Of a DNA stretch of 41,367 bases, positions 1 through 41,367 are shown one piece after another. Both the position numbers and the translations under genes were made by a program. Origin of the DNA: Chromatiales bacterium (lineage in GTDB: Bacteria; Pseudomonadota; Gammaproteobacteria; Chromatiales; Chromatiaceae); contig JAKSBX010000035.1 in the NCBI GenBank assembly GCA_022360905.1, forward strand, positions 1 to 41,367, in the 5' to 3' direction. The notes below the pieces were generated by a model, which made no database searches, had not been told where the DNA came from, and saw only the letters and a list, made by a program, of their open reading frames with translations. Numbering within the stretch: position 1 is the stretch's first letter; every line of letters starts with the position of its first letter.

Positions 1-451
1 CTGATGCAATCAATACCAGAAACCGGTAACGATTGATCCAACTGGTATAACTGATGATGATGAGAATGCCTAGAAGCCCAATGGGTATCAGTCCCCAACC
101 TGAAACCTGTATCAGATAGAGTCCGCAAGCCAGTGTGATCAAGAGAGAGACGGTACCGATAATGAGTGCCTGAGGTGCAAGATGCGGTTGCATCACCAAG
201 GTACCACTACCTCCGCTAAAGGGTGTTCGGTCGGTTTTAGCGTCCAATCCGGAATGGAAATCGAAATACTCGTTCAAGGCATTGACACTGACATGGGCCA
301 TCAAAGCACCGAGCAGTACGATTCCAAGTACTCCCCAGGAGATAGGAAAACCAGAGAGAAGTGCACTCCCAACACCCAAAGAGACGCAGATAGGGGTTAG
401 GATTAAAAAGTTTGGGCGAGTAACACCTACAACTTGGAACGGCATCATCAT
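1..451 (-). CDS. UbiA-family prenyltransferase (C-terminus cut by window edge)
   Basis: Translating the minus strand from the ATG triplet at 451/448/445 gives about 150 residues without a stop before the window ends. The product is hydrophobic and carries the UbiA-family signature NEYFDFHSGLD near residue 65, i.e. the N-x3-D-x4-D type motif that binds Mg-prenyl diphosphate, followed by RTPFSGGSGTL. Members transfer a polyprenyl chain to an aromatic acceptor in quinone synthesis (MenA/UbiA) or related lipids; the exact acceptor cannot be told. The start is ambiguous because three ATG codons stand in tandem; AGGA lies 3, 6 and 9 nt upstream of them, so the second or third is as likely as the first. 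It is divergent from the multihaem cluster, so a quinone-related role would fit, but that is inference. Confidence 0.8.
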   Translation of the reverse strand, partial: MMMPFQVVGVTRPNFLILTPICVSLGVGSALLSGFPISWGVLGIVLLGALMAHVSVNALNEYFDFHSGLDAKTDRTPFSGGSGTLVMQPHLAPQALIIGTVSLLITLACGLYLIQVSGWGLIPIGLLGILIIISYTSWINRYRFLVLIAS

Positions 452-491
452 TTGTCCTGACTGGTTATAGACCAAGAGAAAACAACCACAC

Positions 492-561
492 GATATCACA
501 TCGAAGCTCTCTGTGAGGGGAGTTCTCATTGAATAGTCTATGGGGTTAATTATGTGATATC
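492..561. repeat. 10-bp inverted repeat pair upstream of the cytochrome cluster
   Basis: GATATCACAT at 492-501 is matched exactly by its reverse complement ATGTGATATC at 552-561, 50 bp apart. The pair sits in the divergent intergenic region, about 90-160 bp upstream of a sigma-54-like element. This is where an enhancer-binding activator would be expected, but the sites could equally serve the divergent prenyltransferase gene. The match is seen directly; the role is inferred. Confidence 0.45.
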
Positions 562-651
562 CCTTAATAATGTGGGGTATATGCCTGCTTCAAATATTTC
601 GAATTTATAAACATTATGTGTAATTCATTGTAACAAAACAAAATTCTATTG

Positions 652-667
652 TGGCATGAATGGTGCT
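652..667 (+). promoter_or_regulatory. Candidate sigma-54 (-24/-12) promoter for the cytochrome cluster
   Basis: TGGCATG-AATG-GTGCT matches the consensus TGGCACG-N4-TTGCW with the invariant GG and GC dinucleotides at the correct spacing; two positions differ. It would place the start of transcription near 678, leaving a leader of about 75 nt before the first cytochrome gene, which has its own AGGAGA ribosome-binding site near 742. No equally convincing sigma-70 promoter was spotted in the 301-bp gap. Chance occurrence is possible. Confidence 0.45.
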
Positions 668-752
668 CTATGGGTTTGGATCGGTTGGTGAACATTGTTT
701 TAAGGAACTCAATGTAAAACCAATAAAAATAACCAAATCGCAGGAGACATAG

Positions 753-3566
753 ATGTTTCGATTCACGAGCCGGACTGCACTGATCGGGTATGCGTTTTTT
801 TTCAGTCTATATATAACAAACGCCGCTGCCGGCCTATTGGATGAGACTGTTGCCCATCCACCCATACCACTACTGACAGAGTCCGGTGAGCATGTGGTAG
901 GCAGTGGACAACCCTATAGCCCTAAAAAGAGCTGTGCCGGTAGTGGTTGTCACGACTATGAAAAGATCACCCACGCCTATCACATAGAGCAGGGCCGGGA
1001 TGAGGCTCGGGACGATTATGGTCTGGACCATGGTCAGCCCCATCTCTTTTCGCCAGGTTATTTCGGTGGCTATAACTGTATGGGAGGGAGCAATCCCGAT
1101 ATCACGGCGAAAAAACAGAACGCCTCTATTGATGAGTTTGCCGATTTAGGTACACCCGACCTGGTTATGCGCTGTACTCGTTGCCATTCAGGGGGGGGAT
1201 GGATGGAGACCGACCGGAATGGTCGCCGCTATGATGCGGTCGATACAGCAACAGTCGACTATCTCGATGGAGACTACTATAGCCGCAGCGTCGACGAAGC
1301 GGGAGAGGCTGTTGTTGAATTGTGGGATTGGCAGGCCTCCGGGGTTGCTGAAAATGACTGTCTGTTATGCCACGCCAACCTGGGTGAGATGGTCAGTCAT
1401 GACAGCCAGTTGGATGCTGAAACAACCCCGTTCCGACATGCAACCAATCTGCGTTCAGGACTGATGCGCTCAGGTCAGTTTCGCTATGCGGCAACGGCGA
1501 TGCTTGAGTTTATGAATCTCAATATGGAGGAGGAGGGACAGCCTCAATCCCTGGTCAGCTTCAAGCGCCTGGATGAGGATAGTGATGACAGCGTCAGTGC
1601 GGCGGATATCGAACTCGATAACAATGAGTTGCCGATTATTGAATGGAATGCGGAAGCCTTCAATGAACAGGGACTTGTCACCATACCCATGGTTCGTTAT
1701 CCGGGTAACGACAGCTGCATGTATTGTCACCTGACCTCAAATTCCCGGCGGGGATTCTACGGATTCGGAGAGGGCGCCGAGGCGGTTTTTGATGAGGACG
1801 GTCTGCTGGTTCGCGATTATCAGGATGATGTTCACAAAGGTCAGGTGTGGACCGAAGCCAATGGTGAGCAGCGTGATATCGAGAACTGCAACGCCTGCCA
1901 TAGCCGTAACTACTACAAGGAGAGTTTTGGCTACCAGGCCGATCTGGATGCCAACCACAACTTTCTGAAAGGCAATTCCGACATGGATATCGCCAACGAC
2001 AAGGATTACGATCCACCGGCGAAATCTTGTGTCTACTGTCACGAAGAGGCGGAGACGCCAGCCATTCCTTCCGGCCATGAAGATATGCTGGCCGCCCACC
2101 GTGAGCGCTGGAAACTGGCCGGCGATATGACCGGTTACACAGAAGATTCACTGAATCGTATCACTCAGACCCATCTGGACGTTCTGGCGTGCGAAACCTG
2201 TCATATTACCGATAAGGCTTCGCGTGGCACACCGATACAGATCATGTACCGATACTCCGCTACCGAGGATGGCACTCTGAAGGTGAGGCCCTACAATGCC
2301 CGGTATCGTGCTCAATGGGTCGATAAGACCAGTGGCCATATTCTGAACAAAACGGAACGGAACAGTGCCTTCAGGATGGAGATCGATAGTGAAGGCAATC
2401 GGATTGGACTGCTGATCGATCCTGTTTCAGGCGATACCCTGGGTAACGTCAATGTACGCATGTCCCATGGCAGCTGGCGTTTTTCTGACCCGGAGGATTA
2501 TGAAACCATCGTTGCGCAAAAGGGAGCCTACGATAATCTGTTGAGGTCAAAGGGTATGCAGAACCCGGATACGGTACTGATATGGGGCGCATCCAACTTC
2601 TATGTCATGTCACACAATACCCGTCCCGCCATAGAGTCGGTCCAGTGTGAGGAGTGTCATGAGAAAACCGCACGGGGGGCCTTCAGTTCACTGATCTCAA
2701 CCTCAGGTGTGATGGGCGCCGCCAACAGCAAAACCGTGGTGGAGCTTCCCGACAGACGGTTGATTGATGAGGGGATCGTTGAAATGGCCTTTCCTTCCAT
2801 GAAGGCGGATGAAGAGGGGCGGATTACCGAGAATGTGGAGGATATCCTCTACTACAGCGCGATCAATCCCTCACTGTCGATTCTGGGAGCGGCTAATGCC
2901 CCGGTTTTTGCAGGTTACATGAGCGAGTCGAATGCCGAAACCGGTATGACAGGTTTAGGCATAACCGACGAAGAGGTAAACCTACTGCGTGAGCAGATGC
3001 CATCCTCCAGCTCGATCTATCTGTTCAAACCACGCTACGGTGATGAGATGGTGAAGGGGACCGCTATCATGACCGATAAAAACGGGCAGGCTGAAGCCGT
3101 CATGATGAGCTATCGCTTTCTGATTCGAGTCGACAATGGCGAAGTTGTGGAGGCTGCCACTCAGGCCGGGCGGATGAATCTCTCCCAGGTCTACAAGATT
3201 GAGGTGAGAAACAGTGATGGTGCTTCTGTTGAGCAGTTCCCTGGTACGCCTCTGTTCATCAAACTCCCATGGACCGGTAATAATCAACAGGCCTTGACCG
3301 TTATCTCTTCTGATAATGGTGAGAACTGGAGTGATCTGCAAGCTGATCAGGTCATTGTTGCCCAGCCGGCAACTTCAGACCAGGATGGCTACGTCATCGT
3401 CAGAACCGACCATCTGAGCTTTTTTGCCGTTGCAGAAAAGTCGCAAACCGGGACAACCTCAGACGGTGGCAGCAGCAGTAATAGCAGTGGCGGCGGTGGT
3501 GCTGCACTGATACTGCCATTGCTTCTGCTCGGATGGTCAATGCGCAAAAGGATTTTGCAGGGTTAA
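753..3566 (+). CDS. Surface octahaem c-type cytochrome with GlyGly-CTERM-like sorting tail
   Basis: A 937-residue exported cytochrome. An N-terminal signal peptide (about residues 1-26) precedes eight haem-attachment motifs: a CX4CH motif CAGSGCH at 61, then CXXCH at 141, 203, 322, 379, 426, 480 and 632. An acidic EF-hand-like loop, DEDSDDSVSAAD, lies near 274-285. The C-terminus runs Ser/Gly-rich linker, SSGGGG near 912, a short hydrophobic stretch AALILPLLLLGW, then RKR: the layout of GlyGly-CTERM proteins that rhombosortase cleaves and delivers to the surface. Residues 640-900 lack haems and look beta-rich. Start ATG has AGGAGA 9 nt upstream. It heads the cluster and is followed by a porin, so a terminal extracellular electron-exchange role is likely; the acceptor or donor is unknown. 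Not clearly MtrC/OmcA-like (those carry ten haems). Confidence 0.85.
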   Translation: MFRFTSRTALIGYAFFFSLYITNAAAGLLDETVAHPPIPLLTESGEHVVGSGQPYSPKKSCAGSGCHDYEKITHAYHIEQGRDEARDDYGLDHGQPHLFSPGYFGGYNCMGGSNPDITAKKQNASIDEFADLGTPDLVMRCTRCHSGGGWMETDRNGRRYDAVDTATVDYLDGDYYSRSVDEAGEAVVELWDWQASGVAENDCLLCHANLGEMVSHDSQLDAETTPFRHATNLRSGLMRSGQFRYAATAMLEFMNLNMEEEGQPQSLVSFKRLDEDSDDSVSAADIELDNNELPIIEWNAEAFNEQGLVTIPMVRYPGNDSCMYCHLTSNSRRGFYGFGEGAEAVFDEDGLLVRDYQDDVHKGQVWTEANGEQRDIENCNACHSRNYYKESFGYQADLDANHNFLKGNSDMDIANDKDYDPPAKSCVYCHEEAETPAIPSGHEDMLAAHRERWKLAGDMTGYTEDSLNRITQTHLDVLACETCHITDKASRGTPIQIMYRYSATEDGTLKVRPYNARYRAQWVDKTSGHILNKTERNSAFRMEIDSEGNRIGLLIDPVSGDTLGNVNVRMSHGSWRFSDPEDYETIVAQKGAYDNLLRSKGMQNPDTVLIWGASNFYVMSHNTRPAIESVQCEECHEKTARGAFSSLISTSGVMGAANSKTVVELPDRRLIDEGIVEMAFPSMKADEEGRITENVEDILYYSAINPSLSILGAANAPVFAGYMSESNAETGMTGLGITDEEVNLLREQMPSSSSIYLFKPRYGDEMVKGTAIMTDKNGQAEAVMMSYRFLIRVDNGEVVEAATQAGRMNLSQVYKIEVRNSDGASVEQFPGTPLFIKLPWTGNNQQALTVISSDNGENWSDLQADQVIVAQPATSDQDGYVIVRTDHLSFFAVAEKSQTGTTSDGGSSSNSSGGGGAALILPLLLLGWSMRKRILQG

Positions 3567-3578
3567 TTAAGCTGTCTC

Positions 3579-3797
3579 ATGGAATCTCGGATAGATGGCA
3601 TCAAAAGGATGCTGCCATGGAGTGCCGGCGCCGGATTTGCAACCGGACATATGATGCTGACGTCCCAATGTACCATTGTGACACTCGGCCTATGTACCGG
3701 TTGCGCCGGTTGTGCCGTTGCCTTGGTCTCTCTGGTGGGTTGGGGGGCACTTAAAGAGAGGCCTCCCAACAGGCTCAATCAGGCTGTAGATGAATAG
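3579..3797 (+). CDS. Small cysteine-rich membrane protein, function unknown
   Basis: A 72-residue ORF starting 12 nt after the surface cytochrome and overlapping the start of the porin gene by 8 nt, which suggests translational coupling. Residues 20-57 are hydrophobic and contain a CTGCAGC motif (CX2CX2C) plus one further upstream cysteine, followed by a charged tail. An in-frame ATG at 3609 gives a 62-residue alternative; neither start has a good ribosome-binding site. I do not recognise the family. The cysteine spacing could hold a metal or cluster, or the protein could be a membrane-embedded assembly factor; both are guesses. Its position between a surface cytochrome and its porin makes it likely to be a real gene. 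Confidence 0.55.
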   Translation: MESRIDGIKRMLPWSAGAGFATGHMMLTSQCTIVTLGLCTGCAGCAVALVSLVGWGALKERPPNRLNQAVDE

Positions 3798-5046
3798 GCC
3801 GGCGTTGTGCGCGATTGTCAGTCATCTCCTGCTCTTACCAATCGCTGTAACTGTCGAAGCAGGAGTCTCCGGGGATACTGAACTCCGACTGCAAGTGGAT
3901 AACAGCCATTTTGGTGAGACTGAAAGCTCTTTTGAGCTGTGGAATGATCTCTACTATACCGATCGATCCAATGGTCTCGATATGGGGTTTCAGTTTGCCA
4001 TTGAGGCTGGTGAGCCAAGTGACTCGGCTCGACTCTATCAATGCTTCATTCGCAGCAATGGAGATGGCGTCGCACCGGATATCACCATTGGCCGGTTTGA
4101 GCACATCGACAGCAGCGGCTTCAGCAACCTTGATGGCATCTCATTTGATCAGCAGTTTGATCATATCGGTTGGAGGCTCTACGCCGGCAAACCCAGACGA
4201 TTTGAAGCCTACTGGCAGGAGGATGCGGACCTGATCATCGGTCTGTTTTCAGACCTCAATCTGTTGTCACTGTATGAGACGGATCGATTCAACAGGCTGC
4301 TGCTTAACCTGGGTCTGGAACAACGTTGGAGCAGGACTCGGCAGAGGAATCTCCATTTGGCTCTGAGTGGTGAAAGACCAGAGGTTGAGGAGGGACCGCA
4401 ATTCAAGGATTTCAATCTGGCCGCGGATTTGGATCTCGATGGTCAAAACCTGCACAGGATGGTACTCGATGCTCATTATGATTTGAAGGCACAGGGTCAT
4501 CTCAGATTGGGCTATCGCTACTATCGGCCAGATGAGGAACCGGAAACCTTCCGCGATCGCTACCACGGTTTTTTCAGTATGGATCGTCAGTCCATATTAA
4601 AAGGCGTCTGGCAGTTACCCAAATATAAACGCCTTCAAACCAATTTCGAGTTCAACGGAAGCCGACAGGATCAGGGTAATGGGGGGCTCGGTTTGGCTTC
4701 CGAGCTGATCTACGCTACCGGTTTTGGCACCGTGTGGGATGGCCGGGTCGACTATCTCGAGTCTGATGATGACTATGCGTTTTCAGGATATCTGCGTTAC
4801 AAGCAACCGATAAACGCCAGCGCGATTGTTGAGCTGGAGAGCGTGTATCAAAAAAAATCCACACAACTGTCGGGTGACAACCATCTGCGGGGGTTCTCAT
4901 GTTCCTACTCGCAACGGATCAAGTCTGCCTGGCGGGTTGATCTCAGTGGTGAATGGTTGGATCACTCTGTGCGGGATGAGGAGTATCGATTGGCTCTTTC
5001 TTTCCGCTATGAGTTCTATCAAACCAACGTTGGGGAGTTGCCATGA
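3790..5046 (+). CDS. Outer-membrane beta-barrel protein (putative porin of a porin-cytochrome conduit)
   Basis: A 418-residue protein with a signal peptide ending near residue 24 (VTVEA). The rest alternates polar and aromatic/hydrophobic residues in short strands, typical of an outer-membrane barrel, and ends with RLALSFRYEF plus a short extension, resembling a beta-signal. There are no haem motifs. It lies between the surface octahaem cytochrome and a periplasmic heptahaem cytochrome, the gene order expected for a porin that sheathes a cytochrome wire (as MtrB or ExtB do in known conduits). Sequence similarity to a specific family could not be tested; the assignment rests on architecture and context. 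Its 3' end overlaps the next gene by 4 nt (ATGA). Confidence 0.72.
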   Translation: MNRPALCAIVSHLLLLPIAVTVEAGVSGDTELRLQVDNSHFGETESSFELWNDLYYTDRSNGLDMGFQFAIEAGEPSDSARLYQCFIRSNGDGVAPDITIGRFEHIDSSGFSNLDGISFDQQFDHIGWRLYAGKPRRFEAYWQEDADLIIGLFSDLNLLSLYETDRFNRLLLNLGLEQRWSRTRQRNLHLALSGERPEVEEGPQFKDFNLAADLDLDGQNLHRMVLDAHYDLKAQGHLRLGYRYYRPDEEPETFRDRYHGFFSMDRQSILKGVWQLPKYKRLQTNFEFNGSRQDQGNGGLGLASELIYATGFGTVWDGRVDYLESDDDYAFSGYLRYKQPINASAIVELESVYQKKSTQLSGDNHLRGFSCSYSQRIKSAWRVDLSGEWLDHSVRDEEYRLALSFRYEFYQTNVGELP

Positions 5047-5645
5047 GGGTGTTTTGGTTGCTCTTTTTAGCGTTGGCCTGCACTCAAGTCTTTGCTGAAC
5101 AGATGGCAGAGCGGGAAGAACAGAAAAGCTGGTGGGAGAAACGTCATGAAAGGGTTGATCTCTACTTTCCCCATAATGCCCACCTGGAAGTCATGCAACA
5201 GGGGAAGGATCTCTGTATGGCCTGTCATCCATTCAACAATAACAGGATAACCGATTTGGAGCTGTTGGATAGTCTGCAGACAATCTACAACGAGCCTCTG
5301 GAGGAGATCTGTCATTCATGTCATATGCAGAGCCGAACCGCTCCCTTGGCCTGTGAGGTCTGCCATACCGATCCGCAAACCATTCGACCAGCGGATCACA
5401 AGGGGGATTACACCTGGTTTCATACTGAGACCGCCAGGCTCGATGAACAGGCTTGTCGGGGCTGTCATATCGATTTGAATTTCTGTACAGACTGCCATTT
5501 CAGACGTAACCCTGGCAAACGGATGATGCACCCGTTGGGCTATCGTGACAGGCATGGTCTGGAAGCGAGAGTCAACCCAGCATCCTGTGCAGGCTGTCAT
5601 CAGTTTGGTTATTGCGGTGAGTGTCATAGGGGGAGTGCGCGATGA
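5043..5645 (+). CDS. Periplasmic heptahaem c-type cytochrome
   Basis: A 200-residue cytochrome with a signal peptide ending VFA (about residue 18). Seven CXXCH motifs start near residues 58, 90, 104, 138, 148, 182 and 191, roughly one haem per 26 residues, so the mature protein is mostly a haem wire. Scattered histidines (for example in YFPHNAHLEV) could be distal ligands. It overlaps both neighbours by 4 nt. Directly after the barrel gene, it is the best candidate for the cytochrome that docks inside or under the porin, analogous to MtrA, though with seven rather than ten haems. That role is inference. Confidence 0.88.
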   Translation: MRVFWLLFLALACTQVFAEQMAEREEQKSWWEKRHERVDLYFPHNAHLEVMQQGKDLCMACHPFNNNRITDLELLDSLQTIYNEPLEEICHSCHMQSRTAPLACEVCHTDPQTIRPADHKGDYTWFHTETARLDEQACRGCHIDLNFCTDCHFRRNPGKRMMHPLGYRDRHGLEARVNPASCAGCHQFGYCGECHRGSAR

Positions 5646-6625
5646 GTCGTTGGTTAGTGATTTTGCTCTCTCTGTCATTGATTGCCTGCGGTAGCGATGA
5701 TCAATCATCCCTCGATACATCCAGGCCAGGTGGTTTGTTGCTGGACGAGACACACGGGGATAACGGACTGGCCTGGGGCCTGGAAAAGTGCGATGGCTGC
5801 CATGCCATGACAGTGATTCACCAGGATACAACAGAAATTATCAGAGAGATGGTCAGAGATAAGGGATATGAAACTTGCAGTGGATGTCATGGTGACAATG
5901 GAACCGATCAGCCGCGCCAGTGCCTGGTTTGTCATAACCCGGATGATCTGCCGACTGCACCTTATCTGGACGGGCGGCACTCACACACATTTCCCCCATC
6001 TGACAGCTCAGCTATGAGTGATGAGGATTGCCTGGTCTGTCACGACTATTCCGACATGGATGGTAGCTTTGATCTGAATCTCGATTTGACAAGTTTCAGG
6101 GATGCGGCAGGTCAGTCGTCAGCCTATCTGGTTGAGGCCGACTTTTGTTTACGTTGTCACAACCGTGACCATCAGCAGATCGGATTTGAGATCTCCGGTG
6201 AAAGTTATTCCGACCCGTTGATCGCCCTGGAGGATGACTATCGGCACATCGATTACCATGGCTGGCGCGATGGGTCGGGTGAGGGAACCTTTAACGGCTT
6301 AAGGCCGGCCTATGCTTATCCCCAAGTGGTGGCTTGCAGTGATTGTCATGCCATGCACGGTACAAGCAATCAAAAACTGATCATTGATACAACCCGCAAA
6401 GGTGCACGTAGGCTCAATGAATCACAGTTTATCTCAAGAGATTATTCAATCGAAGTCAATGATCAGGGCGACTATTCACAACTTTGTGTGATTTGCCATG
6501 CGATGCAGTTTGAAATCGACGAGGGGCGTGTGAATACTGGTAACGGTCTGAGTGGTGTCCACCTTGTAGGTGACGATTGTCGCCCATGTCATACCCACGG
6601 TGAGGCATCTCAGGCGGGACTATGA
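5642..6625 (+). CDS. Octahaem c-type cytochrome lipoprotein
   Basis: A 327-residue protein with a lipobox, LSLIAC, whose cysteine at residue 16 would be lipidated; the following residues are GSDD. Eight CXXCH motifs begin near 50, 79, 94, 130, 169, 232, 282 and 313. The residue after the lipidated cysteine is Gly, not Asp, which favours outer-membrane sorting by the Lol rule known from E. coli. It could face either the periplasm or, if flipped, the outside. Overlaps of 4 nt on both sides place it firmly in the operon. Likely an electron relay at the outer membrane. Confidence 0.88.
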   Translation: MSRWLVILLSLSLIACGSDDQSSLDTSRPGGLLLDETHGDNGLAWGLEKCDGCHAMTVIHQDTTEIIREMVRDKGYETCSGCHGDNGTDQPRQCLVCHNPDDLPTAPYLDGRHSHTFPPSDSSAMSDEDCLVCHDYSDMDGSFDLNLDLTSFRDAAGQSSAYLVEADFCLRCHNRDHQQIGFEISGESYSDPLIALEDDYRHIDYHGWRDGSGEGTFNGLRPAYAYPQVVACSDCHAMHGTSNQKLIIDTTRKGARRLNESQFISRDYSIEVNDQGDYSQLCVICHAMQFEIDEGRVNTGNGLSGVHLVGDDCRPCHTHGEASQAGL

Positions 6626-7512
6626 ACAGACGGCTTCTCCACGCATTGTTGATCACTCTCCTGTCAGGTTTGTTGTCTGTCAGTTTTGCCGGGGAGAGTT
6701 ATGAATTACCACCACTCCACCACCCGGTTGAGATTCAACTCCCTGCTGGGATGGAGTTGCCTGAGGTGTTTCCCCTTGGTGAGCATGGGGAACTGATTTG
6801 CGATAGCTGCCATGGGGTTGAGAACCTGGAAGATATTCCACTGGATGATGTTAACCCGGAGGAAGAGAACTTTCTTCACTATGGGCCCTATGAGGATCTT
6901 ACGGATTTCTGTTACCACTGCCATGAAGAGCGGGGGCACCAACGTTACAATCTTCATGTGATGATCGACAGTGCGGGTGAGCTCGATGATTCCGGTTGCA
7001 CCTACTGTCACGCAGAGATACCTGACCCAAGTGAAGAGATTCCCCTTGAGCTGATGGAATTTCGTCTACCCAAGGCGAAGCTCTGCTATGGCTGCCATTT
7101 AAAGACACCGCACTTGAATACCCTTACTCATCTGCAGGAGCCGGATGAGGATATGATCCAACGCATAAAGATCGCGGAAGAACTGAATAAGGTCAGGTTA
7201 CCTCTCGATGACGAAGGCCGAGTCACATGCATAACCTGCCATACACCTCACCAGTCAGGCGTCATCGATCCAGAAACAGCAGGTGGGAAAAGTGTCGAAG
7301 AGAACTCAATAGATGATGGCATTCTTTATAAGCGTACTGCCTGGAGCAGGCTTTTTGCCGATGACAAAGCAGGACGATTGATGGCGCTGAAAACAGAGCG
7401 CCGGAATCTGTTCGCCAAACCCATTTATCAGCGTGTTGAAAAGGAGATACTGATCAGACTACCCGCCAAAGACGGAACACTTTGTCTCTCCTGCCATGAA
7501 TTCGAGGACTAG
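6622..7512 (+). CDS. Periplasmic hexahaem c-type cytochrome
   Basis: A 296-residue protein with a signal peptide (residues 1-23, ending SFA). CXXCH motifs start near residues 60, 97, 126, 155, 203 and 289, six in total. The stretch from 210 to 285 lacks haems and is rich in charged residues, so the last haem is set apart at the very C-terminus. The gene overlaps the lipoprotein gene by 4 nt and ends 2 nt before the NapH-fusion gene. Placed next to the inner-membrane component, it is a plausible periplasmic shuttle. No specific family was recognised. Confidence 0.87.
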   Translation: MNRRLLHALLITLLSGLLSVSFAGESYELPPLHHPVEIQLPAGMELPEVFPLGEHGELICDSCHGVENLEDIPLDDVNPEEENFLHYGPYEDLTDFCYHCHEERGHQRYNLHVMIDSAGELDDSGCTYCHAEIPDPSEEIPLELMEFRLPKAKLCYGCHLKTPHLNTLTHLQEPDEDMIQRIKIAEELNKVRLPLDDEGRVTCITCHTPHQSGVIDPETAGGKSVEENSIDDGILYKRTAWSRLFADDKAGRLMALKTERRNLFAKPIYQRVEKEILIRLPAKDGTLCLSCHEFED

Positions 7513-7514
7513 AC

Positions 7515-9794
7515 GTGTCACCAACCGGTTTTAAAGAACAACTCAAACACTTCATACACAGTCAATGGTTCCGCTATCTGACCATCTCTTTGATGACGCT
7601 GTTACTGTTTGCACCCTTGTTGCTTATTCCACAGATATTCGAACAGAGTGACCTCTGTGGCGGTATGTGCATGAGACGCTTCTTTCTGCTCTTTCCCGGT
7701 ATTGGTTGGGATGACTTCATGCGGCAGATTGAAACCGCAGCGATTGGTGTGGCGATTCTGTTGACCATATTGGGGGTGACATTCCTGTTTGGTCGGCTCT
7801 GGTGTGGCTACCTCTGTCCAATGGGGGGAGTGCCGGAACTGGTCAGCAAACTGTTTCATGATCGTTGGAAGATCGACTATCGGTCACTGCCTCAGGTACC
7901 GATACGCTATGGATACTTCATCACCTATCTGATCCTGCTGCCCGCCTTGGGTTTCAGTGCCTGCACACTCTGTAATTTCATTACCCTGCCAAGGTTGTTT
8001 GAGGCGCTGAGTGGTGATTTACGTGGTATTGCCTATCTGATTTCGACCATCGGTGCCGTCAATCTTGGATTACTGATTCTACTCGGTTTCTTTGCCAAGC
8101 TTGGCCGGGGATACTGTCAGTTTCTCTGCCCGATAGGTGCGATCGATGGCTTGGTGAACCGTCTGGGCGCTAAGCTGCCATTTGTTCGCCGGATCAGAGT
8201 GGAGCGCAACCGATGTACCGGATGTCGGGTTTGTGCGGAGGTCTGTATCTGTGGGGCTGTCCGCATGGTCGATCGCGTTGCGGTGGTCGATCAGCTCTCC
8301 TGTATGTCCTGCCGTGAATGCGTGGTTGCCTGCGAATGGGGGGCAATTGACTGGTTACCCATGCCCTCCGAAAAAATGCCCAAACGCCTCAAAAAAGGTA
8401 TCGAGGTATCACCACCTCCGGTTTGGACTGCGGTGACTACAGAACAGAATCCAAAGCAAAAGTACAACAATCGCCGACGCTGGGTATTCATCGGCCTGCT
8501 ATCAGGTATCGCGCTGCTATGGTTCAACATGGATGATGCAGCGGCTGGGGGGCGCCAATCCGATCCGGATGGTTGCCTGGTCTGTCATGGGGCTGAAGGG
8601 CTTGCCTATGTGAATGATAAAGGTGTCATCCGAAATGCCTCAATCAACTCGGACCACTACTTCTCCTCGATACATGGCAATGTACCTTGTCGGGACTGCC
8701 ATCGGAAGATCCGTGAATATCCACATAAAGCTGAAAACGGAGCAGTCGATTGTTCCGCTTCATGCCATCTTGAAGAGCCATCCCAAGGCGTAGCCTACAG
8801 CCATGAGACGATCGCTGAAGAGTTTACCGAATCGATCCATGGTAAAGGGGCCGTTGATGGGCTCACCGCAGAGAACCGATGGGATGAAAGCCGTAACGAT
8901 AGACCACCTTCCTGTCGACGTTGTCACTCAAATACCCTCTATATCCCATTGAACAAAAGGGAGGAGTTCAAAGAGGTTTTTGCCCATGAGGAGGAGGTTT
9001 GCGGCAACTGCCATCAGGGAGAGGTCTGGAACGGTCAGATGGGGGGGCATATCCTGCGTCGCCTGCTTGGTGTCCGTTGGACGAAGCAGGAGGAGGTGGC
9101 CATGTGTAATGACTGCCACCTGGATCGGCAGGCTATGACAGAGACACAACGTGAGGATGCCCTGTCAGGGGAAAAGAAACCCAGTGATGCTCACTTTGTC
9201 TATGCCTCGGACAGTTATGAGATGACCTTGCACGGTCGACTGGTGAGTGAAGACAACAGCCATGGCGTCTCCTGCAACGAGTGTCATGCGCCGCAGGGGT
9301 ATCATCATGGCATTCTGCCAACCGAGCATCCGGAGTCCGCTGTCAACCCGGATCAGCTCCCTCAACTGTGTGGTTCATCCGGGTGTCACGGTTACGTGGA
9401 CAACCCGTACAACGAAGATTTTCTGCTCAGTGACATGCACGATCTTGACTGGGTGCCGGGCTACTTTGTCAACACGCCTCTGATCGAGACATGGCAGACC
9501 TCAGATTGGCAAAAGGTACTGATGTTTATCGCGCCGGTATCCATGATCTTCATTGTAACCGGTGTCATCTGGTCGATTTTTGCCGGTTCCAGGTCGGATG
9601 CACTGCCAATCCTTGGCGGCAATAGATTCGAGAAAGTGTTTCTGGTGAGAAAAAAGCGCCCAATCAAAAAAGCGAAGAAGACCGACCAGGTGATCAAGGA
9701 CAGAGTTTTTCGCCAGCGGGTGAAGCGAAGATGGGCTGAAAAATTCAATCGTCTGCGCAGAAAAAATGGCAATCCCCAGGGAACCTCTGAATGA
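7515..9794 (+). CDS. NapH-like iron-sulfur membrane protein fused to an octahaem cytochrome
   Basis: A 759-residue fusion. Residues 1-275 resemble NapH/NosR-type proteins: membrane segments near 20-40, 75-95, 133-155 and 175-195, two CX3CP motifs (CGYLCP at 97, CQFLCP at 201), and two 4Fe-4S sites with CX2CX2CX3C spacing at 234-244 and 263-273, lacking the usual trailing proline. A basic stretch (318-322) and a membrane segment (about 323-338) then lead to a domain with eight haem motifs: CXXCH at 354, 392, 467, 496, 531 and 588, CX3CH at 413, and CX4CH at 619. A last helix (667-690) and a long Lys/Arg tail follow. The start is GTG with GAGGA upstream. Probable role: take electrons from quinol in the inner membrane and pass them to periplasmic cytochromes, or the reverse. 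Confidence 0.88.
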   Translation: MSPTGFKEQLKHFIHSQWFRYLTISLMTLLLFAPLLLIPQIFEQSDLCGGMCMRRFFLLFPGIGWDDFMRQIETAAIGVAILLTILGVTFLFGRLWCGYLCPMGGVPELVSKLFHDRWKIDYRSLPQVPIRYGYFITYLILLPALGFSACTLCNFITLPRLFEALSGDLRGIAYLISTIGAVNLGLLILLGFFAKLGRGYCQFLCPIGAIDGLVNRLGAKLPFVRRIRVERNRCTGCRVCAEVCICGAVRMVDRVAVVDQLSCMSCRECVVACEWGAIDWLPMPSEKMPKRLKKGIEVSPPPVWTAVTTEQNPKQKYNNRRRWVFIGLLSGIALLWFNMDDAAAGGRQSDPDGCLVCHGAEGLAYVNDKGVIRNASINSDHYFSSIHGNVPCRDCHRKIREYPHKAENGAVDCSASCHLEEPSQGVAYSHETIAEEFTESIHGKGAVDGLTAENRWDESRNDRPPSCRRCHSNTLYIPLNKREEFKEVFAHEEEVCGNCHQGEVWNGQMGGHILRRLLGVRWTKQEEVAMCNDCHLDRQAMTETQREDALSGEKKPSDAHFVYASDSYEMTLHGRLVSEDNSHGVSCNECHAPQGYHHGILPTEHPESAVNPDQLPQLCGSSGCHGYVDNPYNEDFLLSDMHDLDWVPGYFVNTPLIETWQTSDWQKVLMFIAPVSMIFIVTGVIWSIFAGSRSDALPILGGNRFEKVFLVRKKRPIKKAKKTDQVIKDRVFRQRVKRRWAEKFNRLRRKNGNPQGTSE

Positions 9795-9901
9795 ACCGTC
9801 ATTCCTTTGAATTTCGGTCGAAAGATCCCGGTATATGCCAGGATGGCAAAAAGTGAATTAACCAGCGATTCCCTGAGTGGGAAAAAGTTAAGAGTCAGGT
9901 A

Positions 9902-10633
9902 ATGCAATCAGCAATCAAATCTGTAGTGATCTTATCACTCATACTATTCACAGCCTCCAGCCACGCTGAGTCTCTCTACCTAACCCAGGTCAAACAGGCA
10001 ACATGGAACAAGCAGGCCTTTAATGAAACAGTTGAGAAGTTGGAGGCTTATAAACCAATCGAGTTTGCCGAACCACTCAAGGTGTCACCATTTCATAACC
10101 AGCAACAGCCAGAAAACCGGACAGAGCGGGATTTCTGTATCTCCTGTCATACAGTCTACCCACACTCAAACAGTGAAAGGTATCGTAGTTACCTGAATAT
10201 GCATGTTGGCTATCTCGCCTGTGCCAGCTGCCATTTCAAACCGGAAAATGTCGATTTCGATTATCGGTGGCATGCGTGGGCTGATATCGCTAAAGGTAAG
10301 CCGAGTAAAAGCAGACATATCGTACCCTTTTACCAACAGAGTGCTGAGACACTGACCCGGAATCATCCGCAGATCAGTGCCATGCTGGATGCCTGGGAGC
10401 GGAGTGAATTGGCAGCGAAAGCAGAGCTGCACCTTAAAATCCATACGCCACTTGAACGGGATGGCCCAGCGTGTGATGTCTGCCATACAGAGCAAAACAG
10501 TGCGCTTGACTATCAGGCACTGGGATACAGTACAGAGGAGATCAAAGCAATTCAGGAGAATCGGATTTCCAAATTTCTCAGTGATGAGAACTTTAAGGAC
10601 AGACCGATCAAGTTGATGGATCTGTTGCAATGA
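9902..10633 (+). CDS. Periplasmic trihaem c-type cytochrome
   Basis: A 243-residue protein with a signal peptide ending SHA near residue 22 and three CXXCH motifs near 79, 107 and 191. The segments between are long and helical in character, unlike the haem-dense proteins upstream. It is preceded by a 107-bp gap, the only sizeable break in the cluster, and overlaps the following gene by 4 nt, so the two are coupled. The family was not recognised. It may be a dedicated partner of the NHL-dodecahaem protein. Confidence 0.85.
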   Translation: MQSAIKSVVILSLILFTASSHAESLYLTQVKQATWNKQAFNETVEKLEAYKPIEFAEPLKVSPFHNQQQPENRTERDFCISCHTVYPHSNSERYRSYLNMHVGYLACASCHFKPENVDFDYRWHAWADIAKGKPSKSRHIVPFYQQSAETLTRNHPQISAMLDAWERSELAAKAELHLKIHTPLERDGPACDVCHTEQNSALDYQALGYSTEEIKAIQENRISKFLSDENFKDRPIKLMDLLQ

Positions 10634-13014
10634 GACTGCTCCAAAGAGTCATCCCCATATTTTACCTACAAGGTTTCGGACTGATAGTTTGCAGCCTTTT
10701 GACCATGACATGGAATGTGCAAGCCGCCCCCCGTGCAAGCCTGTTGTTTGATCTGCAGGCTGATTTTGAGCAGCCGAGTGCCGTTAGGGTGTCTGAGAAG
10801 GGTGTGGTTCATGTATTGGATGGGGTCAATGGGCGTGTAGTCAAGTTCACACCCGATGGTCAAATCATCGGATCCATCTCTGCACCGAAAGGTGATTCCT
10901 TAAATCTGCCGATGGACCTCTATCTCTACCAGAATCAGATCATTGTTGCGGATAGTGGTAACCATCGACTGGTTATATTTTCGTCCGATGGGGAGATGAA
11001 AAAGACGATACCCCTGACAAAAGGTGATCAGAAGTTTGAACCTGTCCCAACCGGGCTTGCGGTCGTAGAAGACGTGTTCTACTGGAGTGATCGTGCCAAT
11101 TCAACCCTCTGTTCCACGGTGATTCCAACAGGTGAGGCACTGAAATGTTGGGGAGGATTTGGTTCCCGGGAGGGAGAGTTTCGTTATCCCTTTATGATAT
11201 CGACTGATCAGGATGACTATCTCTATGTTATTGATGTACTCAACGGCAGGGTACAGATATTCAATCATCGGGGGCGCTCGTTCGGTTCTGTTGCCAGATT
11301 CGGGGTGACTGAAACGAGTCTGTTGAGACCCAACGGCATCACGCTGGAGCAGAGTAATCAGATGCTGGTCAGTGATGCCTATACAGGCAGGATTCTGTTA
11401 TTCCGAGGTCGCAGTTTTGCTGGATTGTTATCCGATGAGAGGGGTAACCCCCTAAGCTTTGATCAGCCTGTGGGTATCGCCCGGTGGCAGGATAGACTCT
11501 ACATCGTTGAGATGGCCGCGCATCGCGTGCGGGTCATGCAGGTTGCTTCGTTGGAGCGTGATAAGAAGACTGATCGAATTGGGGCACATTTTACGCAACC
11601 AACCCGGCAGGATTGTGTCACCTGCCACCTGACCTGGTCAGAGGATTATCAACCGGAGGAGGGGGAAGCTGAGCCGATGCCCCCTGTTGGCAGTCAAAAA
11701 ATGTGTATGAGTTGTCATCACGGTGCGGTGGTTGACTCCCGGATAACCCTCGGTACAGGGGCACAACACCCTGACTACTATCACCCGGAAAAACAGGAGA
11801 AATTTTCTGAAATCGACAGCAGAGATGACTCAATGCCGGAGGAGTACCCCTATGTGGAACAGCAAATCCCCTATTGTGGCACCTGTCATACTCCACACCG
11901 ATTCAGCGAAGAGGATACCGGTTTAACACAGCAGGGTGAGAATCTTTGGATGCGGGGCGAGAATCAGGACAGCAAAATCTGTCGCCAATGCCATGAATCC
12001 CTGTTTACGGGAAGTGAGGATGAGGCTCGTGAGAAGGGGATACACCCGGTCTCACTCGATCTTGACGAAACGGTAGAGATCGGGGGCAAAGGAATCAATC
12101 GACTCAATTGTGAGAGCTGTCATGCAGTTCATGGTGGTGGAGAGGGGAGTACGTCACTGGTTGTCTCAAATAGTGAGGTTGGAACTCTGTGTGCAGCCTG
12201 TCATGCACGACATACTGCGAAGAGCCTGGAGGAGGCGAGAGAAAAAGGAGTACATCCGGTCAATATCGAGCTGGATGAACCGGTGACACTCAACAACCAG
12301 GAGATTACAAAAATTGATTGTCTGAGTTGCCACTCTGTTCACGGGGGGCACAAACAGACTGCAAGTCTGAAGCTTGATCACGCCAATGGGGAAATCTGTG
12401 AAACCTGTCATGAGCCGGCCATGGCGGTATTGAGAAGTGATCATGACCTGCGGATGAGTGCACCTGACTCTCATAACCTTCTGCAACAGTCACCTGAGGA
12501 AGCCGGTCTTTGCGGCAGTTGCCACAGTATGCACCAGAACAAGGAAAAGGACCCCATGTTGAGTGTGTCGGGTTTATCACCGAAGGATACAAAGCAGTCA
12601 CATATTGCGCGGGATAGACTTTGCCAGAATTGCCATTACGATCCGGGTATCGGAAAACGACGGGTGGTAGAAGACTATACCCATCCCTACCAGGACTTGG
12701 TGATGCGCTCGGATCCCGATTCCATGCCGCTGCTGGATGAAACAGAACAAGTGGCGGAGTCGGGAGAGATTGCCTGTATTACCTGTCATGATCCTCATGT
12801 ATGGTCACCATGGGAATCTGAAATGAGAATGAAGGACGCTCACATTGGAATCGAGGATACTGACCGGGATGGTACGATTATGAATAGCTTTCTCAGGGAA
12901 AAGAGTCTCAAGGAGAGTTTCTGCGTTGAGTGCCATGGCATTGAGACCCGTTTGAAATACAAGTACTACCATGATCAACGAAGCCGACCGGAACGGGCAG
13001 AGTACCTCCGCTGA
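10630..13014 (+). CDS. NHL beta-propeller fused to a dodecahaem cytochrome
   Basis: A 794-residue exported protein with a signal peptide (about residues 1-33). Residues 40-305 form NHL-type propeller repeats, with recurring blades such as IIVADSGNHRLVIF, YLYVIDVLNGRVQIF and RLYIVEMAAHRVRV. The rest carries twelve CXXCH motifs near 329, 359, 416, 451, 494, 521, 564, 590, 628, 665, 716 and 765. Residues 451-520 and 521-590 are a tandem repeat with an exact period of 70, each holding two haems and an EAREKG[IV]HPV block. An EF-hand-like DTDRDGTI sits near 743. The propeller may bind protein or a ligand while the haems conduct; whether it stays periplasmic or is secreted is not clear. Last gene of the run. 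Confidence 0.88.
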   Translation: MRLLQRVIPIFYLQGFGLIVCSLLTMTWNVQAAPRASLLFDLQADFEQPSAVRVSEKGVVHVLDGVNGRVVKFTPDGQIIGSISAPKGDSLNLPMDLYLYQNQIIVADSGNHRLVIFSSDGEMKKTIPLTKGDQKFEPVPTGLAVVEDVFYWSDRANSTLCSTVIPTGEALKCWGGFGSREGEFRYPFMISTDQDDYLYVIDVLNGRVQIFNHRGRSFGSVARFGVTETSLLRPNGITLEQSNQMLVSDAYTGRILLFRGRSFAGLLSDERGNPLSFDQPVGIARWQDRLYIVEMAAHRVRVMQVASLERDKKTDRIGAHFTQPTRQDCVTCHLTWSEDYQPEEGEAEPMPPVGSQKMCMSCHHGAVVDSRITLGTGAQHPDYYHPEKQEKFSEIDSRDDSMPEEYPYVEQQIPYCGTCHTPHRFSEEDTGLTQQGENLWMRGENQDSKICRQCHESLFTGSEDEAREKGIHPVSLDLDETVEIGGKGINRLNCESCHAVHGGGEGSTSLVVSNSEVGTLCAACHARHTAKSLEEAREKGVHPVNIELDEPVTLNNQEITKIDCLSCHSVHGGHKQTASLKLDHANGEICETCHEPAMAVLRSDHDLRMSAPDSHNLLQQSPEEAGLCGSCHSMHQNKEKDPMLSVSGLSPKDTKQSHIARDRLCQNCHYDPGIGKRRVVEDYTHPYQDLVMRSDPDSMPLLDETEQVAESGEIACITCHDPHVWSPWESEMRMKDAHIGIEDTDRDGTIMNSFLREKSLKESFCVECHGIETRLKYKYYHDQRSRPERAEYLR

Positions 13015-13241
13015 TTAAACGGATAGTAATTCAACTCCAAACTATTACGTTAACAAAAGACATTACACTCATCGTATGATGTTTGAGACAACAAATTTAT
13101 ACACAGGATAGGTAGTAAAGTTGTAAAAAATTCAGGACAGCAAAATTAAGTATAAAAGAGCTCCCCTCTCCCCAACACTCCACACCATTCAACTTTTCAC
13201 CTCCTCTCTGGATCTACTCACATTTACTAGGTATGTTATTA

Positions 13242-13271
13242 ACCCGGCGCCATATGAGTCATGTGCCGGGT
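13242..13271. repeat. Hairpin between the cytochrome cluster and the Nudix gene
   Basis: ACCCGGC at 13242-13248 pairs with GCCGGGT at 13265-13271 around a 16-nt loop, in a 288-bp gap. No T-run follows on either strand (AAAAAA follows on the plus strand), so it is not a standard intrinsic terminator. It may still end the upstream transcript or lie in the Nudix leader, 31 bp before its start codon. Confidence 0.35.
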
Positions 13272-13302
13272 AAAAAACCAACAGAATTGTGAAATCTGAT
13301 CA

Positions 13303-13899
13303 ATGAAATACAACTTTAAAATCGTTGATACCGACCCTGTCTACCGTGGATTTCTGAAAATCAACCGTTATCGTCTAAAACACGATCTCTATATGGGTGG
13401 AGAGAGTGATACCATCATTCGGGAACGGATCGAGGATATCGGGGCTGTATCGGTTCTGCTCTATGATCCACGTCAGGACAAGGTAGTACTGGTGGAGCAG
13501 TTTCGAATCGGTGTGGCCGGATACCAGAATCCCCCTTGGATGCTTGAAACCATCGGTGGTCTGCAGGATGGTGATGAAACTGAAGAGTCGGTAGCCAGAA
13601 GAGAGTCGATTGAAGAGGCCAATTGTGAGATCGGTCGCTTGAAAAGAATCTGTGAATTTGTGGTCAGCCCAGGCATATCGGTTGACCGTATAAAACTCTA
13701 TTGTGGTGAGGTCGATGCAACCAATGCCGCCGGTGTACACGGTCTGGATCATGAAGGAGAGGATATTCGGGTCGTGGTCATGGATGCGGATGAGGCGATC
13801 GGTGAGCTCTACCAGGGACGGGCGAATTCAACCAGTATCATCATTGCACTGCAATGGCTGGCAATACACCGGGAGTCACTTAGACAGGAGTGGAATTGA
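13303..13899 (+). CDS. nudF: Nudix hydrolase, ADP-ribose pyrophosphatase type
   Basis: A 198-residue protein of the usual NudF length. The Nudix box begins GGLQDGDETEESVARRE and continues SIEEANC (about residues 83-106), matching GX5EX7REUXEEXGU except that the penultimate glycine is asparagine. The catalytic glutamates of REXXEE are intact. The upstream region with VVLVEQFRIGV and the downstream SPGISVDRIKLYCG stretch match the ADP-ribose pyrophosphatase subgroup. It would hydrolyse ADP-ribose to AMP and ribose 5-phosphate in the cytoplasm. The gene stands alone, with a weak ribosome-binding site. Substrate specificity within the Nudix family is inferred. Confidence 0.85.
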   Translation: MKYNFKIVDTDPVYRGFLKINRYRLKHDLYMGGESDTIIRERIEDIGAVSVLLYDPRQDKVVLVEQFRIGVAGYQNPPWMLETIGGLQDGDETEESVARRESIEEANCEIGRLKRICEFVVSPGISVDRIKLYCGEVDATNAAGVHGLDHEGEDIRVVVMDADEAIGELYQGRANSTSIIIALQWLAIHRESLRQEWN

Positions 13900-13969
13900 T
13901 ATTTTATCAGTCCACAAATGATCCCATCAGACCTGTAGACAACATTAGCGTTTATTAGCGGACTTAAAT

Positions 13970-14926
13970 CTATAAATGCAACCGGGATAACTCACGATCC
14001 GGTACACCATACTCCCAAGCCTCATCGAACAGTGTCTGAAGCCGGCTGACGAAGTGCCGGTTATTGTATCGCGCCGTGCCTCTCACATTGGATGCCTGTT
14101 GTTTATAGAGGTATCCGCAATCGTCAACGAGCAAAAAATTCTCTTCAATATCGAGATGCTCATCGGAAGGTTTGCGAATTTCGATGACTGAAGGGAGGCG
14201 TTGTGCCAGATCGACCAAGCGATGACCTTGCTGCACAATTCGGCTGTTGTCCTGAACCACGATTCGAATCCGGCTGAATTTCGATCTCATGGCAAGCTGT
14301 TTCACCGCATCATGAAATGATTCGGTGTCATAGACGGCTGGATCAAGGTCGTAGCTGAACAGACAAAGGTATCTCTTTGCCTGTCTTACCATCGATGTGG
14401 CGTGGATCTGGTGATCTTCAACCCTGTTCATTTGAAACAGCTCATCATCCTCGCCCAGGGTGGCCAGCGTAAGCTCATCTTCCCTGGGTTGGTTCGTAAA
14501 CGAGAAGATCATTTTCCGATGGGGAATATCGGCTTCGTAGAAGACTTCGCCTTTGGCGATAAAACCGAATTTAGCGTAGAAGGATTCTGCGGTGGTTTGG
14601 GCGTGCAGGAACAATCGATCCTGGCCAACCCGGTCGGCCTGTTGCATCAGTTCCAGCAACAGGGCTGTGCCGATGCCCCGATTGCGCCATTCGCTAAGTA
14701 CTGCCATACGTCCAATCTGTCCATTTCCCAGCAATCGCGCCGTACCAATCGGTTGTTGATGGTTGTTCAATGCCAGCAGATGATAGGCGATGATGTCATC
14801 ATCGTCCCACTCCATACTTTCAGGAACGCCCTGTTCCTTAACGAACACCGGCTCTCTTACCTGACGTAGTAATTCCCGATCGTCGGGCCATATCGCCTGA
14901 CGGATTGTGAAGTCGTTAGTCGCCAT
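13970..14926 (-). CDS. GNAT acetyltransferase with an extra C-terminal domain
   Basis: A 318-residue two-part protein. Residues 1-145 are a GNAT fold of the ElaA type: VREPVFVKEQGVP near 23, the acetyl-CoA loop IGRMAVLSEWRNRGIGTALL near 71-90, and ESFYAKFGF near 114. Residues 150-318 form a separate domain with YLCLFSYDLDPAVYD and a run of short strands (IRIVVQD, NFLLVDDCGYLYK), reminiscent of a phospholipase-D-like fold but with no complete HKD motif seen. AGGAGG lies about 13 nt before the ATG, with GGAGAG nearer. The acetylated substrate is unknown. It lies downstream of roxA on the same strand, an arrangement I associate with other gammaproteobacteria. Confidence 0.8.
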   Translation of the reverse strand: MATNDFTIRQAIWPDDRELLRQVREPVFVKEQGVPESMEWDDDDIIAYHLLALNNHQQPIGTARLLGNGQIGRMAVLSEWRNRGIGTALLLELMQQADRVGQDRLFLHAQTTAESFYAKFGFIAKGEVFYEADIPHRKMIFSFTNQPREDELTLATLGEDDELFQMNRVEDHQIHATSMVRQAKRYLCLFSYDLDPAVYDTESFHDAVKQLAMRSKFSRIRIVVQDNSRIVQQGHRLVDLAQRLPSVIEIRKPSDEHLDIEENFLLVDDCGYLYKQQASNVRGTARYNNRHFVSRLQTLFDEAWEYGVPDRELSRLHL

Positions 14927-15028
14927 TGATGATTACTCTCCTCCTGTCTGCTTCCATACAAGCTGTTTCAGCGGTTCACTTATCAGTCATGCTATCGGAT
15001 TGCGGGCAAGCCGAAAAAACGACCATGG

Positions 15029-16210
15029 TCAGTGATCATCACTGAACAGGAAATGTCCCTCATTGTAGAGCCTGCAGAGCAGGCTTAGGTATTCAGGTTG
15101 TTCCAGCCACTCCTGCAGATATCCGAAATGCAGCTCCCGGTAGTGGGTGATGACGGGGAGAAACTCACCGGATGAGCTGGGCAGGGTATAGCTGTTGCCG
15201 TTTATGTAGAGGGTATCCAGGCCATCCTTCTCATAGCGGCTGAATGCTATCCGACTGTGACTGTTGCGATGGATTACCGCCTGTTCCCGGAATCGATTGA
15301 GAAAAGTCTGTTCAGCCAGAGTCTGTTCTGCGGGGATTACCTGCAGATGTGGTTTGGTTTCCGTCACCAGGCGGCCAAACCAGCGTTCATCCTGGTCGAG
15401 TCGATCCAGGCAGTTCTGCAGTTTGGCTTTAAAACCATCAAGGGCTTCAGGCTTGATCTCGGCCGGTGCAATTTGCGGTTTCAGAGCCGGATCTCGATAG
15501 CGCTGTTTGGGAAGTTGCTGTTCGATCCAGGACTCAAACCAGGCTGAGGCAATATCCTGCCAGGTCGGGGCACGAAACCCAACGGAACAGGTGATGGCTT
15601 CGCCTTCTGCGATACCCCAATGGGCCACATTGGGCGGCAGATAGAGCATATCCCCCTCTTGTAGAAGCCACTCCTGCTCGGCTTTAAAGTGGGGCAGAAT
15701 GCGCAGGTCGAGTCCGGGGATATAGTCGTTATCATCAACCGGTTGAGTGTGAATCTTCCAACGTCGACTACCCTTTGCCTGAAACAGAAAAACATCATAG
15801 TCATCGGTGTGGGGCCCAACCGAACCCTGGTCAACCGCGTAGCTGATCATGATGTCATCCAGACGCCAGTCCGGAATGAAGCGAAAATAGTCCAGCAGGT
15901 CTGCCACCTCAGGAATATATTTGTCCACATCCTGGACCAGCAGTGTCCAATGGCTTTCAGGCAGCTCCGCGAAGAGTGTCTCGGCAAATGGGCCATAGCG
16001 GGCTTCCCAAGGCGTAGCGCCATGCTTTTCCAGCACCAGGCGAGACTCGATCTCATCCTCGCAAGCCATGCCGGCCAGTTCTTCTGCTTCTATCTGGCAT
16101 CTGAAGTCGGGCAGTGCCTGACGAAATAAGAGCGGTTTTTTCTGCCAGTATGCGGTCAGAAATTTTTCAGTATCTATGTTTTTTGGAAAGTTAAGTAGAT
16201 GCATACCCAT
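15029..16210 (-). CDS. roxA: Ribosomal protein uL16 arginine 3-hydroxylase (RoxA/YcfD)
   Basis: A 393-residue Fe(II)/2-oxoglutarate-dependent JmjC-type oxygenase. The metal triad is visible as GPHTDDYD (H134 and D136) and NVAHWG (H197), close to the E. coli enzyme. The N-terminus FPKNIDTEKFLTAYWQKKPL is typical of YcfD. A longer frame opens at 16243, but the ATG at 16210 is preceded by GAGG at 7-nt spacing, so the shorter form is preferred. It hydroxylates an arginine in large-subunit protein uL16, tuning translation. It lies 3' of purB on the same strand, with a strong hairpin between them. Confidence 0.9.
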   Translation of the reverse strand: MGMHLLNFPKNIDTEKFLTAYWQKKPLLFRQALPDFRCQIEAEELAGMACEDEIESRLVLEKHGATPWEARYGPFAETLFAELPESHWTLLVQDVDKYIPEVADLLDYFRFIPDWRLDDIMISYAVDQGSVGPHTDDYDVFLFQAKGSRRWKIHTQPVDDNDYIPGLDLRILPHFKAEQEWLLQEGDMLYLPPNVAHWGIAEGEAITCSVGFRAPTWQDIASAWFESWIEQQLPKQRYRDPALKPQIAPAEIKPEALDGFKAKLQNCLDRLDQDERWFGRLVTETKPHLQVIPAEQTLAEQTFLNRFREQAVIHRNSHSRIAFSRYEKDGLDTLYINGNSYTLPSSSGEFLPVITHYRELHFGYLQEWLEQPEYLSLLCRLYNEGHFLFSDDH

Positions 16211-16425
16211 AGTGTACCTCATCATGGATTCAGTACCATTCACCGAACCAGCAAGGGGCTATTGAGCTGTGCGGTAAATTCGGTAGCACAAGAGTCCCTC
16301 TCTCGCAGGGGGGAGAGGTCGGCTGCAATTAATCTGATAACGCCATAATGATCGAAGATAATGGGAGAGCTGTGAGGCTGAAGATGGTTTGCAGTGAGTC
16401 TGATTTCTCCACTCACCCATGCCTT

Positions 16426-16460
16426 CATTCAATCCGCCACCAGTGGCAGCGGATTGAATG
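16426..16460. terminator. Strong hairpin 3' of purB
   Basis: CATTCAATCCGC (16426-16437) and GCGGATTGAATG (16449-16460) form a perfect 12-bp stem with an 11-nt loop, 36 bp beyond the purB stop codon. No T-run follows on either strand, so it is either a factor-dependent terminator, an mRNA 3'-end stabiliser, or an intergenic repeat unit. Confidence 0.45.
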
Positions 16461-16495
16461 GTGGTTTGGCATCAAATGTCCTTAACAGTTTGTTC

Positions 16496-17884
<1,389 letters not shown>

Positions 17885-18040
17885 TTAGAAAGGCGGGAAT
17901 TATACCCGCTGCGTTGTAAGGGGTTAAGTCGGGTATCTGAGTAGATTATAATAGCGAATAAAAACAGTAAGATAGGGTATAAAGTTAGCTAAATAGATTA
18001 ATTATTTTGCAAAAAACCACCAAATATCGGATTGGCTTCG

Positions 18041-18088
18041 CCCGTCCACAGACGGGGAGGCTATCTGCCTGGGCAGACCAGGCAGATA
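18041..18088. terminator. Tandem hairpins 3' of acnA
   Basis: In the 333-bp gap between acnA and purB two stems lie side by side: TATCTGCCT/AGGCAGATA (18062-18070 with 18080-18088) and CCCGTC/GACGGG around a CACA loop (18041-18056). Reading on the minus strand from acnA, the second stem is followed about 25 nt later by TTTTTT (18011-18016). They probably end or stabilise the acnA transcript. Nothing else was seen in this gap. Confidence 0.4.
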
Positions 18089-18196
18089 ATCCAGATCTTG
18101 TGTCGTGTCTCGGGCTAACTCAAGCTTCGGTGTTCAAATTTAGCGTCATCAGCCATTCGCTTTATAAGTCAGTGCTGACTTGGCCAGCTCTCCCAC

Positions 18197-20860
18197 TCAT
18201 TCACTTTTTTTTGAGGCCATCTTACGCAGTACATAGTGCAGGATTCCCCCATGTTTGAAATAGTCGACTTCATTGGGGGTATCGATCCGTACCGTGACGC
18301 TGAATTCCTTTTCACTGCCTTTATCGGATATCGCCTTGACGGTAATGCGGTGGACAGTCTGATCTCCCGGGTCAGGGATGTAGAATCGTTCCTCGCCGGT
18401 CAGTTCCAGGGATTCTGCACTCTCTCCCGGGAGAAACTGTAACGGTAGTATGCCCATGCAGACCAGATTGGTACGATGAATCCGCTCATAGCTTTCGGCG
18501 ATCACCGCACGCACCCCTTGCAGGGCCGGTCCTTTTGCCGCCCAGTCACGGGAAGACCCGGAGCCGTACTCCTTGCCGGCAATCACAATCACCGGCACAG
18601 ACTCCTCCTTGTAGCGCATGGCAGCATCGTAGATACTCATCTCATCACCCGAAGGCAGATGTCGGGTTACACCACCTTCACTACCGGGCAGTAGTCGGTT
18701 GCGCAATCGGATATTGGCGAAAGTGCCCCGCATCATCACCTCATGATTACCGCGACGGGAGCCGTAGGAGTTGAACTCATCCGCTTTCACCCCCAGCTCG
18801 GTCAGGTATTCTCCTGCCGGACTGTCGGCTTTGATGGCGCCTGCCGGTGAGATGTGGTCTGTGGTGACCGAGTCGCCAAGCCAGGCCAGACATCGCACCG
18901 CTTCGATATCCGTGATCGGCTCCGGGTCGAGTGAGATGTTTTCGAAATAGGGCGGGTGGCGAATGTAGGTCGAGTCCGGATCCCACTGATACTGGCTGCC
19001 GGAAGGGGCTTCCAGGGATTGCCAGCGGTTGTCCCCGTCGAACAGTCTGGCATAACTGGCAATGAAGCCCTCCCGGGTCAGGTTATCTGAAATCGCCTCA
19101 GCAATTTCTTTACTGCTTGGCCAGATATCTTTGAGAAAAACTGGCTCTCCCTCTGTGTTGTTACCCAGTGGATCATGGTACAGGTCGATATTCATCGTTC
19201 CGGCGAGGGCATAGGCAACAACCAGAGGTGGCGAAGCCAGATAGTTCATTCTGACCTCGGCGTGTACCCGGCCTTCAAAATTTCGGTTGCCGGAGAGAAC
19301 CGAAGTGACCGTCAGGTCGCCATCGCTGATCGCTTTGGAGACCTCTTCCGGTAATGGACCGGAGTTGCCGATACAGGTTGTACAGCCATAGCCAACCAGG
19401 TCGAAACCCAGGGTGTCCAAGGGTTTTTCCAGGCCGGCCTGCTCCAGGTATTGCATCACGACCCGGGATCCCGGTCCGAGGGAGGTCTTGACCCAGGGTT
19501 TGACCGAAAGCCCGGATTCAACCGCTTTTTTCGCCAGTAAACCGGCCGCCATCATGACACTGGGGTTTGAGGTGTTGGTACACGAGGTGATTGCTGCGAT
19601 GACAACATCGCCATCGGTGATTTCAGTGGATGCGCCATCAATATTGGTGGAGACGGTTTGACTCTCGCCACCGTTGAAAACCTCAACCGCTTGTTCGAAT
19701 TGCACTTTGGCATCTTTCAGTGGCACCCGGTCCTGTGGTCGCTTGGGCCCGGCCAGGCTGGGCTCGATTGCTGAGAGGTCGATCTCCAGGGTCTCACTGT
19801 ATTCAGCTTCCGGGGACTCTGCCGTGTGAAACAGGCCCTGAGTTTTGGCATAGGCCTCTACCAAGGCGATCTGATCCTCTGATCGATTGGTCAGGCGCAG
19901 ATAGTCGAGGGTCTCCTGATCGACAGGAAACAGGCCACAGGTGGCACCGTATTCGGGAGCCATATTGGCAATGGTGGCGCGATCACCGAGCGGCATTGTG
20001 GCAATTGCCGGGCCATAGAATTCAACGAATTTGCCTACCACGCCATGTTCACGCAAACGTTCGACAATGGTTAACACCAGATCTGTTGCCAGACTGCCCT
20101 CAGGAAGTCTGCCGACCAATTTGACTCCAACGACCTTGGGAACCAGCATTGAGATCGGTTGGCCCAGCATCGAGGCTTCGGCTTCGATACCGCCGACACC
20201 CCATCCGAGTACCCCGATACCATTCACCATGGTTGTGTGGGAGTCTGTACCGACCAGGGTGTCGGGAAAGGCCAGGAGTTTGTCGTCGCACTGTTCCGAA
20301 TAGACCACCCGAGCCAGATATTCCAGATTGACCTGGTGCACGATGCCGGTGTCAGGCGGTACAACTTTGAGGCTGGAAAAGCCGCTCTGGCCCCATTTGA
20401 GAAATTGATAGCGCTCCCGATTACGTTGAAATTCAATCTCTGCATTGAGATCAAAGGCATTGGCGTCGCCAAAGTGATCAACCTGTACCGAGTGGTCGAT
20501 AACCAGTTCGGCCGCCTGGAGCGGGTTGATATCCGTCGCACTGCCACCCAGTTTGACCATCGCATCGCGCATCGCAGCCAGGTCGACAACCGCCGGTACA
20601 CCGGTGAAATCCTGCATTAGAACCCGGGCAGGCCGGTATTGAATCTCTCGGCTGGGCTCTGCTTGGGGATCCCAATTCGCAACCGCTTTGATATCCGTTG
20701 CGGTAACGGTGACACCGTCCTCATGTCTCAACAGGTTTTCTAACAGGATACGAATCGAAACCGGTAATCGGGCTGAATTCTCCAACGCATCCAGACGATA
20801 GATCTGATAGGCAGTTCCATTGACCATCAGCTCTTTTTCTGCACCAAAGCTGCTACTCAT
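18197..20860 (-). CDS. acnA: Aconitate hydratase A
   Basis: An 887-residue 4Fe-4S aconitase that interconverts citrate and isocitrate in the TCA and glyoxylate cycles. The cluster cysteines appear in [19 protein letters not shown] (near 430) and [16 protein letters not shown] (near 500). The C-terminal swivel domain carries [14 protein letters not shown] near 770. Length matches AcnA/IRP-type enzymes rather than AcnB. The start codon has an excellent AGGAGG 7 nt upstream. A 19-bp palindrome lies 22 bp further up. The gene separates hflD from purB, which are commonly adjacent. Confidence 0.97.
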
Positions 20861-20882
20861 GCAATCCTCCTGTAGCTTTTAA

Positions 20883-20901
20883 AAACAGTATATTACTGTT
20901 T
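20883..20901. promoter_or_regulatory. Perfect 19-bp palindrome in the acnA upstream region
   Basis: AAACAGTATATTACTGTTT is fully self-complementary around its centre (8-bp arms about a 3-bp core). It ends 22 bp before the acnA start codon (20860) and overlaps the AT-rich stretch where a -10 element would fall. Size and position suit a repressor operator. It is the inverse of the LexA half-site order (ACAG..CTGT rather than CTGT..ACAG), so it is not a LexA box. Confidence 0.55.
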
Positions 20902-21013
20902 GATTATTAGTGTTATTTATAGTTCTTGCTGCTTATCTTCAAGCAGGCTGCAGCAGGCCAGTAAGTCATGTGGTTAGCGACACAGGCCAGCTGTCAGGTT
21001 CCTGGTTACCCGA

Positions 21014-21097
21014 ATCACAGCCACTCTATGGCGTCATCGTTCTGCTGGCTGTGATCTCTTGCACTATAGAAGGTAATCATCAGATTACTATAGAAGG
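21014..21097. repeat. Inverted and direct repeats in the acnA-hflD gap
   Basis: The 397-bp gap 20861-21257 holds no convincing gene. ATCACAGCCA (21014-21023) pairs with TGGCTGTGAT (21046-21055). Just beyond, ACTATAGAAGG occurs twice (21063-21073 and 21087-21097, period 24), flanking GTAATC-ATCA-GATTAC (21073-21088). The hairpin may lie in the hflD transcript's 3' part; the repeated elements look like a regulator-binding or structured-RNA region. Confidence 0.45.
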
Positions 21098-21257
21098 ATC
21101 AAGTATGGATGTTAGGATTCTGCTGCCGTTGACTATGGATAAGCCCGAACTTAGTGGAAATCGGTAGTTTTAAACGGCCTCGTTCGGATTGCAGAGTCGC
21201 GGCAGCCGCTTGACTAACAGATGGGTGCTCGATTGGGGATGCCAACCGGTTTGGGAT

Positions 21258-21878
21258 TCAGAGTTTGTCGAGGAGGGTTTTGCAGTTATCGATGTAGTTG
21301 CTTCGGCTGAACAGCAGCTGCCGACGACGTCCCCCTGTCTGACGCCACAACATGGCTGATCGAATGCCGGATAACAGCAGGGCTCGAATACGATTCACGT
21401 TGTCGCTATTCTGCAGATAGACAGTCTCACCACTCACCATGATTCTCGGTTTGAGGGTGCTGATATTCTCCGCATAGATATCGGCCAGTGCTCCCAGGAT
21501 GTTGCTGTGAGTGGCGGGAAAGTGGATCAAACGGGCCGCGGTTTCAGTGATTCCGTTTCTGATCTTATCCAGTCTCTGCCGGTGTTTACTGAGCTTTCGC
21601 TCCAATTGGATCAGACTCAGAACATAGCGGGTCAATTCATCGTCACGGGTATCGGTCGCACTGAGTTGTTTGTAGGTCAGCTTTAGGCCCGGTGCGATAT
21701 CATCCAGACTGCCATAGACATCGACAACACTATTCGCGTCGAGTTGAAAAAGACTGTTGATGCTGGCAGAGATCTTTTCAGTACTGATCAAACCTTTACG
21801 GGCAACCTGCTGCACCAGGCCAGCGGCCTGAAAGACACCCGACAATGCGATGACGCGATCACTATCCTGAAACTTCAT
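21258..21878 (-). CDS. hflD: HflD-family high-frequency lysogenisation protein homologue
   Basis: A 206-residue, mostly helical protein. The N-terminus KFQDSDRVIALSGVFQAAGLVQQVA and the central GSLDDIAPGLKLTYKQL fit the HflD family. In E. coli HflD is a peripheral membrane protein that interacts with phage lambda CII; its cell role is unclear. It lies directly downstream of mnmA on the same strand (82-bp gap), the arrangement seen in E. coli. The terminal half is Arg-rich (GGRRRQLLFSR). Assignment rests on both sequence pattern and synteny. Confidence 0.88.
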   Translation of the reverse strand: MKFQDSDRVIALSGVFQAAGLVQQVARKGLISTEKISASINSLFQLDANSVVDVYGSLDDIAPGLKLTYKQLSATDTRDDELTRYVLSLIQLERKLSKHRQRLDKIRNGITETAARLIHFPATHSNILGALADIYAENISTLKPRIMVSGETVYLQNSDNVNRIRALLLSGIRSAMLWRQTGGRRRQLLFSRSNYIDNCKTLLDKL

Positions 21879-21960
21879 ACTGTTCCTGATTGAAGATTGA
21901 CTCGAGTCGATATTCTACCATATTGGACCGAGGCGCCTGCATAAAGTGTGGGCTGGCAGC

Positions 21961-23064
21961 TCAAGGGGAAGGGGCATCCGTCGACTCGATAACACCTCCC
22001 CCGAGGCAGACTTGATCGTCATACAAAACCAGAGATTGACCCGGAGTAGCCGCACGTTGAGGGGTATCGAAAATCACCTCGCATAGCCCATTCTCCATGG
22101 GTTGCACCCGGCACGACTGTAACGGCTGACGATGCCTGATCCTGGCCATCGATTGGATAGCTCCAGCCGGCGCTTTGCCTGCCACCCAATGGAGTTGTCC
22201 GCAGATCAGTTTCTGGCTCATCAGCAGGGGATGCTGATGGCCTTGAACCGCAATCAGTACATTCCGATCAAGGTCTTTCGCTGCAACAAACCAGGGAGCT
22301 TCTGCTGCATCCCGGCGGCCTCCGATACCCAGGCCCTGGCGTTGACCCAGGGTGTAGTACATCAGACCCTGGTGTTGTCCGATCGTATTGCCTTGGGGAT
22401 CTTCGATCACGCCGGGTTTTGCCGGTAAAAAACGTTGCAGAAAGTCTCGGAATTTACGTTCACCGATGAAGCAGATGCCGGTACTGTCCTTCTTTTTGTG
22501 ATTGGGGAAGCCGGCCTGTTCGGCGATCTCTCTGACCTCTGTTTTGGTTAGCTGACCGAGTGGAAATCGACTGTTCGAAAGCGCCTGCTGGCCCAGCATA
22601 TAGAGGAAATAGGTCTGGTCTTTGCCTTCATCCAAAGCACGAATCAGGCGGAAATACTCTCCATCCCTCGCCACGGATGCGTAGTGACCCGTGGCAATCG
22701 CATCGGCGCTCAACTGCTCCGTTGCATAGTCAAGGAAAGCCTTGAATTTGATCTCCCGATTACACAATACATCTGGATTGGGCGTTCTGCCGGCTTCATA
22801 CTCCGCTAGAAAATAGGCAAACACCCGGTCCCAGTATTCACTTGAAAAGTTGATGGTATGCAGAGGAATCTGTAGCCGCTCGGCAACGGCTTGGGCATCC
22901 GCCAGATCCACGGCGGCAGAGCAGTAGTCCTCATCGTCATCCTCTTCCCAGTTCTTCATGAAGAGTCCTTCCACAGCATAACCCTGCTGTTGCAGCAGCA
23001 GGGCTGCAACGGATGAGTCGACACCACCAGAGAGTCCGACAATTACCTTAGCGTTTTCTGACAT
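21961..23064 (-). CDS. mnmA: tRNA-specific 2-thiouridylase
   Basis: A 367-residue enzyme that installs the 2-thio group on U34 of tRNAs for Lys, Glu and Gln, using sulfur relayed from IscS. The ATP PP-loop SGGVDSS is at residue 12. The catalytic cysteines lie in [11 protein letters not shown] (about 97) and [12 protein letters not shown] (about 194). The ATG at 23064 is favoured over an in-frame TTG at 23085; it overlaps the rluE 3' end by 17 nt, so the two genes are co-transcribed. The C-terminal beta-barrel domain is complete, ending GGGVIESTD. Confidence 0.96.
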
Positions 23065-23635
23065 GCTTGTGCTTATTTCTCTCAATCTTGAGTTTTGCCG
23101 GTTGGCTATCCAACATTACCCATTCACCGGGTTGTAGCTGTTTCAGCCGCCATTGGCCGATCGTTGTGCGAACCAGTCTCAGGGTAGGGTGGCCGATGCT
23201 GGCCGTCATACGACGTACCTGACGGTTTCTTCCCTCTTGTAGTGCGATTTCAAGCCATTGGGTGGGTATCCTGGCGCGAAACCGCACCGGGGGATTTCTC
23301 GGCCACAAATTAGGTTCCGCAATTTTTCTCACCTTTGCCGGCAGGGTTGGGCCATCTTTCAACACCACGCCCTGTTTCAACCGCTCGATACTCTGCTCGC
23401 TGGGAATCCCTTCCACCTGCACCCAGTAGGTTTTCCAGGTTTTTTTACCGGGACGGGTGATCTGCTGCTGCAACTTTCCATCATCGGTCAGGACCACCAG
23501 GCCTTCACTGTCCCGGTCCAGCCGACCGGCGGCATAGACCCCTTTGGTTTTAATGAAGTCAGCCAATGTAGGGCGTCCCTGACCGTCGGTAAACTGGGTC
23601 AGAACACCGAAAGGTTTGTTAAGCAGGATCAACAT
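23048..23635 (-). CDS. rluE: 23S rRNA pseudouridine synthase (RluE type)
   Basis: A 195-residue protein of the RsuA/RluB/E/F family without an S4 domain, as in RluE, which modifies U2457 of 23S rRNA. The N-terminus [13 protein letters not shown] is the family lead-in, the catalytic aspartate is in [16 protein letters not shown] near residue 37, and [10 protein letters not shown] near 133 is the RNA-binding motif. The frame also stays open to a TTG at 23668; the ATG at 23635 is used here, though neither has a clear ribosome-binding site. It overlaps mnmA by 17 nt. The C-terminus is very basic ([13 protein letters not shown]). Confidence 0.92.
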
Positions 23636-23772
23636 TCGAGCGGATCTGGGTGGTCGATAACCATACAAAAGACCGTATGGTATCGGTTGCAGCCGAGCCT
23701 GGAAACTCTCAGTGGCTTTTCAGAACCGTAAATCCACGGAATCAGGATTGGGTGAACCGGTGGGGTAGATGC

Positions 23773-23807
23773 AAAAAAGCCGGAATAGCTAGGCTACACC
23801 GGCTTTT
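23773..23807 (-). terminator. Intrinsic terminator of cspD
   Basis: On the minus strand a 9-bp stem (CCGG plus A/T pairs; arms 23775-23783 and 23799-23807), with TAGC/GCTA pairing inside the loop, runs into TTTTTT (complement of 23773-23778). It lies 31 bp past the cspD stop. On the plus strand the stem is followed by TTTT within the arm, so it might act weakly in both directions. Confidence 0.85.
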
Positions 23808-23837
23808 GAACAGGAAAACTGTAACAGTGGACGATAC

Positions 23838-24062
23838 TTAGGATTGATCACCACTGGCTGCAACTTTTTGAATATTGGTTGCATGCAGACCTTTCGGACC
23901 CTGGCTTATATCGAATTGGACTTTCTGGCCCTCTTTCAGTGTTTTGTATCCGTCCATATCGATCGATGAGAAATGGACGAAAACATCTTGATCTCCATCT
24001 TCTGGGGTTACAAAACCGTAGCCCTTGGCGTTGTTAAACCACTTTACGACTCCAGTCGCCAT
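23838..24062 (-). CDS. cspD: Cold-shock-domain protein, CspD type
   Basis: A 74-residue single cold-shock domain that binds single-stranded nucleic acid. RNP1 appears as KGYGFV (13-18) and RNP2 as VFVHF (27-31). The stretch [16 protein letters not shown] and [11 protein letters not shown] closely follows E. coli CspD, a stationary-phase inhibitor of replication, rather than CspA. GAGGAG lies 10 nt before the ATG. It is divergent from clpS-clpA, as in E. coli, but across an unusually long gap. A strong terminator follows it. Confidence 0.93.
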
Positions 24063-24941
24063 AGCTATTACTCCTCACTATATACGAAAGCCCAGGTTTG
24101 GTGGATCGCTCATTGCGGGTTGCTTGATCAGACTGTTATTTCTGATCAGAGCGAGTTAATCACTGCAACTCACAAGGTTGTTATATTTAGCAGAGAGGCA
24201 CGAAACTACTCTGTCCACCAGCCTAAGCATCAACCTTTGGAAAAAAATGCTTAGACCGTCAAATCAACGGCCAAAAATATCAGTGCTTTGGTCCTCTAAT
24301 CGGAACCATTCTCAACACTGTAGATTGAAGTATAGTGTGCAGAAATTGTGGGTCAACAAATATCTGACTTTTAACAGTAAATTATAATTTTTATAGGTAA
24401 ATACCCTAATCTTTTTAACCTCCTTATCCAGGCTTACCCTTAAGTGCTGTCGGTCAGTTTCCGGGACTGCTCTCAAATCATGCTCTGCCCAATGGAGCTG
24501 GTTTTTGACAAAACGCCACAACCGTGCTGAGTTCGGGAACGATATATTTTTCTTATCACCCCTTGAATAGAGGGCAAGCGGCCACAATATTATCTGGAGA
24601 ATCCTGCTCAGCGGCTTCTCTTGGGCTTCCAGGGAGATGGAAGCAAAGGAGGGCCCAAATAAATTTTGTCTGCAGAGGATTCGGAGCTTTTTCTGTTTCC
24701 TATGGTCAATCCTAGGAATAATCGATTAATTATTAAAATTTAAACTCATTGAAACGGAGCAATTTAGCGGGAATTACTGGTTAGCTTGAGATCGCAACTA
24801 CAGGATAGGTGGGGCAAGATCTCGCTCTTTGTTATTGCAGAGATTGGTTTGTTAGCAATGGATAGTAGGGCCAGGACGAAGAAGTAATCCGTAAAATAAT
24901 TCCACTTTTCAGGCTCTGCAGGCCTGCTAGAATCACCCATT
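24063..24941. other. Long gene-poor divergent region between cspD and clpS
   Basis: 879 bp without a convincing gene. It must hold the promoters of cspD (minus) and clpS (plus). Visible elements are the 8-bp inverted repeat at 24125-24148 and CTAAGCAT/ATGCTTAG at 24223-24254. A 91-codon minus-strand frame at 24312-24587 has no family signature I recognise and no strong ribosome-binding site; it may be a decayed gene. Base composition is AT-richer than the flanking genes. Confidence 0.5.
24125..24148. promoter_or_regulatory. Inverted repeat upstream of cspD
   Basis: TGATCAGA (24125-24132) and TCTGATCA (24141-24148) form perfect 8-bp arms around an 8-bp spacer, 63-86 bp upstream of the cspD start. 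It could be an operator or a hairpin in a long cspD leader. No T-run follows, so it is not an intrinsic terminator. Confidence 0.45.
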
Positions 24942-25262
24942 ATGAGCGATAGAGAACAAATATCACATGACGATGGTCTAGCATTAGAGGAGGCATCTCC
25001 CAAACTCAAAAGACCTCCGCTGTATAAGGTTATTATCCTCAACGACGATTATACCCCCATGGAGTTCGTGGTTCAGGTACTGGAAACCTTCTTTAACATG
25101 GACCGGGAGAAAGCAACCCGGGTAATGTTACATGTACATACCCGAGGTGTAGGTGTCTGTGGTGTATTCACCAAAGACATAGCCGAGACCAAGGTCTCAC
25201 AGGTAAACGACTACTCACGTAGCAACCAGCATCCGCTGATGTGCACCATGGAAGAGACCTGA
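24942..25262 (+). CDS. clpS: ATP-dependent Clp protease adaptor ClpS
   Basis: A 106-residue adaptor that binds N-degron substrates and hands them to ClpAP. The core [19 protein letters not shown] (about 27-45) contains the conserved NDDYTPM segment; [19 protein letters not shown] (about 54-72) includes the histidine that contacts the N-terminal residue of the substrate. The first 25 residues form the flexible tail that engages ClpA. clpA follows after 22 bp on the same strand, so the two are a standard operon. Confidence 0.97.
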
Positions 25263-25284
25263 GCGGTACTGACGGAGTTTTAAG

Positions 25285-27558
25285 ATGTTGAACAAAGAGC
25301 TGGAATTTACGCTAAATCAGGCCTTTAAAAGTGCTAAAGAGCGGCAGCATGAGTTCATGACTGTGGATCATCTGTTACTCGCCTTGCTGGATAACCCTTC
25401 AGCAGTGACCGTGTTGCGTGCCTGCGGCGCCGATATCGAAAAGATGCGGCAGAAAATTCGCAGCTTTGTCGATGAGACCACGCCATTGATTCCCGACGGA
25501 GATGATCGGGAGATCCAGCCTACCCTGGGTTTTCAGCGGGTTTTACAGCGTGCCGTATTCCATGTCCAGTCCTCCGGTAAGAATGAAGTTACCGGTGCCA
25601 ACGTGTTGGTGGCGATTTTCAACGAACAGGATTCCCAGGCCGTCTTTTTCTTGAACGAGCAGAAAGTAAGCCGGCTGGATGTGGTCAACTACATCTCTCA
25701 CGGGATATCGAAACTGGATGAAGTGGGCCATGAAGAGACGCCGGTAGAGCTCTCCAATGAGAACAAGGGCGAGGAGCAGGCGAGTGCTCTCGACAACTAT
25801 GCGACCAATCTCAACCAGTTGGCAGAGCAGGGCAAGATTGACCCTCTGATCGGCAGACACCATGAGATAGAACGCACCATCCAAATTCTCTGTCGACGTC
25901 GTAAGAACAACCCACTGCTGGTTGGTGAAGCGGGGGTTGGTAAAACGGCGATTGCTGAGGGGTTGGCAAAAAAGATCGTCGACTCAGAGGTGCCGGATAT
26001 TCTGGCAGCAGCCACGATCTATGCACTGGATCTGGGTACCCTGGTAGCCGGTACCAAATATCGGGGTGATTTCGAAAAGAGACTCAAGGCCGTCTTGGCA
26101 GAGTTGAAACAGAAAAAAGATGTGGTGTTGTTCATCGACGAGATACATACCATTATCGGCGCTGGGGCTGCATCCGGTGGGGTCATGGATGCCTCGAATC
26201 TGATCAAGCCCGTGTTGGCCTCCGGAGAGCTGCGCTGCATCGGTTCAACCACTTATCAGGAATTTCGTGGCATTTTTGAGAAAGACCGGGCACTGGCCCG
26301 CCGATTCCAGAAGATCGACGTGGAAGAGCCTTCCGTTGAAGAGACGATTGAGATCCTGAAAGGTCTCAAATCCCGCTTCGAGGAGCACCACAACATCGAA
26401 TACACTCAGGATGCGCTGAACAGTGCAGCCGAATTGTCTGACAAATACATCAACGATCGACATCTGCCTGATAAGGCCATCGATGTGATTGACGAGGCGG
26501 GAGCAAACGTCCAGCTGCAGCCGGAGGATGAGCGCAGCAAGATTATTGATGTGGACGAAGTTGAGGCCATTGTTGCTAAAATCGCTCGAATTCCGCCGAA
26601 AAAGGTCTCCATGTCCGATACAGAATCCCTGCGTAATCTGACCAGAGACCTGAAGATGGTGGTATTTGGTCAGGATCCGGCAATCGAGGCATTGACCGCT
26701 GCGATTCGTATGAACCGCTCCGGTCTGGTCAACGAAGGTCGTCCGGTTGGTTCTTTTCTGTTTACCGGGCCTACCGGTGTCGGTAAAACCGAGATCACCC
26801 GGCAGTTGGCCAGAATCTTGAGCATGGAGCTGATCCGCTTCGACATGTCTGAATACATGGAGCGGCACACCGTTTCAAGACTGATCGGTGCGCCTCCGGG
26901 CTATGTGGGTTTTGATCAGGGCGGTCTGCTGACCGAAGAGATTGCCAAACACCCCCACTGCGTCCTATTGCTCGATGAGATCGAAAAGGCCCATCCGGAT
27001 GTATTCAATCTGCTGCTGCAGGTGATGGATCACGGTACCTTGACCGATAACAACGGGCGCAAGGCCGATTTCAGAAATGTGGTGATCGTGATGACCACCA
27101 ATGCCGGGGCTCAGGAGATGAGTCGTTCATCCATCGGTTTCAGCAAGCAGGACCATACCTCGGATGGCATGGAAGTGATCAAAAAGATGTTCACTCCTGA
27201 ATTCAGAAATCGACTCGATGCCATCATTCAGTTCTCTGGATTGACACCGGAACACATCGCCAAGGTTGTCGACAAGTTTGTCTTTGAGCTGGAAGGTCAG
27301 CTACAGGAGAAGCATGTCAATCTGATTGTCGAAGCTGAAGCGAGAGTCTGGCTTGCGGAACACGGCTATGACCCACAAATGGGCGCGCGTCCCATGGCCC
27401 GCTTGATTCAGGACGAAATAAAGAAGCCGCTCGCTGAAGAGTTGCTGTTCGGGAAGCTGTCTGCGGGTGGGGCCGTCAGAGTGGATGTCGCGGAAGACAA
27501 GCTGGTTTTCGATATCGAGGGCGAGCAGGTTGCCGATACCTCGATCGACGAAGGCTGA
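25285..27558 (+). CDS. clpA: ATP-dependent Clp protease ATP-binding subunit ClpA
   Basis: A 757-residue AAA+ unfoldase that feeds proteins to ClpP. The N-domain (1-145) binds ClpS. AAA-1 has Walker A GEAGVGKT near 214 and Walker B VVLFIDEIHT near 280; AAA-2 has Walker A GPTGVGKT near 495 and Walker B CVLLLDEIEKAHPDVF near 560. The ClpP-docking loop region is seen as RSSIGFSKQ near 615, an IGF-type motif. There is no middle coiled-coil domain, which separates it from ClpB. Length equals E. coli ClpA (758). Convergent with infA, 6 bp away. Confidence 0.98.
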   Translation: MLNKELEFTLNQAFKSAKERQHEFMTVDHLLLALLDNPSAVTVLRACGADIEKMRQKIRSFVDETTPLIPDGDDREIQPTLGFQRVLQRAVFHVQSSGKNEVTGANVLVAIFNEQDSQAVFFLNEQKVSRLDVVNYISHGISKLDEVGHEETPVELSNENKGEEQASALDNYATNLNQLAEQGKIDPLIGRHHEIERTIQILCRRRKNNPLLVGEAGVGKTAIAEGLAKKIVDSEVPDILAAATIYALDLGTLVAGTKYRGDFEKRLKAVLAELKQKKDVVLFIDEIHTIIGAGAASGGVMDASNLIKPVLASGELRCIGSTTYQEFRGIFEKDRALARRFQKIDVEEPSVEETIEILKGLKSRFEEHHNIEYTQDALNSAAELSDKYINDRHLPDKAIDVIDEAGANVQLQPEDERSKIIDVDEVEAIVAKIARIPPKKVSMSDTESLRNLTRDLKMVVFGQDPAIEALTAAIRMNRSGLVNEGRPVGSFLFTGPTGVGKTEITRQLARILSMELIRFDMSEYMERHTVSRLIGAPPGYVGFDQGGLLTEEIAKHPHCVLLLDEIEKAHPDVFNLLLQVMDHGTLTDNNGRKADFRNVVIVMTTNAGAQEMSRSSIGFSKQDHTSDGMEVIKKMFTPEFRNRLDAIIQFSGLTPEHIAKVVDKFVFELEGQLQEKHVNLIVEAEARVWLAEHGYDPQMGARPMARLIQDEIKKPLAEELLFGKLSAGGAVRVDVAEDKLVFDIEGEQVADTSIDEG

Positions 27559-27564
27559 TCGGCC

Positions 27565-27783
27565 TCAGCGAGCGCGATAGGTGATGCGGCCCTTGGTCAG
27601 GTCGTAGGGAGTCAGCTGCACAGTTACCTTGTCACCGGTAAGGATGCGAATGTAGTGTTTACGCATTTTGCCTGAAATATGGGCAGTCACCACATGGCCG
27701 TTTTCCAATTCCACGCGGAACATGGTGTTGGGCAGAGTTTCGACAACCGTGCCTTCCATTTCGATAAAATCTTCTTTCGCCAT
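27565..27783 (-). CDS. infA: Translation initiation factor IF-1
   Basis: A 72-residue OB-fold protein that binds the 30S A site during initiation. The sequence [19 protein letters not shown] followed by [28 protein letters not shown] is the IF-1 hallmark; length is exactly that of E. coli. It converges on clpA, the arrangement known from E. coli and pseudomonads. An extended -10 promoter is visible about 60 bp upstream. No serW-like tRNA gene follows, unlike E. coli. Confidence 0.97.
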
Positions 27784-27842
27784 ACTATCTCTATACTCAA
27801 TATTGTGTAGGCCTCGTCAGAGGGCTCTCAAAAAACGGGCGG

Positions 27843-27851
27843 ATTATAGCA
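27843..27851 (-). promoter_or_regulatory. Extended -10 promoter for infA
   Basis: On the minus strand TGCTATAAT (27851-27843) is a perfect extended -10 element, followed by a GC-rich discriminator (CCGCCCG). Transcription would begin near 27836, some 53 nt before the infA start codon. No good -35 is present at 17-bp spacing, as is common for extended -10 promoters. GC-rich discriminators are typical of stringently controlled translation genes. Confidence 0.6.
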
Positions 27852-28205
27852 TAGGGCCCGCAACTGAAGTGCGCCATTATCAGTATATTTGCGCATATGG
27901 CAAGTGATTCTGCATCATTCCACAGGTTATGGGTGTGTAAATTCCCCCGTGATGTTTCAGCATGATGCTGTTTTTATGGCTATTCCCAGAGTTGAACAGC
28001 TATCTCGTGGCATTTGAGCCGGCTTGACACTGGTGAGGCAATTCCGGGTCTTTTTGCATAACTTTCTGATATTGCTCTATAGAATCCACTTGGGGGATGA
28101 ATCTGAACTTCGTGGTGATCATAGCCTGACAAGCCACTCGATAAGTTTATCGACTTCAGGTTTTGGTTTTAACAAATGTTGTAAATTCGAGCGGGTTTAA
28201 CGCTG
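27852..28205. other. Intergenic region between infA promoter and DUF2333 gene
   Basis: About 350 bp with no gene seen on either strand and no tRNA-like fold. CAGCATGATGCTG followed by TTTTT (near 27957-27974) is a short palindrome with a T-run, which could be a weak plus-strand terminator-like element, but its stem is only 4-6 bp. Confidence 0.35.
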
Positions 28206-29279
28206 TCAGCCCTGGCTGAGAAGATTTCGCAGGTCGATCACTGCGGCGTTGGCCCTGGAAATGTAGGAGGCCATTACCAGCGAGTAGTTGGCGAACATAC
28301 CGAAGCCCTTGCCATTCAATACCACAGGACTGCTGATCGGTGCTTGGGTAGCTTCCAGTTCACGGATGATCTGTCGCAAACTGACCAGGGCGTTCTTTTT
28401 GCGCAGGATCTCATAGAAATCGATCTCCACGGCCTGCAGGAAGTGGATCAGTGCCCAGGTCGAGCCTCTGGCTTCATAAAATACGTCATCGATCTCCAGC
28501 CAGGGTGTCTGTACTCTCATCTGTTCGTTGGTGGCTGTGGATTGGGAGGCCGAGGGGTCGCCCGCCAGATCGGTATTGATCCGCTGTTGTCCGACACTGG
28601 CGCTCAAACGCTGAGAAAGACTGCCCAATCTTTTTTCCACCACGGCGAGCCAATCCCGCAAGTTATCAGCCCTGGCATAAAATTGGGTGTTTTGATTACC
28701 ATCTGCGGAGAGCCCTTTCAAATAGCGTTCCAGCGCTTCAATTCCCTGTCTGTATTCACCTTCGGTGGAGGGGAATATCCATGAATCATTGCTGTAGTTG
28801 AACTGTGGTTCAGCTACTGCGAGATCCTTGTTTTCCAAGGATTGGGATTGGGAGCGGCTCATATCGTTTCTCAGCGAACGCGCCAGGTCCCTGACCTGGG
28901 TCAGCACGCCGAACTCCCAATTCGGCATGTTATCGAGAAACACGCTGGGAGGTGTGACGTCGTTACTCAGATAGCCGCCAGGTTTATCTAACAGGGTTTT
29001 GATAGCCGTCAATAGGGTTGTGGTGGTGTAGGAGCCGGTTACCGGCTTCAGCTCCAGCTCCGCCAGTCTGTCCTTACTGTTGCTGCGCACATCGAACGAC
29101 GGCGGCATGAAACTCCAGTAGATTCCCACCAGAAACAGGATGATGATCAGTGTGATGGTGGCCAAGCCACTTGCCCAGAATATCCCTTTTTCCCGCAATG
29201 TATGGGGGTGGTAAAGGGTTAAGACACGATTCAACATGGCCCCTGTTTGGCGGGCAATTCTGGCGAATATCTCCTTCAC
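28206..29279 (-). CDS. DUF2333 family membrane-anchored protein
   Basis: A 357-residue protein with one membrane helix near residues 33-53 (GLATITLIIILFLVGIYW) following a basic cytoplasmic lead, so most of the chain (60-357) should lie in the periplasm. Features such as SYTTTTLLTAIKTLLDKPGGYLSND and GSTWALIHFLQAVEIDFYEILRKKNA fit DUF2333, a conserved proteobacterial family of unknown function. Start codon is GTG with AAGGAAGG 7 nt upstream. It stands apart from the oxidase genes by 169 bp and nothing ties it functionally to them. Confidence 0.8.
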   Translation of the reverse strand: MKEIFARIARQTGAMLNRVLTLYHPHTLREKGIFWASGLATITLIIILFLVGIYWSFMPPSFDVRSNSKDRLAELELKPVTGSYTTTTLLTAIKTLLDKPGGYLSNDVTPPSVFLDNMPNWEFGVLTQVRDLARSLRNDMSRSQSQSLENKDLAVAEPQFNYSNDSWIFPSTEGEYRQGIEALERYLKGLSADGNQNTQFYARADNLRDWLAVVEKRLGSLSQRLSASVGQQRINTDLAGDPSASQSTATNEQMRVQTPWLEIDDVFYEARGSTWALIHFLQAVEIDFYEILRKKNALVSLRQIIRELEATQAPISSPVVLNGKGFGMFANYSLVMASYISRANAAVIDLRNLLSQG

Positions 29280-29448
29280 TAATGACCTTCCTTTAATGAA
29301 GCCGGCTAATAGAGATTAAAACATTGCTTGGGCTCAGATTGCCAACAGTAAATTGCGCAATCCGCCAGAATCAATCTCACTGAATCTCTGCAAATCACAC
29401 TTTATATGGTGTCATGAGGCAAATATTTCAAGCTCGATTCACAGCTGT

Positions 29449-30351
29449 TCAGATCAGCCTGATGTAGTGGTCCGCCAGCAACAGCGTGAACAACAGACTC
29501 AGATAGAGGATTGAGTAGCCGAAGGTTTTCATGGCATGGGTTCGACCCGGGCTATACAGCAGTTTGATCGCGTGATAGACGAAACCGACGCCGAGTATGA
29601 TGGCACCGCACAGATAGAGGTAGCCACTCATATGAACCACGAAGGGCAGCAGAGTGACAGCCAGCAACATGATGCTGTAGATCAGAATCTGCTGCTTGGT
29701 AAAGTCGATACCATGGGTTACCGGCAACATCGGGATGTCAGCCTTGGCATAGTCGTCGCGTCGGTGAATTGCCAGAGGCCAGAAGTGGGGAGGTGTCCAT
29801 ACAAAGATGATCAACATCAGCAGAAAGGCCTCGATGGTTACCTCTCCGGTGATCGCTACCCAACCCAGCAGTGGCGGCGCCGCACCGGCCAAGCCGCCCC
29901 AAACGATATTCTGCGGTGTGGTGCGTTTCAGAAAACGGGTATAGATCAGTGCATAACCGATCAGCGCCAGGAATGTCAGCAGTGCCGTCAGCGGGTTAAC
30001 CAGAAAATAGAGCATTGCCATCGAAACCGTACCCAGCAACAGGGCAAAGCGGCCGGCATGTTGGCTGTCCATATGGCCGCTGGGAATCGGTCGTTGCTGG
30101 GTGCGGTCCATCATTTTATCAATCCGCTGATCGACAATATGGTTGACCACCGCCCCACAGGCCGCTGCCAAGGAAATTCCGAGTAGTCCGAACAGCATCG
30201 GCTGCCAGGGGACTATGCCCTGTTTAGACAACAACATGCCGACCAGTGCGGTAAAGGCGATCAATAACACCACCTTGGGCTTGGTCAGCTCATAGTAGTG
30301 TTGCCAGGCAAAACCAACGGATTGGCGTGCGGTAAGATCACTGGTGGCCAT
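29449..30351 (-). CDS. ctaB: Protohaem IX farnesyltransferase (haem O synthase)
   Basis: A 300-residue UbiA-superfamily membrane enzyme that adds a farnesyl group to haem B, giving haem O for haem-copper oxidases. The motif NHIVDQRIDKMMDRTQQRPI (about 84-103) and YTRFLKRTTPQNIVWGG (about 150) are the CtaB/CyoE signatures; about eight membrane helices can be drawn. The open frame extends further upstream, but the ATG at 30351 has AAGGAGG at ideal spacing, so it is chosen. It overlaps the SCO-like gene by 14 nt. No haem A synthase gene accompanies it. Confidence 0.95.
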   Translation of the reverse strand: MATSDLTARQSVGFAWQHYYELTKPKVVLLIAFTALVGMLLSKQGIVPWQPMLFGLLGISLAAACGAVVNHIVDQRIDKMMDRTQQRPIPSGHMDSQHAGRFALLLGTVSMAMLYFLVNPLTALLTFLALIGYALIYTRFLKRTTPQNIVWGGLAGAAPPLLGWVAITGEVTIEAFLLMLIIFVWTPPHFWPLAIHRRDDYAKADIPMLPVTHGIDFTKQQILIYSIMLLAVTLLPFVVHMSGYLYLCGAIILGVGFVYHAIKLLYSPGRTHAMKTFGYSILYLSLLFTLLLADHYIRLI

Positions 30352-30982
30352 ATTGACCTCCTTGGGACCAGGTTTGTGAGGCCTTGAGCAGGCGTTCCAG
30401 ATCCTTGAGAATCTGCTTGGAAGTGACCTGTGGGGTGTCATATCGCATCATCAAGTCACCTCTGGGATCGATAATAAAGATTGGTACGCTGTCTGCAAAT
30501 TCGGCTTGTGGAAAGAGTGTTCTAACGGCGCTCTGCTGGCCATCATCGGGTATCAGTAAATGGGTGCCTTCAAGGCCATTGAGGGAGGGTGTCTCCACAC
30601 TTCCATCGGCCCCCGGCAAAATGATCAGGCCACGGGCAATACGCTGTCTGTTGGCCGCCGTTGCTTTGCGTATCTGGCGAACCTTGATTAGGGTTTCCAG
30701 GCAGGCCGCATCACAACCCCGTTCACTGACCACCAACAGTGTCCACATGCCTTCAATGGTTTGCCAGTCAAAGCCCAGGTGGTCTGTCGTTTTGACGCTT
30801 AGCGATTCCACCGATCTGGGAGGATCGATCAATATGCCATGATGGGTTCTGCCTGCAGGAAGCCATTGTGGATTCAGAAAAAACAGCCAGGCAGCGATCA
30901 ACGGTAGCGCAGTAATCGCAACCAGAATCCATAACGAGGTCAGATTGCGGGAAGCGGGGGATTGTTGAGCCAGACTGTTCAT
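30338..30982 (-). CDS. SCO-like thioredoxin-fold cytochrome oxidase assembly protein
   Basis: A 214-residue protein with one N-terminal membrane helix (about 17-37) and a periplasmic thioredoxin-like domain. It carries CDAAC (CX3C) near residue 88, the SCO1/SenC copper-site spacing, in the context LLVVSERGCDAACLETL. A distal histidine equivalent to that of SCO proteins was not identified with confidence, so copper binding is uncertain. The ATG at 30982 overlaps the SURF1 stop codon (ATGA), which supports this start over an upstream in-frame codon. Likely assists CuA or CuB assembly. Confidence 0.78.
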   Translation of the reverse strand: MNSLAQQSPASRNLTSLWILVAITALPLIAAWLFFLNPQWLPAGRTHHGILIDPPRSVESLSVKTTDHLGFDWQTIEGMWTLLVVSERGCDAACLETLIKVRQIRKATAANRQRIARGLIILPGADGSVETPSLNGLEGTHLLIPDDGQQSAVRTLFPQAEFADSVPIFIIDPRGDLMMRYDTPQVTSKQILKDLERLLKASQTWSQGGQYGHQ

Positions 30983-31710
30983 GGGGTTTCGTTTGCCACC
31001 TTTTGATAGGAAAGACGTAGCCAGACAAGTACAGCGATGATGGCGAAAGCGAACCACTGGATGGCATAGCCGATATGCATCAGATCACTGACTTTGGGGG
31101 TTGGCCATTGACGGATGAAATTCTGATTATCCTCGGATGTCTGCAGTACTAGTATGGGTAGTGTCTCCAGACCTGACCATTGACGATAGCGCTCCACAGT
31201 CAGATAGGGCCAGCGAGGCGGTAACTCATTGCCGTCGTCGGATGGTGTTAGCTCTATGGCCGGGGCCTGGGGAATGGTGATTTCTCCACTTATGGTCAGT
31301 TGACCAGTGCTGTTGGTCAGTGCCTTGCGGTCTGTGAAAGGCGCTACTGCAGTCCAACCCCGGTTTATTAACACCAGCTCGCCATTGTCTGAAAGTTGTA
31401 GTGGTGTCACCACATGAAATCCGGTTTTACCCAAGTGTTTACGGTTGGCGATGAAGATGGTTTTCTCCGATAGGAATTTACCTTGCAGAACAACCTTTCG
31501 GTATTGAAGTTGATCCGTGTCGGGCCGTATTGAATCGGTCAAGGAAATGGGCGGAAGTGTGCGCCGCATCTCCAACGCAGTGGCCTGGTGACGTTTCTGC
31601 TCGGCACGGTCAAGTTGCCAGAATCCGAGACTGCATAAAAGTGGGGTTACAATTACCATAACAACTGTAGGGATTGTTTGAGCGCGAAATTGCCGGGTAG
31701 CGCGTGTCAT
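30979..31710 (-). CDS. SURF1 family cytochrome oxidase assembly protein
   Basis: A 243-residue protein with two membrane helices (about 13-30 and 213-232) flanking a periplasmic domain. The family markers are present: LGFWQLDRAEQKR after the first helix, YRKVVLQGKF, GFHVVTPL, VLINRGW, and HIGYAIQWFAFA leading into the second helix. SURF1 aids insertion of haem A into subunit I of cytochrome c oxidase. It is coupled to the SCO-like gene by a 4-nt overlap and reads on the same strand as coxBAC, separated from coxC by the opposite-strand DUF2909 gene. Confidence 0.93.
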   Translation of the reverse strand: MTRATRQFRAQTIPTVVMVIVTPLLCSLGFWQLDRAEQKRHQATALEMRRTLPPISLTDSIRPDTDQLQYRKVVLQGKFLSEKTIFIANRKHLGKTGFHVVTPLQLSDNGELVLINRGWTAVAPFTDRKALTNSTGQLTISGEITIPQAPAIELTPSDDGNELPPRWPYLTVERYRQWSGLETLPILVLQTSEDNQNFIRQWPTPKVSDLMHIGYAIQWFAFAIIAVLVWLRLSYQKVANETP

Positions 31711-31791
31711 AACAACTATATTAAAATCATCCTATCTTAAAACAGTACTGAATATTGGTATTTCATCGGTACCTCTGAAGAGGGCATACGC

Positions 31792-32013
31792 ATGGATATT
31801 ATCTTTAAATTACCTGTACTTCTGGTTCTGTTATTCATACTCATCTCCCTCTTTCAGGGAATGTACTACATGGCGAAGGATGACGGTAAAAACAGTAGTA
31901 CCCGTGTGGTACGCGCTTTGACCATCCGGGTGACACTCTCATTGCTACTGTTCGTCATTCTCATGGCCGGTTACTTTTTTGGTTTGCTGACACCTCATGG
32001 CCTAACGCCTTGA
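31792..32013 (+). CDS. DUF2909 twin-helix membrane protein
   Basis: A 73-residue protein with two membrane helices (about 5-24 and 47-67) joined by a basic loop, KDDGKNSSTRVVRALTIRVT. This pattern fits DUF2909, a family commonly embedded in gammaproteobacterial cytochrome oxidase clusters. It reads opposite to its neighbours, divergent from SURF1 and convergent with coxC (27-bp gap). Function unknown; a role in oxidase assembly is only suggested by context. Confidence 0.8.
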   Translation: MDIIFKLPVLLVLLFILISLFQGMYYMAKDDGKNSSTRVVRALTIRVTLSLLLFVILMAGYFFGLLTPHGLTP

Positions 32014-32040
32014 TTCATTTCGGAATGGTTGGCAACAGGC

Positions 32041-32913
32041 TCATAACCAATAGACAAATACAAACAGGCCAAGCCAAACCACATCCACAAAGTGCCAGTA
32101 CCAAGCTACAGCTTCGAAGGCAAAGTGGTTGTGTGCGCTGAAGTGGCTTTTCATACTTCGGCCCAGTATGGCCATCAGCATGACGGCTCCCATGGTTACA
32201 TGAAATCCATGGAATCCGGTGAGCATATAAAAGGTTGAGCCGTAGGCTCCGGACTCCAGTGTCAGGTTGAGCTCCTGATAGGCGTGCCCATATTCATAAG
32301 CCTGCAGGATGACGAAAATTACCCCCAGTGCGATGGTTGCGATCAGTCCGTTTACCAGCTGCTTTTGGTTGTCCAGCTTCAACCCCCAGTGGGCCCAGGT
32401 GATGGTCGCGCCGCTGGTCAGCAGTATCAGAGTATTGATTGCAGGTATACCCCAGGCACCCATCGGTTTGAAATCACCACCCAGTTCTCCCGGCCCATGG
32501 GAGGGCCAGACATTCTCAAAACCGTGATAGAGGATTTCGTTGGTAACACCAAGATAGCCATCGCCACCCAGCCAGGGTAGGGCGATATTCCGTATGTAGT
32601 AGAGGGCACCAAAAAAGCTGAGAAAGAAGAACACTTCCGAGGCGATGAACCAAAACATGCCCATGCGGAAAGAGGTATCAACCTGGCGATTATAACAATC
32701 GTTCAAATTCTCCTTGATCACATCCCGGAACCAGCCATACAGCAGGTAGAAGAACATCAGCAGGCCGGCCACCACCAGAAAACTGCCTATAGAGACCCCA
32801 TTCATCGCCAGCGCACCGCCAAACAGGGTGATTAACAGTGAAAACATGCCGATGATTGGCCAGGGACTTGGATCGGGTATGAAGTAGTCCCCATTATGCT
32901 CCTTTGCTGACAT
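32041..32913 (-). CDS. coxC: Cytochrome c oxidase subunit III
   Basis: A 290-residue membrane protein with about seven helices. Subunit III landmarks are present: FWFIASEVFFFLSFFGALYY near 82 (conserved glutamate of helix III), and GFHGFHVTMGAVML plus AVAWYWHFVDVVWLGLFVFVYWL at the C-terminus. Subunit III stabilises the oxidase and maintains proton uptake into the D pathway. Start ATG is preceded by GGGAGAG. It follows ctaG with a 47-bp gap on the same strand. Confidence 0.97.
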   Translation of the reverse strand: MSAKEHNGDYFIPDPSPWPIIGMFSLLITLFGGALAMNGVSIGSFLVVAGLLMFFYLLYGWFRDVIKENLNDCYNRQVDTSFRMGMFWFIASEVFFFLSFFGALYYIRNIALPWLGGDGYLGVTNEILYHGFENVWPSHGPGELGGDFKPMGAWGIPAINTLILLTSGATITWAHWGLKLDNQKQLVNGLIATIALGVIFVILQAYEYGHAYQELNLTLESGAYGSTFYMLTGFHGFHVTMGAVMLMAILGRSMKSHFSAHNHFAFEAVAWYWHFVDVVWLGLFVFVYWL

Positions 32914-32960
32914 TATGATTCTCTCCCCGATATGAATTTTGTATGGTTGATTGTCATCGG

Positions 32961-33584
32961 TTATCTATTTGGTAAAGCGCTTTCAGCGGCTGACGGCATG
33001 GCGATTTGCGGTAGCAGTTTCGACAGATCAGAGTCCCTTTTCGACGCCTTTAAACGCATGAAGCTGTAGGACAGGGTAAGCGATTGGATGTCGGCCGGCA
33101 GCTCTGGGGATACCATGAATCGTAATGGCATGTCAGTTTGCTGATTGCCGGCCAGGGTCTGTTTGTTGAAGCAGAAGCACTCCAATTTGCTGAAATAGGG
33201 GGTGGCCTGCCAAGGGGCGACACTGGGTATTGCCTGTCCGGTTGCTGCATCGCCACTGCGGTTACGGGCGACAAAGTTCACCTCATAGGTTTTACCCGGA
33301 TGTACCCGCATGCTACGGGTTGTCGCCTGTAAATCCCAGGGTAGATTCGGGTTTACCGTGGTGTCGAATTTCACGGTTACCCATCTGTTTTGATCAACTT
33401 GTTTGACGACTTGCCGATCAGCTGCGTCGATTTTTCGTTGAGACAGGGACTGTGTGCCCGTCACTTCACAAAACAGGTCATACAGCGGTACCAGAGCGAA
33501 ACCAAAACCGAACATGCCCACCACCAGGCCACTTAGCAGTAGGGTAGTGCGAAGGTTCTTGTTTTCTCCGGTACGCGCGTTCAT
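32961..33584 (-). CDS. ctaG: Cytochrome c oxidase assembly protein CtaG/Cox11
   Basis: A 207-residue copper chaperone for CuB. A short cytoplasmic lead is followed by one membrane helix (about 15-35) running into ALVPLYDLFCEVTG, then a periplasmic immunoglobulin-like domain with the copper motif ECFCF near 145 and SPELPADIQSLTLSYSF. The frame opens upstream, but the ATG at 33584 overlaps the stop codon of the small gene before it (ATGA), which fixes the likely start. The gene order coxA-small gene-ctaG-coxC is standard. Confidence 0.95.
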   Translation of the reverse strand: MNARTGENKNLRTTLLLSGLVVGMFGFGFALVPLYDLFCEVTGTQSLSQRKIDAADRQVVKQVDQNRWVTVKFDTTVNPNLPWDLQATTRSMRVHPGKTYEVNFVARNRSGDAATGQAIPSVAPWQATPYFSKLECFCFNKQTLAGNQQTDMPLRFMVSPELPADIQSLTLSYSFMRLKASKRDSDLSKLLPQIAMPSAAESALPNR

Positions 33585-33733
33585 GGCATTGCCTGGGTGC
33601 CTACGATGCGAAACAGGCCGGTCCAAAATGGAAAGGAGGTAACCAGGAAGAAAATCGCCATACCACCCAGCACCCAGGCCAGGCGGACGTTCTTGTTTCT
33701 CAACTCCGGTGTTTGATATTTCGGTATTCTCAT
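33581..33733 (-). CDS. Small single-helix protein of the oxidase cluster
   Basis: A 50-residue protein with a short basic N-terminus (MRIPKYQTPELRNKN) and one membrane helix (VRLAWVLGGMAIFFLVTSFPFW). The ATG at 33733 has AGGAG at 6-nt spacing, unlike the longer upstream frame. Short genes of this kind between coxA and ctaG are known as cytochrome oxidase small assembly proteins. Its stop codon overlaps the ctaG start by 4 nt. The precise role is unknown. Confidence 0.75.
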   Translation of the reverse strand: MRIPKYQTPELRNKNVRLAWVLGGMAIFFLVTSFPFWTGLFRIVGTQAMP

Positions 33734-33750
33734 TACCACTCCTAGTGTTT

Positions 33751-35346
33751 CTATTTGATTTGTGGAGCTACGGTCCATGTGTGAAATGCCGGTGGTGAAT
33801 CCAACTCCCATTCCAGGCCTTTGGCGCCTTCCCAGGCTCTGCTTTCAGCTTTCTTTCCGCCACGAATGGTTTTAATGACGATATAGAGCAACAGCAGGTG
33901 GCTAAGGCCGAAAATGATCGCGCCGACACTCGAGATGACATTGAACTCGGTAAACATCATGTTGTAGTCGACAATTCTGCGTGGCATGCCTGCCAGGCCA
34001 AGAAAATGCTGCGGGAAGAAGGTGATGTTGAAACCGATCACATTGGTCCAGAAAAAGATCTTGCCCAGGGTCTCGTCGTACATGTGGCCTGTCCACTTGG
34101 GCAGCCAGTAGAAAACACCGGCAAACAGTCCGAACACGGCGCCAGGCATCAATACATAGTGGAAATGGGCCACCACGAACATACTGTCGTGATACTGCAT
34201 ATCGGCAGGTACCACAGCCAGCATCACACCGCTCAAACCACCAAAAGTGAACATCAGTATAATAGCCACAGCAAATAGCATCGGGGTTTCAAAGGTCATT
34301 GCACCGCGCCACATGGTGGCGATGAAGTTGAAGATCATCAAACCCACCGGGATGGAGATCAGAATGGTACCGATCATAAAGTAGGTTACCGCGCCCAGTG
34401 ACATACCAACGGTGTATTGATGATGGGCCCAAACCACCATACCGATCGTGGCTACCGTCAACATGGCGCCAACCATCGACTTATAGCCGAATAGGGGCTT
34501 ACGGGAGAATGCGGGTATGACATGGGAGAGGACACCGATTGAGGGCAGCAGCAGTATGTAGACCTCAGGATGGCCGAAGAACCAGAACAGATGTTGAAAC
34601 AACACCGGGTCTCCACCGCCGGCTGCATCAAAAAAGCTGGTACCGAAATGCCTGTCAAACAGCAGCATTGTGACACCGCCGGCAAGCACAGGTACAACTA
34701 GAATCAGCAGAAATGCAGTTACCAGCCAAGTCCAGCAGAACATCGGCATGGTCATCAGTGTCATACCGGGTGCACGCATATTCAACAGTGTGACGATGAT
34801 ATTGATCGAGGCCAATACAGAGGATATACCCAGTAGATGGATCGCGAAGATCAGAAAATCCATCGACATGCCAACCTGAACCGATAGCGGTGGATAGAGG
34901 GTCCATCCGGTATTGATCTGTGTACCACCACCTGGGAAGAAGGGTACCACGAAAGAGAGAATCAACATGGTTGCGGCCGCAGGAAGAATCCAGAAGCTGA
35001 GATTGTTCATCCTTGGCAACGCCATGTCCGGTGCACCGATCATCATTGGAATCATCCAGTTGGCCAGGCCTGCAGCAGCTGGCATGACCGCACCGAATAT
35101 CATAATTAGGGCGTGGTTGGTTACCAGGTTGTTGTAGAGATCCGGATCAAGCAACTGGATACCCGGTTGGAACAGCTCCAAACGGATCAACATGGCGCTT
35201 GCGCCACCGAGAAACAGCATCGTCAGAGCAAACAGAAGATAAAGGGTCCCGATATCTTTATGGTTGGTGCTGAACAGCCAACGTCGCCAACCTGTTGGCA
35301 TATCGTGATGATGCGCTTCATCGTGGTTTAAGGTGGTTGTGGTCAT
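33751..35346 (-). CDS. coxA: Cytochrome c oxidase subunit I, K-channel lysine replaced by Met
   Basis: A 531-residue haem-copper oxidase core. Haem a ligand H78 (TNHALIM), D-channel entrance D107 (GAPDMALPRMNN), HPEVY at 259-263 with the gating glutamate E261 and the cross-linking tyrosine Y263, the CuB histidine pair (AHHQYTVGM) and the HFHYV haem ligands are all present. In the K channel, the usual IPTGVKVF-type motif reads IPVGLMIF: the key lysine is M337 and the nearby threonine is V334. The ATG at 35346 has GAGGAG upstream and is preferred over a TTG six bases earlier. It lies 14 bp after coxB. Confidence 0.96.
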   Translation of the reverse strand: MTTTTLNHDEAHHHDMPTGWRRWLFSTNHKDIGTLYLLFALTMLFLGGASAMLIRLELFQPGIQLLDPDLYNNLVTNHALIMIFGAVMPAAAGLANWMIPMMIGAPDMALPRMNNLSFWILPAAATMLILSFVVPFFPGGGTQINTGWTLYPPLSVQVGMSMDFLIFAIHLLGISSVLASINIIVTLLNMRAPGMTLMTMPMFCWTWLVTAFLLILVVPVLAGGVTMLLFDRHFGTSFFDAAGGGDPVLFQHLFWFFGHPEVYILLLPSIGVLSHVIPAFSRKPLFGYKSMVGAMLTVATIGMVVWAHHQYTVGMSLGAVTYFMIGTILISIPVGLMIFNFIATMWRGAMTFETPMLFAVAIILMFTFGGLSGVMLAVVPADMQYHDSMFVVAHFHYVLMPGAVFGLFAGVFYWLPKWTGHMYDETLGKIFFWTNVIGFNITFFPQHFLGLAGMPRRIVDYNMMFTEFNVISSVGAIIFGLSHLLLLYIVIKTIRGGKKAESRAWEGAKGLEWELDSPPAFHTWTVAPQIK

Positions 35347-35360
35347 GTTCAAACTCTCCT

Positions 35361-36557
35361 CTATCTCGCCTGCTTCACATCTGAAGGTTGCACCACATCG
35401 CCTGAATTGTTGTCCCAGGCATTTCGTTCGTAGGTCACGATTGCTGCAATTTCAAGATCGTTCAGTGAGCCCCAGGGTTGCATGGCTGTACCCTCTTTAC
35501 CTTTGATAACGATCTCCAGATGGGCTTCTATTGGACCGGTTACCATGGCCGAACCTTTCAATGCCGGGAAGGCGGGCGGTAAACCCAGGCCGGTAACCTG
35601 ATGGCAGGCGCCACATTTCGTTTCGTATAAGGTTTTTCCTTTCGCCATCAACTCATCCATGCTCCAGGTCTTGTCTGCACTGGCTTCAGCCGCCGCTGCG
35701 ACCTTGATGGCTTTTTGGTCGTCAACCCAGGCGGCAAACTGTTGAGGCGAGACAGATTCAACCACGATGGGCATACGGGAGTGCCAGGTACCGCAAAGTT
35801 CTGCACATTGACCACGGAAGACACCTTCTCTGTTGAGCTCAGCCCAGGTTTCGGTGACATAGCCGGGGATGGCATCCTTCTTAACAGCCAGTTCAGGTAC
35901 CCAGAAGGCGTGTAATACATCAGCCGAGGTATGCAAAAAGCGAATTTTCTGTCCGGTCGGTAAAACCAGACGATTATCTACCTCTCTCAGGTAGAGATCC
36001 CCGGAATCCTTTTCCGGTACATAGCGGCTTTCCACCTTGATGTCATGATCCAGATAGTCGAACTCCCACCACCATTGATGGCCGGTGACTTTGACATCCA
36101 GAATATTCTCCTCTTTCGGTACATCCCAGACTTTTTTCAATACTGCATCGGCTTTCCCGGCAATGGTGAGATCCACTCCCAGTACCATCACCGGCACAAC
36201 AACCCAAGACCAGTTGCCAAACCAGGAGTTATGGAAATTCTGATCCGCCTCAAATCCCCGGCTTTTACGATGATAGTAGAGGGAGTAGAAGACGAAGCCG
36301 AAAACGATCAGCAACAGTACGGTTGCGATCTGCATCGTCAACATATGGATGTTATAGATCTCCTGGGCAACATCCGCCGCCGGAGGAGGGAAGTTAATAC
36401 CATATTCCGCTTTGCATTTGTCGGCAAAAAACAGACCGGCAACGGCAATACCCGTTAATGATGTCGCTTTAAGCTTGTATGATTGGTTTTGGATCAGCTG
36501 CTCTGTTACCGACATGGGATGATGATCCTGTCGCTTGAAATTGTTATTGAACTTCAT
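35361..36557 (-). CDS. coxB: Cytochrome c oxidase subunit II with fused cytochrome c domain (caa3 type)
   Basis: A 398-residue protein. After a hydrophobic leader (about 30-50) come two membrane helices (about 72-94 and 113-132) and the CuA domain with H216, C251, E253, C255, H259 and M262 in GQCAELCGTWHSRM. An Ala-rich linker (286-297) leads to a cytochrome c domain with CGACH at 315 and a likely axial Met at 359 (GTAMQPW). The fused haem marks it as caa3-type, accepting electrons from soluble or membrane cytochromes. An in-frame ATG at 36515 (MSVTEQ) is an alternative start; neither has a strong ribosome-binding site. Confidence 0.96.
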   Translation of the reverse strand: MKFNNNFKRQDHHPMSVTEQLIQNQSYKLKATSLTGIAVAGLFFADKCKAEYGINFPPPAADVAQEIYNIHMLTMQIATVLLLIVFGFVFYSLYYHRKSRGFEADQNFHNSWFGNWSWVVVPVMVLGVDLTIAGKADAVLKKVWDVPKEENILDVKVTGHQWWWEFDYLDHDIKVESRYVPEKDSGDLYLREVDNRLVLPTGQKIRFLHTSADVLHAFWVPELAVKKDAIPGYVTETWAELNREGVFRGQCAELCGTWHSRMPIVVESVSPQQFAAWVDDQKAIKVAAAAEASADKTWSMDELMAKGKTLYETKCGACHQVTGLGLPPAFPALKGSAMVTGPIEAHLEIVIKGKEGTAMQPWGSLNDLEIAAIVTYERNAWDNNSGDVVQPSDVKQAR

Positions 36558-36562
36558 ACGGC

Positions 36563-37042
36563 TCAGATGCCCTCGATTGCACTTTTCAGGTTGTGGGCGA
36601 GTGTTTCTCGCTCCTCTTCAATCAAATACTTTCCTACCTCTACGAATTGTCCATGGGAACCGATCAACAGGCGGCTTGGGTACCAGCCACTGGGGTCACG
36701 GTTTCTGATGATCTTCAGCCAGGCTTTGTGAAAACACTTTTCCGATTCAAATCGACCGCGATCGATGACTCTGACATGGTTACTGTCTATTCGGATGATC
36801 TGTTGGCTATGTGCACAGCAGCTTTGGCAATAGATGGCAATGCCGATCAGGAGAATCTCCAGGCCGGCAAATGGCAACACCAGCCAGGCGCCAATCGAGT
36901 AGAAATAAGCAGCAACTGCGGAGCAGCAAAAGGCAAAAAAGAGGAACACCCACTTGGACTGCCGCCAAGTAAGGTTTCGATTCGGATTTATGATGAGAAC
37001 TGCTTCATCAGAATCACTGTTTTGACTATCCCTTAGGATCAT
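36563..37042 (-). CDS. DUF2244 family membrane protein
   Basis: A 159-residue protein with two adjacent membrane helices (about 30-48 and 51-70) and a cytoplasmic C-terminal part with the stretch GRFESEKCFHKAWLKI and YPSRLLIGSHGQFVEVGKYL typical of DUF2244. Its cysteine cluster YCQSCCAH lies just after the second helix. It is the first gene of the coxBA run, 5 bp before coxB, so it is co-transcribed with the oxidase. Function unknown; its place in oxidase clusters is common in proteobacteria. Confidence 0.85.
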   Translation of the reverse strand: MILRDSQNSDSDEAVLIINPNRNLTWRQSKWVFLFFAFCCSAVAAYFYSIGAWLVLPFAGLEILLIGIAIYCQSCCAHSQQIIRIDSNHVRVIDRGRFESEKCFHKAWLKIIRNRDPSGWYPSRLLIGSHGQFVEVGKYLIEEERETLAHNLKSAIEGI

Positions 37043-37587
37043 CTGCTATTCCGCACATCAGTGACGGCCGGATTCTGCTAGGCGTCGTTTTATTGATCTA
37101 GTACTTATTAAATAGGCCCTACGTCAGAAGAATAAGTCATAAACCAACTAAAACGCAATAACTAAGTTAATTTGTCGACTATTGACTAAGGCACTGATTA
37201 TTAATTAGAATAATTGAATATACTATTAAGAGTGTGGCTTTTCACAAGGGGAAATCCTGACGGGTGGCCATCCCGGGACCGGATGCCGAGTGATAATCCG
37301 CCTGTAAAACATTGTTGTTGAAGTGGTTCCAGTTATAACAACCTCTGCTGTGATTACCTTTAACCCAAAAAACTATTTATTCCAAATAGTCATCAGGATC
37401 TTTATTATAATGGATGAGTTAGGGCTATTAATCGTGAGTAAATCCTGCTGTTGCTTGCGATGCAGAGATTCTGAGCAGGCAGTACGCTGTTTATATACTG
37501 AGATATCATGGATTTGAACTTCCAGCCACTGTTTGCACGTTACGTGTCAGTAGGTTTGTCGATCAGAAGTGATAAGAGAGTCTGATC
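37043..37587. other. 545-bp divergent intergenic region with a GC-rich patch
   Basis: Separates the oxidase operon (minus) from the P-type ATPase (plus). Most is strongly AT-rich, but 37246-37305 is GC-rich with short self-complementary stretches (CGGGTGG, TCCCGGGA, GGATGCC, ATCCGCC), suggesting a folded RNA in the ATPase leader. ACTATTT/AAATAGT (37372-37390) forms a further small hairpin. I could not match the patch to a known riboswitch. A 64-codon frame at 37323-37517 looks non-coding. Confidence 0.4.
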
Positions 37588-40428
37588 ATGTTTAGTGATG
37601 TATGGTGGAACAGCCTGGCGCTGTTGTGTGTATTCGTTGTCATCTTCAGCCTGTATAGAGTTATAAAGAAAACCAAGAATAAAAATTCAGCTCAGCAAGA
37701 AAATTCCCCGCAACTCGAAGATCACTGGCATGCTTCTGAGTTTAAAGAGGTGTTTGAACGATTTGAGTCGGACGAATCCGGCTTGTCGAGTGACCAGGCT
37801 AAAAAGCATTATGATCGCTACGGTGCGAATCGGCTTCCCGAGCCGGAGCCGGTGCCTGCATGGAAGCGTTTTCTCTATCAATTCCATAATTTGCTGATCT
37901 ACGTATTGATCGTCGCGGGGATAGTTACCGCACTGCTGCAGCATTGGCTCGATGCCAGCGTTATTTTCGGCGTCGTGGTGATCAATGCTTTGATCGGCTA
38001 TCTCCAAGAAGGTAAGGCTGAAAATGCCCTGAATGCCATTCGCCAGATGCTATCGCCACACGCCATGGTGTTACGGGATGAAGCTCAGCTTACTGTTGAT
38101 GCTGAACAGCTGGTTGTTGGGGATGTCGTGCTATTGCAATCGGGGGATCGGGTGCCTGCTGACCTGAGGCTATTTCGGGCTAAAGGGCTTCAGCTGCAAG
38201 AATCCGCGTTGACCGGGGAATCGATGGCGGTTGAAAAGACTACCCAGATACTTGAAAGGGATGCCCCGCTTGGTGATCGGACAAATATGGCCTACTCAGG
38301 AACCCTGGTGACTCATGGACAGGGTAGAGGGGTGGTGGTGGCAACGGGTATCAACACCGAAATCGGTCGGATCGGCTCACTGGTTGCCGAAGTGAAATCC
38401 ACAACAACACCATTGTTGCAACAGATGGCTCAATTCGGTCGCTGGCTTACCTTCGGTATTCTGGCCGTTGCTCTGATCACTTTTCTATTCGGCATATTGT
38501 TACAGGATTACAGTGCGTCAGAGATGTTTCTCGCCTCTGTCAGTCTTGCTGTTGCCGCTATTCCTGAAGGGTTGCCGGCGATTATGACCATCACTCTGGC
38601 AATCGGTGTTCAGCGTATGGCAAAACGAAATGCGATCATCAGAAAACTGCCTGCTGTTGAGACTTTGGGATCGGTGATGGTTATCTGTTCGGACAAGACG
38701 GGTACTCTGACACGCAATGAAATGGCCGTGCGCACCATTGTTACCTGCCAGGCCAGTTATACCGTTACCGGTGATGGATATGATCCACATGGCTCGCTCA
38801 ACCTAAATGGTCAAGCGATCCAGGTCGAAGATCAACCGCAACTTGGTGAAGTGGTTAGAGCGGCGGTGTTGTGCAACGATGCTTCCCTGCAGCAGGTTGA
38901 GGATAGTGAATGGCGGGTTCATGGAGACCCCATGGAAGGTGCGTTGCTGGTTGCCGGCGTCAAAGCCGGTCTTGATACGGTCGTGGCCAACAAACAGCAT
39001 CCACGTTCCGACCTGATACCCTTTGAATCTGAGCATCGCTTCATGGCAACGCTTCATCACAGTCACAGTGGTGGTGCGTTTATCATTGTCAAAGGTGCCC
39101 CCGAAAAACTGTTGGAAATATGCCGATTACAGAGAACCTTGACCGGTGACGAGCCTTTGGACCAACAACGTTGGTTGGAACAGATCGATGAGATGGCGAA
39201 ACAGGGACAGCGTGTATTGGCCATTGCGATCAAACCAACTCCCATCGATAAGGTTGAGCTGGATTTTCAGGATGTGCAGCACGGTATGATTCTGCTGGGC
39301 ATGTTCGGCTTGATCGATCCGCCTAGAGCTGAGTCCATCGAGTCGATAAAACAGTGCCAACAGGCGGGCATCAGGGTCAAAATGATAACTGGTGATCATA
39401 GCGCGACCGCACTGGCCATTGCCCGACAATTACATCTGACGAATAGCCAGGATGCGCTGACCGGGCAAGAGCTCGACCAGATGGATGATCAGCAACTGAG
39501 CGATCGTGTCATGGATGTCGACGTGTTTGCCCGGGTAAGCCCTGAGCATAAGTTGAGGCTTGTTTCCCTGCTACAGGATCAGCGTCAGATTGTTGCCATG
39601 ACAGGTGACGGCGTTAATGACTCCCCGGCGTTGAAGCGTGCGGACGTGGGAACAGCAATGGGACAGAATGGTACTGAGGCAGCAAAAGAGGCTTCCGAGA
39701 TGGTACTTGCCGATGATAACTTTGCCTCGATCATCTCTGCGGTAGAGGAGGGAAGAACCGTTTACGACAATTTGCAGAAGGCGATACTCTTCATATTACC
39801 GACAAACGGTGGAGAGGCTTTAATCATTCTGGCGGCTATTGTACTCGGATTCAATCAACTTCCACTGACGCCCGTGCAGATTCTATGGGTAAATATGATT
39901 ACCGCAGTGACCCTGGCGTTGGCGCTGGCTATTGAACCTTCAGAGCCGGGTGTCATGCGCCGCAAACCACGAAAGGCCGGTGAGCCACTGCTAACCCCAT
40001 TTCTGCTTTGGCGTATCCTTTTTGTGGCAACGATTCTCACAGCTGGAACCTTCGGTCTGTTCATAATGGCTCAGGAACAGGGAATGAGTATTGAAGAATC
40101 GAGAACCATTGCAGTCAATACTCTGGTAATGTTTGAGATCTTCTACCTGTTCAATTCTCGCTATATTACAGCTCCCATATTGAACTGGGGCGGATTTACA
40201 GGCAATCGCTACGTACTCTATGCAATCGGATTATTGCTGATTTTCCAATTGGGATTTACCTACCTGCCGCAGCTGCAGTACCTGTTTGGAACGGCTCCAA
40301 TAACAGCAGGTATGTGGTTTGTGATTGTATTGGTCGCTTCAAGTGTGCTGTTTTTGGTGGAGTTAGAGAAACTGATCTATCGAAAGGTTAGTCGCTACAT
40401 GACCCACCGTAAGCTGGGGACGAAATAG
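37588..40428 (+). CDS. P-type cation-translocating ATPase (P2, Ca2+-ATPase-like)
   Basis: A 946-residue ion pump. An extra N-terminal helix (about 8-27) and basic linker precede the cation ATPase N-domain. Landmarks: actuator LTGES near 218; M4 PEGLP at 326-330; phosphorylation site D369 in SDKTGTLT; hinge TGDGVNDSPAL; four or more C-terminal helices. M5 keeps N740 and E743 of the Ca2+ site. In M6, NMITAV places alanine (A773) where the Ca2+ pump has its key aspartate (D800 of SERCA). Transported ion therefore uncertain: one Ca2+, Mn2+ or a monovalent cation are possible. Ribosome-binding AAGAGAG precedes the ATG. No neighbouring gene points to a substrate. Confidence 0.93.
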   Translation: MFSDVWWNSLALLCVFVVIFSLYRVIKKTKNKNSAQQENSPQLEDHWHASEFKEVFERFESDESGLSSDQAKKHYDRYGANRLPEPEPVPAWKRFLYQFHNLLIYVLIVAGIVTALLQHWLDASVIFGVVVINALIGYLQEGKAENALNAIRQMLSPHAMVLRDEAQLTVDAEQLVVGDVVLLQSGDRVPADLRLFRAKGLQLQESALTGESMAVEKTTQILERDAPLGDRTNMAYSGTLVTHGQGRGVVVATGINTEIGRIGSLVAEVKSTTTPLLQQMAQFGRWLTFGILAVALITFLFGILLQDYSASEMFLASVSLAVAAIPEGLPAIMTITLAIGVQRMAKRNAIIRKLPAVETLGSVMVICSDKTGTLTRNEMAVRTIVTCQASYTVTGDGYDPHGSLNLNGQAIQVEDQPQLGEVVRAAVLCNDASLQQVEDSEWRVHGDPMEGALLVAGVKAGLDTVVANKQHPRSDLIPFESEHRFMATLHHSHSGGAFIIVKGAPEKLLEICRLQRTLTGDEPLDQQRWLEQIDEMAKQGQRVLAIAIKPTPIDKVELDFQDVQHGMILLGMFGLIDPPRAESIESIKQCQQAGIRVKMITGDHSATALAIARQLHLTNSQDALTGQELDQMDDQQLSDRVMDVDVFARVSPEHKLRLVSLLQDQRQIVAMTGDGVNDSPALKRADVGTAMGQNGTEAAKEASEMVLADDNFASIISAVEEGRTVYDNLQKAILFILPTNGGEALIILAAIVLGFNQLPLTPVQILWVNMITAVTLALALAIEPSEPGVMRRKPRKAGEPLLTPFLLWRILFVATILTAGTFGLFIMAQEQGMSIEESRTIAVNTLVMFEIFYLFNSRYITAPILNWGGFTGNRYVLYAIGLLLIFQLGFTYLPQLQYLFGTAPITAGMWFVIVLVASSVLFLVELEKLIYRKVSRYMTHRKLGTK

Positions 40429-40614
40429 TTGGGAGTAACGTTTAAGTTCTACCTTTCACGGCGACTGAAAACGGTTGCTAGTGTTGTTTTATTCCCAGCG
40501 GAGCATCGGTCAAGGCCAGTTACCGCTATATCCCATCAGGTGTAAAAATGGTACCTGCCGCGGTTTTATCTGTTAATGGTATTCAGGTGGGGTGCTTGAG
40601 GTAGGGGAGAGGGA

Positions 40615-40663
40615 TTCACTGCCCTGGCAGGCCAAGACAGTGAACTCAATTCTTCATGAATTG
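40615..40663. terminator. Hairpins between the ATPase and the H1-like gene
   Basis: In the 240-bp convergent gap two inverted repeats stand side by side: TTCACTG/CAGTGAA (40615-40621 with 40638-40644) and CAATTC/GAATTG (40647-40652 with 40658-40663). They lie just past the stop of the minus-strand gene and within reach of the plus-strand ATPase end. No T-run follows, so they are only possible terminators. Confidence 0.35.
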
Positions 40664-40668
40664 CCAGC

Positions 40669-41163
40669 TTATTCGGCAGCGGCAGCCACTTTTTTCTTGG
40701 TTCTGCGACGTCGACGGCGTTGTGAGTCAACAGCCTTTTCAAGAGATTTCGCACTCTTCTCAAAGTCTTTGACCATTTTCGCCCGTGCAGATTGCATGGC
40801 TTTGTAAAGCCCCTTTGCCAGACGAACCGCCTTGCTTTGCTCACTGACCAGTGCACTACGATCAGCCTTAACCTGCTTCAGCTTGTCTTGAGCAGCACTC
40901 AGTCGCTCTTTAGCTTTTGCTTTACTGGCTGGAGTCTTTGCACCGCTTACTGCGGCACGAGCTTTCGCTACACGCTCGCTATTGGTCTCAAGCAATTTGT
41001 CTTGACGCTCCAATGCTTTTTCAGCTTTAGATAATCTGCTCAGTGCACGTTTGTTTGCTGCAGAAAGATTAATGTCGGCTTGCAAAGCATCTGTAATTGT
41101 TTCCATGGAAACAACTTTTCTTTTTGCTCTACGACGCTTTTTTACTGTTTTCTTAAGTGCCAT
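40669..41163 (-). CDS. Lys/Ala-rich histone-H1-like coiled-coil protein
   Basis: A 164-residue very basic protein. The N-terminus ALKKTVKKRRRAKRK and C-terminus DSQRRRRRRTKKKVAAAAE are DNA-binding-like tails; the middle (about 25-140) is predicted by eye to be long helices with heptad patterning (SKAEKALERQDKLLETNSE) and an Ala/Lys block AAVSGAKTPASKAKAKERL. No enzyme motif or signal peptide is seen. This composition recalls bacterial histone-H1-like or AlgP-like nucleoid proteins, but homology is not shown. AGGAG lies 5 nt before the start codon, and the upstream 200 bp are AT-rich, suiting a strong promoter. Confidence 0.75.
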   Translation of the reverse strand: MALKKTVKKRRRAKRKVVSMETITDALQADINLSAANKRALSRLSKAEKALERQDKLLETNSERVAKARAAVSGAKTPASKAKAKERLSAAQDKLKQVKADRSALVSEQSKAVRLAKGLYKAMQSARAKMVKDFEKSAKSLEKAVDSQRRRRRRTKKKVAAAAE

Positions 41164-41367
41164 TGGTACTCCTATATGATTGAATAGACTTGCATAATAT
41201 AGTTCGAGATGAGCATAAGAACAACACCTTATGACAATTTATTACAACAAAAACTATAAATTTATGACGAATACAACGAAATTTTGTGAATAAATCACGT
41301 TAAATTGTAAATATGCTTTCGTCCGATCGTTTTTTTTCTTAAGTAATTAATCTATTCAAGATTTAAA

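Follow-up and report, generated by a model that had tools for sequence, protein, structure and literature searches.

Does the run of nine adjacent genes on this contig of a Chromatiales bacterium encode a complete route for electrons from the quinol pool to the cell surface, and, if so, does it belong to a conduit type that is already described? The window, i.e., the whole stretch of 41,367 nucleotides analysed here, corresponds to a complete contig from a draft genome of 4.59 Mb with 93% completeness. The nine genes, termed A, s, B, C, D, E, F, G, and H, are all encoded on the plus strand between positions 753 and 13014 (Table 1). With a probability of roughly 0.6, they are proposed to represent a complete porin–cytochrome conduit of a new type, leading from quinol to a surface octahaem cytochrome derived from the octahaem tetrathionate reductase (OTR) lineage, which would act as the terminal reductase. 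The direction and path of electron flow, the contacts between the components, their localisation, and the substrate of the conduit are what we infer from the results presented below.

Table 1. Coordinates of the nine-gene run, of features within it, and of its neighbours in the window (nucleotide positions unless residues are given).
Feature	Position	Strand	Remark
Prenyltransferase-like neighbour gene	2-529		
Leader of A	661-759	+	Retained by two close relatives with an empty site; ends seven bases into A
Gene A	753-3566	+	937-aa exported octahaem cytochrome
Haem module of A	Residues 32-700 of A		OTR-like
CX4CH haem site of A (Cys61, Cys66, His67)	933-953	+	His67 in 62/62 loci and 115/115 proteins
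Cys109 of A	1077-1079	+	Sole conserved Cys outside the haem motifs; 62/62 loci and 115/115 proteins
ZU5-like domain of A	About residues 718-896		
C-terminal tail of A	3483-3563	+	Gly/Ser-rich, hydrophobic, and basic by sequence
Gene s	3579-3797	+	72-aa small protein
Gene B	3790-5046	+	418-aa beta-barrel
Gene C	5043-5645	+	200-aa heptahaem cytochrome
Gene D	5642-6625	+	327-aa octahaem cytochrome; lipobox LIAC at residues 13-16 (pattern)
Gene E	6622-7512	+	296-aa hexahaem exported cytochrome
Gene F	7515-9794	+	NapH-type inner-membrane iron–sulphur protein fused to an octahaem domain
CX3CH haem site of F	8751-8768	+	His kept in 23/23 fused F
Gene G	9902-10633	+	243-aa trihaem cytochrome
Gene H	10630-13014	+	794-aa NHL beta-propeller and dodecahaem cytochrome; PF01436 and cytochrome families
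NUDIX neighbour gene	13303-13899		

The sequence-only reading had described nine co-oriented and mostly overlapping genes for seven cytochromes with 8, 7, 8, 6, 8, 3, and 12 haem motifs (52 in total), a barrel, and a small Cys-rich protein, and the gene and motif counts bear this out. Five of the eight junctions overlap, the order from A to H being a 12-nt gap, an 8-nt overlap, three 4-nt overlaps, a 2-nt gap, a 107-nt gap, and a 4-nt overlap. Canonical CXXCH motifs account for 49 of the haem sites (7, 7, 8, 6, 6, 3, and 12 in A, C, D, E, F, G, and H, respectively), and the total of 52 is reached with three atypical motifs, namely a CX4CH starting at residue 61 of A and a CX3CH and a CX4CH in F. 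The His residues of these three sites are kept in all 62 aligned A sequences and in all 23 fused F sequences. Shuffling each protein 500 times yielded means of 0.00–0.06 motifs and a maximum of two, which rules out a chance origin of the haem-motif runs. The small protein s contains four Cys residues (31, 39, 42, and 45, arranged as C-x7-C-x2-C-x2-C) that are shared without exception by all 21 aligned members, as well as one strong hydrophobic segment at residues 32–50; the window's copy was not assigned to any NCBIfam family.

The co-occurrence of the nine genes, which had been suggested as a check, was evaluated by running an alignment of A as the query against a set of genomes containing one per species. 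This search returned 78 loci, of which 67 with A remained after L071–L081 (25–32% identity) had been left out. Gene order was counted on the 38 loci featuring at least 9 kb to the right of A, and the 29 shorter loci were not used. All nine genes were found in the same order in 33 of the 38 testable loci, and the first seven (A to F), including the barrel, in 37, whereby the detection profiles were built from the same loci as were counted and several loci are closely related (L004/L031; L011, L012, L015, and L016; L058–L064; and L024, which lies on the same contig as L003). The single exception, a Candidatus Halobeggiatoa locus, encodes A alone. Among the 29 short loci, three with 2–6 kb to the right of A (L047, L054, and L065) had none of the other cluster genes beyond A on the strand of A; in L065, D-C-B-s is encoded on the opposite strand before A. 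Within the same family, another genome was found to hold all nine genes, including the small gene s. Separate searches of 369 gammaproteobacterial genomes agree with these counts: A was detected in seven, B strongly in seven (plus one weak match), and C strongly in seven (plus two weak matches), all three occurring together in six genomes, and in the two odd genomes the cluster lies at a contig end. The naive hypergeometric p for the co-occurrence of A with B, ignoring kinship, is 1.5e-11. Accordingly, the run behaves as one conserved unit. A one-contig genome (G170) contained the whole set together with two copies of A.

For the barrel B, the structure model comprises 22 strands (pLDDT 78.6), and each of two programs comparing it with the PDB listed 50 matches, all of them outer-membrane barrels. 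The claim of a barrel made from the sequence thus holds at the level of the model, which predicts an outer-membrane type. TonB receptors, ushers, and porins are represented among the matches listed and no Mtr-type barrel is, which is uninformative on kinship with Mtr barrels. No convincing Pfam or NCBIfam porin family was matched by B. Moreover, PF11854 (MtrB_PioB) gave no match at E ≤ 0.1 in 25 barrels of the B family, nor did these match any Ext or Omb model that NCBIfam may contain. A candidate MtrB-type barrel elsewhere in the genome (contig C76; PF11854 with 25 bits, cut-off 23) was judged by eye to be of the TonB-receptor type and was not counted.

Gene C overlaps the barrel gene by four bases, and adjoining porin and cytochrome genes are also described for known clusters (PMC5566968). 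Its product contains seven CXXCH motifs and seven further His residues, all of them invariant in 48 sequences, on a scaffold of 3.0 kDa of protein per haem. The decahaem MtrA/DmsE model (TIGR03508) gave no match at E ≤ 10 in 20 C members, and a C profile run against the PDB retrieved seven weak matches (E 0.34–0.95), namely cytochrome c7, NapB, and a viral protein. C is likely to represent the haem plug of barrel B.

Comparable chains are predicted for the remaining carriers. D features eight CXXCH motifs and eight further conserved His residues in 46 sequences (two of these further His at 96–98%), and E features six and six in 42 sequences (one of the further His at 98%). Since the number of spare conserved His residues equals the number of haems in C, D, and E, these proteins have the look of bis-His haem chains. 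Haem numbers are nearly constant, with seven in 46 of 47 loci for C, eight in 44 of 46 for D, six in 41 of 41 for E, and three in 34 of 34 for G; relatives of H not cut by a contig end contain 9–17 haem motifs. TIGR03508 was weakly matched by D (35.5 bits) and E (32.6 bits) against a cut-off of 192.2, and no protein of the genome, at 93% completeness, exceeded this cut-off. With domain cut points of our own choice, protein mass per haem amounts to 4.3 kDa in D, 5.2 kDa in E, 4.7 kDa in the periplasmic part of F, 4.5 kDa in the haem part of H, 8.5 kDa in G, and 9.3 kDa in the haem module of A. According to a review, values below 5 kDa are typical of electron-transfer proteins and values above 7 kDa of catalytic ones (PMC7096707), so that C and D would fall within the range given for electron carriers and the haem module of A within the catalytic range.

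F represents the candidate inner-membrane entry. It matched TIGR02163 (NapH) with an E-value of 1.3e-16 and 60.9 bits, under the cut-off of 213, and possesses the features of a NapH protein: four hydrophobic segments, two CX3CP motifs, and two 4Fe-4S motifs. C97/C101, C201/C205, and both ferredoxin motifs are invariant in 14 of 14 and 23 of 23 sequences. Altogether, sixteen non-haem Cys residues are invariant in the 23 fused F sequences, comprising the CX3CP pairs, the ferredoxin motifs, and Cys48, 52, 150, and 153, the latter four being predicted from helix order to lie on the periplasmic side. Hydrophobic segments at residues 323–339 and 668–686 flank the octahaem domain, and in part of the loci F is split into two genes.

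At the other end of the run, A looks like a distant relative of OTR rather than a member of the OmcA/MtrC family. The OTR fold was found in its haem module, the structure model having been made on a protein (P0020) identical to the window's A at all but 3 of its 937 residues. TIGR04315 (OTR) gave approximately 40 bits for A against a cut-off of 375, with weak matches in all 21 A members and also in G. As a single sequence, A retrieved the OTR entry 1sp3 from the PDB sequences at E 0.021; an A profile gave no match among them at E ≤ 0.1. The decahaem OmcA/MtrC model TIGR03507 reached 27.3 bits, below its cut-off of 209.3. The Pfam MtrC/MtrF II-IV domain was over its cut-off in A (32.5 vs. 30) but was likewise passed by D and F. 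An ExtS cytochrome model was weakly matched by 12 of the 21 A members (best E 0.00076).

Because this end of the run is OTR-like, an enzyme that reduces one particular substrate at the surface has to be weighed seriously against a general wire: A would be a dedicated reductase of tetrathionate, polysulphide, or nitrite, and the conduit would do nothing but feed it, as in the Shewanella DmsEFAB system, which supplies a surface DMSO reductase. Details of the putative active site make this unlikely in our view. Lys153, the distal lysine on the active-site haem of OTR, has no counterpart in A according to an alignment for which 24 of 25 OTR loci provided a usable frame; the OTR loop FYGGGGDGVKHG pairs with FYGFGEGAEAV of A, which contains no Lys, in what is a distant-pair alignment and not final. 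Furthermore, an eighth His of A (His 572) could close the site; it is present in 42 of 62 loci, and those without it are almost all of the methanotroph type. The genus already possesses true OTRs, and no single obvious substrate is common to the hosts.

A surface position is predicted for A, and its tail is a candidate sorting signal. A sorting-type pattern of our own design is matched in 105 of the 115 proteins of the family and in 28 of 60 loci, and the same genome encodes a rhombosortase (155.9 bits, cut-off 84) and type II secretin genes over their cut-off. TIGR03501 (GlyGly-CTERM) matched 5 of 21 A members at E ≤ 10, the window's A not being among them, and the MYXO-CTERM model matched the window's A at E 0.33, below its cut-off. 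The lipoprotein and the sorting-tailed cytochrome of the sequence-only reading can be retained for the window's clade, but not for the family as a whole: by our own patterns, 21 of 46 loci have neither the tail on A nor the lipobox on D. Tail and lipobox agree in 42 of 46 loci, and the four misfits are, by eye, likely pattern failures; this coupling was nevertheless dropped as evidence, since the tree requires only one change. The loci with neither anchor would suit a periplasmic process in which the barrel is an ordinary, merely linked porin, and a soluble role for D, E, G, and H is compatible with all results. This explanation is considered highly improbable, given the fixed order and co-occurrence, barrel included, the overlap of B with C, and, within the window's clade, the sorting-type tail that A carries.

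For the preferred reading, a complete conduit, the following path is proposed. Quinol would be oxidised at the NapH-type part of F, from which electrons would pass to the periplasmic octahaem domain of the same protein. G, E, and H would form a relay across the periplasm, whereas C, threaded in barrel B, would provide the passage over the outer membrane. The lipoprotein D would serve as the docking octahaem, and A, outside the cell, would receive the electrons; in the window's clade, export of A followed by cleavage and anchoring through the rhombosortase is likely. The small protein s, in which the invariant Cys residues adjoin a hydrophobic helix, may have an accessory role at the inner membrane. 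Solid or polymeric acceptors, such as metal oxides, humics, or partner cells, are most likely, a soluble sulphur compound being a further possibility.

We favour outward flow on two grounds, namely the similarity of F to NapH proteins, which oxidise quinol, and the kinship of A with reductases. Both features speak against electron uptake, in which the conduit would run inward from Fe(II), minerals, or partner cells via A and F to the quinone pool. This reversal would suit hosts that include symbionts of the sulphur-oxidiser type and a Nitrosomonas metagenome-assembled genome (MAG); inward flow was drawn for PCC3 and PCC4 by He et al. 2017 (PMC5566968), and Mto/Mtr conduits are described as possibly reversible (PMC10734462). 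Overall, uptake is regarded as improbable.

Comparison with known systems supports the earlier claim of a different layout as far as MtrAB/MtoAB, PCC3, PCC4, and Uet are concerned, the run being distinct in make-up from these as the published descriptions give them. With MtrCAB, MtoAB, and PioAB it shares a barrel gene beside a multihaem cytochrome gene, inner-membrane and periplasmic cytochromes, and a predicted path across the outer membrane. Unlike in these systems, the barrel has no MtrB_PioB match, C carries seven haems in 200 aa instead of ten, the surface part is OTR-like, and nine genes are involved instead of four. Compared with OTR (PDB 1sp3), A features a CX4CH first site and an invariant lone Cys, apparently lacks the OTR-loop lysine, and contains in addition a ZU5-like domain and often a sorting-type tail. 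OcwA operates in a Gram-positive setting without a barrel. OcwA and OmhA have been reported as terminal Fe(III) reductases with multiple haems whose structure or phylogeny links them to the SirA/Otr octahaems (PMC10376724); compared by description, A differs in being tied to a barrel gene.

PCC3 and PCC4 likewise have a predicted complete path from the inner membrane to the outside (PMC5566968), and PCC3 was reported in tubeworm symbionts (He et al. 2017, PMC5566968). As that study describes it, PCC3 differs in the size of its cytochromes (medians of 21 haem sites in the periplasmic and 34 in the extracellular one, the largest number here being 12) and in a five-helix, b-haem-like membrane protein of approximately 300 aa with two HX13H motifs, which has no equivalent among the nine genes, F being of the NapH type. 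A PCC3-like set with 21-haem and 43-plus-haem proteins is encoded elsewhere in the same genome, and the organism would thus have two separate routes. The Uet pathway of Ca. Tenderia also combines a barrel, several small periplasmic cytochromes, and NHL proteins; compared by description only, it includes the undecahaem UetJ, the tetrahaem UetA, the trihaem UetDEG, and the PPIase UetB, whereas the present run contains no PPIase and has 8/7/8/6/8/3/12 haems (PMC10734462). The Methylobacter anode paper describes a four-gene cluster of the MtrAB type (PMC13322032).

In the open-access papers that were searched, no description of the nine-gene cluster was found. Earlier unnamed detection is possible, because PMC11475568, which has a Riftia symbiont among its genomes, contains many unnamed clusters in its supplements, and PMC6344600 refers to unnamed novel PCC genes in Methylobacter. 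In the searchable text of two symbiont genome papers, a word search returned no mention of cytochromes (PMC11171427) and no multiheme, cytochrome c, or extracellular electron terms (PMC6194059).

Carriers of the run, as labelled in the databases, include Sedimenticola, tubeworm symbionts of Escarpia and Lamellibrachia, Candidatus Venteria, many Methylococcales and Chromatiales, one Nitrosomonas MAG, and MAGs of Polarisedimenticolaceae and Deltaproteobacteria; in Thioploca, A, s, and B were found on a short contig. An earlier contig scan with barrel B as the query had found no relatives. All named entries among 19 proteins found with the window's barrel belong to Candidatus Thiodiazotropha, i.e., lucinid clam symbionts (PMC11171427).

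Taken one step further, an OTR-type periplasmic reductase lineage could have moved to the surface, losing the catalytic lysine, with the invariant Cys109 and an arginine pair likely located at the same haem, and acquiring its own nine-gene wire as a private extracellular respiration for clam and tubeworm symbionts, giant sulphur bacteria, methanotrophs, and a nitrifier. This scenario is offered tentatively and is rather unlikely as a whole. If the preferred reading of a complete conduit is right, sulphur, methane, and perhaps ammonia oxidisers would gain an overlooked extracellular respiration, and a further widely shared system, distinguished by a barrel family, plug, and surface end of its own, would join those known for extracellular electron transfer. 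Its carriers would be drivers of the sulphur and methane cycles that have animals as their hosts. It would also be a case in which a Gram-negative porin conduit has taken over a reductase fold for its outer terminus, and directly testable genes would be available for the puzzle of how aerobic methanotrophs and symbionts oxidise methane or sulphide once oxygen is gone.

Within Thiodiazotropha, other MAGs encode the barrel at 81–83% identity, and it was present in 1 of 22 whole genomes sampled. When relatives were ranked by similarity of the NUDIX gene, the closest five (94–95% identity) had matches to the two neighbour genes about 240–575 bases apart, and B was not found in them, so that these represent empty sites between the same neighbours. 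A supposed 3' remnant at an empty site amounts to a weak 16-base match, 1/1000 and 37/1000 shuffles being as good. The leader of A gave alignment scores of 104 and 103 at two of the five empty sites, compared with shuffle maxima of 34 and 29. Its persistence there leaves insertion by a mobile element unsupported and favours the view that the empty sites in close relatives reflect loss of the run rather than its recent insertion.

F, which in the window joins a NapH part to an octahaem domain, occurs in both fused and split form, because the NapH and haem genes are separate in a number of the related loci carrying A, the octahaem cytochrome gene (L008, L011, L012, L015, L016, L043, L046, L050, L052, L053, L057-L064, L098, and L146).

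In the one-contig genome G170 (L097 and L098), two copies of A flank s and are followed by B to H, all on the same contig, and the first copy contains a TGA within the matched stretch. Proteins with eight and nine haems are encoded upstream of this set. In the methanotroph-type loci L059-L063 and L068, proteins of 979-1258 aa with 8-9 haems are encoded directly before A, on the opposite strand. True octahaem tetrathionate reductase (OTR) genes are common across the genus, two being above the cut-off in the window's own genome (contigs C101 and C176), and many relatives within the genus feature additional OTR-like matches under the cut-off, in frames of 794-913 aa.

The nine-gene cluster was also detected in MAGs labelled Polarisedimenticolaceae (Acidobacteriota; L030) and Deltaproteobacteria (L027), representing either transfer or misbinning. 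The tree partner of L030 is a Sedimenticola MAG.

The window's own genome also encodes a set resembling PCC3, a known porin-cytochrome system (He et al. 2017), located on two contigs. Within the window, the gene adjoining ctaD perhaps encodes a haem-c-bearing oxidase subunit II.

Further features of the window and of the PCC3-like set in the same genome
Location	Coordinates	Strand	Feature	Remark
Window	2-529	-	Prenyltransferase-like gene, oriented away from A	Best NCBIfam matches menaquinone-type MenA, far under cut-off
Window	33751-35352	-	CtaD gene, for subunit I of cytochrome c oxidase	Adjoins gene of one-CXXCH protein
Window	35361-36557	-	Protein with one CXXCH	Motif count and neighbouring CtaD gene
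C183, L154	10879-16596		305-aa probable membrane protein	PCC3-like set
C183, L154	10879-16596		21-haem cytochrome	PCC3-like set
C183, L154	10879-16596		Cytochrome with at least 43 haems	Extends past contig end; count is a lower bound
C171, L155	1809-6702		30-haem fragment	PCC3-like set; separate contig from 21-haem gene
C171, L155	1809-6702		852-aa protein with barrel-like end	PCC3-like set; adjoins 30-haem fragment
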